DNA of 63,365 nt from Stentor roeselii (Eukaryota; Ciliophora; Heterotrichea; Heterotrichida; Stentoridae): the NCBI GenBank assembly GCA_006503475.1, contig RSEH01000269.1:1-63365 (forward strand). The letters are read 5' to 3'. Under the pieces are notes generated by a model, which was given only the letters and a program-made list of their open reading frames with translations, had not been told where the DNA came from and ran no database searches. This document shows, piece by piece, positions 1 to 63,365 of the stretch. The position numbers and the translations under genes were made by a program. Positions within the stretch are counted from its first letter, which is position 1. Every line of letters starts with the position of its first letter.

Positions 1-336
1 TTAGCGTTATCTAATAATTGCGATTTAGCTATAAGTGGATCATTTGATAAATCAGTGATTTTATGGGACTTAAGAAACCAATGCTTAAGAAATAAATACT
101 TAGGGCATACAGGGGTTGTTTATTGCGTTATGTTTAGCCATGATGAAAATTTGATTATTTCAGGAAGTAGAGAAAGTGAAATTTTTTTCTGGAGTATTGA
201 ATCTAATCTATGCATAAAAAAATTAAGAACTAAAGATAGGATTTTTTCTGGATTTTTGTTTTCTCAAAATGAGTTGATATCAGCAACAAGCATTTGGATT
301 GAAAAGTTAAATTTTCTGATATACATAGAAATATAA
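1..336 (+). pseudogene. WD40-repeat protein fragment, cut by left edge
   Basis: The frame is open from base 1 and reads two clear WD40 blades: an ISGSFDKSVILWDL strand, then a GHTGVVYCVMFSHDE blade ending in ISGSRES and FFWSIES. The third blade starts (ISATS) and then loses the WD40 pattern before a TAA at 334-336. The start lies outside the window. The abrupt loss of pattern suggests a degraded copy; a short functional end cannot be excluded. It resembles the WD40 gene at 1564-2697, so the two are probably paralogues. Confidence 0.6.
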
Positions 337-1563
337 TCTTATAAAAATAATCAAGTTTTCTGATTATCTATCAACACTTTGATTATAAAATTTTAAATAT
401 GATTTTTTTAGTCAAGTTTTTTTATTTAATGGCTTAGACTATAAATTTTAATTTCTTTTAACGATCTCTGATAAGCATCTATAAATTTAACATGAGAATT
501 AGAGATATTAGTTAAAAGTTGATTAAATAGTTAAGTATTCCAGAATATTATTATGCTTGAGTCTCAATTTATTCAGTTTCATATCATTCTCAGTGAAAGT
601 GAATTAAACATTTATCAATTATTTTATGAATGATGAAGTTTCAAAAACAATTATTGGGTGTCGGCCATTAATGGACCTTCAGAATTAATGTTAGATGAAA
701 TCTCAGAAAATTCTCGAACACCTAGTCAAATAATTTAAGATCTTTGAATTAGTTAATGAATTCTGAAGTAAATATGTAAGGTATCATGGTTTTAGTTAAA
801 TTTGTTGTCTTATAACATATTTGAAACTTAATATACAATGTGTTTACAAATACTTCAAAGTATGGCTATTGATCATTGAAAAAAAAGAATCTAATAAGTT
901 GATCTGATGATTTTGAGGTGCCTTCGTAGTTTTGAACAATTAGTAAATTTAGAAAAATATCTTAAGATCTAAACTTTGGGGATGCATCTTATGCCATTCA
1001 TTTCTAGACCATTCTGCATCAGATCTATTTAGTGATTATCCATTTTATTAATTAAGATTAAATTCTTAGGAATCCTTGGATTCTTGATCATAACTGACCC
1101 AGATGCTCAGGTCTAAGTTAAAAGATTTTTAAAATTCTCAAATTTACCTGATAAAGGAATATAATCATTTAATCATTTTTTTTTCTTTACTTACAATTAA
1201 TAATAGTCGCTTAGGTGAACTATAAATTCAAAAGTTGTTGATCTGTGAAATCTTTTATAAATAAATTTTCCAAATATTTTTTAATCTGAGTCTAATATCG
1301 TGTTCATTCACACTTTCTTAATTTTCGCTTAAAACTGACCAAAATGATTATATGTTTTGAGTATGTGCATTATTATCTAAATGATTCATAAAGTTTTTAG
1401 AATGATTTACCTTTGTGTAATCATCAAACAGCATTTCAGGGAATATCCTTCAAATTTCCATATGCTTTCCATGAATCACTAGAAATCGCAATACCTGGCT
1501 TTATTCTCATTTTAATAACTTAAAGTAAAGTTTTTCTACTTCTATCACTTACAAATTCAATTA
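337..1563. other. Non-coding or decayed sequence between WD40 copies
   Basis: No open frame of useful length. Around 1225-1250 the plus strand reads like a WD40 end (SKVVDL, stop, NLL) with TGA where Trp is expected, which may be a remnant of another blade. Nothing else recognised. Confidence 0.4.
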
Positions 1564-2697
1564 ATGCTCATATTATTAACTCTTATGATCCCAAATCCTG
1601 ACACCTTTACTCAATCAATTCAAGCTCATGATCAAACAATTCGAACTATTGCATCAACAAAAAATAAGAAATTTATAATTTCAGGTTCTTCTGATAAATC
1701 TGTAAAAATCTGGCATTCTGATTCTTTATCAGTGTATGCAACCCTTCTACACCATCAGAAATTAGTTTGGTCAGTTACAGTAACCCCAGACGATAAAAGC
1801 ATTCTTTCTGGCTCTCAAGATAAAACAATTATTTTATGGAGTATCGAATCGAAGTCAAAAGTCTATCAATTCACCCACCACAGCGATGTTGTCTTTGGAG
1901 TTAAATGTGTGAATGATCAAATAATCTCAGTTTCTAGAGATTCAAGAATCGGCATTTCGAAACTCTCTTCAAAACAATTCAATCGCTTTTTGAGCTTGAA
2001 ACCGTTTACAGTAGGATCTGAAGTTATAAAAGATAGCTTGGTTGTGTTTGGATGCTTAAATGAAGTTGTAATTTGTGACATAAATCAAACCAACAATGAA
2101 AAAACTCTAGTGGGTCATTCTGGTAAAGTATCTGCAATTGCTTTTTCGTCGAAATCCAACTTCTTGATCAGTTGTTGTTGGACTTCGACAAATAATTTGA
2201 TTATTTGGGATCTTAAAACTTCCTCAATTTCAGCTAAGCTAAATGGACACACTGATTCAGTTTTTTGTGTTGATATCTCTTCTGACGACTCATGCGCTAT
2301 TTCAGGAGATCGGAATTCTAAAGTGTTATACTGGAATTTAAAAAATTTTAGCCTAGATACTAAATTTACTGGTCATTCTGCACATGTATAATCAGTAAAG
2401 TTCACAAATAACAAAGCTTTTGCAGTTTCTGGTGGTTTAGATCGTAAAGTTATTATTTGGGATTTGGGCAGAAAGCTTCAACATGCATGTCTGAATGGAC
2501 ACAACTATCATATCTGGAAAGTATTGATCACAAGTGATGATAAATATGCAGTTTCTGGAGATCATTTTGAAGGAATTCGTGTTTGGGATATATCTGAGAA
2601 AAAACAAGTGCATTGGTTCAAGACTTTAGATGAATCAAGAGAATGGCTTGCAGCGAATAAGGATATTAAAGAAAGCATACTTAAATTTTTAAGTTAG
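1564..2697 (+). pseudogene. WD40-repeat protein, eight blades, one in-frame TAA
   Basis: Eight WD40 blades can be read in one frame, with GH dipeptides and W-D ends (SVKIWHS, TIILWSI, LIIWDL, VLYWNL, VIIWDL, IRVWDI). WD40 proteins are beta-propeller scaffolds; no partner can be named. Blade 7 is interrupted by TAA at 2389-2391 (AHV-stop-SVKF), and the last 101 codons continue in the same frame with a good blade 7 end and blade 8. The TAA sits at a variable blade position and could come from CAA by one change. A 15-nt intron does not explain it: the local GTATAATCAGTAAAG ends AAG, lacks A at position 10, and its removal would destroy the blade. Either a recent nonsense mutation, a truncated but used gene, or a sequence error. 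Confidence 0.65.
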
Positions 2698-3368
2698 AAA
2701 TAGATAAATAATTTAGAAATAAATATTAAATACTTTGAATGAACCTGCGGAATATAAACTCTGCTGTCAAAAGATTCACAAATACAATGATTATTATTCA
2801 TATCTAATCAAGAATATGAACATTGAAGAACTTTTAGTGTATATCTTTAATTAATTTAAAAATTTTGTGACTCCATTAAAGTGAAAAATTCCCTGGGCTC
2901 TTCAAGTGCTGAATCCTAATAACATAAGCATTCTTGGGCGCTTTGTTTTCAAATTTTCTCTAAAGTAAGCCATATGCGATTGATTAATTTTAAAAATTTT
3001 TGAGGGGTCTAAGTTCATGAAAAATAAACCTGCAAGTTTAAATTATTACAATTTATTGATTTTTCAACTTACTGAATTTATAAACCTTAAGATGAAATTC
3101 TTTATTATATTTAAAATGATCATTAAAAATTAACTCATAACCATTATTCCAAAAAATCTCAATTGATTGGAATAATTAAGTCTGAATTGTGCTGATATAA
3201 AATCTCAATAAAATAAAAAATTATTGACTTGGAAGATCTGTTCAAACCCGTAAGCGTTTTTAATAAACTTTTATTTTTGTTAGTTACGCAGAAACTATCA
3301 GTATTTTATAAAATACCATATCAAGCAAAGATAAATACGAAATAATTGGCAAATCCTTTGTTTTTCAA
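2698..3368. other. Intergenic, AT-rich
   Basis: No gene recognised on either strand; only very short open frames. Confidence 0.5.
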
Positions 3369-4846
3369 TCATATTATTATTTCAAATAATGAATTTGAAT
3401 CATTAGAGCCCGAAATGAGTCTGATAATCTTTGAAGAATATAAAAGAACTGAAACACCATTAGTGTGACCTCTGAGTAAATATCTATGTTTTTCTGGTAA
3501 ATAAGTTCCAACTCCCTGAATAGTATTTTGGGTGGAAACTTCATAATTAGTGAATCTTTTTGAATAATCTTTAGTGTCAATCAGTATAAAGCTTGAGTCT
3601 TTCGCAACTTGAATTGTATTGATAAAAATAAGATTAATTGAAGCAGTAGTTTCTTTCCTTTTCTTCCTGCTGATAATTAGTATCATAGGAAAAAAATGAC
3701 CTTTCTTCGAACCTTCCTTAAGTTTTAGAATTTTTATTTTATTATCATTTGAAGTAGAAATCAGGAATTCGCTATCAGATATACTTAAAAATGAAGATAC
3801 ATGACTAGAATGGGCATAGAAATTATAATATTCGGTTATTTTTTTGAACAGCAAGACACTCACATATCCTTCTGAAGTTGAAAAGACCAGAAAAGTATCC
3901 TTGTCAGTCAGGATCATCTTTGTTATTTGGCCGGTTTTTGATCTATGAGTTGATATTGGTTAGCTATTATATTCAATATTCCATATTTTTATGTAACCAT
4001 TTGGTGATGCTGATAAAAACTTGAATTATCTCACCTAAAAGTGACAGATTTTACATCTAAAGTGAACCCGATGAACACCATATTCTTAAATTAATTTTTC
4101 TTTCCGTCATCAGCAGGGTTTTGGTCCTTGTTATCGATTTTTTCTAAATTTTCCATGTTTATCCTCCTTTATTTCATTTAGATTATAAAGTTTAACTGTA
4201 GAATCATCAGATGCCGAAATTAAGAATTGATTATCATTACTGATAATTAATTTGTTTATATGTTTGTAATTTTTAATCAACTATCTCTATTTCCCATTCT
4301 TTGTTTTTAATCTATCCTGAAAAGCACTTTTTTACTTGTTTCACAATAGAGGTATTTTTAATTGTTTTTTTTTACCATATCATTAATTTTGCCAAGTTTG
4401 TATCGTTTTTTGCAGTAATGTTTTTATTACCTGTTGAGTATCTCTTGGAGAAGAAATCGGGGCGAATTTCTAGAATAATATTTTAACAGATTTTCATAAG
4501 GAAGTTGGCTGGCTTCATCTTTTTCAATAATTACAACATGAACCTCTCCATAGGAACTTCCACTGTACGTAAGGTTGCCATCATTGTTTAATGCAAGTGC
4601 TGTAATGATATTTTTCTTAAGGAATTTTTTTTGCGACTCAGTTTTTTTATCTATTTCAAAATGTATGGATGAACTACTCTTGATTTCTTCTAGTCTCCAT
4701 ATATGTTCACTACTGCCAAGATTAATTCCCGCATTTTGAGTTCTCCATAAATTAAAATTCAAGTTTTGGTTCTTGGCATTTAGATTTTCAATTTTCTTAT
4801 TTTTCTCTGGCTCATTCTGTTCCACATCTTCGTTGTCATCTTTCAA
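3369..4846 (-). pseudogene. Broken WD40-repeat gene
   Basis: WD40 pieces occur in order on the minus strand but in different frames and separated by stops. The upstream piece (4846-4427) is a charged leader followed by a blade-like NNDGNLTYSGSSYGEVHV. Near 4255-4180 a blade reads NDNQFLISASDDSTVKLYNL. Near 4030-3960 another reads FLSASPNGYIKIWNIEY and then meets a TAA. The last piece (3917-3369) has HSSHVSSFLSISDSEFLISTS and LRGHTNGVSVLLY. No GTA-A10-YAG 15-mer repairs the breaks. This is a former beta-propeller gene, not expected to make a full protein. Confidence 0.6.
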
Positions 4847-5636
4847 GATGTTCTCTTTATCAGAGTCGGCCTTTTGAATCTATGGTTCGGATATATTACT
4901 TTACGAGATTGACTTCTTAAATAAGCTAATTACAAGAGATTATTGGCTAAGATAATTGAAGAAGCTAGATGTACTCACGATTGATAAATTTTTAATTATT
5001 AATGGATTTCTTTGATTTTAGAAAATTTTAGAATTCAGAAACTTGAAAGAAAGATTTACAACTCTCAAACTCGGATTTTAGTGAAGTATGAGGAGAAAAA
5101 AAATTAGGAGGTTAAATAATGAGTGACTCTCGCTACAGGAGACTAGCCTGGATAGATTGCATTGATTAAAATGTATTAAATTTTAAAAGTGGGTTCATCA
5201 AATTGTAGAAATTTTTAATAAAGAAATTTTCTTAAAGATCTTAAAGGTTTGTAAAGGTCTGATGTAATCATCATTCAAGTTCATGCAAAAATGATTCAGT
5301 CTGGATTTTGAATTGTCTTTTAGAGAAAGGTTGAGGGTTTTAGAACATAATATGTATTTTCTCATTTAACTCTTGTAATTCGATACTTTGAAGGATTAAG
5401 ATTTAGGGATTTGATTATAATCTATAAAAATTTCTTAATATGATTACCTGGTTTGAATTATTCCTGGGTGCTAGAAAAGATTTATGAATATCAACCAATA
5501 TAAAACTATAAAACTCCAACATCGTTAATTAAATCACTAAAAATTTTCAATAACCTTTCACTATACTCTTTAAGATCAACATCTAAATAATCTTGCTTTT
5601 TTTAATCATTTTCTTAAAAATCATCTTAATCCTCTT
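4847..5636. other. Intergenic, AT-rich
   Basis: No convincing coding signal on either strand. Confidence 0.45.
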
Positions 5637-5993
5637 TCAAAACCCAAACTCCTTCCAAATCCCAATAATGCTAATTTCATAATTCTCAAAAACTCCTTCA
5701 ACGACATATCTAGAATCAATCTTAATCCCAGGTTCATAAAAGCAAATCATGATGGAATATCCAGTAACTTCAAAACTGTTAAAAAATTTAAAATCAAATT
5801 CAATTTTGCTGATAGTTTCAAAGCATTGACTCGAGCCGATGTTAATCATCAGGCGACTATTAACCAACTCTGAGTAATCAAAAATTTTTCCATATCTCGA
5901 GGAATTCAATTCAAAACTAGTCTCCCGTATTTCATTTCAATCATTTATTTGAAATCTTAAAGCTTTTCCAGCGTTTCTGACAGTATTTTCCAT
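5637..5993 (-). pseudogene. Small gene of unknown family, broken by one TGA
   Basis: From an ATG at 5991-5993 the minus strand reads MENTVRNAGKALRFQIND, then TGA (5937-5939), then a further 99 codons in the same frame to a stop at 5637. The first 90 of those are more usually read from the internal ATG at 5909. The downstream part has alternating hydrophobic residues and could be a beta-rich domain; I do not recognise it. No 15-nt intron consensus spans the TGA. It may be a real 90-residue protein from the internal ATG, or a gene losing function. Confidence 0.35.
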
Positions 5994-6593
5994 GATTATG
6001 AAGTCAGCCTTTACATGATCTACTCCGAAAAGAGCGAAGATTATAACTAAAAAACTATTTTTTTTACTTTATTTTTTATTGCTCCGAATGGTTTAAAAAG
6101 AAGTTTCTTTCACTGCAGTTGATTGATTCAATTACAAATTTTGTATCACTTGTGAAAAATACTAGAAACTCTTGAAAATTTTTATGATTTTGTTTGATTC
6201 TGACAAGTTTTGCAAGATTTTATTGTAAAGTGAATGAACTGAGTGAAAATTAAAGAAAAAAAGAAATTGGAACTCGAGGTCTTGTCTTATCTCCTCGAAT
6301 AAAGAAGTAAGGTGTTGATTAAGCAGAGACAAGGAATATAACCTTATTGTCGATTAGTTTCGATATTTAATGAAGGCCGAGCTCTTGGGAAAGGGTTTGG
6401 AGTTCTTTTTACTGAAAATATATTCATCGTAATCGCCTTCGTGCTCTACTTGGATAGTTTGAGGATCCAGGAAAAATCTTAGATACATCATTATCAGCAA
6501 CTGAGTTAGTGACTCTTCTGAGATGTCTTCAAATTCTCAATTGATTGAGACTTAAAAAACTTTCTAATGATTCTTCCTGAATTTAGTTGTTTT
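5994..6593. other. Intergenic
   Basis: No gene recognised. Confidence 0.4.
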
Positions 6594-7460
6594 TTAGTTT
6601 CTTTTACAGGTGATCATTAACTTTAATTTCCATTTTAACTCTTGAAAAAGTCTTTTGTTCCATAGTCGACTGATTCCAGTAACAACTCCAGTTGCAGCTT
6701 TAATAAAAATAGAAGTGATTTCCATTTCAAATTGATTCCGATCATATACGCTCGTGGGTTTATATAAATCGGACCAAATCCAAAAACCAGTAGAAAAAAC
6801 CATGAATAATGAATAAAAAAGGGCAAAAACAAAGTATCTGTAAGTCATTTTCGATTTATTTCTCTTGATAAGACAGATAATACAAAATAAAAGTAAAATG
6901 AGTATCATTGAAATAAATCCATTAGTTATATTGAGGATGTCTTTCTTCAATGAAGGCTCCAAAAGAATGCATCCTAGAGAATAATAGTTAAAGACGTAAT
7001 CTTGTTGATCAATGTACGCATATAATATTAGCACTATCATAATTGATACTGAAATCGCAAAGGTATAATAAAACAATATTCTCTTATTTTTCTGATAATA
7101 TTTTCTATTTGTCAATCTAAAAATTATTTCGATACACATACACATAATGCATAGTGGTGAAAATAATGAAAAGAAAACATTTACTTGCCATGAGGATTGA
7201 CACAAATTATTAGCAATTTTGTTAATGTGGATTGAGTTTACCTTTTTTTTAAAGTTTGTATTTAGTATTTGTGGTACAGTAAACAAGAAATAAGAGTCTA
7301 TAATAATTTGACCGAGCAGATTAGAAAAAATTAGGATACCTGGAGACTGTATTAGTTTTGGGATTATTATATGAATCACTAGCACAATAGTTAATGTTAT
7401 AGTAGAAAGTGACATAAAAATAGCAGTTATCAAGTAAAGAACGGAATATTCGTCTACCAT
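6594..7460 (-). CDS. Seven-transmembrane receptor-like protein
   Basis: A 288-residue protein with seven hydrophobic segments at roughly residues 8-31, 38-62, 90-115, 126-148, 172-198, 208-232 and 246-263, short loops, and a short basic tail (KLKLMITCKRN). The layout, length and C-terminal GISRLWNKRLFQEL after the seventh segment resemble the cAMP-receptor-like/secretin-type GPCRs of protists, but no family-defining motif is strong enough to name a ligand. The ATG at 7460 directly precedes the first segment; there is no separate signal peptide. No 15-nt intron was found. Probably sits in the plasma or ciliary membrane (inference). It lies alone in a gene-poor stretch. Confidence 0.6.
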   Translation of the reverse strand: MVDEYSVLYLITAIFMSLSTITLTIVLVIHIIIPKLIQSPGILIFSNLLGQIIIDSYFLFTVPQILNTNFKKKVNSIHINKIANNLCQSSWQVNVFFSLFSPLCIMCMCIEIIFRLTNRKYYQKNKRILFYYTFAISVSIMIVLILYAYIDQQDYVFNYYSLGCILLEPSLKKDILNITNGFISMILILLLFCIICLIKRNKSKMTYRYFVFALFYSLFMVFSTGFWIWSDLYKPTSVYDRNQFEMEITSIFIKAATGVVTGISRLWNKRLFQELKWKLKLMITCKRN

Positions 7461-8689
7461 TTATATGTATATAATTTATAGACCTAATAGAACTATGATC
7501 TTAATACTTTCTTTTGACTATCAATAATGAATCTGGTTTATTCAGAATTTGCAGGTTCATAATCAAAGAAAGAAAGTTTTACTTGCTTTCAAAAACCAGA
7601 CCTTCTTGATTTGTGGAAATGAAATACTGAAAAAATCAAAAACCACCAAAACATTGGAGAATAAGTTTAATGATTCACTTATTGAGTGATGGATACATCC
7701 ATAACTATGCAGTTAAGGAAGGTAAATTTATTTTTCTAATGTAGATAAAATTTGGAGCTTAATTCTGCATTCAAAAAATTAAGCTGATTAAATCAATCAA
7801 ATCCGAATATATAAATATTACTGATTCTTCTTCTCCATGTCTAAAACCAAAAATTATATGAGAGCTAAATTGAAATAATTTATCATATTAATGCTTTAAA
7901 AAAAATCTTTTAATAGTACTTCATTCAAGTTCTAAAAATCACAAATAATCAAGCATTAACTTATTTTAAAAACTTATCCTTGATAATAACCTTCATGTCC
8001 TTTGAAAACCTTAATCTAACTCAAAGCTTATAAATTTTAACCAATATTAGTAAATATTAAATTTTCACCAAATTTGAGACAATCTGCTTTGTTAGTTTTT
8101 TATTCTCTGAACTATTGATATAATTCCTGAAATTATCAATTCAGTTGATATAGTCAAAAAAAATTATTTTTAATAGAAAGGTCATTTTCCTGGATAAATT
8201 TTCAGTCTTTCTTTAAGTTTTGCATAAATTCAAGAGAATTATTTTTAAGGTTTTATAGATATGGTCCTAAATATTAGTCTTAGATCAATTGATCTTAATA
8301 CAAATAATTGCTCCTTTATATGTTTTATGCACTAAATAAAGAAATATGAAAAATTTTAATTTTTAAAGACCTCCTTCTCCAAACTTAATGTTGAAATTAT
8401 TAACTTTTATATATTAGAAATACCTTGAAGTATCTGAATCAAACGAATCTTGAATTAATTCATCAATGTTTGATAGTAATAATAATTGTTAAAACTAATT
8501 CATATATCATCTCGAAGTCATTTACTTTTAATAATTATCATAGAGAAAAAGTAAAACACTGATCAAAAATATGTAATATTTATTCTTGGCTGGATATATA
8601 TAAATTCAATAGGTTCAATTTAAATTAATTTAAGAATTTATAATTAACCAAAGACTTATTTCAACTACCTACAAATTTATCTATTATTT
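7461..8689. other. Long intergenic stretch
   Basis: About 1.2 kb, very AT-rich, with no open frame or RNA gene that I can support. Confidence 0.5.
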
Positions 8690-9757
8690 TTAGTTTCTAT
8701 CGCTTTCAGTAGTATAATTAGCAGCAGTATAACCTGAATTGTCCCCACTCGAGCAGCAAATTATAATAAATACACCAAAAATTGTCCTTGAAAATGAAAC
8801 TAGTAGAATTATTGATTTTATTGCTGAATTAAATTTACTGAAATAGAAATAAACGGCTATGAAAACAAATACTGCGATAAATAAAATTTCATAAAACTGA
8901 ATAATAAAATAAACAAGTATGAACAAAAAAGAAGTTGCAAAAACAAACTTGGTTTTTACAATAATTGATAATAAGGCCCCATTAATAGCCCAAAGAAAAA
9001 ATGCTGCTGCACCTGCAATAGGATTTATGATCGATAATATCCATTTGAAGCAACACTTTTGCAAGAAAAAAATAATGAAAAATAATATAACTCCATTAAA
9101 TAGTGCGAATCCAGCAAGAATATATATAAAACCATTCATATTTAAATATATCTGGCCTTTTCCTTCAACACAATCATTAAATTTAAAGTTTGATATAGGA
9201 TAGCACATAACACACACAGAAATTTTATAAAAAGGGAGATATACTGTTGATGTAGCCCTTAAAGTTTTTCTTAATGTCACAATGCTTTCCTTATTATTAC
9301 GGCATTCAATAATTAAATCTAATAAATCAACGAATAAATTCATCGATATTAAAACAAAAAATAAACAATAGGCAATAGTTACTATGTATATACTTTTACT
9401 ATTTAAAAAATCCACCATTTCTTCTGCATATGAAGTATAATTTCCACAGTCCATAACTACACCAACTTTAACTACAGTTAAATATTTAAAATCATCGGTT
9501 CGGTTTGATATCTCCAAGACTCTATATTCAGGTTTATTTAAAAAAGATTGAATTTCGGGTGATGCATTGATGCCAAATAAAATTGCTTCTAAAATGGTTA
9601 TAGATATTGAATATAGTATAAATAAAAAGTATATTGATTTCGGTAGTTTTATTCTCGAAATAATTTCAGAAAATGATCTCAGTTTTTTCTCATAACTAAT
9701 GATACAAGAAATACAGCAATTTTTTGAACCTTCTAGTTTGGATTCTTGTATTCCCAT
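8690..9757 (-). CDS. Multi-pass membrane protein, unknown family
   Basis: A 355-residue protein with six or seven hydrophobic segments (about residues 42-63, 124-152, 208-233, 238-264, 268-305 as one long or two short ones, and 314-336). It begins MGIQESK, with Gly2 and Ser6, which fits an N-myristoylation signal; CC pairs follow at residues 14-15. The loop after the first segment holds NRT and NYT sequons, so it may face outside. I do not recognise the family. A 15-mer at 8824-8838 (minus strand GTAAATTTAATTCAG) has the full intron consensus; splicing it would keep the frame and change SKFNSAIKS to TIKS. Whether it is used cannot be decided here. Confidence 0.55.
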   Translation of the reverse strand: MGIQESKLEGSKNCCISCIISYEKKLRSFSEIISRIKLPKSIYFLFILYSISITILEAILFGINASPEIQSFLNKPEYRVLEISNRTDDFKYLTVVKVGVVMDCGNYTSYAEEMVDFLNSKSIYIVTIAYCLFFVLISMNLFVDLLDLIIECRNNKESIVTLRKTLRATSTVYLPFYKISVCVMCYPISNFKFNDCVEGKGQIYLNMNGFIYILAGFALFNGVILFFIIFFLQKCCFKWILSIINPIAGAAAFFLWAINGALLSIIVKTKFVFATSFLFILVYFIIQFYEILFIAVFVFIAVYFYFSKFNSAIKSIILLVSFSRTIFGVFIIICCSSGDNSGYTAANYTTESDRN

Positions 9758-10371
9758 TTTATAAAATTGAAATTTATTGTATTAAATAGCTTATTTTAAT
9801 ATATATTTTGATCTCAATTTAGATAAAATATTTATCTATCTCTAATTATCGTATATATCAATTATATTTTGGAAACTGAAGTAGGATTGATTGAGTTATT
9901 GTATTTGAGTTTAGTCTACAGAAATGCAAAAAATATGGAAACCAAGTCTAGTTATTTTTACTTAAAATACAATAAATTTCATTGATACTAAGGGGATTCT
10001 ATCTAATTTGATTCTAAATATCAATAAAAAAACAATAATTTTCCTAATTATCTTATTTAGGCATTTAAATTGTGGTTAACTGTTTACAAGTCTAAAATAG
10101 ATTAGAATGCTTAAGTGATAGGAACTTATACTAAAAAAAGATGAATAAAGTCCAAAAATTTGGAACAAAGTTCTATAGGCATCTGATGAGCAATTAAAAT
10201 TTTTCATGATGATAAAATAAATAGCTGGACTACTTTTGTATATTGAATCTATCAGTTTATCTACTAAAAACATTTCGATAACTTATCAATAAACTATGAA
10301 TTTTTCAATAGAAACATAAAATACTTAAACTTCAAACCGAAATCAAGAATTCTACTAAACTTTAAAATATA
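9758..10371. other. Intergenic
   Basis: Holds a 65-codon minus-strand open frame (10076-10273) with a hydrophobic, Ser/Tyr-rich translation that matches nothing I know. Too weak to call a gene. Confidence 0.4.
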
Positions 10372-10875
10372 ATGGCTTTTAATCCCATAATGAATCAAGG
10401 AACTCCTCTTCTGTTAGATAGAGAAACAAAAGTGATTGAATTAAAGAATGTTTTTTCGACTTTAGAATTAAGCGGTTACCCCCCGATCTCCCGAGACGAA
10501 GGGTCTCTAACTCTAACAAACGCTCGAATAATATTTATCAATAAACAAGAACTTCTCTGGTATAAAAACTTCGCCCTTCACCTAGACCTGATCTCAGATG
10601 AGTCATTTTTTGACACAGACGGAAAGATATTCTTCCAAGGTTCAATATCTCCCTATTCCGATTTAATGCCAAGTCACGGAAAATTCATCATCGAGTTAAA
10701 CCGTGAAGAAAGCTATCACTTCAAAGGCAAATTTCTGAACTTCATGAGACAAATAAAAATAGCGAAAAATAGATCATCTCAAAACATCATCGAAGGAAAT
10801 CAAGCCTTTGTCGACCCTTACAACCCTGACATCCTTCAAGTTCCTGAAAAGCCTGAAAGATCAGATGAAACTTAA
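10372..10875 (+). CDS. GRAM-domain protein, WBP2-like
   Basis: A 167-residue protein. Residues about 20-140 follow the WBP2-type GRAM fold: EGSLTLTNARIIFINKQ matches the 'G-x-L-x-L-T-x-x-R-x-I-F' core, followed by the lipid-facing strands and a helix (GKFLNFMRQIK). WBP2 relatives usually add a Pro/Tyr-rich tail that binds WW domains; here the tail is short (DPYNPDILQVPEKPERSDET) and has no PPxY. GRAM domains bind membranes or proteins at membranes. It converges on the coiled-coil gene, whose stop is only 12 bp away. Codon use and the tight ATG context support a real gene. Confidence 0.7.
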   Translation: MAFNPIMNQGTPLLLDRETKVIELKNVFSTLELSGYPPISRDEGSLTLTNARIIFINKQELLWYKNFALHLDLISDESFFDTDGKIFFQGSISPYSDLMPSHGKFIIELNREESYHFKGKFLNFMRQIKIAKNRSSQNIIEGNQAFVDPYNPDILQVPEKPERSDET

Positions 10876-10887
10876 TATTTATATCTA

Positions 10888-12576
10888 CTAATTCAGAGTT
10901 TGTCTTAAAATCCGTCTTCCCATCACAGAGCTGGTCCTTGCTTCTCTTCCAGACTCGACATAGTCTCTGCTCTTCGGAGTCCTGTGATGTTTTCTTAAAT
11001 TTTCAAAATGTTCATCTCTAAAGGCGCTGTCAAGCAGATGTGAATAACCTTCACTGAATTCTTGACTTCTTTTGTCATGTTCTCCAAGTTTCTTCAAGAT
11101 TTCTACAGTGTACATGCCTTCAGGAGTGTCTTTTCCTCGACTTAACCTGTCACTGAGCACGAATTCTTTTGGATACTTCAGATTTTCAATCATTTTTCCT
11201 AATAAGTTGAAACTTTTAATGCGAGAATTTTCTTCTGACCGAAGTCGTGCTTCTAAAGTAAAGAGTCTTGCTTCCTGGGCATTCATTCCAGTCATATCAG
11301 TGACGTTAACAGGCAGCCAGTTCAGCTTGCTTTGAATTTCTTTGAAAGATTCTTCATTTTCTTTCTTCATCACAGTGACAAGTTCATTAAACTCTTTCAT
11401 ATTTTTCGAAATTTCTGCTTTTAGCTTGTCTTCTGAGTCTTTCGCTGACTGTGAAAGAGAATTTTTTAGTTCAGAAATTTCATTTTTGAAGTCTTGAATT
11501 AAACCTTCAGAGATTTTCGCTGATGCGACATGAGAACTTTTTTTCACTGGCTGGACTTTTTCCACTGAGACTTGTTTTTGTGTTTTTTTTGATTCTTCGA
11601 TCAGCGACTTGAGACTTTCATTGAAGTTGAACTCGACTTGAGTGATGATTTCTCGGATACTGTTGAATTCGTTTTCGATGTTAGGAAAGTTGCTGTTTGT
11701 ATTGCCCAGGTCCTTCTGGATATCAGAGAGGTTAGCGTAAACACCGTTGAACTTCGCATCGACTTTTTTCAGAGCGGCTTTGTTGTTTTTGTCGTTGTCA
11801 TCTAGAATTATGTTCAGTTCTTGTATCTTGCTTTCGTTTGTCTCTGTGAATTCAGAGAGTTCTGTGTACTTCACTTGGAACGAGTTAAGATTTTTCTGCA
11901 TAATTTCCATCGAATTATTCAGCACCTCGATTGACTCGTTCACTTTTTTTATTCTATCAATGAGTCGATTTTCAGTTTCACTGATGATGTTTTTCAAATT
12001 CCTGTTTTTTTATTACTGTGAAGTTTCTTTGATTTCAAAGTTAACTCCTTTTATTTCTGGCATTAACATGCTTTCTTTTATTTCACTTTTTACCTTTGCC
12101 CTCATTTCAGCGACTGCGTCGCTGATTTTGTTGTTGATTTCAAGAATGGTTGGAAGAGAACTTGTGTACTTACGGGTGTGAAAGATCTGCTCTTCCAAGT
12201 ACCCGATTTTACTGTCGTTGTTTTTCTGTTTATAGTCCAAGTCGACCAAAAGATTTGACTTGAACTTGGCAACGTCTGATGAAATACTTGTATTGACGTT
12301 TTCCATCATGATCATTGAGTCTTCTTGGTACTTGGCAAAAGTGGTTTTGATGTAAGATAACTCTTTTCCTATTTTTCGCATTTCTTCGTTTACGTTGGCT
12401 TGCTGGGTGTAGATAACTGTTGAAAATTCGTGAATCTTTGTCGTATTTTCTATCGCTATGTCTTTCAACACTGTCAAACTGTCAATGATCGGCCTTGGAA
12501 TGTTCAGCCACTCTGAAGGGTCGATGCTGTTCAGGCCGTGGTAAAGATCTGGGGATTGAGCTTCAGACATTTTCAA
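10888..12576 (-). CDS. Coiled-coil protein (one 15-nt intron)
   Basis: After removing the intron at 12002-12016 the gene gives 557 residues. Most of it is predicted helical and coiled-coil by eye, with long heptad stretches of L/I/V between charged residues (for example from residue 185 to about 430). The start is MKMSEAQSPDLYHGLN; the C-terminus is basic (SVMGRRILRQTLN) and follows an SRDYVESGREART stretch. Without splicing, TAATAA would separate two in-frame halves; splicing joins KETSQ to NLKNIISETE without disturbing the helix. No enzyme domain is visible; a cytoskeletal or basal-body structural role is possible but is inference. Confidence 0.75.
12002..12016 (-). other. 15-nt intron in the coiled-coil gene
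   Basis: GTAATAAAAAAACAG, phase 2. It contains two in-frame stops (TAATAA) that otherwise split the gene. Confidence 0.85.
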
Positions 12577-12718
12577 TGATTCAGAAGAAAATTTTGGTTT
12601 AATGATGAAATTGATAATCGTAGAGATTCTTTAAATCTATTCAGAATCGACAGAATTTCAACAATTCATGAATTTTTATTTATTGATCTGAGTGATTAAG
12701 ATTCTAAGTAATTATTAA

Positions 12719-15700
12719 CTAAGGCTCTTCTGGATTCCTCAGGTTCGCATCAGAAATAATGTCGTAACTTGAACTGCAGCTATAACTAGCTTCTGCATCT
12801 CGAGGCGTTGGTCCAGAAGTAACAAGGATTTCACTTCTTTTTTTATTTTCAACTCGAGCAATTTCTTCTTTTGGTTGTGAGATTTTGATGAAAGATGAAA
12901 GAATCAGCGCATAAAGAATCTCAAGCGTTGCAATATCGAAAAGTAAGAAAATAAGCCAGTTAGTTATCCAGTATTCAGTCCAAGCCTTGCAATAATAAAC
13001 AGTCATCACAATGATTCCTACGAAAGAGCCAAGAATGAAGAAAAGGCAAACTGGAAGAGTGATATAATGATATTTCTTACCTTCTAACATGTAACCATTC
13101 AGTAAAAAGATGGGTATCGTGAAGGCCTGAGTCAAAGCCCAGCCCGCAGCTCCTCTTCGAAGCTGTCTTCCGTAAAAGTTGCTGAAAGAATTATCACTGT
13201 CATCATTCGTTTCATCCCAGTGATAATGAAAAGCTCCGATAAGGGCAAGCATCAGTAATTCAGTTGTTAATATTTGGATGATAATCACAGATCTTCTCAT
13301 CATGTTTTGTTTGAAGAACAAAGAAGTGAGAGGGTAAAGAAGTAGGAATGAGTTGACATTCGGATTTCGCGTTACTTCTCGATCAGCTAGTTTCAATATT
13401 AACCCACAAAATAGTATCATGAAGATTAAAACTGACATTGTTGCTACTGGCCCTGCTCCAACTTTACAATCATCGTCATCATCACCATTAGATTCTTCTA
13501 TAGAGAAGGAAGACAAGTGCTCTGTGATCAGAGTGATATTTTCTCCGTCATTTTCTCCTATTCTGCAACCTGCAGAGTCCCAAGTGTTGTTACCTACCAA
13601 ATAAACACATTTATAAGACTTGCTTGTATCATAAGTCCCTTTAATCCTGATTTCAATTCCTTCTTTTGACTTGATTTTCACATCATTTTCTTCATCTAAC
13701 CCAAAAAGTTCTAAACCGTTTTTATTATTTCCAGTTTTTTTGAAAGTGACTTCGAAAATTTCTCTTTGGTCTGAATAAGAAGAAACAGTGATGTCATAAA
13801 TCGAGTAAGTTTCAGCAGCTGAAGTTCCGTTTTCATCAGAGTTCTGTTCGTAAAGATCTACAGGAAACTTCACAGACATTTTACTTCCTGCTGAAAATTC
13901 ACCTTCTGTTAACTTGCTGCTGTCTGTTCTAGTCCTTGAGTAGTTGTTTTCAGTACTTCCTATTGTTTTGTAAGCACTTCCTTTCAAAGCGTATTTTCCG
14001 TACAAGTTAAGATATTCGGAGATAGTTTCAGCGTCATAAGCAGGCATCATATATGAGAAGATTGTTGTTATATCTGAAAATATTTGCTGGGTGATTTGTT
14101 GGCCATATTTTAATATCATGGTATTCATGAATTCAGTAGTATTGATCTTCATTTCAATGCTGATATCAGCACCTGAAATTATACTGTTTTCAACAAGTTT
14201 TTTCAAGGTGTTGATCAGACTGTCAAAAGTCGGGTCATCCAATTCACTAGACCCAAAGTAACTTACAAGTTTTTCAAATAAAAATTGATAATCTGTGTTA
14301 TTTTGCACACTTTTCGAATAGTAAACAATGGCTGAAGGAGTTTCATCAATGTCTTCTACATCTTTATTATAATCAGTTGGAATATAAAGCAATCTTGAAT
14401 TTGGTAAAATTTCTCGAGTGCCAAAACTGCATGACAAGTCAAAATCGCAAACTCTGTAAGCTGCGGTATCGAAACCATCAGGCAGTCTCAGTTTGAAACT
14501 AGAAGAAAAGACTGGCCTTGTTAGCCAAAGATAAATTCCTTGGGTGTAAAGTCCGAACTGATAAATAAGGATGGAATCACTGTCGACATCATAGCATCTA
14601 TTCGCTGAAAATACATATTTTCCGTTATCGTTCTGGGTAACTTCAAAGCTATCACATATCGGAGGCGCATTCACATATAAAGAAACTGAGGCCGTTGTGG
14701 CAGATTCATCATCATCTCCAGAAGCCTTCAAAGCAAGTCCAATAGTATATGATCCTCCTTCAGTTAAAGTAAATTCTTCGAAGTACAAGTAACCCTGACT
14801 CGTGTCAAGCCCGTTAACTGAAGGACTGACAGTCCATTTGATTTCAGGAATCCCATCGATTTCCCAAGTGGGCTTTAATAGTAAAGGTCGGGCGTTATTG
14901 AGACTACCAGTGACACTAGGCATGAATATTTTCCCTTTGATTTTTCCATTGATATATAAAAGAACTTCAGCAGTTCCTGACTTTTCAGGAGTAGTTCTTT
15001 TGACAGTGACTATAAAGTTGTAGTATGATCCACTTTTGAGATTGGCGCTTAAAACTTCAAGGTTTTCTGATTTTTCTTGTCCTAGAAGAGCATTTCCATC
15101 AACTCCTTTGCAATCAGAAGCACCTTCCTTGCACGACCACGAGTAAGAAAATTCACTGAAAGTTAGATCATCAGGGTCACTTGCAATGACACTCAGTTCT
15201 AAGTCAAATTTATCAGAAACACTTCCAGGAGCTCTACTCAATGTTACCTGTAAAGGACTTGACTCAGTTAAAACATTAATCGAAGCACTTCCTGTAATTC
15301 CTTTCGCTGAAGTAGCCAAAACACTTAAGGTGTAAATTTTTCCTGCCTCCAAAGTCCCTGACTTCAAAAATAGAAGATTAGGATAAAGAGTAGATAATTG
15401 ATTAAGCAAATCACTATTTTCTTTCCCATCGACTAATATTTTCCAAGTGTAAATAAATCCATTTTCTCCACAAGTATCAGTGATTTCAGCTTTAATAGGC
15501 AAAAACTGCGAAACTTTGTAGTTCACTGATGTTCCAAGAGGAAAGGCAACTGTTAGAGTCTTTTCACTTTTCAGCTCGATTGTCACTTTTAAGGAACTTG
15601 AAGTGTTGAAATCTTTGTTTGTTATTGTGAGGGAAAGATCGAAAGTAGAAAGGGTACTGGGAAAATTGTTTAGGTTTAGAGAAAGTGAACTTTGAGTTGT

Positions 15701-18700
15701 GTTTACAATTAAGACGTTTACTGATGCTTCTGTGGAAGACCAGGAATAAGAATATCTTTCGTTGAAAATAGTTGTGTAGACCTTTAGTTCAGTTGATCCG
15801 CATGATGTTGAGAATGTTGAAGGTGCGAAAATGTTTATTGGAGGGACTGGCTTACTGAACTTCAAACTCACTGGTAATGATAGCTCATTAATATTTTGAT
15901 TGCATGATCCTTCTGGTGATTTCTGGACTGAACTTGGGTCTATGGTCATAGTGAACTCCACAGCATTAATGATGGACTTGAAGTTAAGAGATAGATTGCG
16001 ATTCGAAATCCATTGTCCACTATCAAAACTAGCTTCATACTCTTTGGGAATAGAAAAAATTGTGAGCCATTTACTTGCTTCATTGAGCATTTGAATGTTG
16101 GCCGGAGTGAGGAATTCAACAATAATTCGTTTGAAATCCGACCCAAAATAACTATTAATTTCGCTTGGCTTATAGAAATACCCACAAGTTGTGCAAAAGT
16201 TGTTTTCAGACTTGAACCCTTTGTTGCATTCACAAACTTTTGTGTCATTATTGAACAAACTGTTCAGAGCACAATTGCAGACTCCAGTTTCGTTCATTCT
16301 CGAGTTATTTACACAAGTGAAACAGTTGGTCGCGTTATACTCTATGAAGCACTTGTCATCTTGAATGGCTTTTGCACTAATCACATCAAAAACAATTGTT
16401 GTATTAACTGGGTAGTTCAAAGCACTGAAATAACATGAAAATTTTTTGATTGAAGTGAAATATAAGAAGAATGTCATTTTACCAGTTTTGCTTATTATTG
16501 AATTGTTGAATAATATGGTCCCGGTGTCACATGTTACACTTACGGTAGTTTCGTTTTTGTATAGAGAGGAAGAGTAGCCATAAAGCTCAATCGGGAATTG
16601 ATATAGTCTATAAGAGTTAAGACTACTGATAAGACTTGAATTATAAGAAATCCTTTCAAGATTTTCAACTATTGTCAGTTTTTTTGTAAAAGTTGAATTC
16701 AAATTCAAGTTATTTGCTGTAAAGTCAAAAGTACCAAGTGTCTTGAAAGGTGTTAATAAAGTCCCTGTTCCATTCGAAATAGAAAGTGCGAGAGTGATAG
16801 AACTGGCTGATGATTTCGCGTTGATAGTAATCGAATATTTATCTATGATGCTGCCGTTCAAACCACTGGGTCCTTCCACTTTTCCTGTGAAGCCTAAAAT
16901 CTGTGAGTTATTAACAAAGCTCAAATTATCAAAAGACGTGTTCATAGTTAATGTATTTTTATATCCATTTACCGAAATGGATTTAGAAGCTGTCAAGCCA
17001 CTATCAGAAAATGTTAAGTTGTAACTTTCAGCTTTTTGTAAGTAAATAGTAATTTTACCGCTTGGGCCTATACCTGATGAATTTCCTGAAAATCCTAAAT
17101 TTTTCGAGTCGGCTAATGTTACATTGACTGGCAAGATGTAAGGAAGGTTGTCGTCTCCTTCACATTTATAGGATAATTCAAGAGGGAAATCAACATGTTG
17201 TCCTGCAGGGGATGTGATTATTATATTCTTTACATAGTTTGAGATTTCATTTGTGGTAATCGAGTAATTTACTTCTTTCATTTCATCTTGAACTATGAAT
17301 ATAAATTTCCCTGATGATAATATTTGTAGGTTATCGAAAATGTATATTGAATTCTGGTTTGTTGTATAAAATTCAGAAGATAGACTTGTTGACATGATTG
17401 TTCCTGAATTTTTTGTATCGTTTACAGCCAAAAATTTAATCGTGAAATTTTGATTTGGCAAAGCAGTGCTCTGCTTGTAATAAGAACTAACACTGAGATT
17501 AAATGAGTCTCTACTTGTAGTTGCCTAAATAATTCTTACATTTTGTGAAAATGATAAGCTAAATTTCGATAAAACGTATGCTAATTTTGTAGAAGATTTT
17601 ACGGAGGAAATACCCGCATTAATCGGAACTATAGAAAAGTAAAATTTACCAGTTGTATCAATCATCAAACTGGAAAAGTTGATATTTCCACCTTGCGAAG
17701 TTTGGTTTATTGAAATTTCTTCAAAATCGCTGCAAGGATATGAAGTTGAATCAACACAAATAGTGCTGATTTGAAATGTTACATTTTCCGCATTTGTTAA
17801 TAAATCTATACAGCTGTCATTCGAATAAACTCCTGCCAAAACATCGAAATTTTCTCCTACTTTTATTGAATCAGGATATTCAGTTGCACAAAGAGTTGCT
17901 TGATCAGTTTTCATGAAAATTTGATCTGAAGAGATGCTTTGTAAAGAATTATCAGCATCTAATTGAATATAAAAATACTCAGCTTGTTGAGAGTAAAAAG
18001 TGAACGAAACACTTCCTGTGCTGTAGTTGAAATAATAATCATTAATTATAAGGCCAGTTGCATTAGAGTTTAGACTGTAATTATTTTCAAGAATAAACGC
18101 GTTGTCATCAGTTCCGATGACATTATAATTAACAGTAATATTATTGAAAGTGATGCTGTCTATCAAATCGCTAGAAGTTATATTTTTTATTTTATTTTTC
18201 ACCAAAAAGTAAGAAGTGAGTTTTGCCTCAACATCTTGAGTAGCTGAAACATTTATCGCAAAATTTCCGTAAGATAAAATCCTCAAATCAGTGAACTTGA
18301 CTGTTTGTCCTTCTTCAACTGTTTCACCATCAATTGAAATTCCTGAGTAAATATCAGATTCGTTGACAATTAAAGAAACCTGAAAATCATATGGACCATT
18401 GTAAAGTTCAATCAAGCCACTTTCATCTACTACTGAAACATTAAAACTAAACAAATCGTCACTGGTTTGAGGATAATTGAAATCTTCACCTTCAGAGATA
18501 TTGAGAGCGATTCTGCTTTGATAGACATAAAAATCGCAAATTCCCTTCGTGAGTCCATTAGTTGAATCCGCAAATATGAAAATTGTTTTGTTTCCTGATG
18601 ATTTAAAGTGTAAGTCAGTGAAATTCGGTCTTCCAGTCGAATCATTTAAAAGAAGATTTCCCATTAAAGATCCATCTTGAACTATCAATTCATATGACGT

Positions 18701-21700
18701 ATTAAGAAGGAAACTTTGATTATCTTCTCCAATCGCATCGATCATCAAATCAAAATCAAAGAAACTAGAAAGATTCCTGGAAGTTGAACATGAAAAGTTC
18801 GTTAAATTGTTCGATATAATAAAATGATCAGTCAAACCAGAGTTCACAACAGAAGAGTTCGACTCTGCAAGAATTTTGAAATAACCAGAAGAAAGTATTG
18901 ACAAATCTTCGAAGTCTACTGAGTAGTTTGTCAAAAGTTTAGAAGTCTGGCCAGAGAGAGTAAAACCTGACTGGTCAATATATTCTTGCACCTGTTGAAG
19001 GGATAAAGAGATGTTCAGGGTGATTGATTCGAACTTTTCTTCTGTTACTGGTTTATTATCTTTGTCGAGCAAACTTATCATCGCATTGAATTCAGATGAA
19101 TCAACTGGCATCGGATTTAAAGTGATTTCCAGGATTTGATTAGAAATATTCAGGTGTAAAGAAGCGTTTGCAAAGATTTCGTCTGTTGAACAGTTGAACC
19201 ATAGCGTGAGGCTACCGTTAAATTCACTGAAAAAGCGTACAGTTGTTGTTTTTCCTTCATATAAAGTAATTGAATCAGCTTTGGTGAGATTTTCATCAGA
19301 CTCTATTGAACAGTTGCCGAGGAAACTAAAGTCATCATCGCCAAGTACATCAAAGGTGATGTTAAAGTACTCAAAAACAGTGAAACTTTCCTGTGATGCA
19401 GTAATTGTCAGGTTTTTCGGGTAGTTAGTGACGTTGAGGAAGTAATCACTCTGCCAAGTTTCAATAAAATCGCAGGAAGATTTAATTATCAAGTTGAAGT
19501 GACCACTTGACAACACGCTTACTTGATCAAATTCATAAAATCCATTAACCATTGAATTACTTTCCTCTCTTACAGTGATGACTTCTCCTGAATATTCAAA
19601 GTCTTCATCTTTCACAATCAGCAAGTCGAGAAGACAAGAATCTGGCACTGAATGACTAATGTTTTGTTCTTGTTCATTGTCCATTAACTGAACTGTGAGG
19701 TTAAACTCATCTCTGCTTGAAGTCACCCAGGATAATCCGGAAGACTTTTCTATTTCATAAGGAACAATCTTTATCTTCAGCCCAGTGATGAAAAGAGTAT
19801 CGTTTAATTCTTTTGATTTAATTTCAATGTGATTTTCTCCCAGTTCCTCAATAAAGAAATCTTGATCAGCACAGTTTCCATTTTCATTTGAACAAAAAGT
19901 TGAATCACTGCTGTTGAGATTAACTATTTCTATTTCGCAATCCAGAAGAAAAGCGTTGTCATCATCTCCGATCAGAGATAAATTCAGACCTGGACTATAC
20001 ACCGTCATATTTTTCTGAAGATTCAAAAGCGACTTCAAGTGATTCGTGGAATTTATACTGATACTCGCAGGTTCGATGATATTTTTTAAAGAACTTGAAA
20101 GAAGAAGTTCGAAGTTACCTGAAGACAAAATTTGAAGTACGACTGAAGCTTCTCCATTTGAAGCGGATTTATTAAAACTGCCATTTATCATTTTTTCAGA
20201 GTCGAAAATCACTGTTTGTCCTGAGTGGTCTTCTGCAATCCCGACAAGTTGCAAGACAAGAGGATATGACCCATTTTCTCCAAAGTTTTTATTCTCAATG
20301 TTTCCCTGACTGTTTAAAATTGAAACCAAAGCTGTTAAGTTCGAATGTGAATCACTTGAGTTAGTTTCTGAGTTATTTTCATCAAGCAGGGTGAAATTGA
20401 AGGAAAGTTTGTTTGGAGTGATTTTTAGTTCATTTGAGAGAATACCTCCGCAAGATGTTATCAAGACGAATTCTTGAGTTGAATTCAAAAACAAGGTCAG
20501 GTTTTCTACACCGATTGAAGTGTTAAATCCAATGATTTCAGTTTCGTTCTGATCCTGGATAGTTCCTAAGCACTCATCCAAGTAATAATTATCATCATCT
20601 CCGAAAATTTCAATCATTATCTGGAAGTCAGTAAAAACATCGACTACATCACTCATCAACGTTAAATTCACTCTGCTGATATTATTGTTTATCGAAAATT
20701 CCTCTGAAGTATAATTTTCTAACCGCGAATCGCAATCACTGTAAAAGTGAAGTTCGAATAATCCTGAAGAAAGGATGAAATTGTCTGTAAAGTTAACACT
20801 TCCTTCAAAAATTGTACTTTGAAGAGTTCCGTTAATCACTTCTCCTGAGTAATTTTTAGAGTTGGAAAAAACGATAGTCACATTGCAGTTGTCAGTTATT
20901 CCGAAAGTGTCTTGAATTTCATTATCTTTATCGTAAACTAAAAATTCTAGATCAAGAGGAATGCTGCTGTTTTCAGGCTAAGTAAAAATTACTATTTTTA
21001 GTTTTGATGGCTTGAGGATCCATTTGTTAACTGTGAGACTGATTGGATCAGAGGATATATTGTCTGCCTTTGCTGAGATATTGAATGATCCTGTTTCGTT
21101 GATGAATGATTTTAAAGTGCAACTGCCTTGAAGAGGTGAGCAGGATTCATTGAAGTTCCCCAAGTCATCTGAAAATTCGATAGTCTTTTGAAGGATAAAA
21201 GCTTTTTGATCTACTCCTACAACCCAAGCAGTTAAATTAAAAGGCTGCTCGACACTGAGACTATCATCAGAAACAGTGAAATTTACAAACAAGATCTCGT
21301 TTTCAATTGTAAAACTTTCAGAATATCCTTCAAATATTTCAGGATAGGTGTTTAGTCCTTTTACCACAAAAGCAAAGTTACCTGAGGAAAGAACTGACAA
21401 GTTGGTGGTCCATATTCCAAAAGTTGTATTAAAAGTAATGTTTTCATATTCTAAATAGTTGAGTTCTTCATGATTATCAACAACAATTCCAGAATAATTG
21501 TTATCTAAAGGCACAAGTGAAATCATCAGTTCATAAGAGCCGTTGTTGTGCAAGCTTGACTCAATTTCACCCTCTGAATCTAAAACTTTTACAGTGAGAT
21601 TAAAAACATCATCACTTCTCGAAGGCTGCTTAAATCTTACAACACCTGAAAACTCTAAACTCACATTCAGAGGTCTTAAAATAAATTGAAAAGACCCTTC

Positions 21701-24700
21701 AATTCCGTTACAATAAGCTGTAAGATGATTGATACTGGTATTCTTGAAATAATAGTCAAAAACAGCTTCTCCTTCAATAGCTAACTGATTCGGTAGCTGA
21801 TTTCCAAGATTATCCACAATTTCAACCAGGCAATCTTCTGCATAGTAAAAGTCATCATCTCCAAGAACCGTGATATTAATAGTCGCATTTTTATAAACAG
21901 AAAGATCATCTGGGATCACTTCAATAAGAACTGTTTTTACCAGGTTTGTCAAAGGTCCTACGCTGACTGAATCGTTTTGCAGGTCTTCATGATTTACTTC
22001 AATTAAAAAGTAACCTGCTGAAAGGATTCGATTTTCCGAAGAGTTGAAAGACCCGTTGTCAGTTATTAAATAATTGAGATTTGGATTAAGACATTCGACA
22101 TCCCAAGTGCAATTTATGCTTAGACTCAGGTTTAAAGCGTCGGCTAATGGAAGGAGATTGAAATTGTTGTCTAAGATTGTGATGTTGATGCTGAAAAAAG
22201 TGGAACTGTTGATTGGCTGAATAAATATTACTATCGGATCGAGATTTAAGTTTATTCTTGCTTGGGATATTGTTAGGTTTAACTGGTCTGAAGAGTAGTT
22301 CAATGAGTTGTTTGAAGTTGTGACGTTTAAAGTAATTTCTCCGGATTTTGTTGAGAATATTGTTTTTGTTAAAGTTTTATTGTTGGAATATGTCAAGGTT
22401 TCTTCTAGGGATGAAACTCCTTCGATTTCGTTGAATGAGAGGCTAGTTTCTCCAAGGAAAAGGTTTTCATCATCTCCAAATAATTGAACTGAGACTTCAA
22501 ACGCTTGAAAATTCGTAATTGAAGTATTATCACAGAAGATTTTACTTCGCTTTACTTGATTCGCAATTGAAAAATCTTCACTGTTATTAGTGTTGAACAA
22601 TAAATTAAAAAGACCTGAACCTTCCGCCTCCACCGTGAATATCCCTGAAGACAAAATCGTGAAGTTAGAAGTTGAGATCTTTCCGAAGTCACTTATAAAG
22701 ATTCCGAAAGTTTCATCTATTTCGATTGAATCTTCATAATCGTATATCACGAGTCCTGAATAATTAGAATCTTGATTCTTTAATGAAAAAATTATTTCAG
22801 ATCCATTTGAATTCGGTAAAAGCTCACCGTTCATATCTTGAATTTCTGCGGTGATCACGAAAATATCCAAAGAGTTGCTCGGCTGTATGAAATTTACGGT
22901 TGAATTCAAAAATATTGCTAAGGAAGCTTTTTCTATATTTAAATCTAGTGAAATTGATTCATATTCTTCAGAATTTTCAGAGGTAGTAGCGTTGAAATAA
23001 AAGGATCCTAAACCTTTCGAGTACCCTGAAAATTTAACGTCTTCTCCTTCGATGCTCGTTAAATTTTCTGAATCAAAAATAATTTCATCATCATCGGATA
23101 AGATTTCCACAGTTGAATTCAGTTTGTAAGGTTCATTGTCTTCTCCGAAAAGACTCACAACTATTTCGAAGTCTTCAAAAACAGTGTAATTTAATTTAGT
23201 TGCATTCAAAACACTATAAGCAACTTTATTTGTGATTGTAAAACTAGGTGTTTCATATTCATCAATGCATGAACTGAATGAATCGACGACTTCTGCGTGA
23301 ATGTTGAAAGTACCAGATGATAAAATTCTGAAACTTAAAGTGCTAAACTCTCCTAGTGTAGTAATATAGCTTCCAAATAGTCCAGAACTTATAGTCATGC
23401 TTTGATTATTATCATAAATTGTCAATCCTGAATTAGTTGAATCATTAGCGATCAAAGTAACATTTATTTCTATATCTGTAGCATTGGGAAGCAGGTCTTC
23501 ATCACTGTTTTGCACTTCAACAGAGAGAATAAAAGAATCTAGAGAATCACTGGGCTGCATGAAACTTACAGTTGAATTCAAAAATATTGCTAAGGAAGCT
23601 TTTTCTATATTTAAATCTAGTGAAATTGATTCATATTCTTCAGAATTTTCAGAGGTAGTAGCGTTGAAATAAAAGGATCCTAAACCTTTTGAGTACCCTG
23701 AAAATTTCACATCTTCTCCTTCGATGCTCGTTAAATTTTCTAAATCAAAAATAATATCATCATCATCAGCTAAGATTTTCACGGTTGAAGTCAGTTTGTA
23801 AGGTTCATCATCTTCTCCGAAAAGACTAACAACTATTTCGAATACTTCAAAAACAGTGTAATTTAATTTAGTTGCATTCAAAACACTGTAAGCAATTTTG
23901 TTTGTGATTGTAAAACTAGGTGTTTCGTATTCATCAATGTATGAACTGAATGAATCGACGACTTCTGCATGAATTTTGAAAGTACCAGATGACAAAATCC
24001 TAAAACTTGAGGTGCTAAATTCTCCTAGTGTAGTAATATAGCTTCCAAATAGTCCAGAACTTATAGTTATGCTTTGATTACTATCATAAATTGCCAATCC
24101 TGAATTAGTTGAATCATCAGCGATCAAAGTAACATTTATTTCAATATCTGTAGCGTTCTGAAGCAAGTCTCCATCACTGTTTTGCACTTCAACAGAGAGA
24201 CTAAAATAATCTTGAGAATCACTGGGCTGCATAAAACTTACAGTTGAATTAAAACTAACAAAAATTTTCGCATTCGAGAAGCTGACATTTGTAGTATTCG
24301 AAAGATGATCAATGATTGCATAAGAAGCAAAGACTTCAAACTCGAAATTTTCAGTTTTATTTGAAAATCCAGTAAAATTGTTGAAATCTCCATCACTGTA
24401 ATCAAACCAGTAATCAACTAAAGAAACTCCATCTAAATCACTGATTTCAACCTTTGAGTACCCAAGGAAATTATTGTTATCCTCACCTTTAAGTGCAACT
24501 TGAATATGAAATATTTCAAAGACTGTTGGAGAACTCGGACTATATTCAAGTTCTATTTTCTTCACTTTATTTGTTATTGTTATTGTTTCAGAAGTGCTTT
24601 CAGGAACCACTGAATCAAATTCAACTGCTTTTGCTACTACTTGAAAAGAGCCTGATGATAAGATCCTGAAGCCTGAGGTCGTAAATTCTCCTTCTACTGT

Positions 24701-27139
24701 TGAAAACTGTCCAAATACCCCTGAAGTATTTGATAACTTTTGATCTTCGTCGTAGATGACCAGCCCTGAATAGTTTGAATCAGTGCTGATTAGCGAAAGG
24801 TCGAACAATAAATCATCAGCACTTGTAAGAATTGATTTATCGCTTTTAACTACTTGAACAGTTATATCGAAATAGTCATCTGATGAACTTGGCTGTTTAA
24901 AACTTACGGAACTGTTAAAAGTTATTAAAAATATTGCATCGACAAAAGTGAGAGTGATTGAATCAGAGATGTAATCATCTGTGTTGTTTGTGATTGATAC
25001 ATTGAAAGTGAAAGTTCCTGTAGTGTTTGAGAATCCGGAAAACTTATTGGTGGATTGAGGATTGTAGTCGATTTCTAAATTTTCAAAAGTGATGTTTTCG
25101 AAATTGGTTATTTCCATTACTGAGTCTCCAAGGTATTTGTTGTTGTCTTCTCCGAATAATTTCACAGTTATTTCAAAATCCTCAAAAACTGACCAAGTAG
25201 TCTTTGTTGCTGTTAATTCACTTGAATTCACTAAGTTGGTCACAGTAAATGATTGAGATTCATTCATAGTTAAATTTTCACTAGAAGCCCTAATCTTAAA
25301 AGTTCCTGAAGATAGTATCCGAAGATCTGTAAAATTAAAAGGTCCATTTTCCTCTAACTCCCAGTTTCCCATCACAACAGAGCCTGAGCAATTTTCAATT
25401 TCTTCAATTTCTAAAACCACAGTATGTTCATATTTTTCTTCATAATCCTCTTCAGTGCTATTCAAAATCGAGACTTCCACATAAAACGACGAAGTACTTG
25501 TCGGCTAAATAATGAATACAGGACTCATTTCAATAAAAAGCTTGCTTTCTTCAACTGTGAAGTTTGATTCATAAGCAATTGAATTTACTTGATATTTCAA
25601 CGAAGCTTCTCCTGCTGACAAAAAGTAAAGTCCTGTAGTTGTGACAAGTCCCGTTGAAGTTGAATAATTCAAATCGCCTTCCAAGCCCAAAGAGCTTTCT
25701 TCAATTATCTCCAAAGTAGAAACTCCAAGATATAAGTTGCCATCATCACCTATCACTTCAAAGTCAATCACAAAATCAAAATAGTTGCTGATTGGCTGAG
25801 TAGTGAAATTAAGAGTTTTTATGCTGTTCGTTGATGTGAAAGTGTTTGATTCGTTTGTAGGAATTCCAAGTGATGAAGCATTCAGTGTGAACTCGAAGTT
25901 ACCTGAGGATAGCACCTTGATGTCTTCTAAGGTAAAAGGATTTGATGAGACTGGACTGATGGTAGCGGAAGATTCGTGAGTTGAAGAAGAAATCATGAAA
26001 ACACTTCCTGAATTTGTATCATCGATGCTATCCAGTGATATGGTCACTGCAAATGTTCCTAGTTTCGATGCATCAATTAATTCGCCGGAGTAAGTTAAAA
26101 TCTCTGCTGAAATGTTGAAAAAAGTCTTGCTATTTGAGTCCTATTTAAACTTTACGCTAATTGTCTCAATTTCGATGTATGCTGGATTTACAGTGACTGA
26201 ATAGGTTTCTGATATATAAGAGCTCTCATCAGATTCAGTGACATTAACAATTAAATTGAAATTTCCGTTCTCTTTGAAGTAAAAACTTAAGTCTTGTTCA
26301 GTTGTCTCTATTCCACTTAAATTCGACCATCCTCCTAAAGTTGACCCATCGTCCAATGTGAGTTCAACTGAATATCCATCTAAAAAGTCTTCGCCGTCAT
26401 CTCCAACTACAGTCAAATTGAATACATTTGTTTCATACTGATCGACTGAGTTGTTTATATTCAAGATGATGTTCTTAATTGTGCTGTTCACATTGAATTT
26501 AGAACTTTCGCTTTCAAAGGTGTAAATATTATAGTCAGAGTAAGAAATTTCGACTGTAATTTTCAGTAAATAGGTCCCTGCATGAGTCACTCTTAAGTTG
26601 GTAAAAGGACAACTAGATGTTGTTTTTGTTAGAGTTTTAGTTCCTACTAGTTTTGTTGAGTCGTCTGTAGTGGATGCGTTTGAATCACTTAGTTCTAAGG
26701 TGCACTTGAAGCTTGCATCGGGATATAGAGTGTCTGTGGAACTTACTGATATGCTGAACTCAGTTCCAATTGTGCAGTCCTAAATATTGTTTACAGCTGG
26801 GTCCACAGCCTGCAGGGTTATATCTGCTACTGTGATATCAATAGAGGTAGTGTCCGATCCGCATGTCATAGTGATCTGAAACGTTCCCGTATTCGTGAAA
26901 ATATATTCAAAATTTACTGGATTTGTTGAGCTGATGGTATGGCTTAAGGAAGAAATATTTTCAAAATCCATAGAATCTGATGATATGCTAACACTCATGT
27001 CAGTGGTAGAGTCAGTGCTCAAAGTTAAACTCGAGACAGAGTATACTGTTACTGGTGTATCTCCGGCGATTTCGCATGATTGTGCATGAGAGATCAGAGC
27101 TAGCTTTACAAGTGTTAACACGTAAACGAATGGCCCCAT
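12719..27139 (-). CDS. Giant polycystin-1-like/REJ-GPS membrane protein
   Basis: Twelve exons and eleven 15-nt introns give about 4,751 residues. Start: MGPFVYVLTLVKLALISHAQS, a signal peptide; an ATG 24 codons upstream would bury it. Exons in order: 27139-26795, 26779-26156, 26140-25520, 25504-24908, 24892-24242, 24226-23570, 23554-22898, 22882-22232, 22216-21641, 21625-20993, 20977-17540, 17524-12719. The ectodomain is an array of about 200-residue modules, many with an ILSSGxF turn and a GDD/GED turn, likely beta-sandwiches, rich in N-x-S/T. The last exon adds a Cys-rich EGF-like segment, an Ig/PKD- and REJ-like region, a GPS-like motif (CVYLVGNNTWDSAGC ... EHLSSF), five membrane segments and a Ser-rich tail. 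Polycystin-1 also has a PLAT domain and more membrane segments; both are absent here. Probably a cell-surface adhesion or sensing protein (inference). The downstream 28145-35439 gene is its paralogue. Confidence 0.85.
17525..17539 (-). other. 15-nt intron 11 of the giant gene
   Basis: GTAAGAATTATTTAG, phase 0, between SLSFSQN and ATTSRDSFNLSV. It separates the intron-poor module exon from the C-terminal exon. Confidence 0.9.
20978..20992 (-). other. 15-nt intron 10 of the giant gene
   Basis: GTAATTTTTACTTAG, phase 0, between KPSKLKI and PENSSIPLDLEF. Its TAG is in frame, so splicing is required. Confidence 0.9.
21626..21640 (-). other. 15-nt intron 9 of the giant gene (no in-frame stop)
   Basis: GTAAGATTTAAGCAG, phase 0, between LEFSGV and PSRSDDVFNLTV. 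Unspliced it would read VRFKQ. Confidence 0.8.
22217..22231 (-). other. 15-nt intron 8 of the giant gene (no in-frame stop)
   Basis: GTAATATTTATTCAG, phase 0, between LNLDPI and PINSSTFFSI. The intron-free paralogous junction LNPMPVDSSEF later in the gene lacks the five extra residues. Confidence 0.8.
22883..22897 (-). other. 15-nt intron 7 of the giant gene (no in-frame stop)
   Basis: GTAAATTTCATACAG, phase 0, between IFLNST and PSNSLDIFVITA. Confidence 0.8.
22898..24226 (-). repeat. Recent tandem duplication of one exon (exons 6 and 7)
   Basis: Exon 6 (24226-23570) and exon 7 (23554-22898) are both 657 nt and encode nearly the same 219 residues; by eye roughly nine in ten residues match, and a long terminal stretch from NLTSIEGEDVKFSGYS to IFLNST is the same in both. 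The two introns ahead of them differ at one base (GTAAGTTTTATGCAG and GTAAGTTTCATGCAG). The duplicated unit is therefore one exon plus one intron. Confidence 0.85.
23555..23569 (-). other. 15-nt intron 6 of the giant gene (no in-frame stop)
   Basis: GTAAGTTTCATGCAG, phase 0, between the two nearly identical exons. Confidence 0.8.
24227..24241 (-). other. 15-nt intron 5 of the giant gene (no in-frame stop)
   Basis: GTAAGTTTTATGCAG, phase 0, between VSFNST and PSDSQDYFSLSV. Unspliced it would read VSFMQ. Confidence 0.8.
24893..24907 (-). other. 15-nt intron 4 of the giant gene (no in-frame stop)
   Basis: GTAAGTTTTAAACAG, phase 0, between ITFNSS and PSSSDDYFDITV. Confidence 0.8.
25505..25519 (-). 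other. 15-nt intron 3 of the giant gene
   Basis: GTATTCATTATTTAG, phase 0, between LFIEMSP and PTSTSSFYVEV. The only intron here with T rather than A or G at position 4. Confidence 0.88.
26141..26155 (-). other. 15-nt intron 2 of the giant gene
   Basis: GTAAAGTTTAAATAG, phase 0, between IEIETIS and DSNSKTFFNIS. Confidence 0.88.
26780..26794 (-). other. 15-nt intron 1 of the giant gene
   Basis: GTAAACAATATTTAG, phase 0, after the signal-peptide exon, between QAVDPA and DCTIGTEFSISV. Confidence 0.88.
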
Positions 27140-28144
27140 TTTATAAGTATTCAAATTAGATGAAATTTCTAATGGAAATATATAATACAAACTACAAAAC
27201 TCAATATACACTTTTTCAGATTTTAAAGAAATCCCTGAAATAATCTATCCACATCTTAAGTTGACTCGAAACCCACCTTTTATCCATTACGAAATTATTA
27301 CCCAAGTCAAACTCTTCCTAATCCAGATCTATTCTTGAATTTAAGAGACTTAAATTCAATTTTTTCCATAAAAATCAGTTAGGTAGTCCTATTGAACTAG
27401 CAGTCAAAGTTCTTAACCTTAATTTTTCTTATCTTTGCAAGTTGTTTTAGGATTTAAGGTCAAACCTATAAAAAGACAGGAAATTCATTGAAAAATGCTT
27501 AACCTAAAAAATCATTTGAAGAAAATCTTCAGTTTGATGTCTGAGTCTTTAAATTTACTCGAACTCTTGAAAGTACCTTGAGTAAATTAGGTTTAAGGAG
27601 GTTTTCTTGGATTATACGATCTTCGAACCATTTTAGAATGAATGGATGATATTCTAGTGACTATAGGTTAAATGGAAAGACTAAACCTTTTCTGTTGTCG
27701 AGGAATGAGTTGTTGTAGTGAAGAAGGACTTTGGATGAATGATACTTAAAGATGAAGGACCCAGTTATCTCTGAGAATCCATCAAAATTTTTATACTGTT
27801 AAATTAAAATTTTCCTTTTGTGATACCTTGAAGGTTTTCCCTTGGTCTCTGGTGATTTTCTTAAGGACCTCAAGATTTTCTGAGAATTTTCGTATAGATT
27901 TTTGGTAATTAAATAAAAAGATTATATAGTTAATCATCTATATAATTAATTATTAGAATTTTATGATGAGGTAGAGAATAACTCTTTATTAAAAAATGAA
28001 TATTTTTTGAAAGACTTAAATGATAGAATGGGTAAAGTAAATATAGGAATTTTTTTTTAACTTAGATATCAATAAACAACTCATTATTCCTAAAAATTTT
28101 AACATTCATACTTTACGATTAAGAGTTTTAATGAATATCAATTA
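27140..28144. other. Intergenic between the two giant paralogues
   Basis: About 1 kb without a recognisable gene. It must hold the promoter of the 12719-27139 gene and the 3' end of the 28145-35439 gene; no motif stands out. Confidence 0.5.
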
Positions 28145-31100
28145 CTAACCGATGATTTCATTAAAATTAAAATCAACTCTCTTCTCCTCACTCTCACTTA
28201 CTTTCTTTTCTTCATTATTTCCTTCACAATCATAATTTTTCCGTTTCTGAGTATTTTCATATTTTTTCGCTTTCCTCTCATTCCACCTATTCAAAACAAA
28301 AGCATAAACAATCTGAAAACTAAAAAAATCAGCGACCGTAAAAATGCCCCAATTAAAAACCAAAAAATAGCTCAAACCTTCACAAAATTTAACAGTAACA
28401 AAACAACAGAAAAAACGCAAAAGACCATAGCACCCGCACAAACAATCAAAGCAACTCTCTGAAACAATTTCCTCTTGACACTCAAAACATGAAAGCGAAA
28501 AATCGGTAAAGCAATAAATTGACTTAAAATCCAGGCAGCAGCTCCAGGTTTAAGACTTTCCAATTTAAAGTCTCTGAGACTTTCTTGTTTTTGACCTTTG
28601 AAGAAGAAATACTGAAAATATCCAATCAAAGCCACGAGGATCATCTGAGAGGTGACCATTTCAATGACTACCAAAGACCCCTGGCCATAGGTTTCTTGGC
28701 TGAAAATTCTAATTGCAGGGTGTAAACGTATAAAAGATTTAGAATTTTTCAAAGAGCAGGAATTTTTTGTTTTATTTTTCAGACAGTAAAGGGCGATTAT
28801 CATGATGGAGACTAAAGATGCCATGATCAGCAACGGTCCGAAGCCTTCTGTGCAAATGAAAGTGAAGTCTGATGGTACTGTCTGGACTGAGTAAATCGAG
28901 AAATGAGGGACTAACAACGTCACTTGAGACTTAATCGTTTTTATGATGCGACACTCGCTGGTAGTCCAGGTGTTATTTTTTGACAGATATTTGCATTCTA
29001 GTTTTTTACTTAAATCAAAATCGCCTTTCAGCTCTATTTCAACACCCTCTGAAGAAATAACAGTAACTTCTTCATCCTCTTCATAAATCTTAAGGCCATT
29101 GTTGAAATCTCCCACTTTTCTCAATGTGACGTCAAAGACTGGAAAGTCTTTAAAATAAGAATGATTGATAAAATCGTAAATATTTTTACCCTCATCAAGT
29201 GTGAAATTTTGTGGAAATCGAACATTCAAACCTACAGACGTCCAATTCTCTGAAATTAAAAAATCTTTACTTGTTCTAAACCTGGCGAATCCAGTTGTCT
29301 CATCAATAACTGAGGTGTTAACAACTTCGTTTTTCATTGCAAAATCACTGAAGTACTTCAAGTTTTCTGCTATTTTTAAAGGCTCAAATACATTCATAAG
29401 ACGATTGAAAACTTTGACAAGCTTTTTGAAATTTTCTTGACTGAGGCTTTGTTTGTATTTTTTTAGAGTATTTTTAATGAAATTTGTGATGTTTGAAGTA
29501 AAAGTCTTGTCGATACTTGGATCGTTTGGACTTTCAGAGATTATTGAATTTAAACAACTGGAAATACTGTCGATTGCTGAGATGTCGATGTCAGTTGAAG
29601 AAAAGTACTCTTTTAACTTATGGAATAATAATTTTTGGTCTTTTGTGGCTTTTATTTGATTTGAGAAGTAAATTATTGAGGCTGGGGTCTCGTCGATGTC
29701 TTCGATGTCTTTGTTGAATAATTCTTTTGAGATTGATAGGAATCTGGCGGTTTTAGTTTTTGGCTTTTTTGATGTTGAGATTGAACAGGATAGTTCACTG
29801 TCGCAGACTTTTAAAGATAAAATTTCAGCGTCTTTAGGGATTCTGAGCTTGATTGAAGGGAAAGACATTAGTTTTGTCAGCCAAATGTCTGAACCGTTAT
29901 TCCTATATCCAAACTGATATTGAATACTAGAATCACTGTCTTTATCGATACAGTCCTCAGCACTTAGTAAAAGTTTTCCAAATTTCTCTACTTTCACTAA
30001 AAATTTTTCACAACTTGGTGGAGAGTTGACATATATTCCGACAGAACTCGTTACAGAAGTATCATCAAGCTCTCCAGATTTTTTCATATGTATCTTGAAG
30101 ATGTAATTTTTGCCCGGTTTTAATGTTCCAGCAGGAATATGTAAATATTCATTGTTATATAGTAATTCATTTTCAGGTAATGGATCAATAATCCACTTAA
30201 CATCCTTTTCGCCATCCAAAAATAACTTCGGTGCTAATACCAAAGAATTATGTTCATTGATAACTTTCGGTAAATTCATCATAATAATTTCTCCTCTAAT
30301 CCTATCACTAAAGTAGAGCTGTACTTCAGCTTCTGCCTCTTTAAACGGTTGAGTCCTTCTAACAACAACCGAAAATGTCCAAAGTGAGTTATTTTGAAGT
30401 CGACTATTCAATATTTCAATAAAACTTCCAGACTCAAGCTGATTTTTTTCATTATTCAGACAATTTTTATTCTCACCATCAAAACATTTCCACTCATAAG
30501 TAAAATTCGAGTATTCTATTTGGTCCGGGTCTTTGACAGTTGCTTCTAAAGTCAAGTTATAAAGAGTTGAAATATTCCCAGATACCCGATTTAGCGACAA
30601 AACCAAAGGAGAAGAAAAAATCATCAACTTCGCTGAAGCCAAGCCGATAACATCAGACGAGTTGACTGTTAATGACACATGCGAGCTGTAGTCAAATAAA
30701 AGACTTGCTCCATCGATGGTTATCATACTCGAAGTATTTGAATCGATACTCGGCCCTAATTGCTTCACGACTTCATCATCGCCCTTGGTTTGAACCAATG
30801 TCCAGTTATAGTTGCTCTTTCCACACAAGTCAAGCACTTGCGCCTTGATTGATAATTTTTCAAAAGTTTTTATAGGAATTATTTGGCCTTGAGGGAAAAT
30901 CACGAGAATTACTTTTTTATTTGAAATTTCAATTATCTCAGATTTTGTTCTTGAAGTGTTGAAAAAAGAGTCAGTTACTGTCAAATTCACATCAACTTTA
31001 TCAGTAGATATATTTTTCAGGTCTATTTCTAGGGAAGATGAGGTTTTGTTTAACAGCTGAATGATCAGCAGAGGTTCACTTGATGACCAGCTGTATAAAT

Positions 31101-34100
31101 ACCGAGAGTTTCTAACTGACGCGGAAATTATTATCAAGTTCTGTCCACATAAGAGAGAAACTTTTCTTGGTGCTACTAAACTGAACTCAGGGACTGGTTT
31201 ATTATCTTTTACTATCAGAGGAATACTCAATTCTTCAATCTTATCATCACAGTCCCCATCAGGTTCTTTCTGAATCAAATTCGGATTCATTATCAAAGTA
31301 CTGTTATTTCCATTCACAGGTCTCTTAAAGTAAATCTCAAATCTCTTACTAGAAATCCATTCAGCATTTGAATAGTAACTCATCAATTCACCTGGCAAAG
31401 TAAAAGCATTTTTCCAATTTCTTTCCTCATCAATCAACCCCATATTTGCAGAACTTGCGAAATCCACAAAAATTTTTCTAAAATCTTCTGAAAAATAAGC
31501 AGTTATATCTTTTGACTCAAAATAAAACCCGCAGGTAGAACAGAAGTTATTAACTGACTTGAAACCTTTAAGGCAGATGCAGGATTTTAAAGTTGAATCA
31601 AATTCGCTGTTTTTTGAACATTCACAGTTTCCATCCTGATTCATTCTTGAATTTGAAGCGCACTTGTAGCAGGATAAGTCGTAGTTTTGAATGAAACACT
31701 CTTTATCGGTATTGAGACGATCTTGAAATATTTCAAATTTTAGTTTTAAGGACTTGTTATTGTCTTCAGCTTGAAAAGTGCAGTCGTAGGAGCCTTTTGA
31801 TTGAAAGAAAAGAAAGAAAATAGCCTGGCCTGTTGATGTGATTATTGAAGAGTTTAGAAGACCTGAATTGTCGGAACATGAAAGGTGGATGATTTCTTTG
31901 GATAAGTACAAAGAGTCGTCGTAGCTGATTAGAAAAACTGGAAATTTGATTAAAGTTAATTCTGAAGATGGTAAAAATGAACTGTTATATTTCATGTCTT
32001 TTATTGTAGAAACGACTTTAAGGGTCTTTGAAAAGGTGCACAAGAGACTTGGACCTGGGATAATCGTCAGGTTGTAAACCCCTGCAGTTTTTATTGAGAA
32101 AGAAAAGTTAAAAACACCTTGAAAGGTTTCTATTTTTATGATTTCTAGCTTTTTATTAACTTCTGTTAAGAAGGCCTTATAACTTCCGTTAAATTTTTCT
32201 ATTTTTTCTGGGTCTTCTCCGAATACAAAACCATTCATTGTAAGTAATGATGAGTCGTTTACTGTTGTCAAGTTTTCAAAAGAAGCTCGTACTGATAAAG
32301 TGTTGTTTAAAGAATTTATAGAAAAATTTGTGAGAAGAGAAGGGTTTGCATCGGTTTTTATGAAAAAATCGTGAAATTTGTTGAGTTTTAGAGAAATGGT
32401 GAAAAATCCTGATGGTGAATCAGATGAATGAAGGGTCATACCAGTCATAGGGTATAAATGTGACTCGTTCAATGAAATATTTGTTCCCAGGATAAAAGGA
32501 TTGTCATCGTCGCCTATCAGGTCATAAAAAATATCAAAAGGATAGTTAACATAAACGAAACCTGGAAATTTCACATTTATTTGTTTTATGAAGTTTTCAT
32601 TGAAATCTGTTTCATAAGTCACGAAAGTCTGGTTATTTTTAATTAATTCAAATATAAAATATCCTGAACTCAATATAAATAGATTGTCAATTCTGCAAAC
32701 ACCTTGAAAATCAGTAACATAAGATTTAGACATGTTTTGGTTCAGCATTGTTCCTGATGCTGAAAAGTTTTTATTTGGATTTTTCCCAAATTTTAACTCA
32801 AAAGTAACATTCGGCACTTTTCTTCCATACGCGAATGACGAGATAGTCAAAGAGTTTTTCCTTCTGCTGTTTGTATCCTAAGTAATCCTTACTGGAATTG
32901 AGTTTGCGATAATAAAACTATTAATCGGTTTGACTTCTAAAATACTCTCTAAAATAAAAGAATAGGTTTCATTTTTTTCTGAACTTAAAAAAACAAGAAA
33001 CTTTGAAGGCTGATTAACAGTCAAATTATAAAAGTTCAAAAAACCATTCATACATGAAACTTTTCGAATTCCTGTAAAATTAAATTTTTCACATGAAAAA
33101 CTGGAATCTTCGACGCATTTCAAGTCGATATTGACAGAAAAATTGTTTGCTTGTGTCATGCGAATGTTTTTTATTTTATCTTTTGTGATAATGAAAGATA
33201 AATTGAATTCTGTATCTTGGAAGATGTTTTTTGGTAATTCTTTTGGAGATATGTAAGCTGGAGATACGTGGATTGCGAGATGGCTGGAGGTGTAGTTTGA
33301 TGAAGTGTTTGTTAATGAAATGTTGAAAGTGTAGTCTCCTGAGTTCTTGGGGAATAAGGTGAATATCAGAGGCTTTGAATATTCATTTTTTAATAATGGA
33401 TTTTTTTGGATTATGTCATCGATTTGGTTTATTCTTATGTCGGAATTTGGTAAATATTTGTTTTGGTCTTCGCCAAATAAATTTAATGTTAGGTTGAAAT
33501 CTTCGAAAACTGAAGGTTCAATATCTGATTCAGTTCTTATTGTACTGAATAATATCTTGTTCACTATTTGAAATGGTTTTGGGATAATAAATGAAGTTAA
33601 ATTAATTCCTGAAACTTTTAGTTTAAACTTACCAGATGAAAGGATTCTAAGATTATCAAAAGGAATAGTTTCACTTCCAGTTTTGGTTAAAATTCCTGTT
33701 ATATTATTTCCTGAAATATTTGTGTCGGGCATCAGTTCTAAACTAATTGTATGAAGGTTCTTGGATTTATTAGTTTTTGTAATATCGTATATACTCGCAT
33801 TTAATTTGAAAAAATCGCTTGAAGTAGGTATTTGGCCAATATTCTCAATAAATAATATGCTTTGAGAGACTGTAAAGTTAATAACCTGAGTAATATTTGT
33901 TGTAATAATTTCAAGTTTCGCTAATCCAGATCCTAAAAACATCAAATCATTTACCTTAAAGATTCCGTCAGAACTACTTAAATTTGTATTCCCTACTAAA
34001 CCCAAGTCACTTTTTTCAACAATATTTAAAAGAAAATCTTCTGAAGAGTAAGGGGCGTCATCATCTCCTAAGACATAAAATATGATTGAAAATTTGAAAT

Positions 34101-35439
34101 AGTTCGAAATATTTAACGTTGTAAAATTGTAACTAAGACTTTTTATAAATGTTTTCGAGGTGATATTCGAAGAAAATCCTTCTTGAATTTGTTCTCCAGC
34201 AGAAACTTTAAACATAAAAGAGCCTGAAGATAGTAGATAAAGCTTCTCAAACATGAAAGGATTTTTTTCTAATAAAAATTGATATTGGCCATTTGGATAA
34301 TTATTTGAGTCAATTTGAATAACTTTTTGTGAATTTGGGGTAATTGGAATTAATTCAACAGTAATCTGAGGTATATATTGTGGAATCGGTGTTTGGATAA
34401 GAACGTCTAGCATATTGGTTAATTCAATCATGAGATAGAAAGGACTGCGGCTGTTACTATCAAAAATTGTTGATTTTGAAGGAGATACTTTTAATTTTGC
34501 ATATATTACAATGAAAGTAATAATTTTTTTAAGTTCATTTCCTTTTTTATTATCATTAGAAACTATGAAAGTTTTTTGAATATTCTTTTCATCATGCGGA
34601 TATATATTGAAAGTAAAGTTTTCTATCGCATCTATATTTTCATAATTCTCGGACCTTATTTTTTCACTTTTTTCAAATTTGACGTTAAATTTTTCTAAAT
34701 AAGCTACAAAGTTTCGTCCAAAAGGTTTTAAAACGATTAAGTTTTCTTGATTAATTATTAAATATTTTTTACTAACTTGAAAATCTTCAATTTGATTTTC
34801 AATAAAAAAATATTCGCTTTCTTGAGTTTGTTGAAATTCGATTTCTAAGTCTTTTATTTCAATGATTATTTTCAACTTATAATTACCAGAACGACTCACT
34901 CTCATATTATAAAAAGTGCAAGTGTTACCCTCAAGTCGTTCAGTGTATCTTCTTCCGATTAGGTTTTCATTAATAATTTTATCATGATCTTTGATTAAAT
35001 CCAGAGAGCAAGTATAATTAAGATTTTTAGGTCTCGAATCATTGAATCTAATGGTATAATTAAAACTATCCCCGATATCACCAGGTTTTTTTTCATCAAA
35101 AGTAGAATTGAAGTTGATTCCTGTCAAATTTACTTGAAATACTTTTGAAGTTAAAGTATTGCATGATAAAGTTATGATAATAGTTCCATTTCTTCTGAAA
35201 TAAAACTCATATATAAATGAACTTCCTTTTTTCAAGTTGATTAGAGATTGATTATATATTTTTTCTATTGCATCTGAAGGGAAATAAGTCAAATTTACAT
35301 AAGAATCATTTAAAGCTGTTACTCGTACTTCTGAGAGAGAAAATAGTGAAGATGATATATTTGAAATAAAATCACAATCTTGGCATTTCACTAGCAGTGG
35401 CGTGAGGAATAAAAACAAAATATAGAATAAAAGTCTCAT
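28145..35439 (-). CDS. Second polycystin-1-like/REJ-GPS protein, with a frame change
   Basis: About 2,426 residues if one intron (32878-32892) is removed and the frame moves by -1 near 28384-28390. Start MRLLFYILFLFLTPLLVKCQ is a signal peptide. Four or so intron-free modules (LLSSGSF, ILSSGKF, ILSSGYF turns; GDDD turns) precede a Cys-rich EGF-like segment, PKD/REJ-like region, a GPS-like motif (CKYLSKNNTWTTSEC ... PHFSIYS), and five membrane segments. The layout and order match the gene at 12719-27139, which has more modules. Zero-frame reading stops after VVLLLLNFVKV; the -1 frame continues CEGLSYFLVFNWGIF, which aligns without a gap to CKAWTEYWITNWLIF of the paralogue. So the last membrane segment and acidic/basic tail (to EEKRVDFNFNEIIG) are lost unless the frame changes. 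Either programmed slippage at A-AAT-TTT, a missing base in the sequence, or a damaged gene. Confidence 0.8.
28384..28390 (-). other. Slippery-type heptamer at the frame change
   Basis: The minus strand reads A-AAT-TTT-G in the zero frame, which has the X-XXY-YYZ form of -1 slippage sites. Homology to the paralogue needs the frame to change exactly here. A lost T in the TTTT run would look the same. Confidence 0.5.
32878..32892 (-). other. 15-nt intron of the second giant gene
   Basis: GTAAGGATTACTTAG, phase 0, between IIANSIP and DTNSRRKNSLTI, again at a module start. Confidence 0.88.
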
Positions 35440-36749
35440 ATTTTTTATATTCTAATTCATTGTATTTTGATTTTATATAAAATAGAAGAAGCATTGATAT
35501 TCATATTATTTCAGCACTTAATAATCTTAGAATTAATTATTTTAGCTTTCATATCATCTTATCAAATAAAATTCAAAGTTTAAACTCTGAATAGTTAGAA
35601 CTTTCAAAGATTTCCTTTAGAGTCCTTATAAATCAAAATTAGATCCTGAAGTATTATAAAATTATTGTAATATTTTCTATCAAATGAAACACTCTGAATG
35701 AACAAAGAAAAATGTTGAAAAGAATCATAAAAATTTCTTGATTTTTTATCTTAAAAGCCCATTAAAGTTCATTTCTAACATTAATAATCTTATTTAATGT
35801 AAATAATTCGCTTATTCTAATCTTGATAATATCTCATACCTAACCTCAAAAAAAAAAATTCAATTGAAAGTACTTATCAAGTTTTTTGCGAAATCTTTGA
35901 TAAAGACATAAAAAAATCTAGAATTTTCAATATCTTGACATAGTTAAAATATAACAAATTAATGAATAAAAAAGATTGGTTCTTGCATACCTTGAAAAAA
36001 TCTACCAAAAAATTCACTAAAATACTTTACTAAATAATTATTGTAGTTTATAAATAAAGATATACAAAAATTCAATTAATTTTGAACATGATCAAAGCAA
36101 AAAATTTTTTCACCACTTCTTCAAACCAAAAATTTTAATCAATCGTTACACGTATTATCTAATTATAAAAATCTCATAAGAAAGCCTATATTACTTAAAT
36201 ACCATTAAATTTTAACTAAAATCCTTAAAAAACTCTTTGATTTGTATAAGTTTTATCAAAATAATATAAATGGTTTTTAAGTATGGATAATTTTTTAAGT
36301 CCAGGCCATTCCAAACTCCTATTCTCTCGAACAGTACCTTTCTAAATATCAACCGTGTTTAAAATCCTACCAAACCTTAATTATGAAAAATTAATAAATC
36401 TCCTTCCTCACCTTTTTACATCAATCCCAAATATTCCCTACCAAACAATCCAAAAACCTCTAAACCTCAAAAACATCTTTCAACCTAAAACTCACTCAAA
36501 AGATCATTAAACAAAAAACTCATTCCAAATCCCAATCAAATCCTTCAACCTTCGGCCATCCCCGTGATTGATTTCTTTAAAAAGGTCAAAAAGAAATTCT
36601 TAAAAACGCGGCTTGATCCATAGCGAAAGTCAAAAAAATCTAAAAACCTAAAAGCCTGACCTCAAAACTAAACAAAAAAAACCAGGACTAGAGTTGAAAG
36701 GAAAATAGAAACTAATTATGATAATTTTGAAAAATTTAAGAGAAATAGT
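35440..36749. other. Intergenic
   Basis: About 1.3 kb, no gene recognised. The part next to the zinc-finger gene (36,400-36,660) is rich in C and poor in G on the plus strand. Confidence 0.5.
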
Positions 36750-37037
36750 TTAAGCTTCCCCGTACTCATGGTTCCTTTCATGAACAAATAAAAAACTGTA
36801 CTGCCTGAAGTCCTGCCCACAAAACCTGCACTTGTAAGGTTTCTGCCCCGTGTGAATAAAGATATGTTCTCGCAGGTTCTGCTTAGAAGCAAAATTTTTG
36901 TCGCAGATGTCGCACACAAATCGCTTTACTTTTAAATGCGCCTTTTCAGTGTGCCACTTCAGGTTGAACTTCGTCTTGAAACTCTTGTAGCAGCCGTTGA
37001 ACATGCAGCAGTACTGTACAATAATCATTTCCTTCAT
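36750..37037 (-). CDS. Small C2H2 zinc-finger protein, three fingers
   Basis: A 95-residue protein made almost entirely of zinc fingers. Finger 1 (CCMFNGCYKSFKTKFNLKWH ... H) has C-x4-C spacing; fingers 2 (FVCDICDKNFASKQNLREHI ... H) and 3 (YKCRFCGQDFRQYSFLFVHE ... H) are C-x2-C. The linker HTGQKPY between fingers 2 and 3 matches the TGEKP linker of DNA-binding arrays. Probably a nuclear DNA-binding factor (inference). The second and third fingers resemble those of the genes at 45730 and 46657 (QNLREHIFIH and CLREHSYKH), so the three are probably related. No effector domain is present. Confidence 0.75.
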   Translation of the reverse strand: MKEMIIVQYCCMFNGCYKSFKTKFNLKWHTEKAHLKVKRFVCDICDKNFASKQNLREHIFIHTGQKPYKCRFCGQDFRQYSFLFVHERNHEYGEA

Positions 37038-37886
37038 CGTGGGTATTTAATATAAGCCAACCATATATATAGTAAAATCAGCTGCTTGGAGATCTCAGAA
37101 GATAAGAAATTTAAATTTTTCATAATGCATGATTACCTTCTTAAATACTCAAATTTTAAGGAATTTGTCTTACTTTGTTTTTTGAACTTTGTTTAAGAAT
37201 TTTTAGAAATTCTGGGATTTTAAAGAATTTTGGATTGAGATAGGGAAGAAGGAAGTAGATTGAGTTTGAATTTGCTGGATGGGATTAGAGGATTTAGAGA
37301 CTGGTTAAAAAAAACGAGGTTTTTTGGTTTTTTGGAACTTTTGTTGGTTTTAACATATTACATGATTTAGGTACTTTGAAAAAATAGAACAAAACAAAAA
37401 TATGTCTGATTTTATCGCTTTGACTTAATAAAAAGTTTATATGAATTTGAAATAACTCACTTTTATGAAGATTTTTAGAAATTTAACGATTTGGAATGAT
37501 TTGTTGTAGTTTGGTGCCAATTCTGTGAGTTTTTGTAAGTTTTAATTTTAAATAAGTATTTTATAAAATATTTAATATCATGAATGTTGCCTAAATCCTT
37601 CAAATAAGTGATAAATCCATCAAATAAGCCAAATATTAATCTTAAATCCATTCTTCCATATTTCAATCAAAATTACTATCCAGAAATTTTCCATCTTTAC
37701 TTCCAAGACCATATCTCAATCTCCTCCCATCAACCTCAACCTCTTCAAAACATCCAATCCACGACCTCCCTAAACCAATAAACGCCAATTACCCAATTTC
37801 AACCATTTTTCATTTCAATTTCCACAACCCATCCCAAACCCAATCAAAGCCTTTCCATTCAATCCCAAAATTAGAATTCATCTAAA
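37038..37886. other. Divergent intergenic region
   Basis: Lies between two divergent genes. The plus strand is G-rich near 37,200-37,330 and C-rich near 37,700-37,870, so each gene has a C-rich, G-poor leader on its own coding strand. A 63-codon minus-strand open frame (37475-37666) has no support. Confidence 0.5.
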
Positions 37887-39011
37887 ATGGAAGCCAACTC
37901 AAAGCCAGGTCAATACTCTTTAAGAAGTCGTCTTTTATCAAACGAGTCTCTTTCAATAAGTGAGTCCGAATACAGCGTGTTGCTTTCAAACCTATCCCCT
38001 CGACACAAGTCGAATGAAAACGTGAAAATTTCAATAGAATTTCATTCGAAGTACAAAGGAAAGCACATCATCTACCGAGTGTTTGGTTCAGACCCGAACG
38101 GTGACTACGAGTCTCAACGTCGTTACAATGATTTCCTGACACTTCGCACGATTTTAGTGTCTCAATGGCCAGGGTGTTACATTCCCAAGTTGCCTCCGAA
38201 AAAGCGCATTGTAAGGTCCACCTAGGGCAACTTGACAGAAGAATTTGTTGATAAAAGAATGAGACTTTTAGGGAATTTCTTGAAAAAGTCAGCATTGATT
38301 GTTCATATCTACAACTCACAGCCTTATCAGTCTTTCATTCGAAACAAGTTGCCGTATGAAGGTCTTAGTAAGGCCATCAAGCCACTGACTAACTTGGACC
38401 TTTTTTTAAACTTTAAGGATAACTTTCCCATAGAGCCTAGTTTTGAGTTCACAGAAGAGACAAGTATTTATGTTTTGCAGATCGTTCATTACCTCAGCAA
38501 TTCTCTTGATATGGTGAAGAAAATGAAACAGTCAGTCAAGAAAAACATTGACAACTTCCATACCATGAAGTACAACTTATGCAAACTTATGTCAGGTATC
38601 AAAGAACTTTCCCCTATTTTCAAGTACACCTGTGAAGTGCAGTTCAATGTAAAGAAAAAAAGATACCAAATGTATCAAATCCTTCTTGACTGGGCACGGT
38701 CAGAAATTCTTGACATCCAGGCAATGATTGAAGGTATCCAGAAAATGCAGGAAATCACAGAAAACTTCAAAATAAAAAATGATAATTCATTGAAAAATCT
38801 TATGGAAGATAACCTTGAAAATACCCAACTTAAAACTCAAATCATTTCAATGGTGCAACAAAGACTTGTTCTTTACGAGATCCCCAGATTTAGAGAGTCA
38901 AAAGCAACAAAATGGGAAACAGCTTTAAGGACCTTTATCAACAACGGCAATTTAGAAATGAAGAACTTGGAGGACCTTGTCACTGAAATAGATAAAAATT
39001 TTAATTCTTAG
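37887..39011 (+). CDS. PX-domain sorting nexin (SNX/Vps5-like)
   Basis: 369 residues after removing the intron at 38211-38225. A PX domain occupies about residues 40-155: VKISIEF..., the RRYNDF motif at residues 78-83 that binds phosphatidylinositol 3-phosphate, and LPPKKRI-GNLTEEFVDKR with the conserved PPK loop. The C-terminal 200 residues are helical (KKMKQSVKKNIDNFHTMKYNL... and RLVLYEIPRF), as in BAR domains of SNX1/2/4-type proteins. Such proteins work on endosomes in retrieval of membrane cargo. Without splicing, a TAG cuts the PX domain; with splicing it matches the family. It converges on the next gene with 4 bp between stops. Confidence 0.85.
38211..38225 (+). other. 15-nt intron in the sorting nexin gene
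   Basis: GTAAGGTCCACCTAG, phase 0. Splicing joins PPKKRI to GNLTEEFVDKR, the usual spacing of a PX domain. Confidence 0.93.
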
Positions 39012-39015
39012 TTAA

Positions 39016-39570
39016 TTAATTCGAAGTTGATGAAAACTTTCGTTGTAAGTCAAGAATATTTGAGACTCGGTAAGAATCTTTCAAGTCTTTTTCAAGAAGT
39101 TCTAAACGAGCTGATGTGTTTAGCTGGTCTTTTGAAGATATTAAAGATTTCAGTTCAGAGATCTTGTCATCTAATAATTTGCTTGTTACTGAAAAACTAT
39201 TCACACGGGTCTTTTTTAAAGAACTTACTGTGTGGATTGATGTTTGAAGCTCGGACTCTGCATTGGCGATGCAGACTCTTTGCTGTTGATGAGCTTTTGT
39301 GATGCTGCAAAGGTCGTTGTGTGCTTTTGTGATTTGCTCTTTTAATCTTCGCACTTGGATTTTTAAGTCGTTGTCAAGGTTGCAGAGATGGTCGAAGTTT
39401 ATTTGAATCTTGTCCTTGCGAAATTTTATCCCTTTATTTTCGCGTTCGTTTTCAGTCACTAAGGCTTCGAGTTCAGAATTTTCTCTTTTTAGTGATGTTA
39501 TGTCCTTGCTTAGAGCTTCTAACTTGTTTTGACAGTCATTGAAAAAAGATTGAAGTCTTGAATCTAGCAT
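39016..39570 (-). CDS. Coiled-coil protein
   Basis: A 184-residue, almost wholly helical protein with heptad-like Leu/Ile spacing from about residue 4 to 120 and again 135-175, no membrane segment and no recognised domain. The length and lack of other features fit a small ciliary or cytoskeletal protein, but this is a guess. It starts 9 bp after the stop of the pseudokinase-RING gene on the same strand, which leaves almost no room for its own promoter. Confidence 0.65.
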   Translation of the reverse strand: MLDSRLQSFFNDCQNKLEALSKDITSLKRENSELEALVTENERENKGIKFRKDKIQINFDHLCNLDNDLKIQVRRLKEQITKAHNDLCSITKAHQQQRVCIANAESELQTSIHTVSSLKKTRVNSFSVTSKLLDDKISELKSLISSKDQLNTSARLELLEKDLKDSYRVSNILDLQRKFSSTSN

Positions 39571-39579
39571 AAAGAATTA

Positions 39580-40902
39580 TTAAATAAGGAAGTTATCTAG
39601 GCTTAGACGTTTTATCAGGTTTTCTTTCATTTGATCGAGAACTTTGCACTTTGACCTTCCGAAGAACCAGTTATGGACATCGGAGCAGAAACTGCAGTAG
39701 CTTCGATGTTCAACTTGGCATGATACTTTATACGGTTCGAGTTTATTATTAAGCATTTTATCAGCAGGACAAATATGTCCATTAGGACATATAAATTTCT
39801 CATTCCTATAAAACAGTTTTTCTGACTTAAACCTCGACTCAATATCAAATTTAGGCACAATTTTTTCAAGTTCATACGGAAAAGGCTGCATGCAGAACTT
39901 ACAGTGCAATTCTTCAAGTTGCCTAATACCTCTAATCAACTCTTTTAAGTAATTCCTCATACACCCATTATGAAAAAAATGCGGACATACAAAATTCTTT
40001 ATTTCATTATCACCTCTCTCATCATTCATAATATTTTCCTGAAAGCAGTAAAAACACATAGGTCCAAATCGACGAATAGTAAGAAAATTCGGGTTAAAAG
40101 TGATTTTCGATACAACTTTAACCATATCAATCCCCGGAGGAATTTCAAGCATTTTTTTAAGAACATTTCTCACAGGTTTTATCGTGATTTTTTCTTGATT
40201 TTTCTCAAAAAGCAACCTGACCTCACCCGGGTTGTTTTCCAAGGACTTATCACATTTTCCAATAAAAAACTGTAAAAAAACCACTCCCAAAGCCCAGACG
40301 TCAAACATTCGAATATCTTGAATCCCAGGCAAGACCTGTTTAAAGTGATTAAGTTCTTCCAAGTACTTCCTTCCTTCACCATCCCTTCCTTCTTCTCTCT
40401 CAGCTGAAAGTTCTTTTTCCCAATCCAAGTCAGCCACTATTCCAGATTTTTCAAAATTCACGAATTTTAAAAAATTTGAAAGAAAAACATGATCAGCTTT
40501 GATGTTTCCGAGGTAAATATTTCGAATATGCAGAAGTTTCAAAGCGTAGCTCAACTGGTAAACTGCTTTTAAGATGTAATGCTCGGGAAACTTGGAAAAA
40601 TTGTCAAGTTCTGAGGATAATGAACCGTGTTCTGTTGTTTCCATGAATAACTCTCTTGTTGTTTCGTGCTCTGATATGTGGTGAATTTTTAGGCTGTAGT
40701 CTGGAATGGCTTCGATTATTTTTTTTTGCATTTCTGGCTCTTTGCTGGTTGTTTTAACTATTTTCAGATAGGATGAATTTGGGTAACCGGATTTCGGGTG
40801 TTTTTTTTGAAAGTTGATGAAAAATAACTCGGTTGTTGGGTCTGAACGCCTTCGATCGATCGTGAAACAGTTGAAATAGTCTTCCGGGTTCTTTTTTTGC
40901 AT
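39580..40902 (-). CDS. Pseudokinase fused to RING-IBR zinc domains
   Basis: About 440 residues from the ATG at 40900-40902; an earlier in-frame ATG (41019) would add a segment translated from a short DNA repeat, so it is less likely. Residues about 25-270 follow the protein kinase fold: a beta-3 LKIVK, helical YQLSYALKLLHIRNIY, and a DVWALGVVFLQFF helix F. Catalytic residues are missing: the HRD position reads YLG (YLGNIKADHVFL) and DFG reads NFE. A C3H2C3 RING follows (CFYC ... CPHFFHNGC ... CKFC), then an IBR-like cluster (CPNGHIC ... CQVEH ... CSFCSDVH ... C). No second RING with a catalytic Cys follows, so it is not a full RBR ligase. Likely a ubiquitin-related adaptor or RING-type E3 (inference). 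Confidence 0.7.
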   Translation of the reverse strand: MQKKNPEDYFNCFTIDRRRSDPTTELFFINFQKKHPKSGYPNSSYLKIVKTTSKEPEMQKKIIEAIPDYSLKIHHISEHETTRELFMETTEHGSLSSELDNFSKFPEHYILKAVYQLSYALKLLHIRNIYLGNIKADHVFLSNFLKFVNFEKSGIVADLDWEKELSAEREEGRDGEGRKYLEELNHFKQVLPGIQDIRMFDVWALGVVFLQFFIGKCDKSLENNPGEVRLLFEKNQEKITIKPVRNVLKKMLEIPPGIDMVKVVSKITFNPNFLTIRRFGPMCFYCFQENIMNDERGDNEIKNFVCPHFFHNGCMRNYLKELIRGIRQLEELHCKFCMQPFPYELEKIVPKFDIESRFKSEKLFYRNEKFICPNGHICPADKMLNNKLEPYKVSCQVEHRSYCSFCSDVHNWFFGRSKCKVLDQMKENLIKRLSLDNFLI

Positions 40903-40952
40903 GGAATTATGTAGGAAAAATGATAATAATGGAAAATAAGAATTTTTAAGAG

Positions 40953-40989
40953 AAATAAGTACTTTTAAAAGAAAATAAGTACTTTTAAA
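40953..40989. repeat. Two 17-bp direct repeats in a divergent promoter region
   Basis: AAATAAGTACTTTTAAA occurs at 40953-40969 and 40973-40989. The repeats lie between the pseudokinase gene (minus) and the small gene at 41072 (plus) and could be regulatory. AGTACTTTTA-like runs also appear in other AT-rich parts, so chance is possible. Confidence 0.5.
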
Positions 40990-41071
40990 GAGAAATGATG
41001 AAAAAGACAGATATTTCAAGGAACACGTATTAAAATAATAACAATATTACAGTATTATTTCTCTTATAAAT

Positions 41072-41302
41072 ATGGAAAACAGCGCAGCTAACCCAAAAAT
41101 GATCATCAAATCCTTAAGAAAACTCAAGCTCTGCGGAGTGAAGCTCCATAAACACTGTGGAAAACTAAAAAAACACAGATCTTCACTTCCCTTCGATGTA
41201 TTCAAGTGTCCATCACTGATTCTGAGTGCATTCGTATCTCGTCCGTCAGAAACCGGATACGAGTTGATGATCTACAAGCCGAGCACTCAAATAAACCTGT
41301 AG
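41072..41302 (+). CDS. Small basic protein, unknown
   Basis: A 76-residue open frame with a clean ATG, CG-containing codons typical of the coding parts of this window, and a Lys/Arg/Leu-rich first half (SLRKLKLCGVKLHKHCGKLKKHR) followed by a strand-like end. It fills the gap between two minus-strand genes. I recognise no family. The base composition favours a real gene over a chance frame. Confidence 0.5.
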   Translation: MENSAANPKMIIKSLRKLKLCGVKLHKHCGKLKKHRSSLPFDVFKCPSLILSAFVSRPSETGYELMIYKPSTQINL

Positions 41303-41359
41303 CCTGGAGGACATAGTTTAAAATAATAAAACCTCACTTTACATCCTTAATCAATCTAA

Positions 41360-42340
41360 CTAGTCACTTTTCACAAAATAGTATGCAAGGTACAAAGCAT
41401 CCCCTGCTTCAAGCTGATTATAAATACTTGACCCTTCCACCCCAGAGACCCTAAACATGATCCTTCTCAACAAAAAAGGCACTTTTTTTTCAATCAAAGC
41501 AATTCTTCTCTCCGAGTCAAGTTTCAAAGCATTTAAAACATTTTCTGAAATATCTTTCCTATCAACAATTTCTAAAAAATCCTTGAATTCCGCTTCATAT
41601 TCCTTCAAATCTCCATTTCCAACGAAGTCCGCTAGCAAAAAAACTCCTTTATTCCTCAAAACTCTTCTAACCTCAGTTAAAACCGCTTTAAAATTTCCAA
41701 AACAATGAGAACTTTCCACACAAAGAACAACGTCAACACTCTGATCCTCTAAAGGTAACTTTTCAGCATCAGCTAAAAAAAATTCCAAGTTATTCATTTT
41801 CGAGTATTTCTTGCAAAATCGAATATTTTGACTAGAAAAATCGATTCCGATAGATTTTTTACTTGAGTAGTTCCTGTGAATGTACATCAAGCCAGCCCCT
41901 CGACCACAGCCGAGGTCGAGGACAGTTTTTTCTTTGCCTTGAGAAGCCAAAGTGCTGTAGAGGTAGTCGTAGAGTTGATAGCTGAATTGTTCAGCTTTCA
42001 TTTCTAAAGGTAAATTTAAGGTGTTACCTGATTCTGAATAAGACGCGTAGCCGTAGTTTATCATTTGCAGGTCTTCTGAAGGCTCGAGCCAGTAGATAAA
42101 GTTGTAGAATTTTTTCCAGAGGTATCGTCGTGGCTTGTCACTTCGGAACATGAGCCATTCGTACATCTCGTATTGAATCCAAAGAACTCGCCCCCAGAAA
42201 CCGAAGAACTTCAAACAGGAGTAAACTAAAAATAACCCTAGGGCCCAGGCTGGAGAGGTCAGGATTATTAGAGGGGCCCACAGCCAGGAGGTTAGAAGGA
42301 TTATCATTGTGAATGATATGCAAAAGCAGGAACTGAACAT
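41360..42340 (-). CDS. Membrane-linked SAM-dependent methyltransferase
   Basis: A 326-residue protein. Residues about 8-60 hold one or two hydrophobic segments (SFTMIILLTSWLWAPLIILT and LGLFLVYSCLKFFGFWG), so it is likely anchored to a membrane. A class I methyltransferase fold follows: motif I VLDLGCGRG at residues 140-148, motif II IGIDFS, an acidic DAEKLP at 191-196, SVDVVLCVES, and VLRNKGVFLLADF. The fold is like small-molecule methyltransferases (Methyltransf_11, ubiquinone/sterol/phosphoethanolamine types). The substrate cannot be told from the sequence; a lipid is plausible because of the membrane anchor. Confidence 0.75.
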   Translation of the reverse strand: MFSSCFCISFTMIILLTSWLWAPLIILTSPAWALGLFLVYSCLKFFGFWGRVLWIQYEMYEWLMFRSDKPRRYLWKKFYNFIYWLEPSEDLQMINYGYASYSESGNTLNLPLEMKAEQFSYQLYDYLYSTLASQGKEKTVLDLGCGRGAGLMYIHRNYSSKKSIGIDFSSQNIRFCKKYSKMNNLEFFLADAEKLPLEDQSVDVVLCVESSHCFGNFKAVLTEVRRVLRNKGVFLLADFVGNGDLKEYEAEFKDFLEIVDRKDISENVLNALKLDSERRIALIEKKVPFLLRRIMFRVSGVEGSSIYNQLEAGDALYLAYYFVKSD

Positions 42341-42372
42341 AGTGAATTATTTTTATTATTAGGGATCTATAA

Positions 42373-44601
42373 ATGGCTTGCAATCACATCCATCCTAATA
42401 ACTTGACTTTCAACTTATCAGGAAGATTGATCCACAAGGACGAGTGCACTAAATGTTTCGCTTCATGTGTAACCCTTACTTAGAAAGACGCTGAAGGTCT
42501 AGACGTATGTCTAAAGTGTTTCAACGGTGGTTGTCCCTCATCCCACAGCAAGGACCACGCAATATCCCAGAACCATCCTCTTTGCATGAACATCCGTCAA
42601 ACAAGGAAAGACCTTCAAGTAGAAAGAAGTCCCTTAAAAAAATTAACAGTCTCTTCAGGTGAAGAATGGGAAGCTCAAATCTTTTTCAAGTGCTTAATCT
42701 GTGAATTTCCTTTAAACCCCGACCCTCAGGTTCAAAGTCTGATGGACTCTCTTCTCCAAACAAATTCTGCGATGTTCCAGTCATCAGTGAATCAATGGGA
42801 ACAAGAGATCTTTCCATGCGAGCACACTTTGACCCTTGTCCAGTCCTCTTCCCTTGTTGCCGAAAAGTCTTTAGCCAAATGTGGTTCTTGTGACTTGAAC
42901 AGCAACCTTTGGCTTTGCATGACTTGCGGAAAGCTCGGCTGTGGACGAAAGAACTTCGACGGGTCAGGCGGTAATGGCCACGCCTTGCACCACTTTCAAA
43001 TGACGCAGCATCCTTTAGTGTGCAAGATGGGAACAATCACTCCAGAAGGGACAGCATCGATTCATTGTTACACTTGTGATGAAGAAGTACAAGATAATGA
43101 CCTTCAAACACATATGTTGACTTTCGGAATACAAATTCAAAAATTGGTAAAAACAGAAAAAACTATCACGGAACTTGAGTTAGAAGCGAATATTAACCTG
43201 ACCTTGTCTAAAGCAGTAGAAGAAGGAAGGGTTTTAACTCCGAGATATGGACCGATGTTTACTGGAATGGAAAATTTAGGAAATTCTTGTTATTTGAACT
43301 CGATCATGCAGACTATTCTGGCCATTCCTGAGTGGATGAGTCGATTTAACGATGAGAACTTACTTAAGTCTAATGATCCTGCAGGGTCTTTCCATTGTCA
43401 AATGGCTAAACTTGCAATAGGCCTCGCTTCAGGAAAGTACTCAAGTCAGAAGTGGACTGAACCGATCGAAACTGAACCTGGAGTCTTTTCTCAGCCGCAA
43501 GAGTACCAAGATGGAGTCAGGCCCATGATGTTTAAAGCTTTGGTCGGCAAGGGCCATTCAGAGTTTTCATCGGCGAAGCAACAAGACGCTTTTGAATTTT
43601 TTCAACATTTTCTAAGCCTTACTGAAAAAAGTGAAAAAATTACAGGAACTTCTGAAAAATGTCCAAATTTCGTATTTGAGTTTGTTCTTAGAAGTAAGGT
43701 TAAATGTTTAACCTGTAATAAAGTACGGTTCACAGACCTTAAGCAAAATTCGATCTCTTCTCTTGTCACTATTGACCCGAAAGAAGATGGTCCTGAGGCG
43801 ATTTTTCCCTGGGAAAAGCTTTTAAACAACTTCAAAAGTCCTGAATACGTCGAGTTCCAATGTCCTTCATGCAATACAAAAACAACAGCATCGAAGTCTT
43901 ATTCTTTTCTGACCTTTCCTAAAGTCCTAGTCCTTCTCGTCAATCGATTTGTTTACAACGACTGGGTCCCTAAGAAACTTGAATGTGGAGTCAACGTCCC
44001 CGTCGAGCCTTTTTCATTGCAAGGCTTCAAATTTCAAGACCTGGCAGAAGAGGTCCTTCCTGAAGAAGCTGAGAAGGAACCACCTGTGAATCAGTTCTTT
44101 TTGTCTCAACTAATTGACATGGGCATCACTGAGACCCAAGCGAAAAACGCGTTGTTGAGGACTGGAAATGCTGGAGTTGAAATCGCTGCATCATGGGTAT
44201 TTGAAAATCTTGACAATCCAGAAATTAACAGACCTGTTTCGGCCTCGAAGACGGAAGACCCTGCAGTTTCTATGATTTGTGAAATGGGATTCACTAATGC
44301 TCAGGCGAAGTATGCTTTGAAGAAATGTGATGGAAATGCGGAAAGAGCTATTGACTACCTTTTTAATCATCCTGATGAAATGCAACTTGATGAGAAAAAA
44401 GCTGGAGTTGAAAGTGATCAGGCTTGCTTTCAATTATTCTCGGTTGTCACTCATTTGGGAGCGAGTGTTCATTCTGGACATTATGTTGCACATTTGAGGA
44501 AAGGTGAGGAGTGGGTCTTGTTTAATGATGGCAAAGTCGCTGCTACTTCTGAACCGCCTCTGATGAAGGGGTATATTTATTTCTTTAGGCTTATTGATTA
44601 G
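42373..44601 (+). CDS. USP5: Ubiquitin carboxyl-terminal hydrolase 5 (isopeptidase T)
   Basis: 737 residues after removing the intron at 42469-42483. Order of domains: an N-terminal variant zinc finger (DECTKCFASC ... DVCLKCFNGGC), a UBP zinc finger (KCGSCDLNSNLWLCMTCGKLGCG ... GHALHHF) that binds the free ubiquitin C-terminus, the catalytic Cys box GMENLGNSCYLNSIMQTI with Cys301, two UBA domains (about 570-612 and 628-668, MGITETQAKNALLRTGN and MGFTNAQAKYALKKCDGN) inserted in the catalytic domain, and the His box HSGHYVAHLRKGEEWVLFND with His698. This is the USP5/Ubp14 layout, slightly shorter than animal USP5. It takes apart unanchored ubiquitin chains and so keeps the proteasome free of them. 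Confidence 0.95.
42469..42483 (+). other. 15-nt intron in USP5
   Basis: GTAACCCTTACTTAG, phase 0. Splicing joins ECTKCFASC to KDAEGLDVCLKC, restoring the Cys spacing of the zinc finger. Confidence 0.93.
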
Positions 44602-45729
44602 ATTAGGAGGTTGGATAGTGACGTGGATTGATTAGAATTGAATTGGGTTTGGTGAGAGGGATTTTTTTTTATTGCTTTGAAGAAAGGTGTAGTTGGAGAG
44701 ATTATATACTTTTGAATAGTTAGATAATAAGATATCTTAAGGATTTTTTAAGATTTTTAGAGAGTAAGGAGACTTCAGATATTACTTAATCAACTATAAC
44801 TTGATTGAAAGCTTTCTTAGAAATTTAGAAGATTGTTAGAAGATTATCATTAGAAATCTTTGATTATTCTGAAACCATCAGCTTGAATAATTCAATAAAA
44901 ATTTTAATGGGATAAACGAATTTCAAGTTCATGAAGTTCAAAATTATGAAACCATCAGGAAAGATATAATTTTTTTTGAATATATTTACTGGAGGCATGA
45001 CTAAAAAAAAGAAAATCTTTCTTGATTTCAGCTCTTAATGTAATTTTTATATATTTCAGTAAATAATTATAATTATCAAAGTACTTATTTAACTAAAATT
45101 CATATCATCGATACAATCAAACAAATTTTCATATTCTTTTCAAAATATACGAATATTTGATTTCGAATTTATCTAAATATATGCCATCATAAAAAAATAA
45201 GTCAATTTTCTATCTTATTAAAGCAGGCCTCATATGAAACCAGTAGTTTCAATATTTCACTTAACCCTCAATTTCAGGAAAATTTGAAAAATTCAAAATC
45301 TTTAAATCTAGATAAGCCATCAGTTATTCAGACCATTCAATTATTTCCACCTCAAATATATTCCTAAAGATCATCCAAAAATTTCCAAAAACATAAAAAA
45401 CATTCAAAAATCCAAAAAAATCAAATTTCTTATAAACAGGAAATCAAAAATCCCTCCATTTAATGATCACATAAACGAAAAACTCCATGCAAAAACCCAT
45501 CAAATCTCAAATCCCAATCCTTCCTTTATCACCAATCCCATCAAAACCTTCACTAGTTTTTTCTTAATTTCATTTAAACTAAAAAGTTTTAAACCTTTCC
45601 CAATCCTCCCCAAATCCTTTTCCCAAAACAACAAAAATTCCTCAAACAAAAAGCCTTTACTATTGAAATCTGATTTAAGCACTTCTCGAATTCCAACCAA
45701 TTTTTTATTGGCTGGGGTTCAAGATAAAT
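44602..45729. other. Intergenic
   Basis: About 1.1 kb. It starts G-rich on the plus strand just after USP5 and becomes C-rich and G-poor from about 45,330 up to the zinc-finger gene. A 66-codon minus-strand frame at 45500-45700 is explained by this skew and is not called. Confidence 0.5.
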
Positions 45730-46152
45730 ATGAGAGGAAAAAGAAGTAATAGGAGTCTCGATCTTCCTTCTTTCGATTCCGAGCAGATCTCGGATCCCTT
45801 TGAATTGAGAATCAAGTCAAAAAGATTCAAATGCTCGATATGCAAGAAGCGCTTTTCATCGAAGCACTGTCTCCGTGAGCACTCTTATAAGCATCTGGAT
45901 ATCAAACCTTATAACTGCTTGACTTGTTCGAAGCAGTTTCGACATGCCAGTCAATTCACTCTGCACAAGCAGACTCACACAACCGCGGTGAACAAAGTTG
46001 TATGGCCTAGACTTGAGGACTTAGAAAGAAAATTACTTATTGGCAGATGTTTGGATGGGGAATGTGGTCTAGTTGTGACTTTACCACCTATTTCTAAAAG
46101 TATTATCAGCGCTCTGCCCCCGTTTCAAAGCATATTCCCATTAAGACTTTAA
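45730..46152 (+). CDS. Small C2H2 zinc-finger protein, two fingers (copy 1)
   Basis: A 140-residue protein. Two adjacent C2H2 fingers at about residues 35-86: FKCSICKKRFSSKHCLREHSYKH and YNCLTCSKQFRHASQFTLHKQTH, joined by LDIKPY (a TGEKP-like linker). The N-terminus is basic (MRGKRSNRSLD) and the C-terminus ends in an LPPISKSIISALPPF segment. The pair FSSKHCL and FRHASQ is shared with the next gene at 46657, so they are tandem duplicates that have diverged outside the fingers. Likely DNA-binding factor (inference). Confidence 0.75.
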   Translation: MRGKRSNRSLDLPSFDSEQISDPFELRIKSKRFKCSICKKRFSSKHCLREHSYKHLDIKPYNCLTCSKQFRHASQFTLHKQTHTTAVNKVVWPRLEDLERKLLIGRCLDGECGLVVTLPPISKSIISALPPFQSIFPLRL

Positions 46153-46656
46153 GCATAATTACGATATTCTGGATATTGATGGTTTCATTTTGAATTATTT
46201 TCTGTGATTTTTCTCAGGTAACTTGGTTTTTCTGGTTGGAAGTAGAGGGGTCAAGGATTGGCTTTGGATGAGTGGCTTGGAAGAGTTTTAAGTGTTTTTA
46301 AGGGAGGAAATAAGAGGATTTGTTAGAGTTTTAAGTTGATTGATTCTTGGATGAGATCTAAGAGTTTATTCCCTGAAGGGGTTTATTATAAATGCTTGTT
46401 TAAATGAACGACGTATAAATAAAATGGTGGAGGTTTTCATCTTAGGTTCTTTTATTATTACAAATCCTTAAAAAACTTATAATCGTTAAATTTGACATCC
46501 TCTTAAAGAAGTCAAAAGGTTGCAAGTTAAATCTTCTTATATTTTTATTTTAATCATTTTTTCCTTCCATAAAGGTTTTCCTCCCTGTTTCATTCCAAGG
46601 CGATTAAAATATCATCATTTCGTTTAAGTAAAAATGTAACGATTCATCTAAAAAAC
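46153..46656. other. Intergenic between the two zinc-finger genes
   Basis: No gene. G-rich on the plus strand after the first gene (46,200-46,390), then AT-rich. Confidence 0.5.
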
Positions 46657-47091
46657 ATGAAAAAACTAGACACGTTACCCTTCAAGAGCCTTCAAAACCA
46701 AATAAGTCCAACAGAAAGTCCTCCATTTTCAAACATCTGCTCCTTATGCCTTAAAAGCTTTTCTTCGAAGCACTGCTTGAAAGAGCACTCATACAAGCAT
46801 ATGAAAATAAAACCTTACAAGTGTTCAACTTGTTCAAAGTTCTTTCGGCATGCAAGTCAACTCTCTGTTCACAAAAAATCCCATTTAAAACAAAAACCTT
46901 CCAACTTTTTAAGTCTTTCTGTTGTTGAAGAAGTTCTTGGAAAATCAATTTTTGAATTGAGTAATGAACAAGTTTTATTGCCGAATTTACATGAATTTTT
47001 TTTATTTAGCCTGCAAATGTGTCTAAACTTGATTTCGGCGCCGGATTCGAAAGGGTTATTTGAGACTCGTGGTTTCTTTTTTGATGAATAA
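46657..47091 (+). CDS. Small C2H2 zinc-finger protein, two fingers (copy 2)
   Basis: A 144-residue protein with two C2H2 fingers at about residues 30-80: ICSLCLKSFSSKHCLKEHSYKH and YKCSTCSKFFRHASQLSVHKKSH, linked by MKIKPY. The recognition-helix residues are close to those of the 45730 gene (KHCLxEHSYKH, RHASQ), so both may bind similar DNA. The C-terminal 60 residues are hydrophobic and acidic (VVEEVLGKSIFELSNEQ...) and could act in protein contacts. No intron found. Confidence 0.75.
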   Translation: MKKLDTLPFKSLQNQISPTESPPFSNICSLCLKSFSSKHCLKEHSYKHMKIKPYKCSTCSKFFRHASQLSVHKKSHLKQKPSNFLSLSVVEEVLGKSIFELSNEQVLLPNLHEFFLFSLQMCLNLISAPDSKGLFETRGFFFDE

Positions 47092-47760
47092 TAAAAATGG
47101 TTATTTGAATTAATGAATTAGCTTTTTTTAGCTTAAGACTCTTATGATTTAAAATTATTGAAATAGACTTCAAGGAAGAAATATAAGAAAATAATTTAGG
47201 GTTTTAATCTTTTGTTCATGAACTGTTGGATTATTGTGTCTAAGGATTAAGATTCTGATGATTCGGGAATAAAAGTTAACTAAATTTTTAATAACTTTGG
47301 TGAACTTTGATATTCGGTACTGAATGAAGATTTTTATTTAGTTGTTAAAAAGTATACCGATGACCTTATTTATAAACTTATCAGTGATCCTTCCAATTAA
47401 ATACTTATTTAACTTTCATGACTTTGATAGAATTCAGTGAATCGATCTTCCTAATCACCTAACCATCCACCTTAGGGGAGATTTTTCAAGAGACAAATGG
47501 TTGAATTTATAATAATGTTGATCTAATAGATTAAACAGATTTAAACACGTTACAACTATGAATAAAATATGCCCTAAATATACTTAGGTTTCATCTAAGA
47601 AGCACCTTTGCATGATTACTACTCCTAACACCAATCTTATAAAGTAAATTCCAAACCTTTAAAATAATCATCTTATAAACAATTTTTATCCCTTCAAAAA
47701 CTAACCCATTCCCACCCATCCCTAAAAATTCTTCATTCAAACTCACCTATATAATTAAAT
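47092..47760. other. Intergenic between convergent genes
   Basis: No gene recognised. The end next to the minus-strand TPR gene (47,640-47,760) is C-rich on the plus strand, i.e. G-rich downstream of that gene on its own strand. Confidence 0.5.
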
Positions 47761-49164
47761 TCATCCTAAGTTTACAGCCCTCTGAACATTAAAATTCGTC
47801 AAAGGTCTCTCTTTTCCAGAGTGATTCCTATTCCGAAACATCGTCAAAGGCACCAACTGAATCTGATACTCTCCCGAACTGCCTTCAATCCCAGGGTTAA
47901 ACTCAAACATAATCAACTCCTTATCCTCCCTGCCCTCTCTTCCCTCTCTTCCCTCATTTTTTTCCCTTCCCTCTCTTAAATCACGAGCTTCTTTCATCTT
48001 ACTCACTCCACTAATCTCCGAATGAAAAGAGTCCCGTGACATCCTTTTCGGAAGTTTCGAAGGCAAAACAGCAGGACTGAACTTCATCTTTTCTCCTCTT
48101 CTTGGCTCACTTCGGAAGCCGCTTTCAACTGCTCGATTTCTTGGTGGCTTATCGAAAATTTTATTACTTTCCCACCATGGTTTCACCACGTTAGACCTGG
48201 GTGTGCTTTTGCAAGCTCTTCTTGAGACTCTAGAAGATTCTAGTCGTTCTTTACTTTTGACTGGCTTATAAGAAGCAATTGAATCATCTTCTCCATGGTC
48301 TTGTTCGCCTTCTAATTCAGAAACTCGAATAAGTGGAGTGTTAGATGAGATGAGAGGCATGAAAGTCGTCACAAATAAAACTTTTGAATAGATTTCAGTG
48401 ATCAAGAAGTCTTCTTTAACTGAAATTTTTGATGATACTCTTGAGAGGAAGTCCGAAACTAGCTTAAAACATAAGGAATTCGCTTCTAACTGACTTTTAC
48501 AGTCCTCGCACATCGCCTGGGCTTCGGATAACTCGTTTTCACTGACAATTTTAAGACCTGCCAGCGACATGACGATGAGAGTGTATAAGTTCTGTGATGA
48601 ATTTTTGCTCATTTTGCTTTCGATTATTCCTTGAATCACTTTATTTAGAATGCTTGCTGCTGACTCGAGGTATTCTTTTGCGTCGGCGAATTTTCGGAGT
48701 TTCCAAAGAGTGACGAAGGTGATCATTTGAACACATAATTCGACATCTGCACTTAGGTACTCTTCACTTTCTTTGATCAGAACCATGAAGCTTTGGGCTT
48801 CGAAGATGAGTTTGATAGAAGCTGGAAACTGTCCAACCCTAAATAAAAGTTACTTATGGAACAACAAAGCCAAGTTACAAGAAGTAACAAGACTTCCTTG
48901 CCACAGTCGATCCGAATTAGATCCATATCTTTTAAGTCCTTTATCAGCTTCACTAGCCTTCCTCAGCAAGTCAAGTGCGCGGTTGTGGAGGTTATACTGT
49001 TCAAAAATGATGCTAAGCGAGTTGCAGAGAGTAATGAGCTTTTTATATGACTTAGATATGTCCAAACTACGAAACCCGAGCAATTCCGGCAGTCTTTTTG
49101 TGCTAGTTTCAAGTTTAGAAACCATTTCAAGCACTTGGTCAATGCTGTGGTACTTTCTTTTCAT
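47761..49164 (-). CDS. TPR-like helical protein with disordered tail
   Basis: 462 residues after removing the intron at 48839-48853. The first 270 residues are paired helices of TPR type (YNLHNRALDLLRKASEA, SLVTSCNLALLFHKVGQFPASIKLIFEAQSF, KFADAKEYLESAASILNKVI). The last 190 residues are Ser/Arg/Glu-rich and low complexity (EGREKNEGREGREGREDKE). TPR proteins hold complexes together; no partner can be named. Its ATG is 10 bp after the stop of the gene upstream on the same strand (49175-50335). A second 15-mer with full intron consensus (48486-48500) would create a stop if spliced and is treated as coding. Confidence 0.7.
48839..48853 (-). other. 15-nt intron in the TPR gene
   Basis: GTAACTTTTATTTAG, phase 2. 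Splicing joins ALLFHK to VGQFPASIKLIF and removes an in-frame TAA. Confidence 0.9.
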
Positions 49165-49174
49165 TTATTAGTAA

Positions 49175-50335
49175 TTAACAACTACGTTTAGAAGAACTTT
49201 TGCAGGACTGTCCCAGGTTTGGCTGAAAAAAACACTCTTGAAGCTCGATCTGCTCTTTTTGCTCTCGAGCAGCAGCCATTCTACGAATGGAGTCGTTTTT
49301 TTTACTTACACAGCGATCATAAAGGTCTGGAATAGAATGAATCGTCTTCGCACGAGTCTTAACTTCAGGTTTTTGCTCAATTTTATTCTTACTTGGAATT
49401 AAAATGAAATTTTTATCATTCAAAGTTAAAAATTTCATCAAAATTTCCATCGCATCAAAAAATTCCTGAAAATTTAAAGTTTCGTTCATGGTTTTCATCT
49501 CTTCAATAACAGGAGAAATGATTGAAATTTCTTTAGTTTTAGGAGCATCTTGCACTGTGAGTGCCGTGATTCTTCCGGAATTATCTGGATTAAGCATTTG
49601 GAAGATTCTGGAATACGATTTTTCTTTCATCTTTCTTATAAGTTGATCTGAACGATTAGGACTGCCTAAATTGATGATTTTCTTTTGTGGATCTGGAGAT
49701 GTTTGATTGGATTTTCCTTGAAGGCCTGGGCGAGGACTGTTTCTTGATCGAGGAGGGGATTCCAATGCTTTTGAATTGAAAAGATAAGGCGATAAGGCAA
49801 AGTTTTTCGAGTCTGCAGGGCGAAGAAGGCTACTGTAGGACTTTTTATGAGTGCCTAAAGTCTTAGAAAGCACTTTTGACTGTAGATCTTTTGTCTCTGG
49901 GGGAAGAGCAAGTGAAGATTTCTTAACACTTGGCTTATAAAGACAAGTTTTTAACTGTCTTACCTGCTTCAACTCCTTCGTTTTTTCCTTTTCTTTAATA
50001 TTAGGAGAAAACTTCAAAGTACTTTCAGTTAAGTCTCCAGGAGTAGAAGAGCCATGACCAGTGCTAAGAGTTGCTTGAAGAGGTAAAGCGAGCAGAGCTC
50101 GCTTTGGTAGATTTAAAAGGTTTTTCTCGATTTCATCTGCAAGTAAGATCTTCGCCTTAGCTCCCAGTTGATGTTTAGTGCAAAAGTCAAGAGCGAGTTG
50201 TTCCGGGTTACTTGCGACATTGATTTTGATTGAGTCTTTCCTGCCATCGCCGATGTCAACCGAGATGGTAAGAAGATCATCAGCACTTGAAGAAGCCGAT
50301 AATTTATCAGATAAAATTTCTAATTCCATGTTCAA
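49175..50335 (-). CDS. Conserved hypothetical protein with ubiquitin/PB1-like N-terminal motif
   Basis: A 386-residue protein. Residues about 20-65 (LLTISVDIGDGRKDSIKINV ... PEQLALDFCTKHQL) match a motif often seen at the ends of protist proteins, a small beta-grasp-like unit. The middle is Lys/Ser/Pro-rich and probably disordered. About residues 230-310 may form an EF-hand-like or helical unit (IFQMLNPDNSGRITALTVQD looks like a degenerate calcium loop D-x-N-x-S). The C-terminus has DLYDRCVSKKNDSIRRMAAAREQKEQ and ECFFQPNLG, another common protist motif. Function unknown. It is divergent from Rpn7 with 99 bp between ATGs. Confidence 0.65.
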   Translation of the reverse strand: MNMELEILSDKLSASSSADDLLTISVDIGDGRKDSIKINVASNPEQLALDFCTKHQLGAKAKILLADEIEKNLLNLPKRALLALPLQATLSTGHGSSTPGDLTESTLKFSPNIKEKEKTKELKQVRQLKTCLYKPSVKKSSLALPPETKDLQSKVLSKTLGTHKKSYSSLLRPADSKNFALSPYLFNSKALESPPRSRNSPRPGLQGKSNQTSPDPQKKIINLGSPNRSDQLIRKMKEKSYSRIFQMLNPDNSGRITALTVQDAPKTKEISIISPVIEEMKTMNETLNFQEFFDAMEILMKFLTLNDKNFILIPSKNKIEQKPEVKTRAKTIHSIPDLYDRCVSKKNDSIRRMAAAREQKEQIELQECFFQPNLGQSCKSSSKRSC

Positions 50336-50434
50336 ATTATAGCACCTGACATTAAATGATGAATCATAAAATTATCATCCACTATTCATTAAATTCTTCA
50401 CCTTCTTACTCCCACTACTAATGGAACAATAAAA

Positions 50435-51460
50435 ATGAGTCTCACACGGACCAAGTCCACACAAGACACCACCTCAAAAGAAGAGACTCTTCGCAAGCAA
50501 GAAGAAAGTACCTCAGAAACTCCAGAAGCTCTTTCAAAGCTTTATTTAAAACTGAAAGAAGCTGAACAGAACTTCTCAGATATCGACATTCGTGACGCGC
50601 TTATTGAAATCGGAGACTATTTCATGGAACTTGGAAATTTTGACAGAAGTCTGTCGAACTACAACTTGGCCTACGAGAAAGCCGCGACAACTGACGCGAA
50701 GCTTGACTTGACTCTTAAAGTAATGCTTGTGGCCTTTAAAACGCATTCAAGGGACCAGCTGAAGAAACAAGTGGAACAAGCGAACCTTTTATTCGAAGAC
50801 GGCGGGGACTGGGAGAAGAAGAACCGGTTCAAGGCTTATGAAGCTGTTTATTTCATGATGATGAGAAATTTCAAACAAGCGGCGGAGAACTTTTTAGACA
50901 TTCTTGCGACTTTTACCTCGACTGAGCTGGTTTCCTTTACGACTTTTATAAAATACACTGTTTTGACGAGTATTGTTTCACTAGATCGAGCGACAATTGG
51001 GAAGAAAATCGTGAATTCTCCTGAAGTTCTTTCAGTGATTCATGAAGTCCCTGAAGTCCAAAACCTTCTAAACGGGCTTTATCGATGTGACTATCAACAG
51101 TTCTTTAAAGCCCTCAGTCAAGTCATCACCATTGTCGAGCAAGACGAGTACATCAGTCAACATTCTCGATACTGGGCAAGAGAAATGAGAGTTGTGGCTT
51201 ATTCTCAATTTTTAGAGTCATATCGAAGTGTCACTCTAGTCAGCATGGCTCAGAACTTCGGGGTCAGTGTCAGCTTTATTGATAAAGAACTCTGCGAATT
51301 TATCTATCTTGGAAGACTTGCTTGTAAAATTGATAAAGTCTCAGGGGTCATTGAAAGTTGCAGACCGGACTCGAGAAGCTCGGTTTTCAATCATATTGTT
51401 AAAGATGGGGACTTTTTGTTGAACAGGCTTCAGAAACTGGCAAGGATGATGGATGTTTAG
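50435..51460 (+). CDS. RPN7: 26S proteasome regulatory subunit Rpn7 (PSMD6)
   Basis: 341 residues. The helical repeats (EIGDYFMELGNFDRSLSNYNLAYEKA, ANLLFEDGGDWEKKNRFKAYEAVYFMMMRNFKQAAENFLDILATF) and the PCI domain (AYSQFLESYRSVTLVSMAQNFGVSVSFIDKELCEFIYLGRLACKIDKVSGVIE) match Rpn7, ending in the typical RLQKLARMMDV helix. Rpn7 is a lid subunit of the 19S regulatory particle and helps hold the deubiquitinase Rpn11. The N-terminus is about 50 residues shorter than in animals; the start MSLTRTKSTQ has a short leader. No intron: a GTA...TAG 15-mer at 50970-50984 lacks A10 and lies inside a conserved helix. Confidence 0.93.
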   Translation: MSLTRTKSTQDTTSKEETLRKQEESTSETPEALSKLYLKLKEAEQNFSDIDIRDALIEIGDYFMELGNFDRSLSNYNLAYEKAATTDAKLDLTLKVMLVAFKTHSRDQLKKQVEQANLLFEDGGDWEKKNRFKAYEAVYFMMMRNFKQAAENFLDILATFTSTELVSFTTFIKYTVLTSIVSLDRATIGKKIVNSPEVLSVIHEVPEVQNLLNGLYRCDYQQFFKALSQVITIVEQDEYISQHSRYWAREMRVVAYSQFLESYRSVTLVSMAQNFGVSVSFIDKELCEFIYLGRLACKIDKVSGVIESCRPDSRSSVFNHIVKDGDFLLNRLQKLARMMDV

Positions 51461-51478
51461 ATTGATAGATAGATAAAT

Positions 51479-52114
51479 ATGAGTGATGATGACTTTGGAG
51501 ACTTTGAAGAAGCTTTACCGAAAAGTTTAGAAGTTTTGTTGGATTCTGCTGGAAGACCTGTTGATTTACTTCCGAGTGTAGAGGTTATTTAGGTTAAGTT
51601 TGTGATCAATGACCTGGGGTCTTGTGTTGAGGACTTGGTTTTAGGAGAAGGTGTTAAATTCATTGATTTTGATTCTCGGTTTCAAAGAGTGGTTAGGGAT
51701 GATGACTTGAAGAATCATGGAAATAAAGAAACGCAGGTTAATTCGCCGAGGTTGAAACAACTGAATCATGTTCTTTCTCTTGTGAAATCAACACATGATT
51801 TAAATTCAGATCATTCGAAGAACAATATCGCAGAATTACTTGTTAAACAAGGAGAAGTCTTTTGTAGAGAGATCTGGCCAGGACTAAGCATCAGGAATAT
51901 TTTTTTTAAACATTGCAATATCAATGAAACTTTAAACACTGTCAATGATACTCTGCCTGTCATGACTGAAATGGATGCAGACACTGCAAAGACTTTTACA
52001 ACTGAAACGAAAAAAATGACTGCGAAAGATATTCTTGGAAATGATGTTCCTGACTTGAGCTTCATGTTGGCAAGTAACATTCAATGGCCGCCTGAGTATT
52101 TAAATCAGATCTAG
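51479..52114 (+). CDS. Acidic protein with DDFGDF start, unknown
   Basis: 206 residues after removing the intron at 51578-51592. It begins MSDDDFGDFEEALP, the kind of acidic Phe motif found in clathrin-adaptor partners such as aftiphilin, but no other part supports that link. The remainder is helical and ends SFMLASNIQWPPEYLNQI. The ATG is only 18 bp after the Rpn7 stop on the same strand. Role unknown; trafficking is only a suggestion from the N-terminal motif. Confidence 0.6.
51578..51592 (+). other. 15-nt intron
   Basis: GTAGAGGTTATTTAG, phase 0, between DLLPS and VKFVINDL. It contains an in-frame TAG and A at position 10. The only intron here with G at position 4. Confidence 0.8.
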
Positions 52115-52213
52115 TTTGGAAAATCTAGAATTTGATTAGTTTCACTGTTTAAAGTCTTTATACAACTTTTTCGTGAATAGCTTCTGAATATTTCATGTTT
52201 AATCCATGTAAAA

Positions 52214-53779
52214 ATGAACGAATTCTCATCATTCCGTAGTCATCGGCCCAAAATAGCTTTTGTGAGCTCGAATCTTAAAACTGAAATGAAAATACCTTCG
52301 ATTCATAAATATAAACTCAGTCTTGAGCTGAAAAATTCGCCTGATAATTCTAGGAAAACTAAGCAGAATTCTACGAGATCTGGAATCAAAGTCAGTCCTG
52401 AATCGAATATTTTGCTTAGTGATAGAGCACCCAACACATCTCACCGCCAACTAGCAGGTTTTTTTTCAAGTCGTCATTCAAAAAACTCAAGTATGCCAAT
52501 AGAAAGTCCATACAACTCATCAAACCTGTTATTTAACGTTAAAAGTTCATCTAAAGGTAAAGTAGTTTCAAGTTCTTCAGCAAATCTTCAAGAAGTGAAG
52601 TTTCCCCTGAAAGGTTCAGAAGCCTTGAAGTTCAAAAACGACGTATTAAGTGAGTTTGAATTAAGAGAAATCATTCAATTTGAAGACGTTTTCTTCTTAG
52701 GCGGAAAAAACAAGATCCACGGAACAGTGAATGACCCGAACTGGGGCTACGACGACGACGAGTTCAACTACAAAATAGTCATCGGCGACCACTTCAACTA
52801 TCGCTACGAAGTCCTCAGTATTTTAGGAAAAGGCTCCTTTGGGCAAGTCTGCAAATGTCTCGACCACAAGACCCAAGAAGTAGTTGCATTAAAAGTCATT
52901 AAAAACAAGGCAAAATTCCACAAACAAGGCGCTGTTGAAGTAAAAGTTTTAAGACATTTGAATGATCATGACCCTGAAGATACTCAGAATGTTGCAAGGA
53001 TTTTAGCGAGTTTCACTTTTCGCTCGCATCTTTGCATTATTTTTGAATTGCTTTCTATTAATTTGTATGAATTTTTGAAAATTAATCATTTTCAAGGATT
53101 GACTTTGGCACTTGTTAGATGTTTTGCTATTCAGATTTTAATGGCTTTGAAGTTTACAAGTTCACATAATATTATTCATTGTGACTTGAAACCGGAAAAT
53201 ATTCTTTTGAGGAACCCGACACGAGCGGCTATTAAGGTGATTGATTATGGGTCTTCTTGCTTTGCACCTGAACAGATTTATACTTATATTCAGTCGCGAT
53301 TTTATAGAGCGCCGGAGATTATGCTGGGAATTCCTTATACTCCAGCTATTGATATTTGGAGTTATGGATGTATCCTGCTCGAGCTTTACACAGGTTACCC
53401 AATCTTCCCAGGCGAGAGTGAAACAGACCAAATGCTCCGAATAATGGAGATCCTGGGTCCTCCAAACTCGAATCTTCTGCACTTATCAACAAGAAAAAAG
53501 CATTTTTTTGACTCAGACGAAAAGCCAAAGTTGATTCCAAACTCAAAAGGAAAACTAAGAATTCCAGGTTCCCGTCCATTAGACGAGATAATCGAAGTCC
53601 ACGACCCAGGTTTTTTAGACTTCGTGAAAAGTGCTCTAGTCTGGGACCCGAGAGAGCGAGCGACAGCAGAAGAGCTAAGCAAGCATTTTTGGTTGAATGA
53701 AAACCATTCAAGTAAGAGAAACCATCGAAAGTCGAATTCGTTTTTCAATGACGAGTATTCCAACAAAAGGTTTCACTAG
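52214..53779 (+). CDS. DYRK-family protein kinase
   Basis: 521 residues. A Ser-rich N-terminus of about 150 residues precedes a DYRK homology box (YDDDEFNYKIVIGDHFNYRYEV) and a kinase domain (about residues 198-495). Visible residues: GKGSFGQV loop, Lys227 (VALKVIKNK), HCDLKPEN with Asp324 (the HCD form typical of DYRK), DYG in place of DFG (VIDYGSSC), the activation loop YTYIQSRFYRAPE with Tyr356-x-Tyr358 where DYRKs autophosphorylate, and a CMGC insert. Closest to the DYRK2/Pom1 class by the DH box and HCD. A constitutively active Ser/Thr kinase that sets cell polarity or growth in other eukaryotes. Stops 16 bp from the converging histidine kinase. Confidence 0.92.
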   Translation: MNEFSSFRSHRPKIAFVSSNLKTEMKIPSIHKYKLSLELKNSPDNSRKTKQNSTRSGIKVSPESNILLSDRAPNTSHRQLAGFFSSRHSKNSSMPIESPYNSSNLLFNVKSSSKGKVVSSSSANLQEVKFPLKGSEALKFKNDVLSEFELREIIQFEDVFFLGGKNKIHGTVNDPNWGYDDDEFNYKIVIGDHFNYRYEVLSILGKGSFGQVCKCLDHKTQEVVALKVIKNKAKFHKQGAVEVKVLRHLNDHDPEDTQNVARILASFTFRSHLCIIFELLSINLYEFLKINHFQGLTLALVRCFAIQILMALKFTSSHNIIHCDLKPENILLRNPTRAAIKVIDYGSSCFAPEQIYTYIQSRFYRAPEIMLGIPYTPAIDIWSYGCILLELYTGYPIFPGESETDQMLRIMEILGPPNSNLLHLSTRKKHFFDSDEKPKLIPNSKGKLRIPGSRPLDEIIEVHDPGFLDFVKSALVWDPRERATAEELSKHFWLNENHSSKRNHRKSNSFFNDEYSNKRFH

Positions 53780-53795
53780 TGTTTAAGTAGCTTAA

Positions 53796-56177
53796 TTATT
53801 TCAAGTATCGCTTGATGGTGCTTATGTAGTCTTCTCGCTTCACTGGCTTTGTTACTAAGTAAAAATTACGGCGAACTGTGATACCGGCTTCTGAACATTT
53901 CTTTAAATGAGACTCGTCATTGTCACCAGATATGCAAATTATTGGACTTGAGGCAATTCCTGAGGTTTTTTCAAATTCTCGAATTATCTTCGCAACTTCA
54001 AAGCCAGAAACATCTTCTAAATGTGCATCAAGGACTAAAACAGCGACTTCTTTATAGTTCTTTTTGTAAATTTCAATAAATTCTAAACCTTTTGAGCAAG
54101 TTTTATGTAAAATTTTTTCTTTTTCTAAGATTTTACTGAGAATGTCAAGAATAAACTTGTCATCGTCTAGGACTAGGACAGTTCCAAGGTTTTTTTGTAG
54201 AGTTTTTTCAGTCATGAAGTGAATTACCTTGTTTAAGTCCCGTTGTGTGAGAGGAGAGACGAGGGTTGAATAATTTTTGAACTTGAGAGGGATTCTGTCA
54301 AGTTTATTTTCAGGGACAAGAAGAATTATTGGAGACTTTTTTTCTTCATCGATTCTTTTTATTCGGTTCATGAGAGAGACAAGGTTGTCTGAAAGAAAGT
54401 TGATGCTGATGAAGATGAAGTGAAAGGAGCAGCTGTCAAGGTACTTAGTTGCGTGAATTGGAGAAATGCAAACTGATACTTTAACACCCTGCTCTTCTAA
54501 AGCTATTTTGTTGAGCTTTGTGTAGAGGTTGTCTAGAAGAAGAACGTCTAGTTTTTGACTTACTAAAGTGTTTTTTGGAAGACATGGCTCTTCTGAAACG
54601 AAAACTGAACAAGGAAGAGCTATTGTAAAAATACTACCTTCATTTATACGACTTTTCACTGATAAACTTCCTTTATAAACATTTAAAATCGTTTTTGAAA
54701 TCCAAAGTCCAAGTCCAGTCCCTCCATAAAGTTTAGAAATCGCTGAATTTGCCTGAGTGAAAGGATTGAATAGTTTCTTGCAGTTTTCATCAGAAATTCC
54801 GATGCCTGAATCCTGCACCTGAATAATAAGGGTTCCTTTGATTTCATTGTGGTACTTGCATATAAAGTGCTCCTGGTGAGTGTCTAGCAAAGAGTAGCTT
54901 TCTTTATGATTCGCTGCTCGAGACTCTCCGAAATCAGTTTGAATCGATTTATCAGTGAATTTTTCACCAATTTTCTCATTTAAAACAGGAGCAAGAGTCA
55001 CAGGGCCTTCATCTAAAGCACATCTTGGTTTGATACACATGAAATTTGAGTATTCACTTGTAAATTCATTTACCATTCCTGTTGCATCATAGTTCCAAAT
55101 CGCTTTAATCTTGACATAACCTTCTTCAGTGAATTTTATGGAATTACTGACTAAATTGATTAAAACCTGGGTAAGCCTTCCAGGGTCCAAAAGGACGAAA
55201 TTCGGTAAATTCGGGTCGATTTCTAAGAATAAAGTGAGACCCTTTCTGATACAAATAGTTTTACTGATGCTAAAAACTTTATGCAAAATCGCTCGAGGCT
55301 GAGCTTTTGAATACGCCGGTTGAAACATCTGAGCCTGTATTTTTGAAACATCTAGAACATTATTGATAAGATTAGAAAGAACTTCTCCACAATCCATTGC
55401 AGTTGAAATAAATTCTTTTGAGTGTTCAGGCATCAATTTGATATCATCTTTAATAAGTTCAAGTGATCCAAGCAGTCTATTTAATCCTTACGAGTTAAGT
55501 GGATTTCTAAATTCATGAGAAAATGCAGCGAAAAACATTTCAGCAGCTTGTTTAGCTTGTTTAGTCTCTTCAAGTAATTTATTCATGAGTTTCAAGTCAT
55601 TATTTGAACATTTGTGTATCCAAAGTGTAAGTCCAAAAACAGCGAAAAGATGTAAAGAGTTCATAAACTGAGTCCTTTTAATCACTCCAGTCAAGTACTC
55701 TTTATAAACATCAGGCGACATCATCTCAGTTTCACGAAAAATCGAGCTGTATTCATAAGGCAGTGAATAACAAAGCAAAAAAGAAACGAAACACCCTCCA
55801 AAGACGTACTTCTCCGAGGCAAGTACAAAGTAAGAAGGTATAAGTGACTGGTAAAAAGATAAAGAAATCGCATCTTCAGGCATGCACTGAGCGACTATCG
55901 CATTGTCAGCCATCCACCCGATGCACACGGCCATTCCGAAGAAGTCCCAACGGCCGAAGTGCTTCATTCCGATTGGAATGCTGAAAAAATAAAGTGACAT
56001 GACTGTGTTTAAAGATGAACAGTGAGAGTCTAATAGGACTGCGTAGTAAATCGTGCAAAGGCCACAGAGTACACTTAGAAGAACTATTAAACCGGACTTC
56101 GACTCGATACTTGTTCGCTCGACTAAGCCCATGTTAGTGTCTGGGTACCAGTATTTAAACCAGGATTTATTTTCCAT
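53796..56177 (-). CDS. Hybrid sensor histidine kinase
   Basis: 788 residues after removing the intron at 55477-55491. The N-terminal 190 residues hold about five membrane segments. Then HisKA with FSHEFRNPLNSLLG (His221), HATPase_c with N-box LINLVSNSIKFTEEGYV, G1 VQDSGIGIS, F/G2 NPFTQAN and GGTGLGLWISK, a degenerate receiver (LDVLLLDNLYTK... FIFISINFL, no phospho-Asp), and a complete C-terminal receiver with DDD at its start, Asp712 (VLVLDAHLED), Ser/Gly (ICISGD) and Lys772 (VTKPV). It should autophosphorylate and pass phosphate to its own receiver. The signal is not evident; there is no PAS or CHASE domain. The intron lies inside the H-box. Confidence 0.92.
55477..55491 (-). other. 15-nt intron in the histidine kinase H-box
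   Basis: GTAAGGATTAAATAG, phase 2. Splicing gives HEFRNPLNSLLGSLE, the usual H-box spacing. Confidence 0.92.
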
Positions 56178-56298
56178 TAATCTTTATTAGGGAAGGGATG
56201 AGGGATTTTAAAGAGTTTTTTCTAGAAGAATTTAGAAATGTGGGAAATTTTTACGATTTTTAGAGTGGTTGGATTTATTGAAGGGTTGTTTGTGAGAA

Positions 56299-57447
56299 TT
56301 AGTAAGAATTTGAATATTTACGGAGAAATATCAACAGAGATGAAACGTTTAAAAGAAGTGGAAGGATGATCACTGTGAATGAACTTATGATGTGATGGTA
56401 TTTTTGATTGAATCGTCCTGCTGTGCAGATTGAATCGATTTCTATTGTTTTATGTAGATCGGTTATGGGAAAAGAGTGAGAGTTCAGTATTTCTCCTTTA
56501 GAGTCTTTTAGAAAGAGGTGGATTGTTTCTTGTTGCCAGTCAATTTCGATGCTCCCGAAGTTCTTTTCCATCACTTTCGGACCGATGTTGAAGTTGAAAG
56601 GTTGGAACAAGTTAAGAACAGTCCAGCCCAACCAACCGTAAGTTGTCCAAACAGTATGCGCAAGACCAGAAGAAGTTATTTCGTATATCAAGTGTTTAGA
56701 ACATCCAACTTTCATGATTTCCGCATAATGAACATCACCTGAAAGTAGTAAAACACCGTGATATCCATCGATAAGATCCCAAAGTCGCTTTCTGCTCGGT
56801 TCATGCCATTTCTCTGCTGGGCCATATCGATCATAAGTATGGACTTGAAGACCATTTGCAATGATTTTCACTTTTTCGTTAGTTTTCAGCTGTTCTTCTA
56901 GCCAAGACCATTGGCTCTCTCCGAGGTCATCAGCTTGATCGTTGTTTTCATCTCTGAACCACCTGATGTCAAGTAAAATCACTTTTAGGTTATTAAAAGA
57001 AAAACTGTGATATAGGCCTTCGTGGTCGCGGATTGACCCATCATCCAAAAATTCCAAATAAAGAGATTTTCCAAGATGCTTCGCTTGAAAAGATTTCCCT
57101 CCATTGTTAGTTCCAAAATCATGATCATCCCAAGTGCCAGTGATCATAGCGACCTGAGTTAAACTTCTATATTCAGGAGACCATTTCAAAGTATCATATT
57201 TTGCCTTCCACTTCTTCTCATCACCGGCAGGTATTCTAGAAAACCATTTAAGATCATCAGCATAGACTGCATCTCCTAACCATATAAACAAATCCGGGTG
57301 GTATCGAGCGATCGAATAAAACAATTGCGGGTTGTTTCCATTAAACTGGTTCGTGCAAGACCCAAATGCGATTTTCGACACATTTTTCTTCTGATCAACA
57401 GGGAGACTAAAGCCGATGTGCAACAGTAGCAAGACAATAAATGACAT
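56299..57447 (-). CDS. PhoD-like alkaline phosphatase, secreted or membrane-anchored
   Basis: 382 residues. Signal peptide MSFIVLLLLHIGFSLP; then metal-binding and catalytic motifs of the PhoD family: FGSCTNQ, FIWLGDAVYADD, TGTWDDHDFGTNNGG, ILLDIRWFRD, and LLSGDVHYAEI. A hydrophobic segment near the C-terminus (IISSFTVIILPLLLNVSSLLIFL) followed by RKYSNSY suggests a membrane anchor. PhoD enzymes are Ca/Fe-dependent phosphomonoesterases or phosphodiesterases, and here the active domain should face outside the cell or a vesicle. Divergent from the PKA-regulatory-like gene with 97 bp between ATGs. Confidence 0.88.
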   Translation of the reverse strand: MSFIVLLLLHIGFSLPVDQKKNVSKIAFGSCTNQFNGNNPQLFYSIARYHPDLFIWLGDAVYADDLKWFSRIPAGDEKKWKAKYDTLKWSPEYRSLTQVAMITGTWDDHDFGTNNGGKSFQAKHLGKSLYLEFLDDGSIRDHEGLYHSFSFNNLKVILLDIRWFRDENNDQADDLGESQWSWLEEQLKTNEKVKIIANGLQVHTYDRYGPAEKWHEPSRKRLWDLIDGYHGVLLLSGDVHYAEIMKVGCSKHLIYEITSSGLAHTVWTTYGWLGWTVLNLFQPFNFNIGPKVMEKNFGSIEIDWQQETIHLFLKDSKGEILNSHSFPITDLHKTIEIDSICTAGRFNQKYHHIISSFTVIILPLLLNVSSLLIFLRKYSNSY

Positions 57448-57544
57448 TTTTAAACAACTCGAATACCTGGATGTTTCTTTATTAATCTCAAAACCCTTCT
57501 TAAAATTTTCTTTATTTATACATCTTCAAACACTATAAACATCA

Positions 57545-58480
57545 ATGAGCAAAAGAAAGCCATTAGAATCTGCATTCATAGGGCTTGACCTAAACTCTTC
57601 AGTACAGTCAAACACTCTTGAAGAGTATCAATATGAAAGGAGCCGAATGCAACCAGATGCATCAGAAAGTTCATCTTCCAGTGATTCCGATGAAAGCTCT
57701 GAACCACCTGAAGATTTTTTTCCAAAAAAACGAGGCAGACGTTCAGCGATTATTAAGAAATCCCCTGATAACGGCTCACATGGAACTAATGTGACTAAAA
57801 GCTCAGCAGACATTTCATTTCTATCTCGTTGTCTTTCACAGTCTTTTATTTTTGCAAACTTGGATTATTCGGATTTGCTGGAGATAATTTATGCAATGTA
57901 CTTAAAAAAATTTTCTTCTGGATGCACAATTGTGCATAAAAATGATGATAGTTCTGAGTTGTTCGTCATCAGATCTGGAAAAATCAAAATCGATATAGGA
58001 GAAGTAGTTGGCCCAGGATCACTAGTAGGAGAAGTTTCGCTCTTACACGACTCTCCCTACATGATGGAAGCTGTAGCAGATGAGGATACTGAATGTTGGA
58101 CGCTTGATCGGACGACGTTCATAAGACTTGTCAGAAAAACCGCGCTTCACAAAAGAAACAAGTTCAAAAGCTTGCTGAAGAAAGCTTTTAAAAGAATCAA
58201 CGATGAAGACATTGAAAAACTAGTCGATGGTTGCAAAATTGAAGTATTTTGTGTTGGAGAGTTTTTAGCTAAAAATTCAGTTAACACCGGGAAACTTTTC
58301 GTTGTTTATGAGGGGAATGCCCGAAATTTGAGTCAAAAAAAATTTGAAATTTTTTGGGAAAGTAATCTCGAGGAGAGTGTGGTTGCGGAAAGTATTGTTA
58401 AATGTATTACTCTAAGCAAACATTCTTTAGAAAGGATTTTAGGTCAAGATTATCATAATTATGTCCGTAAGCACTTTTAG
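57545..58480 (+). CDS. PKA regulatory subunit-like protein with degenerate cAMP sites
   Basis: 311 residues. After a Ser-rich leader, KKRGRRSAII (residues 61-70) has the RRxA-hydrophobic form of a PKA pseudosubstrate. A cyclic-nucleotide-binding domain follows (FIFANLDYSDLLEIIYAMYL ... ELFVIRSGKIKIDIGEVVGPGSLVGEVSLLHDSPYMMEAVADE). In the phosphate-binding cassette GE is kept but the PRAA positions read PYMM, so the Arg that holds the cAMP phosphate is missing. A second, shorter domain (KLVDGCKIEVFCVGEFLAKN) lacks the cassette. There is no dimerisation domain. It may bind or inhibit a kinase without answering to cAMP (inference). Confidence 0.75.
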   Translation: MSKRKPLESAFIGLDLNSSVQSNTLEEYQYERSRMQPDASESSSSSDSDESSEPPEDFFPKKRGRRSAIIKKSPDNGSHGTNVTKSSADISFLSRCLSQSFIFANLDYSDLLEIIYAMYLKKFSSGCTIVHKNDDSSELFVIRSGKIKIDIGEVVGPGSLVGEVSLLHDSPYMMEAVADEDTECWTLDRTTFIRLVRKTALHKRNKFKSLLKKAFKRINDEDIEKLVDGCKIEVFCVGEFLAKNSVNTGKLFVVYEGNARNLSQKKFEIFWESNLEESVVAESIVKCITLSKHSLERILGQDYHNYVRKHF

Positions 58481-58679
58481 AGATTAGTTTGTTTAAATAT
58501 AACTCTTGTTAGAAGGTGATAGAAGTTTCAATAGTGAGAATAGGCACTGTTATAAAATCTATAGTAAATGTACTACATAATGCAGGATAGAAGAAAACTA
58601 GATAATAACCTATCACTACCCCAATAAAATCATAAAAAACTCCTAAAATCATTCCATATCCAACCCATTAAAAAAATAA

Positions 58680-59252
58680 ATGCTGAGACTTCCCCTTCGC
58701 AAGTTCTCAGACCTAATCCCCAAGAACTCCGGAGGTTCATTCCTAAAGAAACTGAAACAAAAGTTCATATCTCGTCCAATGATTTTCCGAATGCTTCTAT
58801 TATCAAGTGGATTACTTTGTTACGGAACATACTACCTATCAAGCAAGAAGTCTTTAGAGCTAAACAGAGTAATAAAATACTCAAACACCTCAAGAAAGTA
58901 CTACCAACCATCAGAGGCAATCGAGAGAGGTGTGGGAATAAACCGAGAGCGTTTTTACGTCATCGGGGTAGTGAAGCCAGGTTCAATAAAACTAGAATCC
59001 GGTTCTTTAAAGCACTCTTTCATCTTAACCGACTTCATCCACGAGATAAAAGTTTACTATGACGGAATTTTACCTGGAACAATGAGAGAAGGCGAAACTT
59101 CTCGAGTCCAAGGCGACTTCGTCAATGAATTCAACCCAAACGAGCTAGTCGCGTATTTCGTTGAGTCCAATCACGACGCAGAAGTCACAAAAGTCTCATA
59201 TCAAGCAAGATCTAGAGACATTGAAATGAAGCCAAGACCGATGACTAGTTAA
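58680..59252 (+). CDS. CCME: CcmE-type haem chaperone (mitochondrial)
   Basis: 190 residues. A basic N-terminus without acidic residues (MLRLPLRKFSDLIPKNSG) fits a mitochondrial presequence; a membrane segment follows (IFRMLLLSSGLLCYGTYYL, about 35-53). The OB-fold core RERFYVIGVVKPGSIKL ... KHSFILTDFIHEIKVYYDGILPGTMREGETSRVQGDF matches CcmE. His165 in NELVAYFVESNHDAEV is at the place where CcmE binds haem covalently. CcmE carries haem to the CcmF lyase in system I cytochrome c maturation, used by ciliate mitochondria. Confidence 0.88.
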   Translation: MLRLPLRKFSDLIPKNSGGSFLKKLKQKFISRPMIFRMLLLSSGLLCYGTYYLSSKKSLELNRVIKYSNTSRKYYQPSEAIERGVGINRERFYVIGVVKPGSIKLESGSLKHSFILTDFIHEIKVYYDGILPGTMREGETSRVQGDFVNEFNPNELVAYFVESNHDAEVTKVSYQARSRDIEMKPRPMTS

Positions 59253-59279
59253 TTCTTAAATATGTGTTATTTACAGGTT

Positions 59280-60851
59280 TCACCAATTTAACACCCATGG
59301 CCTTCTTCTTTGTTTATCAACTGAAGTGTGAATCATTCTCGTCGTTTTCATAAAGTTCGGAGGAGGCAAACGTTTTAATCTCGAACTTTCAAGTTTTTCA
59401 GGCAAAAATGACTTCTTCCGAGTTAATATCGGATGAGGTCGCTTGTTAGGAACACTCGCTGTTTTCAATGAAACCCTTTCAGAAAGCAGGCTGGTTTCTT
59501 GAAAAGACTTAAAAATTTTATCAGGTTTAAACCTTGAAAACTTCAAACTACTTTTATGAAAGTTTTTCAGAAGGTCTTTTGTAACTTTTTCATCATTTGA
59601 ATAAGAAGAGTTCCTGCTGATTAAATTTCTTGAACTTGATCTTGAAAAGTTTTCTACGAATTTTTCAGCATTTTCAATTGATTTGTGAAGTTCTGAGTCT
59701 CTTCGGACCCTGAGTTTAAGGAACTTTAAAGAGTCGTTGAGATTTAGCCGAGTACGGAAGTCTTCATGGGTGATTTGATAGAGAAGTCCTGAATTAGAGA
59801 TGCATGTGCAGGTTTGAGTGAATTTATTGGAAGAGTTGACAAATTCTGTATGCCCAATGATCTCATTTCTGCCTTTAATAGAGAACTGAAACTGGTAGTT
59901 CAAGGCAGATTTCGACCTGTGATTTTTTAACACAAACTTCTGACGAATTCCAAAATTTTCTTCTGGTTTTTTCTGACTTTCAACTGTTTCAGATAATTGA
60001 AACTCTCCCTCAACAACGAAAAAAATAACATTGGCTTGATTTCCTTTTCTATAAACAGTTTCTCCTTTTCTAAATCGTTTTTCATTGAAATAATAAGAAA
60101 GTTTAGATACACTGTTTTTTGTATACCCGGCGAAAACTGGAAGACGTTCAAGGAAGTCGACTTTTAACTTAAGTGCTCTTTCGGCTTCTTGGATTAAAAC
60201 TTTCTTGAAGTCTATTTTTGATAAAGTCGCAACTACCGTGATTTCTCTTGATTCAATCGAAGCTGCCCTTGGCTTATCACTGATAAGAGCGAGTTCCCCA
60301 AAAGAGTCTCCAGTTTTCAGCTCAGCGACTTCTTTCATTTCATTGATAATCCCAATGCGATTCAAGTAGTTCATATCAAGTTTTATTGTATCTTTTCGGT
60401 TAATTTTCAACCCTTGCTCTACAAAAGCTTTAAGTGCATCAATTTCGCGTTTTTCTTGCTTTTGCTGCGTTTTTATTCGCGTTTCTTGGAAAAGTGACCT
60501 GCGAGAGAGACTTGCTCGAATTTCTAACTTGGAAGATGGACGTGAACCTGACCGATTGTCGATCGTTGGGATCAGAACTGAAACGCGACCGACGAGGATT
60601 ATGTAAAATTTACTTCCTACTTCGCCGTAATTTATGATGCATTCACCTGCTTCGTAGACTTCTACAGATAAGGTCTTTGCAACTTCGCTTAGGATTGTTG
60701 AATAGTTCTTGCCTTCTGAGATTGATTGGAAAAATTTTATGTTTGAAATTGTTTTCGTTATTGAAGATAGTTCTGAATCGGTCCGGTGACTTGGACGCTT
60801 TAGAAAAGGACGGATTGTTTGTTTTATCTTTTCGAGCTTTGAAGGCTCCAT
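59280..60851 (-). CDS. Cyclic nucleotide-binding protein with two CNB domains
   Basis: 523 residues. CNB domain 1 (about residues 40-225) is complete: SVEVYEAGECIINYGEVGSKFYIILVGRVSV, a long insert (about 95-165), and FGELALISDKPRAAS with Arg195 that binds the phosphate of cAMP or cGMP. CNB domain 2 (about 232-350) has ERLPVFAGYTKNSVSKLSYYFNEKRFRKGETVYRKGNQANVIFFVVEGEF but no PRAA cassette (NEIIGHTEFVNSS). The last 150 residues are basic and Ser-rich. No kinase, channel or pseudosubstrate part is visible. Probably a soluble cyclic nucleotide sensor; similar proteins are common in ciliates and flagellates. It converges on CcmE with 27 bp between stops. Confidence 0.82.
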   Translation of the reverse strand: MEPSKLEKIKQTIRPFLKRPSHRTDSELSSITKTISNIKFFQSISEGKNYSTILSEVAKTLSVEVYEAGECIINYGEVGSKFYIILVGRVSVLIPTIDNRSGSRPSSKLEIRASLSRRSLFQETRIKTQQKQEKREIDALKAFVEQGLKINRKDTIKLDMNYLNRIGIINEMKEVAELKTGDSFGELALISDKPRAASIESREITVVATLSKIDFKKVLIQEAERALKLKVDFLERLPVFAGYTKNSVSKLSYYFNEKRFRKGETVYRKGNQANVIFFVVEGEFQLSETVESQKKPEENFGIRQKFVLKNHRSKSALNYQFQFSIKGRNEIIGHTEFVNSSNKFTQTCTCISNSGLLYQITHEDFRTRLNLNDSLKFLKLRVRRDSELHKSIENAEKFVENFSRSSSRNLISRNSSYSNDEKVTKDLLKNFHKSSLKFSRFKPDKIFKSFQETSLLSERVSLKTASVPNKRPHPILTRKKSFLPEKLESSRLKRLPPPNFMKTTRMIHTSVDKQRRRPWVLNW

Positions 60852-61044
60852 TTATTAGATTTATGAAGAATTGGTTAATTTTTGAGAGTTTTTTGAAAAG
60901 TAATTTAAGACTTATAAAAATTTTACTTTTTAAGATGTTAGAAGTTATTTGAAAATCTAGAAAATTTAAGAAATTTTTAGATTTTATAATTTTTAATCCA
61001 CTTTTCACCTTTTAAGCTCAGGTCGATAGAAATCCGAAATCAAT

Positions 61045-62652
61045 ATGAGCGATGCCTACGACATCAAGGCCACCCTGAACATTTACATGCAAGTGGAAGA
61101 TACTTTATCATATGATTCAACTTTATTAAAAACTGATATTCATTTGAACCTGTTAGTTGACCCCTTAGGTCTCAATGTCTTCCACGATATAGCGAATAGC
61201 ATGCTTCGAGAAGACCTGCTGAAGTCTTTCTTTGAGATTTTCATGTCTCATCTAAAGCGAAGGTATCCTGAGTCGAGTTCTCAGATAGCCAAAGAAATGC
61301 TTAATAGTCAGTCTTTCAATGAAAGGAGGACTCCTTTGTTGTTTGCAGTCCAGCATAACAGGATGGTAAGAAACATGCAGATACTTGTTAAAGAGTTTTT
61401 ACTACTTGGAGCTGATCCTCGAATTAAGGACTATAAAAGGCAGGGACCTCTTCATGTTGCAGCTTCTTTGGGAAGGGTCAGCATTTTTGTTTATCTTCAG
61501 TCTTTTGGATTGGATCTTGAAGAGCTGGATGGGTGTTTGAGGACTCCACTTCATCATTCGGCGGTGGAAGGAGAAGAAAATATGAGTCTTTTGATTTTAG
61601 CTTGGGCAAGGAAAAATATCAATTTGCAGGATGAAAATGGACAAACTCCTCTTCATTTGGCTTCTATTAGCAGAAGTTATAAGATTACTAGGCATCTGCT
61701 TATCAATGGAGCACATAAAAAAATTAGGGATAAGGAAGGGAAAACTGCTTTAGATTACGCTATCGAATCAGAATCACATCAACAAATAAAAATCCTAGTA
61801 AAACCTACCTAGAATCACGCAGGCCTCATAAAAAAGATAAACCCATGCAAAGCTCCAATAAAACCAGTAAAAAACTCATTCAAGCTTTTCATTCTCTACA
61901 TAATCCTTTTCCTATCACGAAACCTGGCAGTTCTAATTTTCCTTCTCCCTCGAATGAACCGTTTCTTCGCAATAATCTCGCTAGTTCTCTTCATAACATC
62001 AAGCATTTCATTCATAATCGCGAGTAAAAAAGACCCAGGATACGTGATTAAAAACAAAGAGGCCCTACTCCTCTACTCAAAATACAAGCCAGACTACATC
62101 TGTCCATACTGCATCTGCAAAAAACTAAAAACAACTCGTCATTGCCAACATTGCAAAAGATGCGTAAAGGTAACTCACAGCTAGAAATACGACCATCACT
62201 GTCCTTGGATTAGAAATTGCGTTGGACAGTCAAATCGCGTCATTTTCTTTGTTTTTTTAACACTTTTCACTATCGACTTGCTTTTTCATGCAATTCTAGG
62301 AATTTTCGATTATCTTTCTATTTATGAATCGCTTCATGAAATGCTTCCAGATGTTCCTACTAATCATGATGAAGCTGCTTTAACTGTTTCTTGCTTTTGT
62401 GCTGGTACTCTTTTTTTTGTTGCTCCTGTTTGGTATGTCCAATTTGGCAATTTTTTGAGGGGGACAACGACTTTTGAAAGGTTTGGATTCGGTGTTAGTG
62501 CAAAGGACTCGAAAATTTCGGATTCACATAGTATGCTCCTTGGGAATGAAAATGAATGGGGTGGTACTAAGATTAAGGATATTTCAATGATTCAGTATCA
62601 AGGATGTTGTTCTAGCTCGAAAAATGCTAATCGGATTAATTTTAGTAAGTGA
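61045..62652 (+). CDS. Ankyrin-repeat DHHC palmitoyltransferase (Akr1/HIP14 type)
   Basis: One gene with three 15-nt introns, 520 residues; unspliced it would look like an ankyrin gene followed by a broken DHHC gene. About five ankyrin repeats fill residues 60-250 (RTPLLFAVQHNRM-ILVKEFLLLGADP, GPLHVAASLGRVSIFVYLQSFG, LRTPLHHSAVEGEENMSLLILAWAR, GQTPLHLASISRSYKITRHLLINGA). Two membrane segments follow (LFILYIILFLSRNLAVLIFLL and FFAIISLVLFITSSISFIIA), the Cys-rich domain ([42 protein letters not shown]) with catalytic Cys371, and two more membrane segments. It transfers palmitate to Cys residues of proteins, in Golgi or endocytic membranes in other eukaryotes. Confidence 0.93.
61366..61380 (+). 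other. 15-nt intron inside an ankyrin repeat (no in-frame stop)
   Basis: GTAAGAAACATGCAG, phase 0. Unspliced it adds VRNMQ. Removing it leaves 18 residues between TPL and GAD, the usual ankyrin spacing. Confidence 0.85.
61798..61812 (+). other. 15-nt intron joining ankyrin and DHHC parts
   Basis: GTAAAACCTACCTAG, phase 0, between QQIKIL and NHAGLIKKIN. Without it the ankyrin part would end at this TAG. Confidence 0.9.
62170..62184 (+). other. 15-nt intron inside the DHHC domain
   Basis: GTAACTCACAGCTAG, phase 0. Splicing restores [14 protein letters not shown]. Confidence 0.93.
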
Positions 62653-62774
62653 TTGAAATTGTAGATCAGGTTGGGGATTGGTGGAATGTGAGGGAAGAGA
62701 ATTGGATTTTAGGTTGTTAGGGGTTTAAATAAAACCAAAATTTTTTCATATTCAAGCCAAAAAAATTTCTAATA

Positions 62775-63365
62775 ATGCATCCATTCAAGCCTTTTCCACT
62801 TCTAAACGGCAAAATCCTTGCAGGTGCAAGACCAAAACGTTCAGAAATTCAAATCCTCAAAACAAAAATCCACAAAATAGTAACCCTACTATGGGAAACC
62901 GAAGACCCTCACCTAATCCATCAAGACTGCGACTCAAACGAAATCTCTTGGGACTGGGTTCCAATAAAAGCAATAAACTGGGAAACCTACTCCGACCTTG
63001 AAAACAAGTCAAGAATTTTCAAAGGACTGAAAGAAACCCTGTCCGATCTGAGCGAAGGCCGATCAGTTTTGATTCATTGTGCAGCAGGAATACACAGAAC
63101 AGGTTTTTTCGTTTATAATTTGCTTAGAATGAGCGGTTTTGAGGTTTCTGAAGCGACTGAATCGTTCAAAGCCTTCAGACCTGAGATACTTAGGAAGTTT
63201 GGAAGACTTAGATTTGAGGTGGCTGAGAATTTCTTTCGGAATTCTGAGGATTTTAAGGTTTTTACACCTTTTTATAGAACTTTAAACCTTTTTCAAAGTG
63301 ATTTTATTTCGAAGAGACAAGATTTTTTACTTTGGGTTAAAGTTTTTCAAAATGGAATACTTGTA
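62775..63365 (+). CDS. Tyrosine/dual-specificity phosphatase, cut by right edge
   Basis: Open from the ATG at 62775 to the end of the window (197 codons, C-terminus missing). The P-loop HCAAGIHRTG (Cys102, Arg108) is the CX5R signature of cysteine phosphatases, preceded by SVLI and followed by a helix (GFFVYNLLRMSGFEVSEATESFKAFRPEI), as in dual-specificity phosphatases. Upstream is GKILAGARPKRSEIQIL and a WDWVPIKAINW segment that may hold the general acid loop. The family includes enzymes acting on phosphoproteins, phosphoinositides and mRNA caps; the substrate is not clear. Confidence 0.85.
   Translation, partial: MHPFKPFPLLNGKILAGARPKRSEIQILKTKIHKIVTLLWETEDPHLIHQDCDSNEISWDWVPIKAINWETYSDLENKSRIFKGLKETLSDLSEGRSVLIHCAAGIHRTGFFVYNLLRMSGFEVSEATESFKAFRPEILRKFGRLRFEVAENFFRNSEDFKVFTPFYRTLNLFQSDFISKRQDFLLWVKVFQNGILV

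Follow-up and report, generated by a model that had tools for sequence, protein, structure and literature searches.

Fifteen-nucleotide introns that appear to have spread with repeated modules, and probably in places to have become codons, in a family of giant genes of Stentor roeselii

The 63,365-nt stretch of Stentor roeselii DNA that we analyzed (contig RSEH01000269.1, hereafter the window) carries on its minus strand a giant gene in which nine consecutive exons each encode one protein module and lie between 15-nt introns. The reading which best explains our observations as a whole, and to which we give a probability of about 0.78, is that expansion of a repeat spread an intron already present in the ancestral module and that introns were later lost by two routes. 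The window gene is a member of a family encoding giant, probably surface-bound proteins, whose plan comprises an N-terminal signal-like segment, tandem modules of ~195 residues with two predicted Ig-like domains each, and C-terminal hydrophobic segments. The ancestral module would have held a single 15-nt intron, in phase 0, in the loop that joins strands 1 and 2 of its first domain, and unequal crossing-over of in-register modules would have altered module number, every new module bringing its intron with it. Repeat expansion of this kind would leave one intron per module, all in phase 0, and does not require breakpoints in the introns. Later losses would have affected individual junctions, for the most part in the 3' half, either by exact removal, in which the spliced length is kept, or by de-intronization, in which splice signals and any stop disappear from the 15 nt, which remain as loop codons.

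The window gene (C195) runs in one frame from an ATG at 27139 to a TAG at 12721-12719, a length of 4,807 codons with introns and stop counted (Table 1). The frame is broken only by five in-frame TAGs, each of which is the last codon of a 15-mer of the form GTA.........TAG. Six further 15-mers of like make-up end in CAG and contain no stop, and if read through they would encode VSFKQ, VSFMQ, VSFMQ, VNFIQ, VIFIQ and VRFKQ. Among the first ten introns four carry a stop (26794, 26155, 25519 and 20992). An earlier note on this DNA had described nine one-module exons of 192-219 codons in phase 0 with 15-nt introns on either side, and its coordinates and lengths proved exact; exons 2-10 are in phase 0 throughout. 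Inspection by eye of exon 12 revealed a Cys-rich stretch and hydrophobic segments close to the C terminus.

Table 1. Coordinates of the exons and predicted introns of the window gene, of two putative de-intronized introns and of the adjoining family gene.
Feature	Position	Strand	Description
Exon 1	26795..27139	-	115 codons; hydrophobic N terminus resembling a signal peptide (by eye)
Intron 1	26780..26794	-	GTAAACAATATTTAG; phase 0; in-frame TAG; at module start
Exon 2	26156..26779	-	One module, 208 codons
Intron 2	26141..26155	-	GTAAAGTTTAAATAG; in-frame TAG
Exon 3	25520..26140	-	207 codons; orthologous to exon 2 of C506a, C220 and C506b (100/99)
Intron 3	25505..25519	-	GTATTCATTATTTAG; in-frame TAG
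Exon 4	24908..25504	-	199 codons
Intron 4	24893..24907	-	GTAAGTTTTAAACAG; no in-frame stop
Exon 5	24242..24892	-	217 codons; grouped with exons 6-8 in a clade confined to the window gene (96/88)
Intron 5	24227..24241	-	GTAAGTTTTATGCAG; no stop; breakpoint of the exon 6/exon 7 duplication near its 5' edge
Exon 6	23570..24226	-	219 codons; predicted fold of two beta-sandwich (Ig-like) domains, pLDDT 93.1
Intron 6	23555..23569	-	GTAAGTTTCATGCAG; no stop; 1 base different from intron 5
Exon 7	22898..23554	-	219 codons; 93.6% identical to exon 6 in DNA
Intron 7	22883..22897	-	GTAAATTTCATACAG; no stop
Exon 8	22232..22882	-	217 codons
Intron 8	22217..22231	-	GTAATATTTATTCAG; no stop
Exon 9	21641..22216	-	192 codons; orthologous to exon 4 of C506a, C220 and C506b (98/90)
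Intron 9	21626..21640	-	GTAAGATTTAAGCAG; no stop
Exon 10	20993..21625	-	211 codons
Intron 10	20978..20992	-	GTAATTTTTACTTAG; in-frame TAG
Exon 11	17540..20977	-	1146 codons; run of modules with intronless junctions
Putative de-intronized intron	19727..19741	-	Intronless junction; SGLSW occupies the intron site; nucleotides no longer intron-like
Putative de-intronized intron	18473..18487	-	GAAGATTTCAATTAT (EDFNY); between two predicted strands
Intron 11	17525..17539	-	GTAAGAATTATTTAG; in-frame TAG; at a module junction, outside the range of the earlier note
Exon 12	12719..17524	-	1601 codons + stop TAG; more modules
Second family gene (C195b)	28372..35451	-	Adjoins the window gene; open for 853 + 1501 codons

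Searches of the assembly at E ≤0.001 gave 18 family matches with a two-module query from the window gene and 98 with a C88 query, on at least 19 of 522 contigs (44.4 Mb), these match numbers being lower bounds. Six genes were parsed (the window gene, C88, C201, C220, C506a and C506b), and the analysis of module junctions covered eight, with C195b and C4 added; C512, which has frame changes, and C115 were excluded from every gene count. The single intron found in C195b, at 32892-32878, stands at an inferred module start. The module profile has 191 positions, and modules span 19,450 of 30,756 codons. One-module exons number 57 and are all in phase 0, with lengths of 189-219 codons (mean 199, SD 7.7), and C88 has 24 introns with 23 consecutive one-module exons of 189-204 codons. 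Seventy of the 71 accepted introns of the eight genes lie no more than three codons from a module start and none lies within a module, a count made after two pattern hits had been dropped by hand (70 of 73 with both); the exception is six codons from the module start, where the profile match is partial. One of the dropped hits, C506:29330, is past the C506b stop, and the other, C201:55089 (GTAACCGGCGCTCAG), has no A at position 10 and is 203 codons past the last intron, beyond the last strong module. Near-equal one-repeat exons, a single phase and a repeat number that varies between relatives make these loci tandem symmetric-exon arrays.

Introns are denser in the 5' half of the arrays, with 42 of 49 modules against 29 of 55 in the 3' half (Fisher P 0.0003, for genes that are related), and the bias is also seen without C88 and C201 (23 of 30 against 10 of 35, P 0.0002, again for related genes). 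In S. coeruleus introns are found in 18% of genes, most of which have one (PMC9505925), so the family genes are exceptional and their recognizable introns are repeat-borne. Likely 15-nt introns of other genes were observed in the window at 38223, 61810 and 62182 on the plus strand and at 55490, 48852 and 12015 on the minus strand; three of these six are in phase 2, unlike those of the family. Seven non-family introns, four in phase 0 and three in phase 2, were obtained by a scan which is mostly blind to phase 1, and the same scan gave 30 other stop clusters between open stretches without such a 15-mer. Several family genes lie near contig ends (C220 at 4.9-18 kb of 210, C506 at 2.6-26 kb of 167, C512 at 155-163 of 163, C201 at 46-59 kb of 62 and C115 at 84-90 of 90) and may be subtelomeric. 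Two introns of C506a, C506:6048 and 6669, are identical (GTATTAAATATTTAG, an 18-nt exact run with flank), and the exons behind them have only ~32% protein identity. In C512, at 159404 and 157474, the frame shifts by one base between exons, for which a 16-nt intron, an assembly error and a broken gene are alternatives.

The eight genes contain 87 adjacent module pairs, 64 with an intron and 23 without; one of the former and four of the latter matched the profile only in part and could not be scored for length. At all 63 scorable intron junctions the spliced protein departs from the profile by -2 to +2 residues (mean 1.0). Among the 19 scorable intronless junctions, relative to the profile, seven have 0-1 extra residues, two have 3-4 and ten have 5-9; the two at +3 and +4 fit neither length class. 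One junction is orthologous in four genes, and there C506a and C506b hold introns (GTAAGTTTTATGTAG and GTAACTTTTATTTAG, respectively) while the window gene (EDFNY) and C220 (RNFNK) have exactly five more residues. At this one junction, in two genes, a same-length in-frame segment thus appears to occupy an orthologous intron site with the splice signals gone. The window-gene segment GAAGATTTCAATTAT matches the orthologous intron GTAACTTTTATTTAG at 9 of 15 positions, a likeness reached by 1.7% of random exon words, and likewise the C220 segment AGAAATTTTAATAAA. At a second junction the window gene (SGLSW) and C506a (EDNIL) have exactly five residues absent from C506b and C220, and the nearest introns are found in presumed tandem copies of that junction in C220 and C506b. 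The EDNIL nucleotides match one related intron at 9 positions and the other at 7, and those of SGLSW match at 5 and 4 and are not intron-like. At the nucleotide level two of the four inserts are therefore intron-like, one is borderline and one is not, with a joint P of 0.002 over all positions and of 0.024 for internal positions only, the splice-site positions being left out. The putative de-intronized segments have no GT at the start and no AG at the end.

The other six of the ten longer junctions are orthologues or copies of one old junction, ~six residues over the intron mean; no compared gene has an intron there, and length is the sole evidence for de-intronization at this site. Since the ten longer junctions are not independent (six share one junction and two a second), they represent about three or four events. 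Introns are present in direct orthologues for one of these, and the others point to de-intronization by length or by a tandem copy, with partial nucleotide likeness. On comparison of these sequences, 15-nt introns were probably turned into codons about three or four times, and the direction from intron to codons would follow from the intron being the common state. It is possible, although unlikely, that the longer intronless junctions are ancestral coding loops with later intronization, or ordinary loop insertions unrelated to introns. Such an origin would sit well with inserts whose nucleotides are only partly intron-like and with an oldest junction class that is ~six residues longer and not exactly five, and the direction of change is unreadable from paralogues alone. 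However, introns occupy 64 of the 87 module pairs and are found in all eight genes, wherever the alignment permits checking exactly five residues are inserted at the intron site, and no scorable intron junction has the extra residues.

The proposal of the earlier note that a module and its 15-nt intron are gained as a unit held for exons 4-8 of the window gene, where three paralogues hold one exon. In a maximum likelihood tree of 57 modules, in which 25 of 54 inner branches are unresolved and the bootstrap had not settled, orthologous modules group at 97%-100% bootstrap. Exons 4-8 of the window gene group with exon 3 of C506a, C220 and C506b (97/94), and its exon 10 groups with exon 5 of the same three genes and exon 6 of C506a (97/86). 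From these groupings, the window gene has five modules, each with an intron, against one in the three paralogues. Between C220 and C506b an aligned pair of introns has on average 2.83 differences in 15 positions, whereas re-pairing raises the mean to 4.33 (P 0.003), which gives them the appearance of old, inherited introns. Placing modules and introns in one tree, also suggested in the earlier note, yielded no information at depth: over the 57 modules the distances between exons show no correlation with those between introns (Mantel r -0.02, P 0.67; r was -0.02 with the preceding intron and -0.05 with the following one), and a signal of joint history was confined to close pairs and to the C220/C506b orthologues.

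We consider it quite unlikely that gain and loss were driven by classical exon shuffling, with introns at module borders acting as the breakpoints. A breakpoint does sit at an intron edge in the duplication of exons 6 and 7 (93.6% DNA identity): identity starts at ~24251 and, as we read the alignment, the crossover fell in a shared block made up of the exon end and the 5' half of the intron, within ~10 bp either side of the intron 5' edge. In addition, in 10 of 57 pairs of adjacent units the longest exactly matching run overlaps with the intron, where ~4% would be expected by length. The exon 6/exon 7 duplication is, however, the only dated event, and no excess of breakpoints at introns was seen in the 39 modules of two scrambled arrays, C88 and C201, where half-module linkage was r 0.29 across introns and r 0.36 within exons. 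Both values are far above that of shuffled neighbors (r 0.02, SD 0.05), and the bootstrap interval for the within-exon minus across-intron difference, -0.12 to 0.24, includes zero; without centering, the linkage in these arrays was 0.55 inside exons and 0.52 across introns. Linkage thus persists across introns, which indicates that older duplications mostly copied blocks running through them, and the view of introns as preferred breakpoints found no support in these arrays. Unequal crossing-over of in-register repeats keeps frame and spacing at any breakpoint, so an intronic recombination site is unneeded.

The predicted structures also argue against exon shuffling, as they place the intron inside a domain. 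AlphaFold modeling of exon 6 with the 17 window modules gave a mean pLDDT of 93.1, and the predicted chain of strands was read as two β-sandwiches, with a strand (203-208) at the exon end and the exon beginning in a loop. A module taken in its natural order (17870-18547) was also modeled, with 12 rows. This model, which had a pLDDT of 83.2 and is unreliable over the first nine residues, places strand 1 at residues 14-18 and the next at 33-40, and the intron site and EDFNY (21-25) would fall between the two. The intron site would thus be between the first two strands of the first Ig-like domain and not at a domain border, and the exon would be a circularly permuted module cut one strand off that border. 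Foldseek returned 172 PDB matches at E ≤0.001, a mixture of β-sandwich proteins with low TM-scores which included beta-galactosidases, invasin, intimin, transglutaminases, complement and PECAM-1 IgL1-2, and among which invasin and PECAM-1 are examples of tandem Ig-like proteins. Neither the C88 C terminus nor any of four pieces of the window gene had a Pfam match above the cut-off, and over the 17 window modules the best E value was 0.0024, with an Ig-like model in 1 of 17. A profile of the 17 window modules gave no match to PDB sequences at E up to 1. The Ig-like assignment is that of the predicted fold.

Introns of the six parsed genes were collected by pattern (GTA, nine bases, YAG, in phase 0, in stretches selected as open). 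Of the resulting 69 family introns 45 end in TAG and 24 in CAG, 24 have no in-frame stop, the AT content is 76.0% and 68 have A at position 10, while GTA and YAG were imposed by the search pattern and this part of the consensus was therefore fixed beforehand. With a position matrix built from these introns the lowest leave-one-out score was 7.70, which was exceeded outside introns by one of 27,142 in-frame 15-mers and, in the two remaining frames, by nine words and one word (exon background of 27,147 codons, ~1,180 of them past the C506b stop). Judged on its sequence, a chance origin of the intron pattern in the window is very unlikely. When the GTA pattern was not used, 228 kb gave 50 stop clusters flanked by open stretches of ≥100 codons; 46 fell in a GT..AG 15-mer, and the remaining four were all TAA and none TAG. 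In the six parsed genes, whose stretches had been picked as open, in-frame TAA and TGA are confined to introns and gene ends, and the genetic code to all appearances behaves as standard. Of 8,806 annotated S. coeruleus introns 8,005 (90.9%) have the branch A at position 10 of a 15-nt intron, and the AU content is 75.6% (PMC9505925), and ~95% of heterotrich introns are 15 bp (PMC11441545). The family introns have the length, GT..AG ends, A at position 10 and AU richness of heterotrich-type 15-nt spliceosomal introns, and from these features we infer that they are spliced.

The stop-less introns might serve as optional five-residue loop cassettes, with de-intronization as the fixed end state of the same process, although we regard this as doubtful. 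As 24 of the 69 introns keep the frame and are stop-free, their retention would escape nonsense surveillance, and the Ig-like domain would gain a longer loop between strands 1 and 2. CAG-ended introns occur in runs, six in a row both in the window gene (24907-21640) and in C88 (53613-56577), and there are 13 adjacent CAG-CAG pairs (P 0.002); duplication in the window gene explains part of this clustering.

If the six CAG-ended 15-mers of the window gene were instead a conserved coding motif, V-x-F-x-Q before P, the exon array would be broken mid-way. This is very improbable, even though these 15-mers are stop-free and frame-keeping and V.F.Q followed by P resembles a strand motif. At 24 of 24 module starts in C88 and 14 of 15 in C201 the 15-mer is GTA...TAG or CAG, with another Val codon or CAA at no site, and the peptide between GTA and (C/T)AG varies freely (VPSNQ, VFDKQ, VISNQ). 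Other Val codons, and CAA, would be expected in a coding motif. In the exons of the window gene GTA makes up 61 of 269 Val codons and CAG 35 of 112 Gln codons, and six GTA and six CAG out of six would occur by chance with a probability of ~1e-7, or 2e-6 for five sites with two near-identical copies counted once. The single intronless junction of C201, moreover, has the spliced length. That TAG is read as Gln under an altered code, with no introns here, is hardly credible, for although the TAGs in the region 20993..26779 occupy places where other modules carry CAG, a sense TAG would not be restricted to GTA......A..TAG, none of the four stop clusters outside 15-mers in 228 kb is TAG, and seven intronless junctions have the spliced length. 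Both the conserved-peptide and the TAG-as-Gln readings were rejected on the evidence of stop clusters, module starts and codon use, and the identification of the six CAG-ended 15-mers as introns is supported by consensus, spacing and codon choice.

Repeat arrays of equal exons in one phase are known already, and so is de-intronization, which is rare. The LRR genes of Tetrahymena contain arrays of exactly 90-bp exons for which unequal crossing-over has been proposed (PMC6564038), and the Stentor family resembles them in being from a ciliate, in its tandem equal exons of one uniform phase and in a copy number that depends on the gene. Whereas the Tetrahymena exons encode LRRs, are in phase 2 and are separated by introns of tens to hundreds of bp (PMC6564038), the Stentor family has ~195-codon modules with a predicted β-sandwich, Ig-like fold, ~600-nt exons, phase 0 and 15-nt introns. 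Brown-algal ROCO genes, with 72-bp LRR exons and reported alternative splicing, are alike in having one repeat per exon and a uniform phase but differ in being in phase 2 and in encoding LRRs (PMC11378527). The introns themselves are like those of S. coeruleus, 15 nt long with GT-AG ends, A at position 10, an AU content of ~76% and a 5' bias (PMC9505925, PMC11441545, PMC9942806). Unlike S. coeruleus genes, which when they bear introns mostly have one, C88 has 24, all at repeat junctions; since most S. coeruleus genes are intronless, such a gene illustrates how introns can multiply without insertion, by riding on repeat duplication. Neither arrays of this kind with 15-nt introns nor heterotrich de-intronization turned up in a partial search of the literature. 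The stop-less 15-nt introns also carry a warning for gene predictors, as within repeats they escape frame checks.

Among fungi, no de-intronization was found in Cryptococcus, and fission yeast is reported to have one RNA-supported case, most of its candidates having been refuted by transcripts, with other reports cited there (PMC2740785, PMC3629103); the same caution applies to the Stentor segments. Conversion of an intron to in-frame coding sequence is common to the fungal cases and ours. Unlike the fungal cases, the putative 15-nt Stentor events would add ~five loop residues at three or four junctions of one family. As a 15-nt intron equals five codons, conversion may be cheap here, whereas the same reports give it as absent or rare in two fungal genera with longer introns (PMC2740785, PMC3629103), and the dependence of intron fate on size becomes testable.
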